Below the pieces are notes generated by a model. It searched no databases. It worked only from the letters and a program-made list of their open reading frames with translations, and had not been told where the DNA came from. This document shows positions 1 to 64,000 of a DNA stretch of 64,000 nucleotides, in pieces. A program made the position numbers and the translations under genes. The DNA is from Rhea pennata (taxonomy: Eukaryota > Chordata > Aves > Rheiformes > Rheidae). The DNA is taken from NCBI RefSeq assembly GCF_028389875.1, contig NC_084665.1:123150602-123214601 (forward strand), given 5' to 3'. The stretch's first letter is position 1, and each line of letters opens with the position of its first letter.

Positions 1-522
1 AAAAGAGGACTCTTGGGGACAGCATCTCTCTAGGTAGTGGACTGTCATCAAAAAGGGGGAGATAATAAAGGCATAAACCACAGAGATGGAAACATTTAGC
101 TGGTTAGAGATTGAAATGTATGATCACAGCTTTCTATGCTAGATGAAATACACAGTGCAGAAAGAAAACGTACTTTTGGCAGGACAAGATCACAAGATAA
201 TCCCATACGGTTTCAGTCTACAGCTGACAACCTATCTGTTTGCTGAGTTGAAAGAGATGGGATGAGGCAGCTTTTCTCCACATATATTATGCCACTTATA
301 TCAGCTTCCTATTGCTCTGAGTCCAAAGAGATCTGGTTTTTGTCAGACAAGCAGCAGGTAAGATACATAAACAGAATATCTACTGGTTAGGAAATGGGAA
401 ACAGAATACCAATTCAGCTAACATTAAATAGCAACAAAGAGCCCAAATGCTGACCTGGAAGCTATCAGCTTATGATTTACCCTAACATGTAGCTTTGCAG
501 TCTCATCTTATTTATCTTTCAG
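1..522. other. Intronic or upstream ADGRF5 sequence, no supported exon
   Basis: No exon can be firmly supported left of 523. An ATG at 262 with a donor-like GTAAGA after 357 gives 32 open codons, but its phase (0) does not fit the exon at 523, which needs a preceding phase-1 end. Confidence 0.5.
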
Positions 523-693
523 TGCTTACTTTCGACTTTCCTGTCATGGAGTACACCGTTGACATTGAAGTAAGCCTTACAGATTCATCCTTTCTGGGGC
601 CAATCAAAGATTATTTCAAGAATCTTAATCTTCCAGTTTCAACAAACTTTTCAAATGTAGAGATGACAGTTTTAAGCATCAATGTTACAACAG
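523..693 (+). CDS. ADGRF5: ADGRF5 exon: start of SEA-like region
   Basis: Acceptor TTTCAG before 523, donor CAG|GTGGGT after 693. It starts with two bases of a split codon and ends in phase 1. It encodes residues 1-56 of the partial protein, including [10 protein letters not shown] and ending SINVTT, closely matching the human segment after the leader peptide. This is the first exon recognised in the window. Confidence 0.9.
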
Positions 694-3600
694 GTGGGTT
701 GGTTGTTTTCTTGTACTCTGGTAAACATGTTTGTCAGTATTTGATCTCTTCCAGTTTTACCGCTCACCTCACTCGAGATGTCAGCAAAACTGAACTGTCT
801 CTGCCACCTACTGAAAGGCCCAGGACTAAAGCTTTAGCACACACCTTAACATCATGTGTTATCTGCAGCCCCACTGCTCCTCTTTACATAACGTTGGCAT
901 TAGCAGTAGTCTTGAATTCTCTTCTCTTTTTTAGGGAAGAGACAGAGTGTAAGAGAGCCTGAGCCAAAGGATTTTGCTCCAGTTGTAGTAACAAGTAGTC
1001 TGAGTTACTTTAAAGTTTCAGGAAGCTGCAACAGCGATTGTCAGAGTGTTTACTTCCCTCAGACTTGCATCTGGAATGTGGATTACTTTAAGAGGCGGTA
1101 CTCTGTCCCGCCAAAGACATACTTCATGGGATGCCATCTTTTCCTGATGTAATTCTCTAACTTATTCGTACAGGCCAAGATATTGGATAGGCTTTATTAT
1201 GAGATGTGGTTGTATAACACATCGAACAGCAACCACATCCAAATAATTAAAAAATAGTAGAGGACATATAAACACATCAAGTTTTTAGAACAGTAGAGGA
1301 AAAGGATGTTTTGTGCTTTCTTATCACTGGACTGAGAGCAGTGAAAGGAAATATCCATTAGTTCTCAAAACAACATGCAAACTGGTATTTTAAGGGCCTT
1401 CAGGATCACATGCAATGTGCAAAAATAATTTTGTTAATATTTTATTCTACTTCATTGACAATTAAATTCACATGAGTAGCCAATGGCACATTAAGAGCAG
1501 AAAAACTTACAGTGAAAAGGAGTTCTTTGATTAGAGAATGTACGTCTTCAAAGAAATTCAGGATAATGTTGCATTCTCTCATGCAGCGCTCAGATGTCAA
1601 GATACACAATGACAAGATGTAAAGATACAGAATGACACAGCATCTCACCAGCCACCAAGACCTCAAAGACCATTACAAACTTTTGAAGGCTGTTGTAAGC
1701 TTGAAAAGCACATATCATGTTTACTTTTAGCTCAGGCAATATAGTAAATATCCAACCTTAAAACGATCATAGGACCCTGGCCAATATGCATGGGGATTTT
1801 TTAGGATCAGGTCTCACATTTCTATTCATGTAACACTTAAACATAATTGATCAGACTTATCCTTGTACAAATCTAGGTCTCCTTTTTGGTTAGCCATTTA
1901 TGATTAGTACAGAAAGATTTGCAAGACATCAGATCATCATGCTTACATCAAGTAGGTGAACAGACAGGAAAGACCACCGGCATAAAGATACAGCAGGGTA
2001 AATAGGTATCATGCAATATGTTATGCCCCGTTTACCATTCTCGTATACTTCTCTTTCTGTTTGATACTAGTTTGTCTGACCACTGGTGAGAACAAGAGCT
2101 GTTGTTCCTGCGAAAGTGGATATGCATGGCCAAGAGCAGTTTGCAGTGACTTGATAACCTGCCCTTCTGTCGGTCTAGCATCGAAACAGTCCTGTGGCTA
2201 CATGAAACAACTGCCTTTCTATGGGCCTTACTGCGAGCCTCAGATGGGAGGTAAGGAGAAACAGCGCTGAACTCATCACGGTACAACCTGCACTCTGGTT
2301 AGAAGAAATATGGGGCAGTGCTAAGGATGCCATATAGAAGTACCTCTGCGTAGAACCAGCTACACATTGCCAATGAATGTGCAAAATCTGTAGAGATGCT
2401 CTGGAGCTCTTATTTCACATTTGAGGTGAGCTCACCTTGAGCCATGTATCCAGAAACATTTAGTGTCCATGCTGGATCTCCAGCAGAGTCACTTGCCCCT
2501 TGAGACTTTCAGCTTCTGCTAAGCAAACGGACTTTCAATAGAGGAACTTAAAAATGTGACCAAAAGTGTGTCTTAATTCTTACAAGATGAGAGGGAACAC
2601 ACACGCACACACAAAATAGCATGTATCTTTTGTTTGCTTTTATTTCATGACTCTTATGCCAAGCTGTCCATGACCTTTTAGGAATCTGACTGAAGATTTA
2701 GGCTTGTCAGTGCTGGAGTAGAACACTACCTGTTGTCTCCACAGTCCAGGACAAACCCCACCAGCAGCATGCAGAGACACCCAGAGGCAGCTTCAAAGGT
2801 GGAAGCAGTCCTACACACTGTCAGTATGCCCATGCTAACCAATGATGCTGAATGGCCATGCTTCCATCCCAGGGCAGCCCCATGCCGATATAACTATACT
2901 ACTCCCAGGACTAGAGCTAGTATCTCTGCATGGCAGCCTGGAAGCTCCAGCTCCCTTGAAGGCTTAGGGCCCTGGCCACCTTGCTCCATTGCATGGTATG
3001 ACAAGTCCTTAAATGGATCCAGCTTAGAAATTCCCGTAGTTTTCTAAGCATTTTGCATTCTCTTGTGCCCATTATTAGGTCTTGACTCAGAATTTTACAC
3101 TCCAGAAGTCATCAAGGATTTTTCCATTAATTTCAGTGGAACATACACTGGTCCTATGGAAGAGATTCATCCCATCTAATTTTAGCCATGTAAAAGTTAA
3201 ACATTTGGTCAAAGTTAGTCATCTAAACTCCCTCTACAACTGACACTCTTTAATGATAATTCAATCATTGTAGGAAAGCTATCTATCACCTTCTGAATGT
3301 ATCACATTCTGGAGATACCTACAGCTTTGCATCAACTGAAGAAGGAGCATAGGCATCTAGCAGACACCAGACTTCTCAGATAAAGACAGTAAGGAGAATC
3401 CTACCTTTCCTGTCATTTGAATCCTGTCTTGTCAGTTGAATTGGGACAAGTTGTAAAATTTGGGCTAGAATAGAAAGTGGATTAGGTTAGAACAAAAAGT
3501 TAAATAATCACTCTGAAATTACTGTTTTTAATTATTTATACATTCATTTTTATCCTTTTCCTTACAGATCCTTGTGGTATGGGAGAGCCCCTTGTAATAA

Positions 3601-6600
3601 ATATGTCAGTCAGACTCGACACAGACTTTACAAACGATCTCAGGGATTCTTCTTCTCAATTATACAAAAAATACAAGGCTGACCTTGAAAAAGCGGTAAA
3701 GACTTTTTTTTCATCCCTGAAGGCCTCTAGTTCCCTCAGAAATATGTAATTTATTCTAAGTATCAGTGTCTTACCTGTAAAATAGCATGTACTGTCTCTG
3801 TCTCAGTGGGGAGCTGTGAGGCATGTAGCAGTGGTAGCTACAAAGAGGGCCAAAGTTGGTCTCCACTGGAAGGCATTAACAACATTCCCATTCATTTTAA
3901 TATGCAAATAGGCATAGAAGTATTTATGAACATTTTGTATAAAAAGCATGAAAAAATTCATTATATTGGTCCCAGCTTAAGTCCCCATGCAAGCAGTGTA
4001 AATATAGAATGAGACTTTCAGCACAAATTTATCCCAGTGAAAGGGAGAAGAGCACCAGGCTCATTATACCAGCGTATATATGCTCTACACTTTTAATCAT
4101 GTCAATGTTGAATGGAGAGCTTCCTATTTTAAGCAGCATGGAGAGGACTCATGCCATGTGATATCTCTTTGTTTGCAGTTTAATGAGAGCTACAGATGTT
4201 TACCAGGCTTTGTATTGGCAACAGTAATCAGTTTCAGGTAAGGAAGCAATCTCTTTCTTCTGAAACAGGCATCTTTCTGTCCTTTTTCCTCAAGAAGATG
4301 CAGCTAGGAGCAGATCAGCAAAGACTGTATTTACTGTGTTTAGAACAGTTACATATGTACCGAGTAATAGCACAATATGAGCAAAAGAAAAACCAAATAT
4401 TAGCATGAAAATGGGACTGTGGTAAAAGTCACCGCTGTGCAAAAGTTCATGAAACATATTAACTCTCCAGATGGGTCAAAGCCTTTCATGGGCTTTCTGA
4501 AAAGGCAGAATTCCACCCAAAAGGCAAAGGGATGCAAGTAAAGCTACAGGAACATCTCCCAGATCATTGGGAAGATGAATTACTACATTGGCTCTGAGTG
4601 TTACACTGGATCTGGATACAAGGGACATTATCTAAGTCAACATACGTTTAAATACAGCTGCATTTTAGGTTTCCTAAGGGAAGCTTACTGAAAATAGGCA
4701 TCCAGGCTGAGGACATGGCCCTTGTAAGTGCCCTGACTTGGGGAAGAGTTGTAGCACAACCCTCTTGCACACCAGAGCAACTCTTGTGTGACAGGAGGAG
4801 CCTTCATGGGGCTCAAACATTCCTAGCTACGCAAGTCCAGTCACTACAACAAATAAATCCACTAATATGCAAGGTTATTTATTTCTGGTCCATCTCTCAT
4901 TCTTGTATCCATTCAGGCCTGGAAGTGTTTCAGTGAACTATGAAGTAAAAGCAGCATCAGCAACCTTCAAACAGATAGAAAATTCTAACAGATTTGTACC
5001 ACAGTTTCTAGACGCATCGTATGGGCTAATTCCCACCTCCTTTACCACAGAAATAACGAGTAAGTTTAAAGCTCTCTCGATATTTCCCTTTGACATTTTC
5101 TTTAGTATTGCTAAACTTATCCATGCCTTATACTATTGATTACTTGGTACTAGGCCTTCAAAAATTGTGTATTTCCCTGGCTGTTTCATTTCATCTCATC
5201 ATTTGCCATCAAAGCTGAGCAATTACATGAGACAGTCATCCACCCAGTACCTCCCACTGAAAAACAAATTCTTCCAGCAACTCCACTGAACCCTGATACA
5301 AAGTCTCCATGGGAAAGAGACTGAATACCCTTAAGCTCACTTCCAAAACTGAGACAACACTTAGCCTATCAGGCTGCCAGTATTTCTTTCTTCTTTAAAT
5401 CTCTTTCATTTTACGTAAGAGTGGGTTCCTTCTGGTCCCCTTGGCACATTTCCGTGCCACTGCTGGAGAATGGTGTGCCACACTTCAGTAGCCTGACCAA
5501 CTGCCCCAGAAAATGCTGCACTCTTCATGCACTGAGCACTGGGCTATCTGCCCTAGACTTGGAGGATTACCTCAACCTGGTTGCTTCTCTTCCCAGTTTC
5601 TCTACTTATAAGGCAGGGGTAGTGATAATACTTCTGAGATTTATGGCTGACAAAGACAGTAGAAGAATCTGTCATGGGAAAATGACATACCTTGCACCCA
5701 AGATGATGCCATCTAAATGATGATGAGCATGTCTAAGTTGTGAAACACCTACGACTCCCATGAGATGAAAGATGCCATACATATGTAAGCCGAATGACAA
5801 TAATATTGAACGCTGCTCTTTGTCTCCGCAGATCAGACAAACTTCACTGTTAGTCCTGTAGATATTTTTGAAGGCGATACAATAACACTGATTTGTGAGA
5901 CAAATATAACTTCCGAGAACGTGACCTGGTATCATTCTGGTCAGATCATCTCAAGCAGCAACCGGCATTCACTGATGATAAAAATTACGCGTAGAACCTC
6001 AAAGACAGTTCTTAAAATTACTGAAGTTACAGCAATGGATTCCGGTACGTTTTTCTCTCTCTTGTTAAAACAGTAGATGCAAATCTCTAGTGTGAATAGT
6101 TTTCTAATATATAAAAAAAGGAAGAACGCAGTGATTGCATTTCCCTAGAGTAAAAGGGAAAAGTATAGTGCCCCTTGTAATTTTTGTATTTGTTCTTTCT
6201 TTAATGAACCCCCTATTCATTGGCAATGCCAAGCAGATGTGAACCAACTGAAGTGAGTATACAGGCCTGAGTCTTCTCAGTGTCAGGCTTCACTGCCTTA
6301 TCATGAGAGACAGTGGTGGCTACATAGCTGTGCAGTCTTCCCACTCTTCATTGTAGTGACTCATCAAGCACTTCTGTCCTTTGCAAACATAAGTTAACTA
6401 GTAAGTTTGGAGTTACAGTGTTTTTCGTATGTTCATGTTTAAGGCTGTTTTAAAATCAGAAACAGGTAATTTGGCAGAATTGTGGTGGGAAGAGATTTAT
6501 ACATACTTTCAGAGTCTTGACTCAAGTTCCCACTCATTTCTTGAGTTTGGACCGTGAATTTTGCATCCAACTTCAAAAAGCGTGGGTGCTACGATCACAC

Positions 6601-8007
6601 AGAATCACAGAGAAGGCCCGCCTGTATGCAATCCTAACATGCTCTAGGTGACCCTGCTGAGCAGGGAGGTTGGACTAGATGATCTCCAGCGGTCCCTTCC
6701 AACCTTACTGATTCTATGATTCTACAATTCTATAATATGATACAGGATATCCTGTGACATTTGGGAGGCAGGAGTTGTGTGTTCAAACCTCCTTGTGCTA
6801 AGGAGAGCCTGAATCTTGGTGTCCCCACTCCTGTAAGAGTGGTCTACTCACCAGGCCAAAACGGGAAGAGAAACCTGTGTGCCTTAAGTAAGGAGGAAGA
6901 GCTCTGAACACCTTTTTCAAAGGGAATCCCAGCTTGCATCCAAGGGACAGATACCTAAGAACGCAGCCAGTAAATACCTTCTCATTGACAGTACCACCTG
7001 AGCAGCGTAGGTGTCCGCACTCTGAGTCTGTCTTAGGTGCCTACCTCTCACTCATTCCCTGCAGGAACCTTTAGCATGGTCTTACTATTTTCTTATCATG
7101 ACATGTTGTTACCACCTGTATTCAGATCCCAAACACCACCTTAGCTAGATTTTAAGCATCACAGCCCCAGATCTGAGAGCAAATTTTGACTAGCAATAGC
7201 GGAATCATTGCAGTCACTACAGGCACACTGTATCGCAGTATGATGGCAGATGTGAAAACTGAGAGAGGAAGTAGCTCCCAGCTCCTAACTCTAAATTTAG
7301 GTGAAACAGCAGTAAAACATGTTCTCAGATACTGCCTATGCTTTACAGGTTCCTATATGTGCATTTTCACAAACAGCAGTCTGCACTACAAGCTGATATA
7401 TAAAGCCAACAAAGCAATAGACGTCTCTTCACTACACATCATTTCACACTTAAATGACATTGATGTTATGTGTAACAGTCCTGAAATGCAGACAAATGGT
7501 CCTGTGCTATTCTGCTGTATTGACAGACAACTACCATCACTAACTGGTGACTGGAAAGTAAATGGACCTATCAACATAACAGGTAAGATAACAAAAGATT
7601 GTCTTTAGCTTGCCTGGTTTGTTTGTTCTTCAGAGGCCTCCTCTTATTTTGTAGCAGCTCACCCAAAAAGACCAAATCCTAGGATGAACATTGGGTATGT
7701 GCTCCAAAAGGGGAACAGAGTGGTTCATTTGTGTTGTCTTGGTCCCAGTGGGATTTTGTGCATTTCCATTCATTGTGCAAACACTGCTGCTCAAAACTGT
7801 GCCATCCTGGTTGGAAGCCGCTGCCTCAACCAGCACCATACTGACTTTTTCCAAAAAGCTTATTTTCGCACTCTCTAGTTTTGAGAGCAAGGGCGATGAA
7901 TCAGCCTCTAGGGATACTTCCAGAACCACCCTTGGTCTGTGAAAAGCCTTTAGGTGCCACATATCAAGATCTAGCAAACAAGGGGGCAGCTGTTACAACG
8001 TATCTGC

Positions 8008-8043
<36 letters not shown>

Positions 8044-11000
8044 CAAAAATGACTCCATAACTTCCCTCTCCACATGTATTTACAACCTCTCACATGCCTA
8101 TTCAGTCAGACTTCCTGTAAGGCTTTTCTTATCATACAATCATAAAGAGTTAATACAGCTTCAAGAACAATGTGCTAGAGATGATTACAAGAGAGCATGA
8201 ATAGAGACCATCAAAAACGTCTATAAAACATGGTCATAAACAATCTACTTCTCTATCGGACTCTTAAATGTTTTATGGCTATAGATTAACTGTTTATTAT
8301 TAACTGTCTGTTATAAATGAAACTTCAGTAGAAAGTGGGCAAAATGAGAGAAAACCTTCAAAGTTCATGCACACAATCATTTCTACAGAAGACAGATTAA
8401 GAGTGTGCAGAAACATCCACAGAGAGAAAGGATGAGATACTGACCTACTGTAATCAGCTGTTTCACTCTTCGAGTCACTGTGGCCAAGTTTTCATCCACA
8501 GACTTTGCTCATAAACCAGATGCACACTCAGGTTTAGTAAGGGATAGCTTCAGCACTTTTGTCTCCTACAGCTAAACCTGCACTTTTCAGGTTTAAAGTT
8601 GAATGCCTGTCAAGATCCTCACAATGTTTACTTCAAAATAAGATGACCTTAAAATCTGCAGTATTTTCTCTTACTTTACTTATCTTACTCATCCTAAATA
8701 CGACAGGTAATAAAGTTAGGCCTGAACCTCAACTTCTTCATTTTGACAACATGAGGCATCCAAGCAATACTGTTGTTTTCAGTGAGATTGCTTTTGGCAG
8801 TAGGTGACCAGCACTGAGATGAGAGCTGGGCTTCTGGCCTTTGAAGACCACTGTGAGTGCTGCCAAACCAAAGGGTGAAAAGGAGGATAAAAATAAAAAA
8901 AAACTAAAGGGGGATTGGAATAGAAATGGATTTTAGCACTGATGAGTTAAAAGCACTACGCTGCCAGAGATTACATATAAACCCACAGTGTTTCCGTTAT
9001 CTATTGTGATTGCTTGTGATTTTCAGAGCCCAGGTATTTTTGGACATCCATAACCCCTCAAGGATTGTTTATTTCACTCTAGGAGTCTCCAGCTTCACTG
9101 GAAACTGCACTGAATACAAGCTCAAAGTCAATGCACTGCTATGCCCACCTGAGAAGTCAGGTACAGTGACAACATACACCTGTGAGCTGTGTACTGGACA
9201 TGGTGCAAGCATCAGTCAAAATATCCAAGTGACCTATTTCCGGACAGGTAAGAATCAGGTAGCACATAACACAGACCACAAACTCTTTGACGCCCAGGTG
9301 GCATCTGCGGCACACACCATTTGCAGTTGACTGACTATAATGACTGACTGTCAATAACATGTGATTTCTCTCGTGTCATCTCAGCACATGTAACCATAAC
9401 TTCAAGCATAAAAACATCTGTTTCTGCGGGACGCTCATTTCATCTAACATGCACAAGCAATGTGAGCAATTATGACAGCATCACTTGGGAAATCCAGGAC
9501 AGAAATAACATGAAAATTATAGACTGTGCTACGTGCATCAATAACAGCAAATTCCCAGCCAAATCTGTGCTCAGTGTGAGGACTGCCACTGAGGATTGGA
9601 GCGGTGAGTGAATACAGTTTGTATCGCCTACAATCAGTTCTCTGTACCAGATCATTTACAGCAATCCTTACTCTGCCAAATTACTGTGATGCCTGGCCAC
9701 AGGAAATAAAAAAGAGTTAAAATCAAAGTGGCTGCAGGAAAGCAAGGCATGATGCTGCCCACAACATTGTCCTTGTTCAGTACTGGGACTCATGACCGGA
9801 CTGGCCATCATCTTAGGACCATAACGGCTGAGAAGCCCTTATGTTGACTGAAACATAGTTTTTCTGTCATTGCTTTCAGGCACCTACATCTGCACGTTCT
9901 CCCAGAAGTATGTGAACAGTTCTGCCAATGTGACAATCACAGTTGTTCCCTTGCCTCTGAAGCAGAACATCCTGCTAGATCCCATCATGGCATTTATACA
10001 GAACAATGAGCTGCAAGCCCTTAAGTGCTGCATACATGCTAAAGCTGGAGAAAATTATGATGTTACATTTGTGGTTCAACAAAATGAATTTCAAGTTGGT
10101 AAGAAACAATACATTTGTTGAATTAACAGCTACATTGAGCATCACAATCCCAGCCTGTAGGACTCTTTTTCATGATCTCCTCAGTGACTTAACAATTTTA
10201 ACTCTTTTTCATATGATTTTGGGTTATACAGATTAAGTTCCTTCTCACCCTTACTCATGTCCAGTTTCTTCCTGTTTTACCCTTGTCTATTAGCCCATTC
10301 TCCTTACTACTAGTCATCGGAAAGCATCAGATCTTTACTTTGGCCTATGCAGAATCAGTCAAAATGTGATTAACGTAATGTTTTACAGATATCCTTAACG
10401 TCTTTCTTCGTTCTCACCAGTGACTTGTTATTACTTAGATACTTTTGAATATTTTATTTTAGTGTCTCAAGGATTTTTTTTTTCCGTTCAGTCCATGTAA
10501 CCAATTCATACTTACTGCTACTATGACCACCTACAAGGACTGTCAAGTGTATAAAAACAAGGAAATCGATTTTTTTTTTAGGGTGGCTGCAGGTGCATGC
10601 TTGGGGAGCATGGCTAACATGAATCAGAAGAATATTAAAGTCAACTGCTGTAACAATAAATACAAAAATGAGTAAATTCAGTAGTTTGGTGTGCCTTGCC
10701 AGGCAGTGAGAATAAGCATCCTCATCACTGTTCAGATTAGAAATTAGTGAATTCTGTTTATTTGCTTTTATTTTCCACTCTGACATTTTCTGAATTCAAT
10801 ATTGAGGAAATGTTGCTTACAAAGACCTATTAATTCATGAAAAATGTAGAATAACATACTAAGAACGAAATTCAGAGAACTATACTATATTCATCAAGGA
10901 TAAAGGTAACATAATGAACAGCACAAAATCCTAGGCTTCTACATCTTAAATTTAGGGCAGTTCTGCAGCTTTCTTGGCATGTTTTATAAGCTACGGGTTG

Positions 11001-12258
11001 TCAAGTGGCTCACAAAATAGCTAGATTAGAGAAGAGCACAGAAGAGCCACCTAAACTGACTCAGAAAACATGCAGGTGTGCAAAAACAACAGGCTGAACT
11101 ATAAGGTGGGTGGAGACTAGATCTCTGGGTTACTAAGAAAAAAATGCCAAGATCCCTTTGGAAGAGATTGCAGTCAGAGACACATTCAGGCACATTGAAA
11201 AGCAGTGTGAATGCAGGGCAGATTCTGAGTTTGAAAGAATCATGTCTGAACAGAAAAACAAAAAAATTCTCAGTCTAAATCAAATGCAGAAGATTTACTT
11301 TTTAATAATTTTTAATTTTTTAAATCATTTTCATAAATCAGCAACAGACGGATCACCATGCACAGACTCTTCACAAAGAAAGTTTTCATCTAGGACATAC
11401 GGAAAAAAGTTTTACAGAAGCTTTCTGCTCTCTCCAAGCTAATTGACTCCAAATCTGTATTAACCTATCTCAATTTTTCCATGCAGGGAAAAAGAAAGAA
11501 GGAAATTTGTTGTGCTATTACACAATGTATAATTACACGGAACCAAAACCAGACAGCGATACATCGTCCCTCCAAGCGTATTGTAAGTTTGTTAATCACA
11601 TGGGAGATGAAGTCAGGAGTGACAACATAATACTCAAGCCGGTATCTGGTAAGGAAATTCTACTGTTTAAAGCTGTTAAATAGGAAATCCCCTCTACTTT
11701 GTTACGTTAGAAGCTGCAAATTTATTACTAGTGACAGGTAACAGGAACAAGTTTGTGTTAGCCAAGAATTTTTTGTCTTTTCATGCAAAATTTTGAAATA
11801 TAGATTAAAAAATGGATTTTGCTGAAATTAAAAAAGTTTTGTTTTCACTGTATTTGACAGTGGCCCAGTATGTTCCTGAGCTTTGATAGCTCAGACATCT
11901 TCTGTCCCTATATCCCTGTGATGTAGCCTGGCCCACTGGACTCTGTCTCCCACGTTGTAGTGTAGCCATAAATACCTCAGCTTGCACCAACAATTTAGCA
12001 AGGATAAATAACTGTGGTGCCTCAGTAAGGAGCTGTCTAACTCAGGAGATCAGTCTGCAGGAGAGCATATCCGCCTTAAACACAAGAGTGGCAACTTACC
12101 TAAGGGTTGCAGAAACTTGGGCAGGCCCAGTTTCCAGTCAGCTCTGAAGGAAATACTGCATAACTAGAATTCAACATTCCCAAATCCAATTTTAATGGTA
12201 AGTTTTGTTCTGACCAGAGTTTGGATATTTCAGCTTCTTATTCTGAATCGGGAAGGGG

Positions 12259-12290
<32 letters not shown>

Positions 12291-15200
12291 TATCCCTATG
12301 GTGCAGAAATTCTGGTTTTTTCCACAGTATAAACAGTGGAAACTCTGTTTCCACTATACCACAGACTCTAGTGTATGTGGCCAGATTTCACTCTCTTTGG
12401 CAATAAATACAGTGTGCCTTAGGATCAGGTTGCAAACACTTTATTTACTTTAGTCAGCAGCCACTTACTGGTAAGACTAATTTAATCAAATCTGATTAGA
12501 TTCTTTGCAAGAGTCCCTGTTCATGTAAAAGGTGTTATGGCCTCACTATCAACGTCTAAATGAATTTCCTGTTAGTTACACAGCAACACTGAGTCCCTTA
12601 GCAGGGTAAGATAACCCTCGGGCTAGACATAGCCATGTACATACAAAGAATTACAATTCACATTGTGGTCAGCATAATCCCACCGACACCCTAAATATCA
12701 TCTAATTGACAAATTCTAAAAGTTTGAGTATTGGCTTTTGGAGTTGGTTCAGTACTCAAAAACGAAGGGCTTGACTCAATTTTTTTTAATTTCATGATTC
12801 CAAAATAATTGGACTGGGAATTTAAAAGGAGTTTGTTTTTGTTTTCATCTTTTTTTTCATCAAGTTTTGCTTCTTGCTTTTGTTTCAGCTGCAAAAAATA
12901 CTGAGTTTCAAGCATTTCAAGCATACTTCTGGTGCCCAACAGAATCAGCAGGTGCTAAGATGCCTGTAAATGAGAAACATTTTACAGCATCCCAAAGAAA
13001 AGTTTCCTAACCCTCAAGAAAGCTCATGCTCAGGCTTCGGGGGCAGATTTGAGTATATAAATATTTGTATTTTATTCTTATTACCAAGAGTAGCAAAGGC
13101 TTGGAAGTTGTCAAAAAATGTAGCTTCCAAGGCATATAGACACTCAAAAATCATAACCACCAAAGATGGTAAACTGAAATGCTTACCTCTGAAGGTTAAG
13201 GGTTAAAGACCTCTGAACTTTGGGAGCACACAGGTTTGATGAGGGGTATCTCTCTGTTTCTCAGTTTTCCATCTCTCCTTCTTCTTTTCAATACAGGTAG
13301 GAAAGTTCACTGCTCAGGCAGTTTGGGCATTGGAGAACAAGGGGCCAAAATAATGAAGCCGTGCACTGAGTTAAACAATGAAGATGGTTTTAACCGAGGC
13401 AATGTAACTTATGTGTGTTCTAGCAGCTCCTGGATGGTTGCCAGAAATGACTGCCTTTCTGTACCAATAAACAATTTGCTTCTGAGTGCTGAGGTAACAT
13501 TTACAAGATTTTCAGTGGTCTGGGGCTTCAGGGAGGGGGTAGCTTTAAAAGAGAGAACAAAAAAATGGATTTTTGGCTCAAGAATATCTAAAATATATGA
13601 AGTATTAAAAATAATATTTAATTACATCTATCTTTTAAAAGACATAAAGAACAATTGGCTGTATCTATACAAGTCAGTAGAAGAGGCCAACTCCCCTTCT
13701 CTGGCCCAAGGTACACAGCACTACATGGCTGACATCCATACACTTAAACGCCTTCTCCCCCAGACAAGGTGACCTTATTTATAGTGTCTCCTGGGAAAAG
13801 TCTCTAGCCTCTGGTATACCCTGAACCATGCTCAGGCACTGCCTTTGTGAACACTAGCTGGCACAAGCCCCAGCCATGCCACCGAGTACACTAACAATGA
13901 AGCACTACAGACAACCATGGGCCATGGCCCAAGCCTACGCACAAGCCCTGTTTAGCATGTCCCCTCAGTCCTATCATACAGCACAGTTCACTCCCACAAA
14001 TCATTCAGAGGCGTCCTTTTCTCTGTGAGGTTAGATGAGAGAAACTATCTTTCTTTCATTAAATACTCACTGGCTGTTTATTTTAGTAAATTAGATGTAA
14101 GAATGGCCCAAGCAGAGGTACAGCTACTCAATCATTTATTCTCTTAACATTTTCCTTAGGATGATACTCCCTGGTATGGTTTGGGCCTAGGCCAATTATT
14201 TTCTCCCAAATAATACCCAGAAACAGCCTAGGAGTTAGCACAGGCAAGAGACCATTCTCAACAGGCAGTCTGGATACCCCATTCCAGAGGGACAGAGGGC
14301 TCAATATTATTAGTATGGCTAGAACGGGCCTGGTTCTGTTTATTTTACTAGTATAAGTATAGCCATTACGAAGGAGGCTCAAACTCCAGGCAAATTGCAT
14401 ATATGTAATGCGGTGTTATTTTCCATTCCAGTCTTTGGTCAACAACCCCAGAGCAAGAGCAGAGCTACCTAAATATCTTGAGGTACTTCAGAGAAAGACA
14501 GCAGAGGAGCAAAGCACACTAAATTATCCTGCAAACCTAGGTGCAATTGTTACCATCCTGGATTTGGTCTCCTCTATCCCAGTAGATGCAAAGACTGCCA
14601 GTATTACAGTAAGGTTTTATTTTACATCTTACTAATGCTTACCAGGGCCTTTGGCCACGGTGCTGCAGAGGAAGAATTTCTCGAGAAATTTAGCAGTTAG
14701 TTAAAGTCATGAGCAGGTGGGAGTTAAGGGAATGAGATGAAATGACAGAAAAATACAGAAGAGCTTATGAAAAAAACAAGATGATGAAGTCCAAGAGCCT
14801 ATGCATGAAAGAGGACAAAAGGATTTAAGCACCAGGAAGAGAAAACTACTACATGCTTAGCAAACAGAAATGTTCTAGGGATCCATAAATGTCTCTGGCA
14901 CTAAACATCTGAGGAAAGGACAAAGAATAATGGACTAGGAGCAGGAATACAAAAAAAAGAATGGGTTAAAATAAAGAGGGTTAATATCAGGGGCCATGAT
15001 CAAGTGAGGAAAATCAACAGAATGTTACAACAAATGAATGGCAGAACATACCTCAGAAATGCTTGAAAGCCTTAACTGTGAGGTAGACAAGAACAGCCCT
15101 GCTTTTCTGAGCAGGAAAGTGCCAGAAGACTTGATGTTTTGTAGCTGCAGAACCTTGAATGAGAGACAGAGGAATCAAGGATAGCATAAAGACTGAGGTC

Positions 15201-18200
15201 TCAGACAAAAGGCTGGAAAAAAGAAAGTAGTAAATAATATGACATGAAAGGCCAAGCAGCTCAACTTTTCAAAACCTTGAATTGAAAACAGGGCATGCAG
15301 AGGGGTAGTGACTGAAGGTTTCATACAGCTTGGGAAAAAGAGGAACTGCTGGGCTTTTCTAAAAGCCAATTCTAGTACACACAGAAAATATCTCCAGAAA
15401 TAACAATGTTTTATATGGGATTTCAATCACACCATTACTCTGTTGTCATTACAGAATTTCCTCTCTACAGTGGACATGATTGTTAATGATTCCAAAATAG
15501 AAACCTGGGAAGCACTGGACAAGCAGCAGCCACATAAAAGTTCTTTGTTACTACTTTCAGTAGAAAGATTTTCAGAGCTTCTCCAACCAGTCAATAATAC
15601 CATTCCTCCTGTCAACACAGATACCATTCAGCTAGATGGTATAGTAGTGACAGAAAACAGCAAGGCAGACTATAGTAAGAAGTTCATCAGTAAAGAAAAC
15701 CTCACAGTTAATGTGCTCATAAATGAAGGTGAAATTCAGACTCTGCCACAAAACTCAACTATTGTCAGTGTGGCCTACTCAACTCTTGGACGTATTTTGC
15801 CTCAGAGTAAACCCATGCTCGTGAATGGCTTACTGCTAACAACAACTGTGAGCAGAAACAGAAGCCAGAACATCTCCATTAATATGACTTTTGCAAAGAA
15901 AAATGCTTCCCTAAAGGAGCCACAGTGTGTCTTTTGGAACTTTGGTCCCAATAGCAGCGGAGATTGGAATAGTAGTGGTTGCACACCCACAGAAGTAGGA
16001 GGTGATGTCATTTGCTCCTGCAGTCACTTAACATCATTTTCAATTCTGATGTCACCTGATGAATCCCGTCAGGGAAGCACTGAAGACTATATTACCTACG
16101 TCGGCCTGGCCATTTCCATCTTGAGTTTGGTGGTCTGCATTATAATTGAATCCTTAGTCTGGAAATACGTGACGAACAACACAACCTCCTATATGCGCCA
16201 TGTCTGTATACTCAACATAGCTATGTCACTCCTGCTTGCTGACATTTGGTTCCTTGTCACTGCCTCCATTCATAACAAAAAGCATATCTGTACAGTGGTC
16301 ACCTTCTTCATCCATTTATTCTACCTCAGTGTCTTTTTTTGGATGCTCAGCCTGGGCCTCATTCTTTTCTACCGACTGGTCTTCATCTTACACAACACAA
16401 GCAAGACCACTCAGAAAGTCCTCGCATTCTGTCTGGGATATGGGTGTCCCTTTGTCATTGCAGTCATCACCATCGCTGTCACTCTGCCAAGGGACGTTTA
16501 CACCAGAAAGAAAGTCTGCTGGCTCAACTGGGAGGACAGCAATGCTCTCTTGGCCTTTGTCGTACCTGTCCTGATCATTGTGGCCATTAATTTGTTCATC
16601 ACTGCAGTTGTCATAATAAAAATACTGAGGCCAACCATTGGCGATAGAACAAACAAGCAGGAGAAGAACTCTTTGATTCAAATTGGCAAAAGCGTGGCCA
16701 TCCTGACACCACTGTTAGGCCTCACCTGGGGATTTGGCCTTGCCACTATTATAAAAAGCAGCTCCCGGGCATTCCACATCCTCTTTGCTCTGCTCAACTC
16801 TTTGCAGGTGAGTTATACATATGCATGGTTTTGTTTTCTCTATGATCATTTAGCATGTAGTAACATTACTGCAGTGCTGTATTTGGGGAGAATAAATACA
16901 GTTTGGGAAAGTTTAGCTTTATCTTACACATCCTTATTCCCCAAGGGCTCTTTGGGAAACCCATTCTAGCAGCACCATGTATTCTCAGCTGCCTTAACAG
17001 ATAAGCCTTACAGATAAAGCTAACATAAAGATAACTTCTGGCTTTGCCAGTTGCTTTGGGGAGAACTTGCATCCTGAAGATTAAATAATCCTACTATATG
17101 CAGGTGGGCAAGCTTCAGCATGTCTGCTCTCATTCACAGTGCATCTGAAAGTATCATAAGATGTTCTTGTGGGTTAAAGTAATGAGGGAGTAGAAACAGC
17201 AGGGAAGTCACCAAAACTAGCAGAGAAATACTAAGAAGAAAGAGGACAACTGACCAAAATTCAGATGATTGTTTTCAATCAGTAAGATTTTTATAACAGT
17301 ATCTTTAACCTGCCACCAGTATCCAGCTATGAATGGATTTCTTATGGACATAATGGTTATGTTTACCCTCTCTCTTAAGAATGGCTTCAAAATTGCACAT
17401 TCCAGACCAAACTTACCTGCCTTTTATATCGTGAACCTTTTGGCTTACCTTGGTAGCACAGGTAGGGCATGTCTTCCATACATGAAAATCTATCCTACCA
17501 CATATGCTTAATGCTAGGAAACTACCTGTGCCACTTCTGAAGACCAGATATACCTATGGCTTAGGCAGGCTAGGCCTGGAGACCTCTTCCACATCAATGG
17601 CCTGCTAAGTGAGAGGCAGTAAGAAAAATGACCAAAGACATCAGAGTTTAAATAATCAATATGGACAATATTTGATATAACTATGAGGTACTGCACTTAA
17701 AAGACTGATGTCATCACAGACTCAATGTAATTATCTGTCCCCTAGGGATTATTCATTTTGGTGTTCGGGACTCTCTGGGACAAGAAGGTAAGAATTCAAA
17801 CTATTATTTATATTGCATGAAAGATACTGTTGGAATTTGAACATAATTGCTGTGTTTAATGATTGACTTTTTTTAAACAAATAGATACAAGAAGCCTTGC
17901 TGAAGACGAATTCACTGTCCAGATGGAGTTCACAGCAAACAAAGGTTAAATCCTTTCCCTAAGAATGTATTTCTGAGTTTCTGTTTAATAGTCTAACACA
18001 CTCCTAGTGTCTTTTTAGTCAAATGCACTTTATATTACTAATTATTTATTAGAACTGGTCAGTGAAAGACTGGTCAGAAAAACTAACCTAACTATAAAAA
18101 TATCCCCTCCCCCTTTTCAAACTTTTTTCACTTACAGTTCAAAAATGACAGGAGGTTGGTAAATATTTGGTTATAAACAATATATAAAAAAAAACCTAAA

Positions 18201-21200
18201 ATATGTATGAAAAAAATATAACTGAAAGTTTTCTTAAATTAGAAAAATCAGAAAATTTCAGTGGCACCACTAATATTTGCAACCACACCAGAAATGTAAA
18301 GGAAACTTCTTGGTAAGATGCCCTTCACCTATGGGCAAGAAAGGATGGAGACTCTAATCCTTGGGACTTCCGAGACAGGTTAGCCCACAGTTCATGCTGA
18401 GAACAGATGATGGGAGGAAGTAAGAATCTCTTGTCAAAACTGTGTCCATCTGCAGCAAAGAATCAGACTTCACTGAGCCAAAATGAGCACACAAACACAC
18501 ATGGTTTTGTAAGCAAGTCACCTGGATACACTCCTAGAGATTTGGGTTCAAAGCCCAGCAAACCCCTGCACTTAGAACAGTTAGGGGTTCAAAAAAAGAA
18601 ACAGTTTAGAGAAAAGAGCCTGGATCCTTAAGAGAGCTCCTGTAAGGCTTCTCTCAAATGGTTGGTTGTTATTGCCTTCCTGCTTCTGGTAGAGACATGT
18701 TCACCTCTACTTCTGCTGTCACTGCCACCTCTTGCTGCAGGAGGGGTCACATTCCCAGACAAAGAATATGTAAATGTTTCAGCTAAGAGGAATAAAAAAC
18801 ACTATCTCAAGAAGGCTACAAGATGATGGATATCTATGGGTATTCTGCACTGCACTATATTTAACTTCATGTTTCACCACACAGCTGCAGAGTGAAAATA
18901 TGGAAGCCCTACACCATTAGCTCCTGAAAGAGCAATCATTAACCTTTGTTATTCAAGATTCAAGACAAAAAAGCCTTCAGCAAGGCTTTTGACACTATCT
19001 CCCATAACATCCTCCTAGATAAGCTCAGGGTGTGGGTTAGTCGAGTGGACAGTGAGGTGGATTGAGAACTGGCTGAAAGGCAGAGCTCAGAGGGTCATCA
19101 TCAGTGGCGTGGAGTCCAGTTGGAGGCCTGCGGCTAGTGACGTCCCCCAGGGCTCAGTACTGGGTCCCATCCTGTTCAACTTCTTCATCAATGGCCTGGA
19201 TGAGGGGACAGAGCGCCTCCTCAGCAAGTCTGCTGATCATACCAATCTGGGAGGAGTAGCTGATACAGCTTAGGGCTGTGCTGCCATTCAGAGAGACCTG
19301 GACAGGCTGGAGGGTTGGGTGGAGAGGAACCTCCTGAGGTTCAACAAGGGCAAGTGCAGAGTCCTGCTCCTAGGGAAAAATAATCTTAGGCATCAGTACA
19401 AGCTGGGGGCTGACCTTCTGGAGAGCAGCTCTGCAGAGAAGGACCTGGGAGTGCTGGTGGATGCCAAGCTGACCATGAACCAGCAATGTGCTCTTATGGC
19501 CAGGAAGGCCAATGTTCTCCTGGGCTGCATTAGGAAGAGTGTTGCCAGCAGGTTGAGGGAGGTGATCCTGCCCTTCTACTTAGCCCTGGGGAGACCTCAT
19601 CTCGAGTCCTGTGTCCAGTTCTGGGCTCCCCAGGACAAGAGAGACATGGAGCTACTGGAGAGAGTCCAGTGTAGGGCTACAAAGATGCTCAGAGGGCTGC
19701 AGCACCTGCCCTCTGAGGAACAGCTGTGAGAGCTGGGCCTCTTCAGCCTGGGGAAGAGAAGACTGAGGGGAGATATTATCAATGTGCATAAGTACCTGAA
19801 GGGAGAGTGTCAAGGGGACAGGGACAAACTCTTTTCAGTTGTCCCGTGTGACAGGACAAGAGGCAATGGGCAGAAATTGAAGCACAGGAAGTTCTGCCTG
19901 CACGTGAGGGGGAATTTCTTCACTGTGAGAGTGACACGGCACTGGCACAGGTTGCCCAGAGAGGTTGTGGAGTCTCCTTCTCTGGAGATCTTCAAGGCCT
20001 GCCTGGATGCAACCCTGTCTAACATGCTGTAGGTGACCCTGCTGAGCAGGGAGGTTGGACTAGATGATCTCCAGCGGTCCCTTCCAACCGTACTGATTCT
20101 ATGATTCTATGATATTAGAGCAGAGATCACAATGATCTCCTCCAACCTCACCACCTATAAATCTATGAGCCATCTCTTCCTCATACCTTTGCAGTAAACT
20201 TGTGAGTACTATAGCCCCCTCATAAACTGACAGGGCTTTCACCAGGGAAATTATTCCATTGCCTTCTTCACTTCACCCTTGGGGAGCTCTCCTTGACAGC
20301 AAATCTCCTTTTGCCTCTTTTTAGTTTCATCTTATTACATCTGGGTTCACTGCCTTTGCTTCCTGCCATAGTGTTCTCTTCCCTTGAAATCCTAGTTTCA
20401 GCTTACACCTTCGCACTGGTAACTCCTCACCAAAAAAAGCTACTACAGGGTGGGTCAGGGAGGAAGGCATCAGAATTTAACCACTGGGGCTTGGTTTGGA
20501 AAGAGAAAATGGTGGGAAATGTTTGCAACACTATTATACAATGAGAGTTTAGACTGGTCTCTGAACTGGCTTTATTCAGAAGAGCCTCTAGATGCATTGC
20601 TAAAGAACTGGAAAGCAGACTTGAAAGAATGACATCATTAGGGTAACTGGATATGTAGCCCCTAAGGAATGCAGGAAACCATGGCTGGACTCTGAATTGA
20701 GGGGAGAAGCATTGGCTCCAGTCACCCCAGCTCCCACAGAATCACAGAATCTCTGAGGTTGGCACCTCTGGAGATCATCTAGGCCAACCCCACGCTTAGG
20801 ATCAGTCAACTAGAGCAGGCTGCTCAGAGCCACGTCCAGTCAGACTTTGAATATCTCCAAGGATGGAGACTCCACAACCTCTCTGGGTACTTTCTTCCAG
20901 TGTTTGAACACCGTCACAGGAAAAAAAACTTTTCTCTTTCATTGAAGCAGCATTGTCTGTATTTCAGTTTGTGTCCACTGCTTCTTGTCCTTTCACCGGG
21001 TACCATAGGCAAGAGACTGGCTCCACCTTCTTTAATTCCCCAACAGGTATTTACACACATTGATAAAATCCCCCCGAGCCTTCTCTTCTCCAGTCTGAAT
21101 AAGCCCAGCTCTGTCAGCTTCTCCTCCTACGACAGGTGCTCCAAGCTCTCCAAACATCACTGTGGCACTTTGCTGCACTCAATCCACTATGTCCATGTCT

Positions 21201-24200
21201 CTCTGGTCCTGGAGATCCTGGAACAGGGCATGCTGCTCCAGATGCATCTGGAACCAGGAAACCTTCTCAGCACTAACTGATATCAAATGAGAACTTGTGT
21301 CCTAAAGATTCCAGAAAGGACACAGGGCTGGGATTCAAGGAAGGCTTGTTTCTGTGTGGAAGAGAGAGACAGTGAAAATCCAAGAGCTGGATAGAAGGAA
21401 GTGACCTTGACTGGGGCAAGTCATGCAATGAGCCGCAGGGTGGTGAGAGTGTTTAGCTTGAATTTAGATGCATTCCAACCACTAGGCCTGAGTAGTACTT
21501 CAGGTGTGGTCCTACCAATGCTGAATGAAGAGGAACAGTCACCTCCCTCAACCTGCTGGCAACACTTGTCCCAGTGGAGGGTTTCTGACAAGCTGTTTTC
21601 CAGTTAGTCAGACCCTAGCCTGTACTGGTGCATGGGGTTACTTCTCCCCAGGGGCAGGACTTGGCATTTTCCTTTGCTGAACTTCAGGACATTCCTGTCA
21701 GCCCACTTCTCCAGTCCGTCAAGGTCCCTTTGAATGGCAGTACAACCATCTGGTGTATTTACCACTTCTCCTAGTTTGGTATTATTTGCACACTGATGAG
21801 GCTGCACTTTATCCCATTGTCTAAATCATTAATGAAGACGTTAAACAGTATTGGACCCCGTACGGATCCCACCATATGTCCCCCCAATGATGTACTGAAG
21901 GTCCAGAAGAAGGCAGCCTCTGATCAGCAAGGCAGAGCAACGGTGTAATTTTTAGATGCCTCAGTCCTTTGCCACATCAAGACTCTGTGTCAGGATGAGA
22001 CAGGGATGGTGAAAATTTCGTCTGGGATCCCCAGAGTCATTTACCCCCCCCCCCCTTTTTTAACTAGCATTCCAAGTATTCTGGCCATTTCTGCAGGAGT
22101 TTAAGTGCTGGAAACTTGGGGCTGGGAATATTCCCTAGTGCATTTTAAAGTGCCATTCCTTCTCTATGGTTTTAAAATTGCAGCTGCTGAATGTGGTGTT
22201 ATTTCGACTGTGGGAATACTTCCTTTTCCTCAGTAAGCTGGATTAAGTCATTCCCAAACAAGAATAAATGGTACAACTATCAAAGCATATCAGTTTCTTC
22301 ATTCCCACCTGCATTGATACATCCTGCAGAATGAAGTAGAGAGTATAAGTTGTTAAGTCATAGGCCTCAATTCAGAATTTGTTTTTGGCAAATTCTTCCA
22401 GGCTTCCACTTTCAACTCTAACACAGCTGAAACTGCCCCAGGCAGTCTGCCTCCTTTCCTTGCCTGTTCTGCTGATAAGGAATAAACAAAGAATGATCAA
22501 AATCTTTGATCAAACTTTTAAAACTCTGATTATTTCAGATGTAATTTATTTACATTCTTCTATCCCCTTATGAACTAGGTGACGACGCACAGAACTAATT
22601 TTCTGCATCACTTAATGAATAGCAAAGACCTGAATAGAGATTTGTTTTCCATACTTTTTTTTTTTTTTTTTTTTTTTAACATATCTCTTGCAGGAACACC
22701 ATTAGATTTTTAAACCTGATGGAATCATTTCAGAACCAAAAAAACCCTTTCTTCTTCAGTAGCAAAAGCTCACTTTTTTCCTTCTCATCTGGACTGACAA
22801 AGTTGTGTTCCATTGCCCTCTAGTGGATCAAGTTAAATTTACCTCTGATTATCAGCCTTTTGACACTCTATGACCACTCTCAAAAGCATAAAAATCACAG
22901 TTTTTTTCTGGCTACCGTAACAGATATTCTCTCTCAGATGAGGAACCAGCACTCTGTGCTGTCTGGCATGACCGACTCTGAAGCCTAAGCCGTGCTCCCT
23001 GGCCAACAGTTAGATACAGCTTGTTTGTTTTTGTGTCCCGTACTTTATCTCCTTCATTACCATGATGTACGTGCATATATATGATGCTCCTTTTTCAGCT
23101 TGTACTGCTGATCAGTATTTTATTGTAACTGTTTTTTTCCCCCTAAATGTGACTACAAATAAAATTCTAGGCTTTTGAAAAAAAGCAATTTCTCTCTTAC
23201 AGTCAACCTCCCTGATCCTCGTCACTCCAATGTTCGCTATGAGTTATCCGTTTTCAAGAACTTTTAACAACTTATGTGGGAAAACAGGTATGTGATGACA
23301 GATTTTCTCCTACTGAAGTTCAAAAGGGGGGTTGCCTGAGTTCTAATTCCCAGGGTCTGACAATCCCAGTATCTACTAATCTATCCATCCATCCACAGAT
23401 GGCAGTTTCATGTTCTAGTATGAAGGAACTGTAATAACTCAGATCATCTGAGTTATTACAGAATCTGCAGCATAATTGCATAACACTAGAAGGAGAATTG
23501 GATGGTAACATGCCTCTTCAATGCTAAAACCCACTGACTAAGCTTTGAGGTTTGTTTTTAGTTCAGTGCTCTCATGACACAGTGCTCCTCAGTTTTGTGT
23601 TCCTGTATTCTCTACCACCTTGGAGCTTAAAGCTGTAGCTATTCAAAGGTTCTTTGGTAGATATTTTATGGAGGTCACCATTTCAGAAATGACTTTATTT
23701 TACCAGAAGTAGTTATGAAAATATGAATAACTTAATTCCTAAGTATGTGATCTTTGTGTTCAACCGCTGCTCAAAGTAGATGAGTTTGGTCAAAATGTGG
23801 GATATAAAGGAGGTTAATATAAAGGTAAGTAACTGCTTTTTAAGATTCTGGTTATAAGTAAGTTAGACATTGGAACAAGAATTTAGTCTCTGACTCTGCT
23901 ACTGAAAGTTTACATGAGCGTAACAGCCAGGTACAAAAAGCCTCCCATCACAGGAATAAGACTTGCCTACAACAAGGAGAATTACTCAGCTACTCCATTT
24001 GTGTGAGTAGATTACAACTCTATGACATGCATGATCCTCAGTTCAAACTGACAGATCCAGGCTGTGCTACCAAACATGTTGACTTTTTTATTCTCTGTCA
24101 TTGCTCTAACACAGAAATGGAAGCTAGTGTCAGGGCTGCAGGGCAAGTCAAGGCCTTTGGGGTCATCAGGTGGAGTATAACTGTCCTTGTCATTGTGAAC

Positions 24201-24331
24201 ATGTCTCACACTGTTTGTCCTCATGTCTAATTGCTTTGCTTTGCTTTGCAGGAAAATACAGAGTATCTTCTTCAGAGCCATCCAGCTCTTCCTCTGAAAA
24301 CACCTCCAAGTTGTATTCTTTGCTGAACTGA
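523..24331 (+). CDS. ADGRF5: ADGRF5 (GPR116), adhesion G protein-coupled receptor F5, 5' partial; 18 coding exons
   Basis: Plasma-membrane adhesion GPCR; in mammals it controls lung surfactant pools and endothelial functions. Coding exons: 523-693, 2071-2250, 3568-3695, 4179-4237, 4917-5059, 5832-6044, 7349-7582, 9083-9247, 9385-9603, 9880-10098, 11487-11648, 13297-13493, 14432-14608, 15455-16807, 17746-17787, 17885-17944, 23203-23287, 24252-24331. Every junction is GT/AG, phases agree, and the 3,887 nt give 1,294 codons plus a stop with no internal stop. Domains in the partial protein: SEA about 1-230, three Ig-like regions about 231-580, GAIN to GPS cleavage at Leu947/Thr948, seven helices about 965-1220, Ser-rich tail ending SLLN. 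Similarity to human ADGRF5 is continuous from the SEA start to the last residue. The human protein has about 1,346 residues, so only the signal peptide and a short leader are missing; they were not found in 1-522. Intact and presumably functional. Confidence 0.95.
2071..2250 (+). CDS. ADGRF5: ADGRF5 exon: cysteine-rich segment
   Basis: Acceptor ACTAG, donor GGGAG|GTAAGG, phase 1 at both ends. It encodes a Cys-rich stretch ([12 protein letters not shown] ... GPYCEPQ) matching the human CSCETGYGWPRERC ... GPFC segment within the N-terminal region. Confidence 0.93.
2597..2613. repeat. Short CA dinucleotide repeat
   Basis: An ACACAC run with one G interruption, in an ADGRF5 intron. Confidence 0.8.
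3568..3695 (+). CDS. ADGRF5: ADGRF5 exon: SEA domain, first half
   Basis: Acceptor CTTACAG, donor GCG|GTAAAG. Encodes [16 protein letters not shown] ... KADLEKA, typical of the first strand and helix of an SEA domain. Starts in phase 1, ends in phase 0. Confidence 0.92.
4179..4237 (+). CDS. ADGRF5: ADGRF5 exon: SEA domain, middle
   Basis: A 59-nt exon with acceptor TTTGCAG and donor TTCAG|GTAAGG. It encodes [19 protein letters not shown], aligning with the human segment YGILPGFKGVTVTGF. It is short, but phase-compatible with both neighbours. Confidence 0.88.
4917..5059 (+). CDS. ADGRF5: ADGRF5 exon: SEA domain, end
   Basis: Acceptor CATTCAG, donor ACGA|GTAAGT. Encodes [14 protein letters not shown]..., the last strand and helix of the SEA domain; SVSVNYEVK is the characteristic strand. 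Ends in phase 1. Confidence 0.92.
5832..6044 (+). CDS. ADGRF5: ADGRF5 exon: first Ig-like domain
   Basis: Acceptor CTCCGCAG, donor TCCG|GTACGT, phase 1 at both ends. Encodes [14 protein letters not shown] ... ENVTWYH ... AMDSG, with the B-strand Cys, the core Trp and the D-x-G pattern before the F-strand Cys that sits at the start of the next exon. Confidence 0.94.
6613..6737 (+). mobile_element. CR1 LINE 3' end fragment
   Basis: Contains GGTGACCCTGCTGAGCAGGG, GGACTAGATGATCTCCAGCG and the terminal ATTCTATGATTCTA repeats that mark CR1 3' ends. It matches the 3' ends of the copies at 18968-20112 and 30079-30657, and lies in the ADGRF5 intron after the first Ig exon. Confidence 0.92.
7349..7582 (+). 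CDS. ADGRF5: ADGRF5 exon: end of Ig 1 and start of Ig 2
   Basis: Acceptor CTTTACAG, donor ACAG|GTAAGA. Begins SYMCIFTNS (F-strand Cys of Ig 1), continues through a linker and ends in the second Ig-like segment (LFCCIDRQ ... GPINIT). Phase 1 at both ends. Confidence 0.93.
8008..8043. repeat. A28-G8 homopolymer tract
   Basis: Twenty-eight A followed directly by eight G, in an ADGRF5 intron. Length is probably unstable and may be imprecise in an assembly. Confidence 0.9.
9083..9247 (+). CDS. ADGRF5: ADGRF5 exon: second Ig-like domain, end
   Basis: Acceptor CACTCTAG at 9081-9082, donor GACAG|GTAAGA. Encodes [15 protein letters not shown] ... [13 protein letters not shown]. An earlier acceptor (TTTCAG at about 9021-9026) also gives an open frame, but 9083 preserves phase and linker length and has a good pyrimidine tract. 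Confidence 0.88.
9385..9603 (+). CDS. ADGRF5: ADGRF5 exon: third Ig-like domain, first part
   Basis: Acceptor CATCTCAG, donor AGCG|GTGAGT, phase 1 at both ends. Encodes [18 protein letters not shown], then [16 protein letters not shown], a typical Ig B to C strand segment, ending TATEDWS. Confidence 0.93.
9880..10098 (+). CDS. ADGRF5: ADGRF5 exon: third Ig-like domain, end, and linker
   Basis: Acceptor GCTTTCAG, donor GTTG|GTAAGA. Begins [11 protein letters not shown] (F-strand Cys) and continues [13 protein letters not shown] ... [10 protein letters not shown], matching the human PLPLKLNIMVDPLEA ... IKCCIEEDG stretch. Confidence 0.93.
11487..11648 (+). CDS. ADGRF5: ADGRF5 exon: linker before GAIN
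   Basis: Acceptor CCATGCAG, donor TCTG|GTAAGG, phase 1 at both ends. Encodes a Cys- and Asn-rich stretch ([13 protein letters not shown] ... [10 protein letters not shown]) that occupies the place of the human segment VCYKHNFNASS ... CCHFTNAA. It is among the less conserved exons. Confidence 0.87.
12259..12288. repeat. A30 homopolymer
   Basis: Thirty consecutive A in the ADGRF5 intron between exons ending 11648 and starting 13297. No retrogene or SINE body was recognised upstream of it. Confidence 0.9.
13297..13493 (+). CDS. ADGRF5: ADGRF5 exon: hormone-receptor-like motif, GAIN start
   Basis: Acceptor CAATACAG, donor GAG|GTAACA. Encodes [19 protein letters not shown], the short Cys/Trp motif preceding the GAIN domain, then [11 protein letters not shown]. 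Matches human GGTITYKCVGSQWEEKRNDC. Starts in phase 1, ends in phase 0. Confidence 0.92.
14432..14608 (+). CDS. ADGRF5: ADGRF5 exon: GAIN domain A helices
   Basis: Acceptor CATTCCAG, donor ACA|GTAAGG; 59 whole codons. Encodes the helical part of GAIN ([16 protein letters not shown] ... [16 protein letters not shown]). Confidence 0.93.
15455..16807 (+). CDS. ADGRF5: ADGRF5 large exon: GAIN domain B, GPS site and most of the seven-helix domain
   Basis: A 1,353-nt exon (451 codons). The GPS has its four cysteines (CVFWNF ... SSGC ... ICSC) and the cleavage sequence His-Leu|Thr at 16025-16033, leaving a tethered agonist starting TSFSILMS. Helices 1-6 and most of helix 7 follow: [85 protein letters not shown] and [12 protein letters not shown]. 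The Cys of the TM2-TM3 loop (HIC) and that of extracellular loop 2 (VCWLNW) are present for the usual disulfide. The TM2-TM3 loop is a few residues shorter than in human. Confidence 0.97.
17746..17787 (+). CDS. ADGRF5: ADGRF5 exon: end of helix 7
   Basis: A 42-nt exon with acceptor CCCCTAG and donor AAG|GTAAGA. Encodes [14 protein letters not shown], which completes helix 7 and reaches the cytoplasm. Phase 0 at both ends. Confidence 0.93.
17885..17944 (+). CDS. ADGRF5: ADGRF5 exon: cytoplasmic tail, first part
   Basis: A 60-nt exon with acceptor AAATAG and donor AAG|GTTAAA. Encodes [20 protein letters not shown], nearly the same as the human tail ([17 protein letters not shown]). The donor is weaker than at the other exons. 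Confidence 0.93.
18968..20112 (+). mobile_element. CR1 LINE, 3' part of the reverse-transcriptase ORF plus 3' UTR
   Basis: 5'-truncated CR1. Translation shows reverse-transcriptase segments: [16 protein letters not shown] (about 18980-19027), then [19 protein letters not shown] (about 19146-19200), the active-site box decayed from the usual ADD to SADHT (about 19228), and [13 protein letters not shown] with the C-terminal [20 protein letters not shown]. Frames are interrupted, so the copy is dead. It ends in the CR1 tail with ATTCTATG repeats and lies in sense within the 17945-23202 ADGRF5 intron. Confidence 0.95.
20736..21255 (-). mobile_element. CR1 LINE 3' fragment, reverse orientation
   Basis: Starts with CACAGAATCACAGAATCTCTGAGGTTGG, reported here only as the reverse complement of an older CR1 3' end, and continues with the CR1 motifs for the terminal coding region and 3' UTR (GGATGGAGACTCCACAACCT, CTTTCACCGGGTACC). 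More diverged than the plus-strand copies, so an older subfamily. Confidence 0.82.
21485..21900 (-). mobile_element. CR1 LINE fragment, reverse orientation, probably the same insertion as 20736-21255
   Basis: On the minus strand it reads through the reverse-transcriptase C-terminal region ([20 protein letters not shown] and [16 protein letters not shown] at 21604-21710) and upstream CR1 sequence. It is separated from 20736-21255 by about 230 bases that I could not assign, which may be diverged CR1 or a small insertion. Confidence 0.8.
22044..22061. repeat. C12-T6 tract
   Basis: Twelve C followed by six T in the large ADGRF5 intron. Confidence 0.85.
22655..22677. repeat. T23 homopolymer
   Basis: Twenty-three T in the same ADGRF5 intron; it could be an antisense poly-A tail, but no element body was recognised. 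Confidence 0.85.
23203..23287 (+). CDS. ADGRF5: ADGRF5 exon: cytoplasmic tail, second part
   Basis: Acceptor TCTTACAG, donor ACAG|GTATGT. Encodes [20 protein letters not shown] then FNNLCGKTG, matching the human tail (TPVFSMSSPISRRFNNLFGKTG). The preceding 5.3-kb intron carries several CR1 copies. Confidence 0.92.
23429..23461. repeat. Perfect 33-base palindrome, 16-base arms around one base
   Basis: Left arm CTGTAATAACTCAGAT, single C, right arm ATCTGAGTTATTACAG. The arms are exact reverse complements. It lies in the last ADGRF5 intron, 142 bases after the exon ending at 23287. Confidence 0.95.
24231..24251 (+). repeat. TTTGC pentanucleotide repeat forming the last ADGRF5 acceptor
   Basis: Three to four copies of a GCTTT/TTTGC unit run directly into the TTTGCAG acceptor of the terminal exon, so the repeat serves as the pyrimidine tract. 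Confidence 0.85.
24252..24331 (+). CDS. ADGRF5: ADGRF5 last exon: tail and stop codon
   Basis: Acceptor TTTGCAG inside a TTTGC repeat, stop TGA at 24329-24331. Encodes [17 protein letters not shown] and ends YSLLN, as in human (Ser-rich, ending SLLN). Confidence 0.94.
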
Positions 24332-25665
24332 GGCACTGCAAATGCTAAACAATGTATCTGTAAAAGGACCCACATCCTGAGATGAAAAAAAAAAAAAAAA
24401 AAAAAAAGCATCTGTGAATCATCAAGAAGTGAACCGCTTCATATTTACTAAACTGTGCCTTGGTGCATACTGCTGGAATAATCCTTTCTGGTTAAAATGT
24501 GAGGCAGGAAAGTTTTGTGAGGTGGAATTTTATATTCTTCCAATGCCAGAAGAGATTACAAGATATTTCAAACTTGGAAGGATTTGAAGGCCTTCAAGTG
24601 CCAGTAAAGACATCAAGACTGAAGAACTTTCAGCCTCTAAGAGGGTGCGCTTAGCACTGTGCAGTACTAAGCTATAAAACACAGTGCTGTCACAGCTGTT
24701 GTCCAGCGATTTTATTATTTCTCATTGCCAACTCTCTGAATGATGTCAAAAGCCTGTGTAGATACACAAATACCTCATGGCTTCTCATCCACCCTCCTGT
24801 TAAGAGTTTGAAACAGCTACAGGGTATAGTGCTCTGCATTTTTTATTTAAGACTTTGTGGAACCAAAGATTCACAGCTGAGAAGGTCCATTTCATATCTT
24901 CACTTTTGAGTCAGATAAAAATGAAGACCATGATGATTCCTGCATGGTTATCTTTCATATGGGATGCACCAAAAGCTTCATGTGGCACATTTTTAAGAAA
25001 AGGAAGCAAGTTTTATATTCCTAACTACAATTCTCTCTCCCTTGATATGTAATGTGATAAGAGAAAGATGGTTGCTGCCCTTAACCTCAGAGGGGACTGC
25101 ATTTATTTAGTGCTACGTACACAAGGATTCTCTTGTATAAAGCCTGTATGTTTAGATCTTCTGTTGCTCACCAGAAGAGACACACTCTTGGAGGGCTCAG
25201 AGAGTCAATTCTGCAGAAATCATGTGGCAGGCAGGATGAAAGGTTCTATATAAATTATTGCTCTAATGCTACATTTGTGGAATTAGTTATTTAAAAGCCT
25301 CTATGCCCTTAAAGGCAGGGGTCAGATGTCTTAAGCTGAGGATTATGAAAGTGCCTGTAAAGTATTTTCAGTACAGTTAAGAAATCTTAATGTTAATTAT
25401 GATAGAAGAAACTTCACAAATCATAAGGATTTAGATTTGGGACCAACAAATTTCTTAATAATGCTGTTAGGTGGTGTAGCCCCATTTGGTTCCTAGGAAA
25501 ACCAGGGCTATGTTCAACAGTGGCGAACTTGTTCCTTGGACTTTGGAAAGGGCCAGAATGGGAAACTGTTGTTTCCAGTTACGGGGTTGTGTGGCAGTTT
25601 CAGATCTGCAGGTGTTGATGGTGATGATGACTGAAAACAATAAACAGGCATCAACCAAGTGTATC
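24332..25665 (+). other. ADGRF5: Probable ADGRF5 3' untranslated region
   Basis: Non-coding sequence after the ADGRF5 stop, including an A-run at 24384-24407. The first convincing polyadenylation signal I see is AATAAA at 25639-25644, followed by TTGTGTTTGT-type sequence. The 3' end is inferred, not observed; another signal could be used. Confidence 0.4.
24384..24407. repeat. A-run in ADGRF5 3' UTR
   Basis: About 24 consecutive A some 50 bases after the stop codon; a likely internal priming site in oligo-dT cDNA. Confidence 0.85.
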
Positions 25666-28154
25666 ATTTATAGATAAATCCATTTTTGTTTGAAATTGTG
25701 TTTGTAATACTATAGCACAGTTACAGATCAAGAGTTACTTGAAAATCTAGAATCTCTGAACTGTATGAATAGTGGAAACTTGAAAATTGGACCTTCACCT
25801 TTCCAGAAATGCCACTTATTATTCCAAGTAAGATTTGAATTTGGACAGCCATTTAGTCTAACCCACTCCAGAAGCAGCTTGTGCAATAATGATCTGCCGC
25901 AGAAGGAATCGCCTTTCTGTGGGATAAACTGCTTATGAACCATGAAGTGTGGCCCTATAGACAGCACAGTTCCACAACAACTTTTATTTCTGCAGTTGTT
26001 TCATTTCTGAGGTTTCATCACATCTCCAAGGTCAGGTAAATCTGAGTCCAGAGTGTATGTGAATGAGAAATCAGTGTGCGATGCTGAGCTACCTAGCACT
26101 GAAGAGCTACCTTGGGAAGATGTTAAAAAACAAGTTCCTTGTCAGCATTACAAATACTGTGAGAGTTTGTGAAAGAGAATTGGCTAAGAAATTAACTGTA
26201 CCTGCCTTAAGAGTAGTGGCCAGGGTTTCACTGATCTTGACATAAAGAGAAGAGGAGAGAGGAGAGCTGGAAAGGAGTGCTTAATGAAGGAAGAATGGCA
26301 AACACATGGCAGCAACTACTCTACACTCCTCCAGTGCACTCTCAGTGGTAAGAACCTGGATGTGCCTCAGCACAGGCAAAGTGGGCAGTGGTATTGCTGC
26401 TACTTTGGTCCCCTCAGGATTCTGCTGGTTTGGACAGCTGGCTACTTTGATCCTATCCTGAGTCAGCCTGACTTCCCTGTAACTGGATCAAAGTCCTCCA
26501 GTCGTCCCACTTCCTCAAGTAAAGGCTGCTGCAGGGCTTGTTTCAGGATTGCTATGTTTCGCCATCACCTGCGTACCTCACCCTGCTAAGCTGGAAGAGT
26601 AAGTATACCTATTAGGTGTAAGTACAGCATTAGAAAAAATGAAATGAGAAAGTCTTTGTCTTACTAAAGAGCTGAGGAGGCCTAATCAGGCTCAAAATAC
26701 TTTCTTGCTAAGGAATATCCCTGGTAGCTGGAAAGGTAGAATGCAGAGGAGCACAACATGTAAGATAAATATTCCGAGTGGAATTAAGCAGTGAGAGCTC
26801 TCTTTTGACCTACAGGGCTACATCTCGGGAACAAGTGGGATAGCCCCCTTATCCACCTTCCTTCCGTGGCTGTGGGTGGGGAACAATCCTTGTCAATCCT
26901 TGTCACCTTCGTGTGATTTATTCAAATTCAGGAGAAATAGCGAAGGATGGAATTGTGACATGCAGGCCTCTGAGGGACAGATCTGCCTTCTCCCACCCTT
27001 ACTAGCTGTTCCTAGAATGTCAATTGCTGGCTATTCGGGCTCTTTATGCTTCGAGCACAGATTTCACCCTTTGCTCCTAAAAGGCTTTGGGAATTTTCAA
27101 AGCGAACGGTGCAAAAAGGCCACAGCCATTTTATACACAGTGAAAAATGTATGCACCCTAAAAAAGGAACTTACAGGTGTGCAGTTTTGGATGCCTTTTC
27201 TTTGAACCATAAAGACAGTTAATGCTCTGATCTCTGTGATGCTTTCACAGGCCAGTGGTCTAGCCAGTCTGCACGCTTCTTACATTGCCCCAAAAAACTT
27301 ATATTCAGGAAACAGCTGCATTTCAGAAAAGTCAAATAAGGCAGGAATAAGAACAGCTCATGTACAACTTGCACAATCTTTAAAGACTATCCCACCGGAT
27401 ACTTATGTTGCAGCAACTAAGACCACGAGTACATACGTCAATTGAACGAGCAGAAGAAGAAGGTAATTTGTTAAAGGTTTCTGTCCCATATCCTCCGACC
27501 CTCTCTCCCTTCCAATCATCCTGGCTTCCATGGTCTTCCTCACACATCCATTTGCCCTGCCCCACAGAGCTTTGGGCCTCCCTAAAATTTCTGCCCTGGA
27601 AACACAACTGTGCTTTTTCCTTCTCTCTCAACCACCTCGTTCGACAACAGCTGGTAAGAAATTGTATATGCTGCAGCGAGGGCAGACCTACAGAGATGCT
27701 TAATGTCCTGCTAGAGCACACAGCTAACTGTGTGCCAAGAGGAACAGTAGTTGTCACATCCCGCCCAGTGCCCTTGGTGGAAACTTTAATAAGCTCCACT
27801 CAACCATCAATACTCATGAACTTACAGAGAATTTTTCGGTGCTTTTGGTTAAAAAAAAGGCCAACAGGATTCAGTGCCATTGAGAAGCAGGGGGGCTGGC
27901 AGGCTGGCAAACAGATTTACACACAAATCACGTGATTTCCTGATAATATTCCCTTTAGAGATCCAGAGTAAAAGATACTATCTCCACAAAACCTAGGATC
28001 CTTTCTTTGCACTTACTCCCTGTCCCAGTTCTTTTCAGTTCTTCTTCAGGATAAGCGGTGCTAATCCTCTTAAAGCTCCTTCCTGGATCATCCCTCCCAG
28101 GCACACCTCCCTCTCTCCCTCTCCCTTTTTCCCACCAAACAACACAATTTTCGC
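25666..28154. other. Intergenic sequence, no gene recognised
   Basis: Only short open frames without splice support or recognisable motifs on either strand. Nothing else could be assigned. Confidence 0.5.
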
Positions 28155-28425
28155 TCCTACGCACGCAGCCGCAGCGGAGGTGTCACGGACACCCACCCAC
28201 ACCCCACGGACACCGCACGAACTGCGGCCGGCCGCGGCCCTTCTCCTTAGGCGGCGGCGGGCAACCGCCCGCCGCGTCGCCTGGCAACGGCCGCCGCCGC
28301 GTGTGCGCCGCGCCCGCCCCGCGGCGCCGACCGTTGGGGCGTGGCTGGGTAGCGGGGCAAGGCGCGGGGCCGCGGCGGGGAGGCGAGGGGCGCTCGGCCA
28401 CAGCGAAACGCTCCGGGGCGGTCAT
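28155..28425. promoter_or_regulatory. CpG island, orphan promoter candidate
   Basis: About 270 bases very rich in C, G and CpG (runs such as GCGGCCGGCCGCGG and GCCGCCGCCGCGTG) inside otherwise AT-rich DNA. It contains a perfect X-box at 28276-28288 and a GGGGCGTGGC (Sp1/KLF type) site at about 28337-28346. It lies between the 3' ends of two convergent genes, so it is not the promoter of either. No coding first exon could be supported on either strand. It may drive a non-coding RNA or an unrecognised gene. Confidence 0.7.
28276..28288 (+). promoter_or_regulatory. RFX X-box motif
   Basis: GTCGCC-T-GGCAAC fits the X-box consensus GTNRCC, spacer of 0-3, RGYAAC at every position. X-boxes bind RFX factors and are common in promoters of cilium genes. 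The motif match is seen directly; binding is inferred. Confidence 0.6.
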
Positions 28426-28693
28426 GAAACTGTGTCCTGGCCATGCAGGGGAGGGCATCAGTGATGTCTCCCTGAACGTTTAGGCCAGTGCCAGCACACC
28501 ACGTATTCCGGGACGGCTCTGATCTGACCTGACCCTTTTGCTGGTGGTGCAAGCATGACTGGACAGGCAGCAGCCTGCCAAAGGCCTGCATGGGAGGGCT
28601 GGGAAAGTGCCTGGTGTGTGTTACAGGCACCCTCCAAGAAATGCGTGTCTCAAGGTTGCTGCCTTCTTGAAGGTATCACTTGATACAACACTT

Positions 28694-29243
28694 GGGGAGC
28701 CAATGGCACATCGGCAACACACAGCACGCCCTGCCACCGGGTGCCCACGAGGTGCCATCAGGCATGCTGCAGCTGCCTGGTGCCCACAGGGCCCATGTAC
28801 CAGTGCGCTCGTAGCTCGCATGTTCTTGGGTTTGCAGGCAGCTATGACTGCATAGGCTCTCCCACTGCTGGGAAGCCACCTCCTGCAGGGCTAGGCACTG
28901 CCCCTTGGATCACCACCATGCTGCTCCCAAGCTGGGCACAGGTGGGTGCAGGCCCAGGAGCCCTGTCCCAAGCCGTACCCGGGAGGGAGCAGTTACCAGG
29001 AGAGAGGACAGTTTGCCTGTCATAGTGTTTTCAAGCAAGTTGAGAGTGGCCTCCCAATGCCAGTGGCCAGCTGCCTCCTGGTGCATGGGGGCATGCCGCC
29101 AGGTGCCATGGACTTGTGTGTGTGTGCAGTTGGCTTATGTGTTCCCCAGCCTTCTGCTAGTGCACTGAGGGGATGTCGGGGCTGTCACTCGAGGAGCCAG
29201 CAGCACGTTGGCAGCACACAGCACATCCTGCTGCGAGGTGTCC
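28694..29243. repeat. Two diverged copies of a 50-base segment
   Basis: The stretch at 28694-28746 (GGAGCCAATGGCACATCGG ... GGTGCCCAC) resembles 29192-29243 (GGAGCCAGCAGCACGTTGG ... GGTGTCCAC), same orientation, about 500 bases apart. Similar phrases such as GGTGCCAT and GCATGCTGCAG recur between them. Origin unknown. Confidence 0.5.
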
Positions 29244-30078
29244 ACAGGCCCAGGCATGCTGCAGACTCTTGTGTGTGCCGTGGGGATGAAGGAGACTGCT
29301 TGAAAAGGAGGCAGAGGCTCTGGGAGCTCTTCTTCAGTCTTCCCCCCCTGCAGCCCCACAAAGACCTCAGTATTTTTCAAAGCCCCACAAGCACTCTGGC
29401 CTTTTCTGAAGCTAAGGGGATGTGTCGGATCTCTTTGCCACTATCGAGGTCAGCAGTAGTAGCAGTCTCCATCACCTTGGACCGCTGTTATTTTCATTCC
29501 AGTGTTGCCAGGTAGAATGGATTTGTAAGACCAGAAGATACTTGCCATTGCTACCACTTGCCAAAGTTGCAAGTCTGTGCTAAGAAAGCAAAGTCCCCAA
29601 AAGCTTTAGCTAACAGAACTTCATCAGCTCTACTGGGCTAGAGCAACCAAGCAAGAATGATGGTTCTGCACTGAAAGCTTGTGGGTGGAGGTGTGGAGTA
29701 AAATGGATTCTTCATGATACAAGAACTCCAACTTCTCGTGCAAGTGGTACAAGCTGAGCAAAGATCAACAACTGGAAACACAGTTCTTTGCTTTTAGGGA
29801 AATCTCCTAAATGCAGATTTGAAGAAGAAACAAAGACCTACTCAGGCTTTTGCCATGAGCTAAATCCACAAAAGCTCCAGCTACTATTAGCATTTGTCCA
29901 TAAAACATATTTTCTCCTTAGTACAACTCTTGTGTATAAAGAAATCTGAGATACAATTTGCAAAAAGCACCATTACTCTAGAGAAATTCCAGAGATTCCA
30001 GATAAACCAATCATCAGGTTTATGCATTTGCACTTGTTCATCCCATAGTGATTAGTTTTACTTGAACTCCAGGAAACT

Positions 30079-30657
30079 TAGGAAGTGTTGCCAGCAGGTC
30101 GAGGGAGGTGATCCTGGCCCTCTACTCAGCCCTGGGGAGGCCTCATCTCGAGTCTGCGTCCAGTTCTGGGCTCCCCAGAACAAGAGAGACATGGAGCTAC
30201 TGGAGAGAGTCCAGTGTAGGGCTACAAAGATGCTCAGAGGGCTGCAGCACCTGCCCTCTGAGGAACAGCTGTGAGAGCTGGGCCTCTTCAGCCTGGGGAA
30301 GAGAAGACTGAGGGGGGATCTGATCAATGTGCATAAGTACCTGAAGGGAGGGTGTCAAGGGGACAGGGACAAACTCTTTTCAGTTGTCCCGTATGACAGG
30401 ACAAGAGGCAATAGGCAGAAATTGAAGCACAGGAAGTTCTGCCTGCACGTGAGGGGGAATTTCTTCCCTGTGAGAGTGAGGGAGCCCTGGCACAGGTTGC
30501 CCAGAGAGGTTGTGGAGTCTCCTTCTGTGGAGATCTTCAAGGCCTGCCTGGATGCAACCGTGTGTACCATGTTCTAGGTGACCGTGCTGAGCGGGGAGTT
30601 TGGACTAGATGATCTCCAGCGGTCCCTGCCAACCTTACTGATTCTATGCTTCTATGA
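30079..30657 (+). mobile_element. CR1 LINE 3' fragment
   Basis: Close copy of the last part of the 18968-20112 element: [20 protein letters not shown] segment, then the [16 protein letters not shown] segment and the 3' tail ending ACTGATTCTATGCTTCTATG. 5'-truncated, non-coding, same young subfamily. Confidence 0.94.
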
Positions 30658-33125
30658 ATCCCAGAAGACTGCACTTTGTCTTTAGCCATGACTCTTTATG
30701 TCTATTCTGTATGAACATACTCAATTCTGGAGAATTGAACTGTGTCTCCACTAGGAAATGAAAGAGTGAGAAGTGATGTTGAACTGCAAAGATCAGTGAA
30801 ACTGTCGATGAAATTAAGTCCGGCAAGACTTGTGGGAGATACGGAGCACTTGTTGCAGATAACAGAGCATCCCAGGATACTCAGTGAAAAGCTCAATGGA
30901 TAGTAAAACAAAGCACTTTTACTGGAAACCAAGGAAGAGCAAGAAAGTGAGCAGACTCTGAAATGGTTCTTCAGGCTTGTCCTTTTGGGCACCTGACATT
31001 GTTAGTCTTCAGATCTCAAGAAAAATGGAGGTGAGTATGGGTCTGCAGAAAAAGGATAGGTACTGACATGTTTGTAGAGTGACTGCAGCTGTATTCTTGA
31101 GGTTTTTTTCTGTTGATGAGATGATTTAGACTCTGATTGTTACTCTCAGGGTGAGGCGCTAGTGGGGCCAGGGCCAGGGGCAGTTGGGACATGTTTCTTT
31201 TCCAATATAAAGGCTCTAAGTAGCAGCAGTCAGAGGGACCAGAGCCAGTCTCTGTCATCTTTCCTAACCAGCATATTCTGCTGCTAGTAGGCTCTCAAGA
31301 TGCAGCACGGCAGTGCAAAATCTGCTTCCTGATGGGGGAGAACAAACCCCTGAGCCTGGCCAATAGCAGCCTAGACAGATGTGACAGTGTAATTACAGGT
31401 GAAGTGGGATCCAGTGAGCCACAGATCCCAGTGAGGCCCTACAAGGGGACAGGAGCTCTCCCCATAAAGACATGTCCCTGACGTGGAGCTCCCAGGCCGG
31501 GGGCACTTCTTCCTGGAGGAGAGTGGCTCCATCCCTTTCTCTTGGGGCTGGGGACAAACTTTTATTCTCAGGTTTCAACAGGGAACTAGAATATCAAGGA
31601 GGACTCAGGTGCACCCAAACCTCCCTGCTTGGACATCCACTGAGACTGGACATTACCACAGGCCCTTTGCATGGAGCAGTCAGTGTGTGGTTTGACCAGG
31701 CGTGAAGAGGTGTACTTTGTCAATATTCGTAAACTGAACAGAGCCAGAGACCATGCATGTTTTTGTAGTGAGTAATGCCAGCTTGCAGTTCTATCCTTGA
31801 TGTTCTTGGTGTTTGGTGCACCAGCCCCTGGAGTCAGGGGTTTATGAGAACATCACCGTGAAAGCAAGAAGAGCATTTTCCAGGTCTTTCCAAAGAATGA
31901 AATGACCCTTGCTCTTCATTCAGCCTGATTACGAGATTTCACTTCCATCTCAGACAGAGTAATTTCTGTTTCCACACCACAGAGAAACTTCAGTGCACTT
32001 GGATGAGCTTCTCTCTGTCTTACCCTATGCTCATTGCTGCATTTCTTCCTTGTCCCATATTCTCTTTTCATAAATATTGGGCTGGAAAAAAGGTCCGCTG
32101 CTGTTTGTTTTCACTTCCTTTGCAAAGTCAGTTTGGCTTCTGACAAGTCTCTTCCTGCCTTCATGTCTTTACCACTAAGAAAGAGCTTTCTCAGCTGGTT
32201 AAATCTTCCTTTCCTGATTGCTCTTACCTTCTGTTTCTGCTAATCCACTTAATGCTTTTATGTTCTCTTCCAGTTGTTGCAAAGTCTTATTTTGTTGCTG
32301 AGACTCACTTTCCTGTCGCCTTTCAATTGTTCCACTTTCCCAAGCAGATTTGGCACCATCCTTCCACTCCAGATGTGGCAGCTAAGAGGCAGTCGCTAAT
32401 TTTGAGAAGGCTTCTAGGCTGTTGCCATGAAACTCTGCCAGCCCAAATGGCAGAAAGCAACTGTTCCCAGTACAGAAGTGGAACGGGCAGAGGCCCATTT
32501 TCTGGTGAATGTGCTCCAACACTGAAACTCCCTTGTGTTTTCCTCACAGTGCTAATCGAGGACTTGCCTGGATGCTTTCATGGGATGTCCCTCTGCAAGG
32601 GAGCTTTGGATAGCATTAAGAGGGGATGAGATGTGGAGAGAGGAGAAATGAAGGGAGGGGGAGGTTGAGGGCAGACATCCTTGCATGGTGATGGCAAGTC
32701 CTTTCATAAATCTTGCAGGTGAATAAGGAGCAGCAACATGGCTTCATTCCTGTTTCTCTAACTCACAACCAAGTATTAACTATCAAGCAGGGTCTGTAAT
32801 TTTATTCATCTTTATGGATTTTTTTTGTCATTCATTGTATAACCCTGGATAATTTATGAGCTTGACAACGTTCATGAGAGACTCCTCTGGCTAGAGCAGC
32901 TTGCAGAAGGTAATTGGATCTGTAACTATCCTTTGCCCATGGTCAGGTCCAGCTAGATAATCAGGCATATTAAGGGATAAACTGTTAAGAAATTATTTGT
33001 TTTGCTTTCAACATTCGTATGCTGACTGGTCTTTTAGAAGTTGTATTTTAACATTTTTCACTGCAAGCTGATGTTTTTTGAACTCTTGAAAAATACTGGG
33101 CTGAGATTTATCCCCCTACAGCTCT
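30658..33125. other. Intergenic sequence between ADGRF5 and MEP1A, including the MEP1A 3' UTR
   Basis: No further gene or element was recognised apart from the MEP1A polyadenylation signal at 32801-32806. Overlapping open frames at 31472-31705 have no splice or similarity support. Confidence 0.5.
32801..32806 (-). terminator. MEP1A: Probable MEP1A polyadenylation signal
   Basis: TTTATT on the plus strand reads AATAAA in the MEP1A direction, about 320 bases after its stop codon. It is the first clear signal downstream. Confidence 0.5.
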
Positions 33126-33273
33126 TTATCTTCTAGCCATCATGGAGATGAGGACAATGGTTAGGACAACGGTTCCAGCGATTCCACCAACTGTCAATCC
33201 CAGGATGTTTCCATGGACCTGCATTGACTGACATCTCTCACCAGTGAAGAAGAAGGCTTGTCCTGATGGGCAC
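33126..33273 (-). CDS. MEP1A: MEP1A exon 14: EGF end, membrane helix, stop
   Basis: Encodes [15 protein letters not shown], then [20 protein letters not shown] and MMARR, with stop TAA at 33126-33128. The cytoplasmic end is three or so residues shorter than in human. Confidence 0.94.
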
Positions 33274-36200
33274 CTGGGAAAATAAACCACAGATTCATGT
33301 GTGGCAGGGGCTGTGTCCTATCCTGTAGGCCCGCCTGTAGGTCCCACACTCAGTGTTCTTTGTGGGCAGTTCCCATTAGAGAGGTTCACATCACAACATC
33401 CCCACCTTGTTGGGAGGGTATTTACAACTCCTGCAAAGCGCTACAGAGAGGGTTTTCTTGGGGCTACTAGTAAAAAAAATAATCACTGCAGTGAGGTGTT
33501 TTGTTCCCACTGTTGCCTGAAAACCTAGTAGCTCAGATCTTTGGAGACTGTAGCTTTGAGTGCTTATCACTTGTGTTACTTAGTTCATAAGAAAATCGAG
33601 GCTGACAGGGGAAGGTCAGTGGTACCTGCAGCTTGCTTTCCCTTTCATATTCACACAGACTCCATCATTCTGGCAAGGATTTGGGTTACACGGGTCTTGC
33701 AGATAAGGAAGCCAGTCTTGAATGGACTCAATATCCTGGGCTGCTCTCTTCTGCCGTTCGAGAATGAGGCCTTCCTTGATGGAAGATTGTGCAGGCTCAA
33801 CAGGGACTTCAGTATTATTGAGGTGAATTAGATCTTTTAAAGAAGGAAAGAGGAGAGAAGGGTATCAGATAACAATGAGTGGTATAATTATATGCAGTAT
33901 TCTTTGTGCCAGAGGTTCACAGGCTGCTTTGTGGGCCAGAAGATACTCCATGTCCGTAAGCCCCTTAGAGAGCTCTAACTGTGCCATAGGAAGTGCTGCT
34001 TATTTAAAGCACAAAATAGAAAACAATAATTTATGGTAACTAGTTAGGTAAATCAGAATCATTCCCTGCTTTGGAAAACTATGCTAAGTGTGGCTGCTCT
34101 TTTTGAAAATGGACACAATGGGAAAGGCTTTTTGATGTGTTGACATGCCTAGAAGTGGAGATAGCTACTGGTTAGGGTGCTTAAAGGTGTCTTAAAAACT
34201 TAACTCGTGATAAATTATTGCCATTTAGATTCCTGTGAACTCACAAACACTTCAGTCAATATTGCCTGCTGAAATTAAGGCAAATAAATTCTTTCAAAAG
34301 TTCTTCGTGTTAGAAGAGAAGAGGGTTTAGAGGCTGGAGACAGTAGTTACTTAACTAAGCATATGAAAAGAGACAGAAAAGAAATAGAAAAGAGTTGATC
34401 TACTTGTTTTTATAAGGAGAAGCAGGAAGAGGGTCTTTACCATGAAATTCTGCAAAAATAATCAGATCATCATTTTTCAGGAAGTTTCTCCGTCTCATCT
34501 GGCTGTGGGATATGAAGTTATTCCACCCCCAGTCTACACTTCTATAGCAATTGCATGAGACATCAAATACTCCAGCAATAGATGGTCTCTCCCATATTGA
34601 GGTTGTATTAGCATCTGCAAAGAGAGTATGAGGAGAAATGAGCACCATAAAATCTTTCAATCTGGAAGTGTGACATGACTTTTACCTCAATTTAAGAAGG
34701 ATTTATATTGCAAAATCAGGTTCAGGGCTTAGATGCCCAAACAAGTCACAGAGTACTCGCAAACTATGGGTGCCAGCAAGATACCCCCTCATTGTGGCTG
34801 AGTGCTCACATTTAGCTTTTAAGCACCTATGGTTTAGAGTCTAATGGTTTTTGTTCATTGCTATGGTTCTGTTCATACCTGGAATTTAAAACTTGCTATT
34901 GAAAAGGCATATATGCATATTCCACTGGAAAAAGTAAAGAGGAATGGAAACTCATCACGACTATTTTATTCTGCAGCAAATTCAATATTGTCCTTTTCTT
35001 ATTTCTTTGAATTATCACACCCATAGGGAATCCTAGGCCTGGACATAAAACAGTGGTGCTACATGAGATGTAAATCTGGAGCTGCAAGATGGTTCCTGTC
35101 TGAAAGAGTTTGTAACCTGCAGCCTATCCCCAGCAAAGTGAGATAACTTTCAAATGCGGCAGACTGATCTCAGAGGTTTTTGCAGGTATTTTGTTCCTTG
35201 AATATATCTACAGTGTGAACCTCATGCTTTCAAACCATGTGTATTCAATTTAACTGAACCTCCAAAATGTAGTTTTAACTTAATACTGGATTAGCACTGA
35301 AATACATCACCCTGCTGACATTGCACTGTCATGTGCTGAGATACCATCCATTATATTGGGCACTAACATAAAAGAGCTCGGAAACTAGGAAATCCATTCT
35401 CTGCAGATAGAATTGGATTTTGCAACCCTTTGCCACAGAAGAACTATATCAAACTCAGATAGTCAAACTCAGATATTCCATTGATTCTTCATAATAACAC
35501 CAACAACCCTTTGTGCAACACTTCACATCAGATGGCCTTCAATAGACAGGAATTCTGAGTCATACAGGGGGAAAGGGCCCAAATCAGGAAATGAAAACAA
35601 GATTGCCCAACTTTGAGTCCTGCATTCAGTCCATTGGCTCAGATTCCTTAGCTTTCATTTTCACCATTTTTTGCATTTCCATGCAAACACTACTTACCTG
35701 AAAGAACCTGGGATTTGTCTGTGGTGAAGCTTCTACTTGCAGACATTCTTTTCAAGATGTCAGGATCCTGGTCCAGCACTGTGAGGATAGCCTGGCGGTT
35801 CAGAGCTGGCCACTCCAGAACACCATCATTCTCTCCACTGCACAAGTGAAAGGCAATGCGAGTGTAGCCACTGATTCTGGAGTGGGGATACAAACTTATA
35901 CCGTAGCCATAACCCTCAGGATTATAAAATCGAGGGCTTTGAATAACGTTGATGGATGTGTTTTGGAGGATTTGGCTGAAATTCCGAATGACCCACACAG
36001 CCATGGGACAGGGTGTTTCTGCGAGTGTCACGTCATCAATAGCAATCCCACCAGATGAAGAGCTGGGGTTGCCCTTTAGGCCTTGGAAGAGGTATCGGAA
36101 CTTCTTTTGAACGTTGAGGGTTACATGGGCAATTTTCCAGTTATAGTCGCTATCAGCTTTGATAAAAAGAAAAGCAAAGTACTGCCATCAGCTTGATTAG

Positions 36201-39200
36201 TGATATTATGAAGTAGCTTATTCCTCAGCATCCATCCAAGCTGCATTTTCAGACAACTGTTTTTCTCACAGAATCCTGAAGGCTGGAGAACTTAAGTTGC
36301 TATTATGATTACAGTATACTCATATTACGAGACATTATCATCTAAATGCCTTGAGACACATTGTATTAGGAAGTATGCAGATATTAGTGAATGACAGTCT
36401 CTAATTCAAAGGGCAAGATGCTAAAGGCCAAGACATAACAAGCAGATGGGAGTAAGTATCCCGGGATGTTGGAATTAAGTGTCAGCAACAGTTTTTCATT
36501 ATCTTCTCCTTCCATGAAATTCCAGCAGCTCAATACGGACAGGTTATCACATGTCATGGGTTTTGACAGCATTAAATAGTCCCATAGTAGCTGGATTTGT
36601 CCTATGTAGCAAAATCATCCAAAGTTGGAACTCACATTTCCAAAATTACATACATTTTTTTATTTTGGGGCATACAAAAAGTCAGTATCGGCTTCTTATT
36701 GAGTAATGTGAGCATAGGTATTTACATGTCAGCACGTCAGTGTCAGATCATATAGCCAGTGGAAATCTAGAGTGATAATACTCCAGCAGAGTTTGGGGTC
36801 CCATTCATTGAGTGTAATATAATATTACCAGGAAAGCTGCGACTTCTACTGTGGACCACCTGAATTACACTATTACAAGCCACAGTTTCACTGACACATA
36901 CACTTCTGCAATACTAAAAACATTAGCTTCATTGCAAGATACTCTTCTGGTAGGTTAGGGAAAACTTTTTGAATTCTGAGCTGATTCACCATATTCCTGG
37001 ACTCAGTAAGTCAACTTTTCTTCCTCCATTATTTTATATATTCTTCAGAATTACCTTGAAATGTTTGGATTTTCCTCATCTTGCGAACATTTCCAGTGCC
37101 ATCATCTTCTTTAACCCAGATGACCAGCTTGTCAGAAAGGCTTCCTGTGATCCTATAGAAGAACTGGAGGCACTGCTGAGTTCTCTTTGGATAAAGGATT
37201 CGAGACTCTAGGACTGCCACCTCATCTGCCTTGCCAGAGCTGGTGTTGAAGTACATGAAATAGCCAGCATCTGGGAAGAAAGTGTAGAGTATCAATGTCT
37301 CTTCTTAGCTTTCCTGTTAGCTGCATAGTGTAAACCTATCATTTGAACCCCACTCTTTTAGTAGGCCTAAATGTAGTAATTGACATAAATATGGAAGAAA
37401 ACTGAATATGATAACCAGTCAAGATAGAACAAAATAAGAGTATGTCTAGTAGTTTATGTAACTTACTGAGTATGTCTATGTATGTAACTTACTGAGGGCT
37501 CATTATGTCAATTTTGTGTCGGTTTAGCTGGAAGTTAGATACCTCACAAATGTCAAAGATAGGAGACAGAGATGATATCAGTGATGAAGATAATATAAAA
37601 AGTTTGGGCACTAAACTAGCACTCTCCTGACCTTGAACATGCAGAAGCTCCTTCTTACAGCTTGTCTAAATACTTTTCAAAGCTTTACTCCTCAACTTGG
37701 GGATATTAGGTAAGAATTTTTGCCCCTCTAATTTAACTCCCCAGTATCATTCTCTGAAGTGATCTTTACTTTAGATTTGAAGTATCTATCTTTATCCTTA
37801 TATTTACCTGTGTTTTCATTTGACATGCACATATGCACCATTTGCACACATTTCTTATCTTGATATCACGTAACCTTGTCACATCTTACCTGCATTGCAT
37901 TGGCTCTATAGTTATTCATTATAGTCTATGATTATACTATTAAGTGAAATTCTTCTAGCTATTGAAATTCTCCAGAAGTATCTACATTCCTGATGAAGTT
38001 AATGAGCTTTTGAAGGCCTTCAAAAGGAGAGGCAGTCCCTAACCTGGCAATTCATTTAGGCACTTTGGAGATCTTCAAAGGCACATACCCCTTCCCATTA
38101 ACTCTTCAGGGAACATGGTTATTTATTTTATTCAAACTGAGTCACCAGATGCTAAAGCATAAGTGCAAGTTAAGTGCTTATTTTAGTCAGGCTCATATCC
38201 AATAATATCAAACGACTCAACTGAATTCTTTTCCAGTAACAATTATATAATGCAAAAGAAAAAAGAAGAAAGAAGGAAAAATACTAGAGGAAGGTTAGGA
38301 GCATGTTCTTGTAGAAGATGTCAGAAGGTTTTCTTGAGTTATTTTGCATTCTCACACCTGATCGATAACTACCAGCGTTATGAGAGGTTGAGGCTCTGTT
38401 CTTCTTTCCAGTGACTGATTCAACATAAGAGGAATAAACTCTTTTCCTGGTGACAAGTCAAATTCTTCCCTCATCAAAAAATAAAAAAGCACAACTGAAC
38501 GTGCTTTGGACTATGATTCTTGTATTTTGTACTTGGGCAAATTTTTCCACCAAAGTTTCTTGACATCTGTAGTAGTTCCACTGACTAAATAATGACAAAT
38601 CATACCCTTGCTTAATCTTCACTTTCACTTGTAAACTAGCAACCTGTAACTGTGACTGGAGATGACTCCACCCTTTTTGAAATTCTCTTCATTTGAAAAA
38701 TGTCAAATTAACACTTCAAAAGAACGTTATCATGAAACGTGACTTTCTTCTACCTCCAGAACATGTACTCCTCAAGTTTAACTTATTGTTTATTTTGCAA
38801 ATGCAACATTTATCAGTGGTTTATGAGTACTATTTCATTCTTACCGTGTAGCAACATAACTCTTAGTCAGACTTGGAAAGTTTCAGTAAATCTTCTTCCA
38901 GGCTATGCTTAAAAGGGCTCTAGTTAGGATGGTTCTTTGTTCCCTTTTATACTGCTGGTCTTGAGAACATTCCACTATGTTCAAAAAGCTTAAGAGATCA
39001 TAAACTCAGATTTACAGTGCCAAGACATGTGTGAAGGAAAGGGGCTTTTTGCTTAGCTAGAAACATTACAGATAAGATGTCACCTGCAAAGTCGCCTATT
39101 TAATCTTGTGTTTTCAGAGTAGCCAATGCTGGCATTTCTCAAGGGTTGACTACAATGATGACATCTTTAACAACTTTTCTAAACCTTCCTTTAAACCAAA

Positions 39201-42200
39201 CAGCTCAGCACATACATGCACAAGTGACCATTACACCAGCTAACTCCTTTTCTATGGGTAAGTGGTCTGTTACTTGGTTTTACCTTTACAACGCCCAGAA
39301 AGTGTGTGGTCTTCTTGCCCTGTAGCACTGCTCTGTTGATGGATCCAGTCTAGGTCATCTCTGGTGCCTTGAATCATTCCACAGATATTTTCAAATTCAA
39401 AAGCACACTGGTCCAGAAGAGTGTGAGTTGAAGCTGAAAAAAATGCATGTGTGGTAACCTCTAAAGAAGTATTCCATTTAAAACAAATTTGGATATTTCT
39501 ACTCTGGTTTGGGTCTTTGTTTACGTTGTTACAGGTATCACGTACAGAAGATCTAATTGCAACAGATACGAGTCCTAAGACGACAATTCAAGGGAAGGAA
39601 AGGTTAGTTTGCAGAGGGGTTCCCTACATAAAGATACTAAGATCCCACCGCACTGCAGAAGCTTAACAAACTTGCATGTGTCAGCTGAAACAGTGACTGC
39701 TGGTAGCTGTCTCTGTGCCTGCTTTTAAGTCTTGGGGACACAGTTGCTTTGTGAATAGTGATGTTGATTAAAGATGTTACCATCCCATTCTTGTATTTAA
39801 CTGCTGGAGATTATCAGTCTCCATGGCTCACATGGCTACCTGGATTCAGGAGCATGGTTTAACTCACTTCAGGCAAAGTCTGTCCAGTTAGCTTAGGTCA
39901 ATTCAGCTAAGTTTACTGCAAGTGGATGTTCCTGTTGGCAGAGCTGTGGGAATAATAATTCGTTGCTAAAAAGTACAGGTGGTGATAATATCTTTAACCA
40001 ACTGAGCAACCAACTGGAAAGAATGACAGACTCTAGACTTAGCCCATGCCAGGTGCAAAATCATGCATCTGGTCTAAATTTCAGTAAAAGAGAACAAGGC
40101 ACGGTTGCATTCACCTTACAGCAGAGGCACAGAGAAACTGCCCACAAAACAGCAGAACACAACTGCAGGTCTGAGCCCCTAGGAGCAACATAGAAGATGG
40201 GAATGAACTATCTTTCACTGACTCATTGTACTGTTGCAAAAGTAATGACAGTTAGGGACAAGGAAGAAATGAACAGTCTGAGTCTGCACCACAGGCCCTC
40301 TTCAGTGTTGGCTCAAGAACATCTGAGAATAATTATCTTGTTTTTAGAGACTTAAGGGAGATAAATCAGACAGGCTAAAGTGTAAATATAGGAAACAGTT
40401 TGCCATACTCAAGTTATGACTTACTGCAGTTATACATGCAATTGAGTCTTTCCAGGTCAATAGCACTGAAGTCTAGACGTTGTCCAATGATGTTATTAAA
40501 TGCTGGTATCTTTGTTGTGATTGTGGGGATGCTCTCATTTTTGTTAAACGAAAATGGTGCATAGTGCATCACTGATTCATAGTCATAGGGGGTGTTCAGG
40601 TCAGTGATGAAGCTGTCGTCATACTTCAGAAAGTTGTGTTCCATGTCTGCAGAAAGAACAGAAAAATGGTTCATTCTTAGAGTAAAAAGAAAATAAATTG
40701 ATTTAGTAAGGTCTATTGGATACAGTTCTCTCAGGTAGAATTGATATACCCCAAAGCAATTGCTTTCAGATAAAGGGTTCAAATTCAATGTGATTTGTTT
40801 ATGAGGTGACTTGGACAATAAAACATCTTTACATTGCAGTTTCCTGCCTTCACGTGAGTTCTGTATGTTCAAAATCAAATATAAGCCAGCCATAAAGATC
40901 TGTGATAAATTGGAGGTCAGATTAGATTGTCTAATGGTCCCTGGTAAGCATCCTGAAGGAATAAATTTAAAGATGAATATACTCCATTCCAGATTCTGTG
41001 ATCATTGATGCAAACATTTCCCAGGATATTAGACCTCACAGGAACAAGGAGAAGTCACTTCGCTCATCAGGGGGGCAAGATGACAGTTCTGAGGTGTCCC
41101 CAGCTTCTGCTGTCCTTCAGTGCAAAGAACATGATATGAATGTGTGAAAGCAATGAGGTTACCCTAGATTGATGGTATTGTTACCATTGCTACAGCTACA
41201 CTCATTTGCATGTTTTTGTTTTATTAATCAAAAATTTTTCTGAAAAGTCTTATGGAAACATGTTTCTTGCAGTTTCTTGGTGAATTAATTTCTTCTAAGA
41301 GAAAGCATTCTTTTCTCACTATGGAAGTGAAAGTATCCTCTGAGGCAGAGAGAGGGAGCATTTCACACACTTCAGTGTGGAAGTCAGGAGAGAATCCCAG
41401 CATTTCCACAGAAAATAGTTCCAGAATATTTGGGTTCATTCTCCAAGAAGAAACAGCACATGACTGACTGAGTGGATAATTACAGCTTCTCTGTGTACAA
41501 CTGCCCTTCCTTTCTGAAGCTCTATACTGAACACAAAGGTCTTCAGTCCAAGGGTCTAGATTATGTAAGAGCTTGGGGGTTATTTTCTTACAGATACTTG
41601 AACTGGACCTTTTATCAAAAAGAGTGAGAATCTTGCTAATCAAGGACTATCACTTTTTATAGCTGGGAATAAAATCTTGGCAGAACACAGCCTTGTGTAA
41701 TAATGCTGTTCTTTAAGATCGTTATCAAGTAAAGAGTAACTTTTAGATGTTCTTAAATAAACCCTTCAGTGAGAAGGCAGCTTCACTTTCTAGGCTTACT
41801 GTATGTTTTCTCTGAAGTCTAATAAGCTTACTAGCTTTTCTGTCAGCAGGAACACGAATAAGAGATCTTTTTTTCTAATCAGACACCTATTTGCACTGAA
41901 GTGTATGGAAATGTATTAGGGTCAAGACTGTTACAATGCTATTAAATTTGGATTTTCAGGTCATTAATGAGGAAACAGATGGAGAAACAGACACATACAC
42001 ACTAGTCTTACTTCCCTTTAGAGCAGCGGATAATATTTCAGGACAAGTTTAAAAAAAAAAAAAGGAAAAAGAAAATCCAAATCCAGGCTGAAGGGCCTTG
42101 CCTGAATGAAGGCTTGATAAGCTGATGGTGTTCATGGGGTTTGTGCCTTTCTCTGTAGCGTACAATAAATGCAGGCTATACTGACCCAAACACAGTGGAA

Positions 42201-45200
42201 TTTGTTTAAACAAGAGTGACTCATCTCATGCTAACATAGTCATCTATGCCTAGACACACAGCTCCTAGACATACACATAGAGATAGATGTCTGTGTTGAG
42301 ATGTATCAGTCTACAAGCTGAATCCTAAACCAAAAGCCACAAGAAATAAATTCTGATCATTGGCTAAATCCAATGCCAACTAGGTCATCAAATTAACCTT
42401 TCTGTTCCATCTCCAATCTTTTAGTTCCTTCGGATAGTTTTAGTTAAAGGTTTCTATCTATCTAATGCATTTTCCTCACTGAAAATAGGATTATGTAGTA
42501 TGGATACAAACCTCTGGAAGGTAGGAATCAACTCTAATGATATCAGACTAGCCCCAGGAATTAGTAGAGTCAAAATAATGTTACACTAAAGTGCGTCATC
42601 TGCTTCATTCTTCTGGTGTTTCATTTTTGTGGCTCCTCTCACCACAGATGAAGTGAGAGCATCCAACAAAGTATTTTTGAAAATAAAGAAAAAAATACTT
42701 GCATGGAGAAGTGGCACTGTTTTGTTGAGATTTCAGTAGCTCTGTATAACATGAAGCTCATAATAATTCATTATAAAACTCTTTGTTTAAGAGGTGGTTA
42801 GTTACAGTGCACAGCAGAATGGATCCAGCAACGTCTGAATCCCGAAAGTCAGGCTCTAGATGTTACTATCACCACCATCATCACCATCATCACCACGATT
42901 CAAGTTGAGAACAAGAAGATGAATTGGTTTTAGTGCTTTTCATAACAATAAAAATCATGGTCTGCAAAATCATCATCTGCATCCCATCCACTGCTCAGCC
43001 ACCCCAAAAGAGAATGCAGTTACAGGGCAGAGGCAAGTATGAATGCAGATGGCCATACAGCTTGGAACAATACAAAATAACAAATACTGCACTTAGAGGT
43101 CATTAGGTATAGCTTGTATAGCAATTTTTACCTATCCAAGTGAGAACATAGAGCTCTCTGGATCCTATTCGTTTCTGATGCCTATTTTGCATGTGTTTTA
43201 CACTTATCTGCAAAATTGGCAAGTGCATAACCCTGAAGACCAAAATGATCTGCTTGTCTATATGGAGTACAAGCAATAGCAGGACAATTTAGATGCACTA
43301 GCATCACAATGCATCACTGCTGGGAGCAAGAGAAGAGTTTACACTTGATGCCTTTGCTAGCATGCCTTTAAGAATTTGTTATTCTTAAGACTACCAGTTA
43401 CTCTTTTCAAATACATTATCATTAAATAGTAAGGGAGACAGACTCAAAGGAGACAGAAGGAGAAACTGTCTAGAGACCAAGAGGACTATAGAGAGTTTGC
43501 TGAAACTCATGAAGCTACCAAATCTGATGAAACTAAACATGAAACCAAGGACCTGCAGAGATACAGTGGGTAGTGGAGAATGGAACAGAGCCCTATTTTA
43601 TGTATCTCATCTGATCTAGTCTTTTGAAGCTTCTTTATGTACAAAGTAAATCTTTCCAGTTTCTGGAAGACCTGAGTCTCTGAGTATAAAACCCTTTCAG
43701 ACCTTGATAGGGCCTGACATTAAAGAAGAGGCCATGGTAGAACCTTAAAATTCAGGGCAAGTTGGAGTCCCACCACACCAACCCAGAAGATCGTATTTCA
43801 CATTACACTGCAAGAGAGGAAACAGTCTCTTAGAGAGGGAAAGTGTTTTGTTCAAAATCAGAGAATAGACCAGTCCTGCAATCAAGGGGCAAAAAACCTC
43901 TGACTTCCAAGGAGCACTGCTCTCCTCTGGGCTTAGATTGTTCCTTATCTTCCACCCTCTGGAAAGTGTATGGAAACCATGCTTCATCTACAGATTGATT
44001 TACAGGGTCTCGCATGTGGCCCTATGTCACTAAATTTACATTTTTAAGGCTTTAAAAACTAGGCAGGGAGATACCATCAGTCTGTACTTTATAAAATTTA
44101 GCTTGAAGTTCAAAACCAACCTGCAAGAATTTCATCCCACCAGATTGTCACATAATCATCCCGGTCCATCCTTGACTGCTCATGGTAAAATCCCAAAGCA
44201 TGCAGGATCTCATGTTCCACAATTGCTTTGTAGTCACACCCTGACCCAATAGAGAGGTTCTGTCCAGTCTGCTGGTCTCCCACCATCGACCAACATCTGA
44301 AAAAGAGATTTCATTGTCTATTAAGTATTCTTTTCTGTATTTAAGGTCCCAATCTGCTCACTGGATTTAAAGTAATATGAAAAAAGATTTAAATACAAAA
44401 CAAATGTATACATTATTATTTAATTGTTGACCATGTGCCTTGATGCTCTGCAGAATGAAGACAACCTGAGCCCTGAAGACCTGCTATCACATGCGTGAGG
44501 CCAGCCGTGTTACATACCCTCCAGGTTAGAAAAGGTCATCCCTGATTTTTGAGATCCGCAGTTTTGTCCTATATCAGCTGCTGTTTTGCCAAGAAACGGG
44601 ACAAGAAACATAGTACATAGATAGAAACAGCAAACTCATCAAGGGAGACCGAGCTTTCTTTCAGTCACTTAGAGTAGAGAAAAGATCACCAGTAGCTAGA
44701 AGGATGTAGCATTATTTGACTCTTTTTAAGAGCAACTATACAATACATTGGCCTGGGTTGCGAAAACATATCTACTTGTGTAAGGATTCAGCTCCTCTGC
44801 ACAGCTCAGCAGATGCCAAGCATGCTGAGGAGGAGAGGAGCCCCTTGGCAGTTCACTGGGGACTTCTTGATGTAGCCCAGGAGCAAGTTCAAAGAATATA
44901 TTCAGAGGTTGTTTCACGCACCAGTGAAATGGAAACATCCCCAGGTGAGAAAGAGGAAGCTGCTGGAGAGAACACAGGAATGGTTGGGATTCACCTCATT
45001 AAAGAGGAGCCATCTAAACCTTAAATGCTCGTTCCAGGTTCATCATCTCAATATCCTCTGTGGTCAGCAGAGGGGGGCAGCTGCTTTCAAATTATATGTC
45101 TAAGAAAATGAGACAAATTGTTCTCTTGATGGCCTTTTTCTTCACTGACTATAAATGAAGCTTAAACAACAAGGTTAGACTAAACCTTCAGACTATGGAA

Positions 45201-47112
45201 GTCAAATGAGATGAATTCCAAACTGATCCTACAGAGAGAAATTAAACAGAAACTGATATAACTCTTACCCATTTTCTTTTCTGAAAAATATGTAGTTTGT
45301 CTCTCCTTCATATGGCTTGAAATCAATGCAGGATTTCAGACGGAACATTTCGAATGCTTCCAGAATGACTCCTTTGGCATTCAGATCTGGAAAATATATT
45401 TCAGGAACACATGTTTTAACATATAGCAGATCACTCTCCCTGGAGAAGTGACAAATAGACAGAGATATATATGTGGGACCAAAAGAAACGTGATTGAGTT
45501 TGATTAAATTATGATTTTATGATAGGTGTAGAAGAAAAAATTAGTCTTAAAGGAGCAGTGTGGTTATTAGTGAATTTTAAAGTAAGAGAGCCCTTCCGAA
45601 AAAAAAAAAAAAGAAAATCTTACAGTGACTCCAGTGCAAACAGGGTTTGGACTTAAAATCTGAATAAAGTATCTGCATTACCTAGGTTATCACCCAAAAT
45701 ATAAGGAATGGGGAACTTCCATCTGTAGATCTCATTTCTTAGGGCATTTCGCTGATTTCGCTGAAAAAAGAATTAACAGCTGTTGATGATGATGCTGTTG
45801 TAGGAAGATGGGTTGATTTGCACTGAAAATACAATTAAGACAAATAATAGCTACAACATTTTACGTTACTTACTGGGAGCAAGATATCCCCCTGAAAGAG
45901 GTTCAGTCCAGCAGCTGAAAAGCAGTTTAATGAAAGATAATTGAAATGAAATATCAAATATATTTTAATTCATAAAGCATATGAATACCACCTATTTATG
46001 AAGTGTTCAAGTTTTATGTCCTCAGACATTTGCAGAGAATAAAGAAGGATTAGCCTCTATATTTACACTGGCCTCAAAGTGACAGCAGCTTCTACTCAAC
46101 ATTTACTACTCAGCAATGGCTGCATTGTGGGTGGCAGAAATCTGATGGCCTGTGTGATAACCTCTTACTTGTTACCAGCCAGTGGCAACAGTCACACGAT
46201 GAAACAGTATTCTAGAGAACATAGCAATTTGTAATAATGCTTCAGGAAGCAATGTTGTCTAGTATACCATCAAAGGATATGTGGAAATTTGCATTACAGA
46301 GCATAAAAAATTAGAGAAGTTATAGTGTGTTGTGTCTTTTCCTTTTGATTACCTTACTGCTTATATAGAAGCTCAACAAAACATTTATGCTATTGTCCAC
46401 TTTGTGAAACTCTATAAAAATCATCTATAAAGATGGAGGAAATGTTAGTAGTGGTACTCCAAAGCCTTTCCTATTGATACAGCATATTACAGCCTCAAGT
46501 GAAAGATATCTGTATCCTTCATTTATATAGAGTTACAACCTGACTCCTACTTTTGTCCAAGCCTTGAAGAACCTTGAAGTCTAGGATGATTTCAAGAGTC
46601 TGTGCAAAACTGCCTGAGGAAGATAATTTGGAGCCCACTTCACTTTATCTGTTTTTTTCTCTTGTTACCATGGTCTTCTCTTCCTGACCATCAGTCACCC
46701 ACCTCTTTTTTACAATGCTGAAGCTTCAGCTTTCTGCTTACAGCTTTCTTGAATGGACTACAGGAGAATTTAGACATGAACTCACCTAAGTTTATATCTG
46801 GAATGTCTTTGATTATCTCACCAGCGTCTTGTGCTGTAAGACAGATAAAACGTAACACATTCAGATGTGGTCATACACAGCAAGCAAAAGAAAATGCTTC
46901 AATACGTAGCTCAAAGAATCCTTACCAACTTCACTGGAGAGATGCCTGACCTGAAAGAGAATAAAACACAGTCAGCATAAGGTACAGTATGTCTCTGGAA
47001 TGAGAGGAAACTGTAGAAACCAGGTCTGGTACTCTGTACTTACAGAGATTGGAGTACCATGAGCATAACATAATAGGAGAGCTAGGCAGGGCAGGAAGCT
47101 GGTGGAGCCCAT
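33126..47112 (-). CDS. MEP1A: MEP1A, meprin A subunit alpha (secreted/membrane astacin metalloprotease), 14 exons, intact
   Basis: Zinc endopeptidase of the astacin family, found on kidney and gut brush borders; it cleaves matrix, peptide and cytokine substrates. Exons (5' to 3'): 47044-47112, 46926-46950, 46786-46833, 45874-45914, 45682-45760, 45269-45386, 44121-44296, 40425-40646, 39284-39433, 37055-37270, 35698-36156, 34441-34614, 33626-33833, 33126-33273. Total 2,133 nt, 710 codons plus stop, all GT/AG and in phase. Residues: signal peptide 1-20, propeptide to Arg65, mature start Asn66, zinc motif His155-Glu156-His159-His165 ([12 protein letters not shown]), Met-turn Met212 and Tyr214 (SVMHY), MAM about 265-430, MATH about 431-590, furin site RQKR 619-622, EGF about 641-680, membrane helix about 685-707. 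The furin site predicts secretion, as in mammalian meprin alpha. Human is 746 residues; the inserted segment and cytoplasmic end are shorter here. Confidence 0.96.
33626..33833 (-). CDS. MEP1A: MEP1A exon 13: inserted segment with furin site, EGF start
   Basis: Contains [10 protein letters not shown], a furin site where mammalian meprin alpha has RQKR, and the EGF start [19 protein letters not shown]. Acceptor TTAAAAG is purine-rich and weak; donor GCAG|GTACC. Confidence 0.92.
34441..34614 (-). CDS. MEP1A: MEP1A exon 12: end of MATH domain
   Basis: Encodes [20 protein letters not shown] then [18 protein letters not shown]. Acceptor TTTGCAG, donor CATG|GTAAAG. Confidence 0.95.
35698..36156 (-). 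CDS. MEP1A: MEP1A exon 11: end of MAM and MATH/TRAF domain
   Basis: A 459-nt exon. Encodes [16 protein letters not shown] (end of MAM) and the MATH segment [12 protein letters not shown] ... [20 protein letters not shown]. Donor TCAG|GTAAGT. Confidence 0.96.
37055..37270 (-). CDS. MEP1A: MEP1A exon 10: MAM domain
   Basis: Encodes [20 protein letters not shown], then [20 protein letters not shown]. Acceptor TTCCCAG, donor CAAG|GTAATT. Confidence 0.96.
37440..37497. repeat. Imperfect two-copy tandem repeat, about 30 bases
   Basis: GAGTATGTCTAGTAGTTTATGTAACTTACT is reported in shortened form: both copies start GAGTATGTCTA and end TATGTAACTTACT, the second slightly shorter. It lies in the MEP1A intron between exons 9 and 10. 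Confidence 0.75.
39284..39433 (-). CDS. MEP1A: MEP1A exon 9: start of MAM domain
   Basis: Encodes [20 protein letters not shown] ... DDLDWIHQ, the typical MAM opening. Acceptor TTTTCAG, donor AAAG|GTAAAA. Confidence 0.95.
40425..40646 (-). CDS. MEP1A: MEP1A exon 8: Met-turn, end of protease domain
   Basis: Encodes [19 protein letters not shown] and [17 protein letters not shown]. The Met-turn (SVMHY) is intact. Donor TGCA|GTAAGT. Confidence 0.96.
40647..44120 (-). other. MEP1A: MEP1A intron 7, no other gene recognised
   Basis: A 3.5-kb intron. Apart from the CAC/CAT repeat at 42868-42900 I see no element or exon in it. Confidence 0.6.
42868..42900. repeat. CAC/CAT trinucleotide repeat
   Basis: A run of ATC and ACC triplets in MEP1A intron 7. 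Not part of an exon. Confidence 0.85.
44121..44296 (-). CDS. MEP1A: MEP1A exon 7: zinc-binding motif
   Basis: Contains [20 protein letters not shown] followed by [10 protein letters not shown], the complete astacin signature with three His ligands and the catalytic Glu. Donor GCAG|GTTGG. Confidence 0.97.
45269..45386 (-). CDS. MEP1A: MEP1A exon 6: protease domain
   Basis: Encodes [20 protein letters not shown], then [15 protein letters not shown]. Acceptor CCAG, donor AATGG|GTAAGA. Confidence 0.94.
45682..45760 (-). CDS. MEP1A: MEP1A exon 5: activation site and start of protease domain
   Basis: Encodes [20 protein letters not shown] and ILGDNL. The activating cleavage expected after Arg65 gives mature Asn66 (NALRN). 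Donor CTAG|GTAATG. Confidence 0.93.
45874..45914 (-). CDS. MEP1A: MEP1A exon 4: propeptide
   Basis: Encodes [13 protein letters not shown]; human has [13 protein letters not shown]. Acceptor TTTTCAG, donor CCA|GTAAGT. Confidence 0.93.
46786..46833 (-). CDS. MEP1A: MEP1A exon 3: propeptide
   Basis: Encodes [15 protein letters not shown], similar to human DADFGEQKDISEINL. Acceptor CTTACAG, donor TTAG|GTGAG. Confidence 0.88.
46926..46950 (-). CDS. MEP1A: MEP1A exon 2: propeptide
   Basis: A 25-nt exon (VRHLSSEV) with acceptor TTTCAG and donor GTTG|GTAAG. Tiny but phase-compatible, and matched by an exon at the same place in the second copy. Confidence 0.8.
47044..47112 (-). CDS. MEP1A: MEP1A exon 1: start codon and signal peptide
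   Basis: ATG at 47110-47112, then [19 protein letters not shown], a good signal peptide; donor TCT|GTAAGT. Intron 1 is only about 93 bases. Confidence 0.9.
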
Positions 47113-47158
47113 TTTTGCAATGGAGAAAAAACAAACTGATCTCTTTCAACTGTTGCAA

Positions 47159-47164
47159 TTTATA
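47159..47164 (-). promoter_or_regulatory. MEP1A: MEP1A TATA box
   Basis: Reads CCTATAAATTG in the gene direction, centred about 50 bases upstream of the start codon, so transcription would start just before the ATG with a very short 5' UTR. A CCAAT box (GGCCAATG, plus-strand 47192-47199) lies about 30 bases further upstream. Confidence 0.6.
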
Positions 47165-47201
47165 GGGCTTGCCGCTGAGATTTTCACGGAACATTGGCCA
47201 A

Positions 47202-47225
47202 CCACCTTTGAGCTTTCCACCTTTG
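47202..47225 (-). promoter_or_regulatory. MEP1A: Two CAAAGGTGG direct repeats in the MEP1A promoter
   Basis: CAAAGGTGG occurs at 47202-47210 and 47217-47225 on the minus strand, 15 bases apart, just upstream of the CCAAT and TATA boxes. A nuclear-receptor or TCF-type site is possible; the factor is not determined from sequence. Confidence 0.45.
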
Positions 47226-50200
47226 TAGCATTGTTAAAATAGCAAGGTTTCCCTGCAAAATGACACGTGATAGCATTGTTATTATTATTTACCTAAGTTC
47301 ACTTTGAAGGAATATTACAGAGGGGAATGTGATAACTTTTGATCTTCAGTCCACATGGTGAAAGGCCAGCCCAGACTTCATGTAAGAAGATCTCACCCTA
47401 GTCCAGAGTTGCTGATTCCTTCCACTGAGTTCACTCTGTGGTCTTGGCTGCACAGGTCCAGATGCATGTACTTAAGCAGATCTATTCTGGGTTTATTGGC
47501 ACTGCAATGATACTAGAATTAGGCCCATTGCTGGTTTCAATTAATAATTAACATCACATTATAAAACTTAGAGATAAGAGAGAGATAATTATGAACTCTC
47601 TGGCAGTGGTTTCCCAAGGCTAGTTCCATCCCAGGTCTGATGCCCCAGTACACAACATGTCACCCCTGAGCTCCAGAGGTAGTCACACACCAGTAGCTCC
47701 TGGGCCATTCAGTTCGATACCCTTTTCTTTTCCTGAGAGTTTCAAAGAGAGCTTAGACCTTACAGGTATAAAAGAGGAAGTAATCTCACCCCTCATCGTG
47801 CTACCCTGCAAACTGAAAGATTGAAAATTTTTGTTCCGCAGTTTGCTGTCTTCTTTTTGAGGGGACATAGGTCAAGGAGGGCTCATGGGCTTACTGAGAC
47901 CTGAGATGTGAACCAGAAGGAGAAAATGTTATTGAGGCACTTGTTATAAACCTAACAAGATGAACCTGGTCTGTCAGATCCACTATCCCCCCACAACAGG
48001 GGATCTTTTCAACAGTGGTATTTTTTCTTTCAGATAACTTGCATATTTTAAAAATATTGTCTTGAGGGTGATATGAAATTGGTTAGTTTCCTGGTCCATT
48101 CATTTTGTTCTTTGCTCTGATTTAGTCCCCTAGTTCTTCACTTGCTAATTAACCCTTCTATTTCAACTCAGAGTCAACCAGCAATTTCCTGCATCTGTAC
48201 AGACGATGTTTATAAAGTTTTACAAAGTGGACAATAGCTTAAATGTTGTGTTGAGCCCAACCATACCTAAGGGTGAGTAGGGCAGGAGCTCTGGCAGTAA
48301 ATAAGAGTAAATGGGCTTGATTGGCAGTCTCAAACACTTCTGAATCAACTGGACGCTCTCCGGTGCCAGATCATGGACTGCAAAACCTATGGTCTGCAAG
48401 TGCTCAACAGTGCACTTCTCCTTTCATTCATGATCATACAGTCTCCTTCTGTGGACAACTCTCACTACCTAGAAAGAGCCAGAAAGAGCTCCTGTAAACT
48501 CTTGATGATCCTGCTCTGGGTGGGATTTCCGAGATAATGGCTCCCTTGGAGACTCGCTTTTGTTCTTAGGAGCAGCAGCCACTCAGGGGATTAACAGCAA
48601 TTGGTTATTCTCTTCTAGTACTATCACAAACAGCTTTTAAGATAGGAGCCCCTTTTTGTTAACACATGTACATCTAAAAGATGTACATAAGAATGAATGT
48701 AAAAGTTTTTCATATAAATATGGGGACAGCACATAGCAAAAGGGAGAGATAGAGAAGTAGAAGCAAAGAAGAAAGGAAGGAAAGCAAGCAGGTCCCAACC
48801 TGACACCAGGGACCTTGACTCCAGTTAGCATGAAATCTAAGGACAGGCACTCACTTTACTCATATGACATCTCTCCCTCTCTCTTTATTTTGGTGAAGTA
48901 AGAGTCTGAATTTATGAATATTGTGATCTGTATGTAAATCTCATTGGGAATTTGGACCTTAGCCTGCATGCTTGCTGCCCTCAGCCTTAGAGATCTCAAT
49001 GTGCAGGCATCATTTGAACTAATTTCCCTAAATCAGTTTCATTTTTGCACTCTCTGAGTGTGCATGTGGCTCATAGTCACATGCAAAAGCCCTACACATT
49101 AGACTTAAAGAAGCATGTCTCAAAATACATCATGTACAAGCTGTTATCACAAACAAGCAAAGAGAGGCAAAACACAGCACAAAGACCATGATTTGGAGAT
49201 GTGTGGCAGTACACGTGAGAAAAGAGCAAAACCTGAAGTAGCTTGAAAACAACTTGTTTTTAAGCTCCCTTAACTTAAAAACTACCCAAGAAAGTACAGA
49301 GGATGTCTGCAGATAAGTTATCTACACAGGCATGTGTTTGGGGTTACTAAAGACAGTTTTTTGCATCCAGCTCATGCTATACTAACGCAATGCCACATAT
49401 TCATATAGCACCGTTCATGCACAACATATGCATCCCCAATTGCGTCCCAAAATCTAACCATACTGCCATACTGTTTTCATGAAAACTTGCCCGTAATGTT
49501 AATTGAGTCTAAAAGCAGATAAAGCATGCCATTCCTCAGGTAATAACTTAACATGGTGGATACTTGGGAGTGAGCATTAGAGAAAGCCGAACTTGTGGAA
49601 GCTGTAATGGCCGTGCAGGAATGGAAGGTCTGAAACAGGATCTTGGAGAGTCAAGCACTGGTGCTCTTGTCTAGGCAAGACTGGTCAGAGACTACAAACA
49701 CAAGAACTGAAAAGGAAACCTTGCCAACAGCAAAGATAAACAACATAAGGGAAGAGAAAAGACTGGATACAACTGAGAGAAACTCTTTGCTACGTGGGCC
49801 AAAATGATCTATGGGGAGCCTATGTGTTTACTCTCTTAAAACTAGCAGGGAAGCTTAGTTCAAAATCTTAAAATGACAAAGACGCAGAACATATGAAGTA
49901 ATGTATTTTATTTGTAATGGATGCAATTGTAGTTGCTTGCAATTGCAGTGAAGAGATTCAGAGCACTTCAGTGATACACTGGGACTGCAGATGTAATCAA
50001 AGGGGTGAGAGCTGTAAGAACAGATGACTACAGCAATGAATGTAATGCATAGAGCATAGCACAGTTCTTTCCTATATGGTAGGCTGACTTTCAAGGGTGA
50101 ATAACAGAGCAGTTCATCCTAATCACTCCAGAGGTTGCAGAGGTGCCCAGAGAAACAGCTGAGAGGGCAAACTGGAGGGGCAGAGAGTAGCAGATATGCA

Positions 50201-51902
50201 TTGAGCTCCTGCTTGTGCTCTTGTCAGGTACAGTGGGGGATCTTGGGGCTACTGAGTTCAGATGGGAACTGGAGAGAGACTGGGACAAGAGAGGAGGTTG
50301 CTTGGGTCAGAGATGATATGAAACTGGGATGGGAGGTGAGGAGAGAAGTTGGAAAGGCTTGAAAATAGGTGGGAGGAAAGGGGCAGACGCTCAGTGGTTA
50401 TAGAGGCAATCTGCAATTTTTGCCAGAGGATAACAAAATACTGTCTCTGGTCTCAAAGTGAATATTGAAATGGAAAGACTGGACCTTTATAAAGGTGACA
50501 ATATTGAATTTAACATCTGGAAATTGAGCTGAACCAGATCTTAATTGGCTCCTAACTGCAGTCTCCTAACAAGGCTTTCACTTTTGTAGATACCATTTCA
50601 CCACTGGTTGTGGGCTCACTGGCATCCACATCACACAGAGGGTCTGAATTGCCCTCAGTGAATTACTCCTGGTACGAAGTGCTGTCAAGGAAAGCAGAAT
50701 CAGGCTCAGCTGCTTTTCTTACTGCCAAAGGGAACTTGCAAGAGTTGCCAAATGCCCTACATAAACTGCAGAGAAGCAGGGCCTTTCCATATGCCAGGAA
50801 TGTAGACTTCCCTTCGCATTTTATTAAACACTGTATGTTCCTGGTTAAAGATTCACAGTAAGCAGTTTTCCTTGCAGAAGTGTTTCCATTCTCGAGTGTA
50901 ATGAAAGCAAGGACTTCGCAAAACTTTTTCATGATGAACCAGAGAAAAAGCCTCCAGCCAGGACAGCCCCTAGCCTGGGTCACAGGCTCAGCTGCGTGGG
51001 GTGATTCTGGTTCATGTTCCGTTGCTACCACATTCATAGCAGGTGCCACACTGGCTGCTGCTCTTTGAGACAAGTGCTCTAACCGCTGTGTTGGAGTCAG
51101 AACTGGTTTCATGATTTGTTTATGCACAGTGTTACCACTTTTGAGACACTGTTGTTGCCCAAAGGAAACTTGTCCCAGTGATAGGATTTGTCTCATCAAC
51201 TGTTAGCCGTTAGTGATGGATCCTTTTACAGAAAATGGAGACAGCACATCAGAAGAACAATTCATCACGTGTATCTTGGGATGGACTGGATTGCTCTCCA
51301 GAGATACCTGTTGCTCTCTAATGAACCACAGAGGAATCTAGAAAGCTCAATTTTGGACAAGCTAATATGAGGTGAGATGAACCCAGTCATCGGAGATGGG
51401 GCTGTGTCACAAAGGACAGGCATGTACAGTCCCTGTGGCCTTTTCATAGAGGTGTCTGCCCACCACAACTGCCCTAGACACCTCTTTTCTATCTTCTCCT
51501 CCCCTGCCTCTTTTTTCAGGGCAGAGTAGCAACATGCGTTCCCAGCAAAAATTGCAGCCTCAGGAAAAAGGCTTTTGATCGACAACTTCTGTTTTTCGTG
51601 GTCCAATAAACAACCACTTCATTTTCAAAACAGAATTTTCTTAGGTAGGAAGTGATTTGGGAGTGGGTGCAAATAGGAGCACCATTAAATAAGCTTATTT
51701 TCAGGATGTAGAAGTATAATCTGGCCTGAAAATCTGATCTTCCAAGATCAGAGAATCAAAGTTATTCAAAGGGTCATGCTGGGTATTCAAAAATCCAGAC
51801 ACCTTAAATCACTAGGCATCTGAAAACCTGGTTCCTGGAGTAGGTCACACTAGGTGTTTGTTAATCAGCATCATCTTTTGTGCTTTCTTGACAAACAGAA
51901 TA
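47226..51902. other. Sequence between MEP1A and its tandem copy, no gene recognised
   Basis: This is where the EGF and transmembrane exons of the second meprin copy would be expected. By eye, neither a CxNxGxC EGF pattern nor a matching helix exon was found on the minus strand. An open frame at 50663-51199 (minus, 178 codons) has no recognised similarity. Confidence 0.55.
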
Positions 51903-51949
51903 CTACGTACATGAATTCCATCGGGGATTTTGATAATACAATACTATAT

Positions 51950-52123
51950 CTTCAAAATTTGCAAAGATTAAAAGATCATTGTTTTTAAGGAATTTTTTCC
52001 AACGCAGCTCCCTGTGTGTCAGGAATGTATTCCAGCCCACACCTGGGCCCATATAACAGTTGCAGAAAGAAGAAAAACTTCCAGTGATTGATGATTTGTC
52101 CCACTGCAGAGTGTCATTTCTGC
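51950..52123 (-). pseudogene. MEP1A-like exon 12: MATH end, donor lost
   Basis: Same 174-nt length as MEP1A exon 12. Encodes FCNCYMGPGVGWNTFLTH and LKNNDLLIFANFE. The donor is AT instead of GT; reading on gives about 16 more codons to TAG at 51903-51905. Confidence 0.9.
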
Positions 52124-52283
52124 CTATTGTGCAAAAATATACAAGTAATTAAAGCTGATCACTAATCAGCCTAATAGTGTTACATGCAGACAAATCCAGC
52201 CCAATCTTCTGGCTTTCAGTATTTTTCTCTAGCTGAGAAAACTTTTGCATTCCTATATTTCTCCCTGATGCACTCTGACTTAC

Positions 52284-52766
52284 CAAATACTAGTTGCATT
52301 GGATCTGTAGTAAAGCTAAGGCTGAGGGACATCGTGTGGATTACATCAGGGTCTTGATCCAAAACAGACAAGATAACTTGTCTGTGTCCAGCTGGCCATT
52401 CAAGAAGGCCATCATTCTGACTGCTGCAGAGATGGAAGGTAATCCCCATGTAATTCGTGTAAGGTGAAGTGTGTCTTCCATGAGGATACAGCTGTAAAGC
52501 AAAGGCATAGCCTTCCGAGCTGTAAAATACAGGGCTTACGATACAATCGCCTTTTGAAGTACTGTTAAAAAGCGTTGTGAAGTTTCTGATGTGCCAGATA
52601 TTGGTAGGGCAGTGTGTCTCTGTCAGGCTGGTGTCGTCGATGGCAATCCCCCCCCCCTCCCCCTGCAGACTTGGCTGGATCTCCTTTGCTGCCCTGAAAC
52701 CCATAGAAGAATTTGGTTTGAACACAAAAGGAATGCTGACCAATTTCCAGTGATGTTCTTCATCAG
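52284..52766 (-). pseudogene. MEP1A-like exon 11: MAM end and MATH, with compensated frameshift
   Basis: 483 nt, eight codons longer than in MEP1A. Between about 52747 and 52648 the frame is shifted: the +1 frame there reads TKFFYGFQGSKGDPAKSAGG, as expected for the family. The frame returns at a G5-A-G10 tract (52648-52663). After it, GIAIDDTSLTETHCP and the MATH segment are normal. Donor TTTG|GTAAGT. Confidence 0.92.
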
Positions 52767-53091
52767 CTGAAGGGAGAAATATATCCATTTAACAATGAAA
52801 AGTCCAGAGCACAACCCTAAGTCATGCTAGGTCTTCCTCAAGCTTCCTGTGATCTATTTGCCTAAATCTGATGCCCTGCACCCAAACTAATTTAAGAATG
52901 GTCTTAAAGAAACCACCGCTGGGTCAAATTCTGCTTTTATGGGCCCTAACTCTGGAATTACTCAACTAAAGTAAATGAAGGTTAGATTTACAGGGGAACT
53001 TAAGCAAATTATCATATGAGAAACCATCCCAGGCCTGACTAACATCAAAGTTCATCAGCACTTCAGCTACAAAAAAAGCATACTCACCTAC

Positions 53092-53307
53092 CTGTGATAG
53101 TGTGCAGCTTTTCCATCCTCCAAAAGTTTTCAGCGCCGTCACCTTTCTTAACCCAGATAACTAGCTTATCTTGTGCACTTCCATTTAACCTGTAGAAGAA
53201 CTGAAGGCATTTTTCTTTCCTCCTTGGATAAAGAATGTGAGATTCCAAAAGAGCTGACTGACCAGTATGTCCAGTTTTTGTATCTAAGTGCATGAAATAG
53301 CCTCTCT
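53092..53307 (-). pseudogene. MEP1A-like exon 10: MAM
   Basis: Open, same 216-nt length as MEP1A exon 10. Encodes RGYFMHLDTKTGHTGQSALL, then HILYPRRKEKCLQFFYRLNG. The acceptor TTTCTTAG sits directly before GAGAGAG. Confidence 0.9.
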
Positions 53308-54595
53308 CTAAGAAACACATAACACAGTGATGCGATACGAGTTTTTGCTCCATTCAGTGATGAAACTCCAGTGCTAAATAAGCTTTAGTACAGTTTCTAC
53401 TTGCCTGGTTAGTAAATTATTTTCAAAGTAGAAAAATGTTTCAATAGAAAAGAATTCTCTTAACATTGCAGATCAGTAGTAAAATGAGAATGCACTGAAA
53501 TGTGGCTTGCAAAGCAGTGTTCAGTTGACTAAATGGGGTACACATTCAGTTCTGTTCATTAGAAATGAAGTGCAAAATGAGCGTGAGCCAGTGCTATAAA
53601 CATATACAAATATAAGTGAATGCACCTGCCTAGGGATTTTTTTGAAGACAAACTGGGAATTCGTTGGAAGGGTCCTGATAGGCCCTGGCATTCAAATTTT
53701 AAATCAGTCTCTTGAAGGGGGCTGAGCAGTAATAGTGTCAATATTTTCTATATCTACAGGAAATATCTGTCCTGGTAGCATGGAGATTTTCAAGCTGCAT
53801 CACACTGGGGATCTGCAAATACCCTGTGGTTGTGTCTATGGGTTTGCAGATTTCTGACCATTCGGGAGCTGAGTGATGCCAACTGCAGAAACCCTGTAGA
53901 CAACGATGGATCTGAAACCGCCACCTGATCCTAGTCTGAGCTTCACTACCACCTCCAGCTGCTTGTCTGCACTTGGGTGTGTTTCCATAGGCAGTGCTGG
54001 CATTCTGCATTAAGTTCCCCTTCCCCATACCCGTGCAAGCTGCCTATTTTCCACCAACCGCTGACCCATTTGCTCTCGGGGAGCATCTGAAGGCTGGCTG
54101 TTTAGTGTTTACGTCGTCGTCTTCTCCCACAGTGAAGACAGGCAGTTAATTGTCTGTGACTAGGCACGCAGGGCAGGAAGCGGCTGTCAGCTCCTCAGCC
54201 ACATGCTCTATCACACATCGCAGTCTTTACAGTGTCAGCAAACCACACATCCTGCAGACTGCATGCAAACAGCCCACTGAACAACAGCCAAACAGGCTCA
54301 TTCCTCCACAAACAAGAAATTGCTCCTTCCTCGCCAGCACTGAGACCTGAACAACCCCCCGACTCTTGCTGCATCCCGCTTGCTGACTCTCCCGAGTGCC
54401 GGCTGCTGCCTTTCACCCTTCCCCAGATCTGCCTTCTCGCCCAGGCACATCCGAACCTTCTTTTCCATTCTATATTTTTTCCCCTCTCCTGCACCATGGA
54501 GGACTTCTGTGCCTCCCTTGTGGCTTTGGACACTGATGTGCCTGCCTGGGACCACTTGTACGCAGCACCGCCAGGCTCGTGTGCATCTGACTTTC

Positions 54596-54615
54596 AAAAA
54601 AAAAAAAAAAAAAAA
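54596..54615. repeat. A20 homopolymer
   Basis: Twenty A, then TC and nine more A, in the pseudogene intron between exons 9 and 10. Confidence 0.85.
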
Positions 54616-55603
54616 TCAAAAAAAAATCTTTTTCTGCTGGAGGACTTTTGGAGTGTCTGTACAATATTCCTCTGGGGTGCTCAGCTTTTTCTCCCACTGC
54701 CCTTAAAAACAAACCCTAAAAACAAATCCTGTATCCCAATAGCAATCAAAGTACATACATATTTGTTTGAATTCAATATATGCTTGAATTGGTGCTGAGC
54801 CAAAGCCTTCATCTAAAGGACCCCTGCAATACTCTCCTCAGAAAAGGAGAAATCACAGCTGCTTTATTTCTCAGGTGATTCTTCAGCCTCCTCACGTGGT
54901 GTAGCTCCAACAAACTTTAAATTAGCAGCTGCTACACTTTTCAGACATGGCTTCTTATTGCTCAGCACCTAACTCCCAAAGAAGTCTCCTGAGGGTGGTT
55001 GCTTCCTGCTCTGTCACATTGCTGAAACTCGGCTTGCTATTCTGTTGATTCTGAAGCAGCTGCTGGGTCAGAATTTGTTTATAAACAAAGTCTGTGTTTT
55101 CTAATGTTTATCTAACTATATACTTCTGTGGGGACACCTGAAGTGAACTCCTGTGCCAAGGGAAGTGTCTTTGAGCTTTTTTCTTTAACTAAAAAAGCTA
55201 GAAAACAACCATCATTCCACAAATATGCAGAAAAGGAGGACTGATCCTCACCTGACTCTATTCCATGGGGTTCCACTGAAGTTAGCCACTGCAAAGTGGT
55301 GGAGCACCCTTGATTTTAATGGAACTACAACCAACGTGCAGCAGCTATGTCTCAAATTCTCCTTTCCTCATAAGATGTTACAATATAGGAAAGAGGTTTA
55401 AGGAAGAGTTAAACATTAAAAAATGAAAATGATTATCCTTTCTACCTGAACAGTTCAGAGTCATATTTACCTTCAGATATACAGTGATTAGGCTTAATAT
55501 TAGGCCTTTTCTAATGTCTGTTATTTATCTCTGTGTATTTTCATTTTCACATGTCTTAAAACCATGGTGCAGTCTAATAACCATCCAAAAATAGAGCTGC
55601 TAC

Positions 55604-55750
55604 CTGCACAGTCTCCCACCAAGGTATGATGTTCATATCCTGGTTTGCTCAATGTGTGCTCCCAGTCAGCATCATCTTGTCCACTGTGCACCATCCCACA
55701 AATACTGGTGTGTTCTAGGGAGCACTGACCCAAGAAAGTGAGGCTTGAAG
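55604..55750 (-). pseudogene. MEP1A-like exon 9: MAM start
   Basis: Open, one codon shorter than MEP1A exon 9. Encodes LGQCSLEHTSICGMVHSGQD then DADWEHT. Confidence 0.9.
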
Positions 55751-56568
55751 CTGCCAGGAATAGGGTATGGTATTTTACCATGTCCATCAATGTCAAATAA
55801 GGCTTTTACTATCATTCCCTGATGGCTTAAGTACAGCATTTAACTTCAGAAAATGTGTTCTTAATGCAGCCAAAGATTACACAGGCTTCTGCATCTCCAT
55901 CTCTGTTAACACACATAAACTGTGCTTCCTCCTGAAGGCAACATCCCTCTCTTTCTTCCACTCTCCATTGATACTTCCTTGCTGGGACCAGGCTTGGCCC
56001 CTGAGTACTAGTTTTTGCTTTCAGATATCTGTCATTTTCTCTAAGCCTGTCTGTGTTACTGTTAGACCAATGATTGGTTTTGCTGGGTTTATATTAACAC
56101 AGTATGTCAGTACCACAGAGTAGTCTCCACTCCACATTTGCTTTCATAACTTTGCCCAAGAAAAGTACAATTATCCACATCCATATTTCTGACCCCCGTT
56201 GTCTTATCTAACATCACACAGACAGTAAAAGAAACTTGAAATACTCTGACTTCAGAGATCCCAATTCCAGGCTACTGATATCTGAATATTTTATCTTCGT
56301 TAGCAGCATCCCTGAATGAAACACGTATTATTACAAGTAAGCTCACAGTGAAGTCCATGTGAATGAAAGATATTAGACCCTTGATTCACTACAAAGCTGT
56401 TCTATAAACAAATGGGGATCCAGCCACCATGGAGCGTGCTGCTGCATAAGAACTATAATTTCTTTTAGCATCCCAAATACTTACTCCTGTGCCTGTCAGG
56501 TGATCCAATCCATGCTATTGTGAAGCACAAATAAGGATTTTCAAACACGTGTATGGGAATGAACTTAC

Positions 56569-56790
56569 TGCAGTTGTACATGTGATTCAACATCAGTAAG
56601 TCAGTCCTGCTGAAATCCAACCTCTGCCCAATAATCTCATTGAATTCAGGATTTTTTGTTGTAATGGATGGGATGTTGCTATTGACGTTGAAAGAATATG
56701 GTCCGTAGTGCAAGACTGACTCATAGTCATATGGGGTATTGAGGTCATCAAGGAAACCATCGCTGTGTTTGTCAAAGGCATATGCAAAAC
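56569..56790 (-). pseudogene. MEP1A-like exon 8: Met-turn lost
   Basis: Same 222-nt length as MEP1A exon 8 and fully open. Encodes [17 protein letters not shown]; the Met-turn Met is Leu (TTG at 56711-56713). Donor TGCA|GTAAGT is intact. Confidence 0.92.
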
Positions 56791-57045
56791 CTAGTCAAAG
56801 ACATACAAATACGGTTAGGCAAAACTGGAAATAAAAATGAGCACAAAGCTTTTCAAAATGCTTTATCCATGACTAAATATTGCTGTAGTTGTCAACATGT
56901 AGGCAGTCATTTTTAATTGGAAGCATTTTGGCTGAGAAACTAATGCATCCTGTAATAGCAGTTAGTGAAAACAATTGGCAGTGCCACTGGTAAAAGGAAC
57001 ATGCAGCTAAAGATAATTCTCAATCATTTCAAACCTGCCGATTAC

Positions 57046-57221
57046 CTTCAGTAATTTCTTCCCACCATATCTGAACGTAGTGATCACGATCTGTCCTGGA
57101 TTGCTCATGGTAAAATCCCTAGGCATGCAGGAGCTCATGTTCCACTATGGCTTTATAGTCACACCCCTCTCCTATAGGCACTGTCTGGCCACTCTGAAGG
57201 TCACCCGCATAAGACCAGCAC
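57046..57221 (-). pseudogene. MEP1A-like exon 7: zinc motif with nonsense codon
   Basis: Same 176-nt length as MEP1A exon 7. Encodes IVEHELLHA, stop, then [19 protein letters not shown] at 57119-57121 replaces the Leu codon of the HExxHxxGxxH motif. Splice sites are good (TTACAG; GAAG|GTAATC). Confidence 0.95.
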
Positions 57222-58621
57222 CTGTAAGGCAGACTCAGACACTGCATCCATCCACTCAATTGCAAGATCAAGGTGTAAGTAACAGAATAATATTTTATAG
57301 AATCAACTGCCTGAAATTTCCTGTCTTCTTATTCTTGTCCAAACTAATTTGTAATGCCAGAGTATGAAAGAACATGTGTCTTTGTTGCTTTGTCACAGCC
57401 CAGCGATGAGGGCCTGTCCCAGAGGTGCAGCTGGCCTCCTTGTTTCGTTTTGCTTTCCCTGGAGGGCAGAACCGTCCGTGCCGTGCAGCAGAGCATGTGC
57501 ACTGAACTGTCTGCACGTCTCTGAAGGGAGATGGTGATGGCAAATCTAGTATCTGCTCTCCCACTCTGGGTAGCCCCAGCTCAAACAATATAGGGAGGGA
57601 AGGAGCAAAGATGAGCAGCACAGAAGTATATGGTAGGTACCTTATAGCCTCATACACTGAGCTGGCTGGTTATGTGTATACCAAAGTACCTAAATAAGTG
57701 GTCCAGTTTTCAAAGGTGCTGAACATCTTCCAGTGAACTTGGGTTGCATTGCCCTTCCTGGTTGAGCTCCCAAACACAGATTTAAATCCTAACTTTCCGT
57801 GTCCATTCAGAAATAATTCATCACAGTGCGTTAAAAAAAAATCCCCAAAATGCTATGCACCTTTTCCCTGTACCCCAGGGGATCTACTCTGGCTCCTAGA
57901 CAGACACATGAGCTGGTATCACCAGCTTCCTCATGGTCCAGCCCAGCAAACAGAAGTTCCCCATGCCTAACTCTGGATGGTCACAGTGTTGGCACGTGCC
58001 ATTGAGCCAGCTCCCTAGGTGCCCATTAGAATCATTGGACAGAAAAGAGTAATTGGGGTGTGAGCCACCAGATCTGTTTTACACTTCAGTTTTAGGTCAG
58101 ATGGTTTATGCCCTGGAAGAGTCATCCCCTCTTCCGAACGCAAAGGCAGCCTGCAGTAACTTGCTTAATGGTAGAGGTTGCTGGTTTAAACATTTGGTTG
58201 GGTAAACCCAATTGTGTCTGGAAGCAAGGAGGAAGTTGTCATGCCAACACCCTCATGACATAGCCTATCACTAACTGACCCCAGGAGAATGTTATTCACT
58301 TGTTTTCCCTGAAGGTGTGCCAAGAAAGGGACTCTCTTCAGTAGCTGGTATGCAAATAGAAATAAAATATTGTTCTCTTACATTAAGAAAACATCAAGTG
58401 CAGATAATACTTTTGTCTGGTTAGTCTGCCTGCACAGATTTTTACCTCCAGTGTGATGCAAACAGGCTTTGGGTGAGAAATGTGGCTCAGATGTTTATGA
58501 CCTCTGTACTAGCAAGAACGAAAATGAAAGTCTATGCAGTTGGGAAGATTATCAAAGCAAACTGCTCACAAAGCACATACAGAACACAGTGGCCCAAACC
58601 AGCCTGTTAATACAAAATTAG

Positions 58622-58739
58622 CCATCCAGCTTCTCAAATTTCAGGTAAGTTTTTTCCCCTTCATAGGGCTTGAAATCAACACAAGACTTCAGCCTGAACG
58701 TGTCAAAAGCCTGCAGGATAACACCTTTAGCGTTCAGAT
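58622..58739 (-). pseudogene. MEP1A-like exon 6: protease domain, donor lost
   Basis: Same 118-nt length as MEP1A exon 6. Encodes [19 protein letters not shown], then [15 protein letters not shown]. The donor is CT (GATGG|CTAATT), and a stop TAA follows at once. Confidence 0.9.
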
Positions 58740-59608
58740 CTGAAAGATACAGAAGCGGTAACAATAACAATTGTTCTTCTTTTATGGTGTTACACTAAAT
58801 AGCCATAATTCCAGGTAGAAAATGTGAACATGTGTTAAAAATACCAATATGTATTAAAAATAGCTACTTCGATGAAAGAATAGGAGGCTGTTAGCAGAAT
58901 TCCCTGACTAGGACAATCTTGGCAGAGGCTGTAGGGAGAGAGAGTATCTTTTATTAGATGAGCTGATACAGCTGGAAAAAACAGGCAGACTTTTAAACAG
59001 CCAGAGTATTTCTCAGGTTTTAGTGGGTACTTTATTGCATGCCATTATGTAGTTTCAGCTGTCAAGTATTGTAAATTTTTGCCATTTCTAGCTTGGGGTT
59101 AGTAAACACAGAAAAGATCCATGGGATTATAACACTGATTTACTATTCATTTTAACCGCTAAATTGTTCAGACTCCTAAAAAGTCCCTAAAATTAGATGA
59201 AAACAAAAAGAAAGAATCCTCTCAACCTTCCAATTAGGAAATAGCTACTATTTGCTGCGGACAGTGCTGAGCTGGAGCTGTTAAGAAGAGATGAGGCACG
59301 AAGGGTGCAGTAGACCAACAAGCATGTTCCTAAATTCAGGATTTTCTGACTTCATTATCAAGAGATCCCAACCAGATGCACAAACAGAAATCAAGGCGTC
59401 CGCTCATCAGCATCAAGGCTGATCACTGGGGCAGTTATGCCGACAGCAACGTGTGCCGTAGCAGAGTCACATTGCTCTGTCTGACCTGCAGTGCCAACAG
59501 CGTAACGCAGCGTAACTGGACGGCAAACGAGGCTAAAGCACTCCAGAGAGCTGTACAAAACCAGGGTATTTCTAATGCAAGTAACACTGCAGTAAAAAGC
59601 CTTATTAC

Positions 59609-59683
59609 CCAAGCTGTCAGTAGGATATAGGGGATGGGAAATTTCCATTTGTAGGAGCTGTTTCTCAGAGCATTTCTCTCCAG
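59609..59683 (-). pseudogene. MEP1A-like exon 5: activation site, with one-base deletion
   Basis: Encodes [20 protein letters not shown], then shifts frame: one base appears missing near 59626, so it ends in phase 0 instead of phase 1. The activation sequence RNALRN is still readable. Confidence 0.85.
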
Positions 59684-59769
59684 CTGTTAAGGAAATCAAC
59701 ATATTTGTGTTAACATACTAGGCTCAATCTAGACACTTGCTGAAGCTGATTTAGATCAGTAACACATAC

Positions 59770-59810
59770 CGGTAAGATAATATCACCTTCAATAAGCTGC
59801 CTTTCTGTTT
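59770..59810 (-). pseudogene. MEP1A-like exon 4: propeptide
   Basis: Encodes TERQLIEGDIILP, same 41-nt length as MEP1A exon 4, with good splice sites. Confidence 0.85.
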
Positions 59811-61314
59811 CTGAAATGAGATAAACAATCATTTAAGCCACAGGGATGTATCAAGGACTACAGAATGTTTTTGCAAAGTTTACACAACCTATCTGGCTGC
59901 CCGTCTCTCTTCAAGCAGTAGCGGCCCAGAAACACGCACGCAAATAACCATCGTCACACCACAACACGCCAGTGCTCTGTTTGCAGCAACATCAGCTGCA
60001 GGAGAATTTGGGGCTGGATTAAAATTTCCAAGTCAATTCATGGCACCTGCCCAAGGAAGATTTGTTCCTATTTCCAGCACTTGTATCCTAAAACCACTGT
60101 GGACTTTTAAACGTTGTTAATATTTAGGTGGGGTGGGATATAGAGGAAGGTAGGCAGCTAATAGCCTAATTAGCTAGCTAATCTAGGCTGGTCATCTAGG
60201 ATCCCCATATAGTCGAGGGAGAAAGACAAGCACTCTGGAGAGAAAAGGGATTTTGTCCACCTTGCATAAACACCTGAGCCTGAACTAAGTTCAGATTCAG
60301 GCGGTTGAACCTAAATGTCTACGCTGCAGTGCCTATGCATGTATGGCTCAGATCCCACTACAGCCCTGCAAGCATCCAGCTGCCTACATGTAGGTGTCTG
60401 GTGCCATTTGAGATGCACCAGGGTATTCAAAATATCCACACAGGCTGGAAGATGCGATGCCTGCGAGGGTCCTCCTCTTCTGGAGCAACACCAGAGGAGA
60501 TAGATTTGAACCAGCAACAGATACCTGGATTTTAGCCAACCGATCCACATCTTCCACTGAAACACTGTGGTAAGCAGTTAGCACAGCATTTGAGCAGAGC
60601 ATAAAGCAGATAAAAGGCAACCCCAGGAAATGAAATCTCTCTCGCAGCAACACCAGTGAAACCATGGGGCAGGGCTGACAGCACTTAAACTTTGTATCTT
60701 GGTCACCGGTCATGTGAAACCAAGTAACTCACTTAAGAGGAATACAAATGAATGAAGCAGAAGTGAAATTAGAGCCAGAGATAATGTGTCTCTGGGAGTT
60801 GTTTCACAGAGGAGCACAGGGGTGAGGGATGTGGCCTTGGGCCAGCCCAGGGGGTGCTACGCTGCTCCTCCGAAATGCAAGGTCTGCTGGGCTTCACAGA
60901 CCACTGCTTTCCCAGAAGCAGCTGAGTGTCTTTCCAGATTTAAGATTAAGATCTTGGGCTTCCTGCAGAATTGTCCTTGTGGAAATTTCCCGGCTTTTCT
61001 AATTTCCCTTTTTACCACCAACCTTTGATGGACCTTTCTTTCCTCTGCCCCTTGTCCTAGTCCTGCCTTTCCATCATCTCTGACTGGCTCTGAAGTGGAG
61101 GTCTCTCTTCTCCCCTGACATAGCTGAGGTTCATCACAAATATTTTAAATTATCCTGCAGTACTCATCCATGACACATTTGGAATTTTTCTTACATATGA
61201 GGGAACTTTCAGCCTCCTCTGGTGCCACCACAGCTGCCGGATTTGTAGTCTCCAAAGGCTAGCTCAGATCTCTGTAGTAACTCAACACTCTGCTTACTTA
61301 CTATCCTGACTTAC

Positions 61315-61368
61315 CTGAGTTTATTTCTGGGATGTCCTTTCTATGCTGCCCTCCATCGACATCATAAA
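61315..61368 (-). pseudogene. MEP1A-like exon 3: propeptide
   Basis: Encodes YDVDGGQHRKDIPEINS; splice sites TTGCTAG and TCAG|GTAAGT are good. Confidence 0.8.
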
Positions 61369-61497
61369 CTAGCAAATGAAATAATACACAATAATACAAT
61401 TTAGTCAGTGACTAAAATGATAATGAGTTGATATAACTCCCACCTTGATGACTTACTGCCTTCCACAGCAATAAAAACAAAACCACTGCATCCTTAC

Positions 61498-61523
61498 CTC
61501 TTTCTTCAAGCAGAGTTTTGGGT
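61498..61523 (-). pseudogene. MEP1A-like exon 2: propeptide
   Basis: A 26-nt block (PKTLLEER) with acceptor TTTCAG and donor AGAG|GTAAGG. One base longer than MEP1A exon 2. Confidence 0.65.
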
Positions 61524-61620
61524 CTGAAACATAGAAAGTACATCTTCAAAATCACAGGCAAATGCAGTGAAATCTCATCCTGATCCCAAGCCAGAAAATA
61601 AAGGAAAAAGATGGGAATAC

Positions 61621-61680
61621 CATAAAGGCATAGGAGCAGGTGACTAGGGCTGTGAAACAACATATCCTCCGAGAATCCAT
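61621..61680 (-). pseudogene. MEP1A-like exon 1 remnant: signal peptide
   Basis: ATG at 61678-61680, then MDSRRICCFTALVTCSYAFM, signal-like. A GTATTC donor after 61621 ends in phase 0, but the next exon needs phase 2. At the position homologous to the MEP1A donor the sequence is TTTCC. A second frame from ATG 61661-61663 reads straight into exon 2. Confidence 0.55.
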
Positions 61681-63829
61681 TTCAGAAGATCATCTAGCGC
61701 TACCTGCCAGTGCAGATATAGTGTCCTGTGGGTGAATACCCTTCAAAAGTACTGATAAGAATAACCATCAAAAGGGTTGAACTTTGTAAGTAAGTGCAGA
61801 TTTTAGTCTTATTAGGTATAGCCATAAATCAACGTGATAAGCAATCTGCCTCCCCGTTTCTTAACTGTTCTTCACAAATTAACCCTTGTAGCAATCAGGG
61901 GCTATTGAACTATCTAATATTTCTGTGATTTATTCAGAGATAATATCCCTGTTTCTGATTTCCTGGTCCCATTCTGGCAGGAGACCAAAAAAGCTGCTGA
62001 GAATGGAAACAACACCTTCTTCAGGAGAAGAGGCTCGTGATCCACAATTTAAGGTATAATTCACTTGAAGAAAATGTTTCCTCAGGGAAGTTTTATTCCT
62101 GGAAACATCTTGGGAAATGCAAGCAAATTTCTGTTCTCATCTAATTTTCTGGATGAAATATCATCTTTAATTAAAAAATACAGCTTGATTTCTGTAATCA
62201 ACAGACCATCAGCCATCAATTTCCAACAAAATGTGATGACTTGGTTTTCCTTGGGAGCTCTCCAAAATGTGATGACTTGGTTTTCCTTGGGAGCTCTCTC
62301 TTAGAATAGGGGTACAGTGAGGAGTCCTCATTTGGTCCCACTCATGCCTATAACATCATGTGCTCCTGGTGCTTTGCACTGGAAATCTCACACAGGTCCT
62401 TGCCTGTGGATACTTCCCATGGATGATTTTATCATTTTATAGGCTCTTCCCACCCCTAAATATCTAAAATACAGACAAATGACTCTTCAGTCAAACCATC
62501 AGACACAGCACTGGAAGGGGGCAACATTAGGGTAGGTGGTTTGGGAACAGAGGTTACGAGCTCCAGCACTGCTCTCCTGCTGCCATTGCACCCCTCACTT
62601 GTCCCCCTGTCCAAGGGGCTGCAGAGTGCAGAGACAGTGTTTTGTTGTTGAGACGAACTTCAGACCTGCGGTAAAAACATTTCAATATTTTAATGCTATA
62701 AGTAGATCTTTAGAGAAAAAAATGCAAATAAGGCATGTGATAACACTATTTAGGGAGTAGTGCTTGCAATTATAACCCCCCAGAAACAAGTGTATCATTC
62801 TGAAAAGAGAAAACTTCAGTGGTTTGTGTCTTGTAGCTATGTAACTGCTTGTTGTAATTTTACTCTTTCCTACTTACACTATAACATCAGCTGAAGCTCC
62901 GGTGGGTAACTATGGTCCCACTGTGCAATGTCCTGTATAAACACGAAGTCTAACCAGTTTGTATCTTAGAGAATATCACATACCTTGCCTGTCATAAAAC
63001 AGTTGTTTTTTTTCTGGACTTAAAGTCATTTAGAAGCTTAAGGGTGTTTAAGGGAGGAGGTAACACAACCTAGTCCCATCACCACGCTGTTAGCAGAGAC
63101 AGAGATGAGTTTTGAATCCTGGCACAGGGATTCACACTTATGTTTGCCCTTTTCCTCTCTCTGACTCAATTAAAACCTTTACAAGAAAGTTCTGTTTATC
63201 CTTTAACACCACCATCCCACACTGCGTGTCTCTTTCTTTGGTCATGATTAAGGTGATACCCTTGGGAAAATCAACATAGATTTCAGCCTACTTGAGATAA
63301 ACATGAATTCAAGATTCAGACACCTTGGATGAATTTTCCAGCTCCTGGACTCCAGTGGTAAAAGAAGATGTAGTCTCCTCTGATCATGCTCTGTGCAAGG
63401 TGCCAGACTGCTTCATGCGACCAGAGAGCCTCCCCCAGCACGACCCTCAGAGGGGACAGAGGCAAAAGGAGAACGCAGTTCACGGCGCTGCTCAAGCATG
63501 GGACGGTCACTAAACCACGGCGTTGTTCTCTGCAGAAAAGTGTGTACATTATTTGTGCCACCAAACACAGCTCTTCTGAACTGAAATTCAAATATCGAAG
63601 ACTGACACTAGGTAAGGGAATGCCTGGCACATTTACATTCCTGCCTGAGCACCTGCGCCACTGAATAGGAGCAGCCCCGCGATCTCTCCCCCCACCAGGT
63701 CTATAAAGCTCCTGTTTCCATACGTGACGCTCATACCGAAAGGCAGGGCACCAGCAGCTGCTGTCCTGCACTCAGCATTGGCCTTACAACCTACTTTTCC
63801 CCAGACAACACTACTCCCTGACTTGGAGG
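61681..63829. other. Intergenic sequence between MEP1A-like pseudogene and TAS2R
   Basis: No exon or mobile element recognised apart from the tandem duplication at 62227-62298. Open frames at 63316-63771 have no family similarity that I can see. Confidence 0.5.
62227..62298. repeat. Perfect 2 x 36-base tandem duplication
   Basis: The unit starting CAAAATGTGATGACTTGG and ending GGGAGCTCTC occurs twice without a mismatch, at 62227-62262 and 62263-62298. It lies between the meprin-like pseudogene and the taste receptor. Confidence 0.95.
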
Positions 63830-64000
63830 ATGGAAGCTTGCCAACCTCCAGATAAATTCAATGGCAATTCCTATGATACCATAGTTCTGGCAGTCACCAC
63901 GGTTCTGATTTTTGCTGGAATGTTGATAAATGCTTTCATTGTGGCTGTGCATTGCATTGCTTGGATGAAAAAGAAAAGCTTAACCTCCAGTGAGAAGATC
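63830..64000 (+). CDS. Bitter taste receptor, TAS2R family, 3' truncated by the window edge
   Basis: ATG at 63830, open for 57 codons to the edge. It starts MEACQPPDKFNGNSYDT, then a first helix VLAVTTVLIFAGMLINAFIV and the intracellular stretch HCIAWMKKKSLTSSEKI. The helix-1 Asn (INAFI), the Trp and the basic residue pattern with L-x-S-x-(D/E)-K-I are typical of TAS2R receptors, which are single-exon genes of about 300 codons. Taste receptors of this family signal through gustducin in taste and gut chemosensory cells. The subfamily (for instance TAS2R40-like) cannot be decided from this part. Confidence 0.8.
   Translation, partial: MEACQPPDKFNGNSYDTIVLAVTTVLIFAGMLINAFIVAVHCIAWMKKKSLTSSEKI

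Follow-up and report, generated by a model that had tools for sequence, protein, structure and literature searches.

A second meprin-like locus upstream of MEP1A

The window, a 64,000-nucleotide stretch of Rhea pennata DNA, contains an intact MEP1A gene (copy A) and, upstream of it on the same (minus) strand, a second, intron-bearing locus (copy B). Copy B consists of 10 blocks (51950-61368) that match MEP1A exons 3-12 in order. The features are as follows, with exon numbers taken from MEP1A.

33126..47112, minus strand: intact MEP1A (copy A), 14 exons, 2133 nt, 710 aa
51950..52123, minus strand: copy B exon 12 (MATH), 174 nt as in copy A, 28/57 identical, donor AT (atatag)
52284..52766, minus strand: copy B exon 11 (MAM end, MATH start), 83/151 identical, Pfam MATH_2 8.2e-19
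53092..53307, minus strand: copy B exon 10 (MAM), open, 216 nt as in copy A, 38/70 identical, Pfam MAM 2.4e-15
55604..55750, minus strand: copy B exon 9 (MAM start), open, 147 versus 150 nt, 23/47 identical
56569..56790, minus strand: copy B exon 8 (protease end, Met-turn region), open, 222 nt as in copy A, 48/70 identical
57046..57221, minus strand: copy B exon 7 (protease, zinc-binding motif), 42/56 identical to copy A, in-frame TAG at 57121
58622..58739, minus strand: copy B exon 6 (protease), 118 nt as in copy A, 29/40 identical to copy A, donor CT (ctaatt)
59609..59683, minus strand: copy B exon 5, score 94 versus null maximum 24, 75 nt versus 79 in copy A, frame broken
59770..59810, minus strand: copy B exon 4 (propeptide), score 35 versus null maximum 23, 41 nt as in copy A, AG/GT
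61315..61368, minus strand: copy B exon 3 (propeptide), score 42 versus null maximum 20, 54 nt versus 48 in copy A
61498..61680, minus strand: candidate copy B exons 1 (61621-61680) and 2 (61498-61523), unsupported, scores within shuffles

Copy A forms an exon chain with AG/GT at all internal boundaries and one continuous open frame, and encodes a signal peptide, propeptide, astacin protease, MAM, MATH, EGF, and a transmembrane segment. Its top match in PDB was human meprin alpha (7uab, E 1.9e-285). At the protein level it is 70% identical to human alpha, versus 54% for copy B; by this comparison, copy A fits the place of the human MEP1A orthologue better than copy B does.

Exons of copy B were searched for with a frame-aware aligner, scoring exons 3-12 against shuffles of the same DNA (15 shuffles per exon). 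Ten of the 14 MEP1A exons, E3-E12, scored above every shuffle. The initial annotation had described twelve blocks corresponding to exons 1-12; the part covering E3-E12 stands, whereas E1 (score 28 versus a null maximum of 32 in 5 shuffles) and E2 (14 versus 18 in 15 shuffles) aligned no better than shuffles and were dropped as evidence, so that the count is ten rather than twelve. The two candidate blocks are flanked by GT/AG, and candidate E2 measures 26 nt versus 25 in MEP1A. For copy B, no match to a signal-peptide exon rose above chance.

The conserved order, phase, and mostly exact length that had been claimed for the blocks were borne out across E3-E12. Exact MEP1A lengths were observed in six of the ten exons (E4, E6, E7, E8, E10, and E12), and the others differ by +6 (E3), -4 (E5), -3 (E9), and +24 nt (E11), giving a summed length of 1706 nt. 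Acceptors are AG at 10/10 exons and donors GT at 8/10 (18/20 in total), while all nine introns between E3 and E12 lie at MEP1A positions with the MEP1A phases kept. Because these introns were retained, copy B is not a processed copy; introns together with six lesions (below) are the marks of a duplicated, non-processed pseudogene. Its meprin identity follows from protease, MAM, and MATH domains within one gene, with Pfam matches in E8 (Astacin, 3.3e-19), E10, and E11 alongside the exon-wise match to MEP1A. E9 (Pfam MAM, 0.036) and E12 (MATH_2, 0.00015) fell under the curated cut-offs.

At the 3' end, neither E13 nor E14 was recovered in 49000-51900 (scores 27 and 28 versus null maxima of 39 and 34, 5 shuffles). 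A search of 47150-51949 with 8 shuffles gave 30 versus 31 for the N-terminal half of E13, 28 versus 36 for E14, and 32 versus 31 for the C-terminal half of E13, a gapped match that was not counted as an exon. The C-terminal transmembrane region of meprins and the usual EGF (E13-E14) were thus not found in copy B, and these exons may have been lost because the gene is broken. Reading through beyond E12 gives about 15 codons and then a stop, and the minus strand of 50900-51949 contains neither AATAAA nor ATTAAA.

Whole-genome searches returned four meprin matches (copy B, copy A, a MEP1B-like locus on C2, so called because it matched human beta, and a weak hit on C20) and 18 Astacin matches, those on C2 and C3 being examined individually. 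Within the candidate limits of these searches there was no meprin-type match beyond A, B, and MEP1B, and on the same terms an additional meprin copy at another locus was rejected. Among 123 pattern matches in bacterial and archaeal contigs, a collection silent on vertebrates, no relative was seen.

Lesions of copy B

Six lesions were identified in copy B, one each in E5, E6, E7, and E12 and two in E11. E5 lacks one codon and one base relative to copy A, which breaks the frame, and the splice donors of E6 and E12 are lost. The zinc-binding motif HEXXHXXGXXH in E7 retains its three histidines and the glutamate and is interrupted by the in-frame TAG; the genome-wide search likewise gave an Astacin match in this exon with one TAG. 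In E11, a -1 shift near 52725 and a +1 shift near 52653 enclose about 24 codons and leave the exon net in frame. The Met-turn carries Leu in place of Met. As had been proposed from the first inspection, these several independent lesions (E5 length, E6 and E12 donors, E7 TAG, E11 shifts) exclude an active protease.

Sequencing errors in an otherwise intact gene could in principle mimic such damage, and the +1 shift in E11 does sit in a G run, where long reads are known to be error-prone. Such an assembly artefact is nevertheless highly improbable, given that the lesions include two lost splice donors and a stop codon and that the adjacent MEP1A, on the same contig, has 0 disabling lesions across 2133 nt and 26 splice sites.

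We also weighed whether copy B might function in a new way, encoding a secreted MAM-MATH protein with no protease activity from exons 8-12, which are open save for the two mutually cancelling E11 shifts, have intact splice sites from the E7 donor through the E12 acceptor, and read through past E12 before reaching a stop. Set against this, some 24 codons of E11 lie outside the ancestral frame, the missing signal peptide noted above applies here too, and sites invariant in the other four sequences (bird A, human alpha, human beta, and bird beta) are broken at 29/141 positions in E8-E12 versus 8/75 in E3-E7. A retained MAM-MATH protein was rejected on these broken sites and we give the idea very little credence; since MAM-MATH domains evolve faster in general, the excess in E8-E12 shows only that there is no sign of added constraint there.

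Constraint and timing of loss

Copy B protein is 59% identical to bird A and 44-46% identical to beta. Over 531 codon pairs, 302 of the 583 differences between A and B (52%) fall at third positions, a share of 0.52 versus 0.33 under neutrality. Synonymous sites are saturated: pairwise LWL85 estimates were dN 0.28 and dS 1.64, NG86 yielded no dS value, and synonymous dating is consequently precluded. Of the cysteines that never vary among bird A, human alpha, human beta, and bird beta, copy B has all nine testable ones. Overall, copy B breaks 37/216 sites that are invariant in the other four sequences, where the same count for each of these gives 6/185, 14/193, 13/192, and 6/185; because copy B breaks more, constraint may have been relaxed for part of its history.

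The lesion count is small against this divergence. Neutral evolution for K = 0.2 substitutions per site would be expected to leave 34-62 lesions, and K = 0.4 would leave 69-124, versus the six seen. In 100 simulations, neutral evolution to the 60% identity seen here left about 9-12 stops, with minima of 3-5, versus one in copy B. That copy B became a pseudogene soon after duplication, its conservation being merely residual, would agree with breaks at several independent sites; third-position share, stop count, and lesion count each reject neutral decay since duplication, and we regard this history as extremely improbable. Because lesions are far fewer than neutrality predicts, the reading of copy B as an old, long-functional gene lost late is well supported. 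This agrees with the initial annotation on two points, namely that protein divergence greatly exceeds damage and that an old paralogue was lost relatively late.

If an avian substitution rate of 1.9e-9 per site per year and an indel ratio are assumed, the six lesions correspond to about 4-40 My of neutral decay, with point estimates of 10-18 My.

Copy B is therefore very probably a duplicated, non-processed pseudogene of the meprin-alpha line that is ancient, was long constrained, and was recently lost. The MEP1A locus would have undergone tandem duplication well ahead of the rise of modern birds and probably before birds and mammals diverged. Through the greater part of its existence copy B would have worked as a meprin-like gene, or at the least have stayed under constraint, with its zinc ligands, cysteines, intron phases, and splice sites maintained. 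The data show the homology of E3-E12, the lesions and their low number, synonymous saturation, and constraint on the protein; the date in years, an origin older than the bird-mammal split, and an earlier role as a protease are inferred. Loss in this lineage would then fall within the range above under the assumed rates, and copy B would now be in neutral decay beside intact MEP1A.

Placement among meprins

Copy B groups with MEP1A rather than MEP1B by identity, with the root assumed. The best likelihood tree placed copy B outside bird A and human alpha in 12/12 models, so that the duplication may be older than the divergence of birds and mammals; the tree has five taxa and is unrooted, rooting on the long beta branch being an assumption. 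AU values for the two alternative trees under the best-fit model were 0.036 and 0.014. Site patterns favored the B-outside tree (16, versus 3 and 4 for the alternatives), in that at 16 positions copy B has the residue of both beta sequences while bird and human alpha have a different one in common.

This deep placement is not firm. Sisterhood of A and B fell below 0.05 in only 6/12 models, the protease domain alone carried no signal on placement, and a 13th model, LG+C20+G4, whose likelihood is about 69 units worse than that of LG+G4, did not separate the trees (A+B sisterhood ahead by 0.01). These results would fit a duplication within the bird lineage, after which copy B evolved fast, came to look old for that reason, and then decayed. 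Relative-rate tests lend this some weight, as B was faster than bird A (59 versus 37; 59 versus 38), while its excess over human alpha (60 versus 48; 58 versus 50) was not significant. However, fourfold sites, which a fast protein leaves uninflated, differ between A and B at 62/98, resembling 58/92 for A and MEP1B of the same genome. The observed likelihood difference was reached in 0/200 simulations under A+B sisterhood, and direct repeats of at least 40 nt between the copies are limited to exons 6 and 7 and their edges, with no intron similarity at this sensitivity. A bird-lineage origin therefore seems unlikely.

Compared with MEP1A, both the neighbor and human 7uab, copy B shares the Astacin-MAM-MATH order, intron phases, and most E3-E12 lengths; it differs in its multiple breaks, the EGF and membrane exons not found, the Met-turn Leu, and a branch point that may precede the bird-human split. 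It resembles MEP1B in the 16 common residues and is unlike it in overall identity and in adjoining MEP1A instead of the MEP1B-like locus on C2.

For the ancient, recently lost alpha-line gene that we prefer, a broader proposal has slightly better than even chances. Copy B would represent a third amniote meprin gene, an alpha paralogue older than the bird-mammal split and situated between an ankyrin-repeat gene and MEP1A, which was lost toward humans, continued to work as a protease among the ancestors of birds, and disappeared here within the last few tens of My; an active copy, so far unrecognised, may survive in living birds or reptiles. Simply as a pseudogene copy B is ordinary, yet it is a hint of a further meprin gene that could still be in use in some relatives. 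A constrained third gene beside MEP1A, if true, would mean revising the reference set used in work on meprin evolution. Mammalian meprins are expressed in gut and kidney, and species with and without the gene would form a natural knock-out series that could reveal the role of a second alpha subunit in, e.g., these organs.

Among the literature matches listed, judged by title and the start of the abstract, there was no report of a second bird or reptile MEP1A. According to Marin 2015 (PMC4545420), most species have a single MEP1A and mostly one MEP1B, and extra copies are named in fishes and Xenopus laevis; its main text names no second sauropsid MEP1A. Zebrafish is described as having three MEP1A-type genes (Huxley-Jones 2007, PMC1867822). 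As described in these two accounts, the extra MEP1A genes of fishes and fish meprin-F are like copy B in being an additional meprin gene within one genome.

The MEP1A locus and its second copy

The window spans positions 123150602-123214601 of C3, a contig of 130.2 Mb, in a searched genome of 1.27 Gb and 180 contigs, and carries an intact MEP1A (copy A) and a second, MEP1A-like gene (copy B), which is a real duplicated pseudogene, namely, an old meprin-alpha paralogue early in decay. Exons are numbered E1 to E14 after those of MEP1A, and the main features are as follows:

15404-16966, plus strand: large open receptor exon of an adhesion GPCR, with matches to GAIN, GPS, and 7tm_2 domains; perhaps ADGRF-type, which is our guess from its position
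33126-47112, minus strand: copy A
51950-61368, minus strand: copy B, exon blocks E3-E12
63830-64000, continuing to L004:783 (L004 being the stretch past the window's right end): complete, open frame for a bitter-taste receptor of TAS2R type (317 aa when counted from the first Met; Pfam TAS2R, 1.5e-49 for the L004 part)

Copy A, our internal control for assembly quality, is complete from 47112 down to 33126 (14 exons, 2133 nt), with a single open frame of 710 aa and AG/GT at all internal boundaries. Its closest solved structure was human meprin alpha (7uab, E 1.9e-285), followed by human meprin beta (4gwm, E 7.9e-172). Relative to both human alpha and copy B, exon 5 (45682-45760) contains an additional codon, close to the boundary between propeptide and protease. 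Exons 1-3 are enclosed by a 73-nt inverted repeat (46371-46443 and 48184-48256) with arms 88% complementary and 1740 nt apart.

Each MEP1A exon was aligned to the copy B region with a frameshift-aware aligner, using shuffles of the same DNA as the control (15 per exon for short regions, 5 for regions >1000 nt). E3 to E12 scored 35-399 against shuffle maxima of 20-38, every exon exceeding its own maximum, and E1, E2, E13, and E14 did not rise above shuffles with this aligner. Of the twelve exon blocks proposed in the initial annotation, therefore, ten are supported and two (E1 and E2) are not. A second search of 47150-51949 gave a gapped match to the C-terminal half of E13 (score 32, the best of 8 shuffles reaching 31), which was not counted. 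Six of the ten copy B exons equal their copy A counterparts in length, and AG acceptors are retained at 10/10 and GT donors at 8/10 sites.

The TAS2R frame begins at the right edge of the window and is upstream of copy B; ~12 kb past that edge lies an ankyrin-repeat exon, possibly of ANKRD66 (the name is guessed). Because the conserved cluster described around MEP1A includes ANKRD66, along with TDRD6 and PLA2G7 (Marin 2015, PMC4545420), copy B probably sits within the ancestral MEP1A neighborhood, between the ankyrin gene and MEP1A. Two RVT_1 reverse-transcriptase fragments occur upstream of the meprin cluster (L004:7614-8507, plus strand; L004:8927-9583, minus strand). Elsewhere, 19274-20101, 30056-30682, and 6637-6729 have translated frames in common (mostly 75-98% identity) and are probably interspersed repeats, with more distant matches in inverted orientation at 20.8-21.9 kb.

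Most species are described as having one MEP1A and one MEP1B, duplicated genes being reported for many fishes and for Xenopus laevis (Marin 2015, PMC4545420), and three MEP1A genes are given for zebrafish (Huxley-Jones 2007, PMC1867822). Titles and abstract openings in the open-access literature yielded no report of a second sauropsid MEP1A; intact copies may nevertheless exist in database annotations that no paper describes. As a pseudogene copy B is ordinary, and it would become interesting if relatives keep the gene.

Lesions and date of loss

Six lesions were tallied across E3-E12 (one stop, two donors, and three shifts), with an additional putative lesion in candidate E2 left out of the count. 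The stop is a TAG codon (57121) within the zinc motif, and the match at this site in a whole-genome Astacin search likewise includes a single TAG. The two altered donors read CT (E6) and AT (E12). E5 is shorter than in copy A by one codon, also absent from human alpha, plus one base that breaks the frame. E11 is shifted by -1 near 52725 and by +1 near 52653, which restores the frame after ~24 codons; the +1 shift falls within a G run and may reflect an error of the assembly.

The lesion clock used 1706 nt, 20 splice dinucleotides, and assumed indel-to-substitution ratios of 0.05, 0.10, or 0.15, for which six lesions correspond to K (neutral substitutions per site) of 0.035, 0.025, and 0.019 (95% limits of 0.007-0.076 over the three). 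With an assumed avian rate of 1.9e-9 per site and year, the loss would date to 18, 13, and 10 My, respectively (range, 4-40 My); without the two E11 shifts, K is 0.013-0.023, or 7-12 My (range, 2-31 My). Neutral decay to K = 0.2 would produce 34-62 lesions, as opposed to six, and fourfold sites are near saturation; the damage is thus young and the divergence old, which bears out the earlier proposal of a late loss with divergence much greater than damage.

Age of the duplication

Fourfold-site differences were 62/98 (62/97 in a separate count) between copies A and B, 58/92 between A and MEP1B, and 53/74 between B and MEP1B. Being near saturation, synonymous sites cannot date the duplication, and this divergence is a lower bound only for its age. 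A duplication within modern birds is not expected to reach such synonymous divergence.

Five proteins were compared, i.e., copy A, copy B (its exons joined and lesions masked as X), human alpha, human beta, and the MEP1B-like protein of the same genome (bird beta). Identity was 322/546 for A-B, 389/556 for A-human alpha, and 296/549 for B-human alpha, and copy B matched human beta at 241/541 and bird beta at 253/547 positions. Among ungapped sites with the same residue in the two betas, 16 grouped copy B with beta against copy A and human alpha, versus 3 grouping A with B and 4 grouping B with human alpha.

The best tree (best-fit model, 536 columns) placed copy B outside copy A and human alpha, with AU values of 0.036 and 0.014 for the alternatives. 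In 200 simulations under A+B sisterhood this deep tree won 30 times, never by ≥10.8 units (largest gap, 3.3). It had the highest likelihood in all models of a 12-model comparison, and A+B sisterhood fell below 0.05 in six (LG, WAG, VT, LG4M, EX_EHO, and Poisson) and not in the other six (JTT, JTT+F+R3, Q.bird, Q.mammal, LG4X, and LG+C10+F). Under LG+C20+G4, which fitted 69 units worse than LG+G4, the three trees lay within 0.02 units, with A+B first. Omitting the shifted E11 stretch left the LG+G4 result unchanged, and LG+C20+G4 again did not separate the trees. The protease part (218 columns) held no tree signal, all of which came from MAM+MATH (318 columns). The tree is unrooted, and the root was put on the long beta branch because copy B adjoins MEP1A and is closest to it. 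Taken together, the protein comparisons make it fairly probable that the duplication would predate the bird-mammal split, a confidence held to that level by the model dependence, the silent protease part, and the assumed root.

Past constraint on copy B

Across 531 codon pairs (excluding the stop and pairs at shifts), the 583 differences between copies A and B were distributed as 163, 118, and 302 over positions 1, 2, and 3, and the third-position share under neutrality is 0.33. LWL85 gave a dN of 0.28 and a dS of 1.64 (ratio, ~0.17). Copy B retains all nine of the cysteines that do not vary among the other four proteins.

In relative-rate comparisons against beta, copy B evolved faster than copy A (59 versus 37 and 59 versus 38; chi-square, 5.0 and 4.5) and showed no significant excess relative to human alpha (60 versus 48 and 58 versus 50). 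Copy B breaks 37/216 sites at which the other four proteins are identical, compared with 6/185, 14/193, 13/192, and 6/185 for the other members; its unshared branch is also longer, and the 37/216 is therefore an upper bound on relaxed or neutral change. One of the 37 is the Met-turn methionine in exon 8 (56569-56790), conserved in all four of the other meprins and replaced by leucine in copy B, a change that may have arisen before or after gene loss.

Lesions are present in both halves of copy B, and from E8 onward it is open except for the mutually cancelled E11 shifts. Invariant sites were lost at 29/141 positions in E8-E12 versus 8/75 in E3-E7, and because the MAM-MATH region of meprins changes faster than the protease in every pair examined, this comparison shows only that E8-E12 has no sign of extra constraint.
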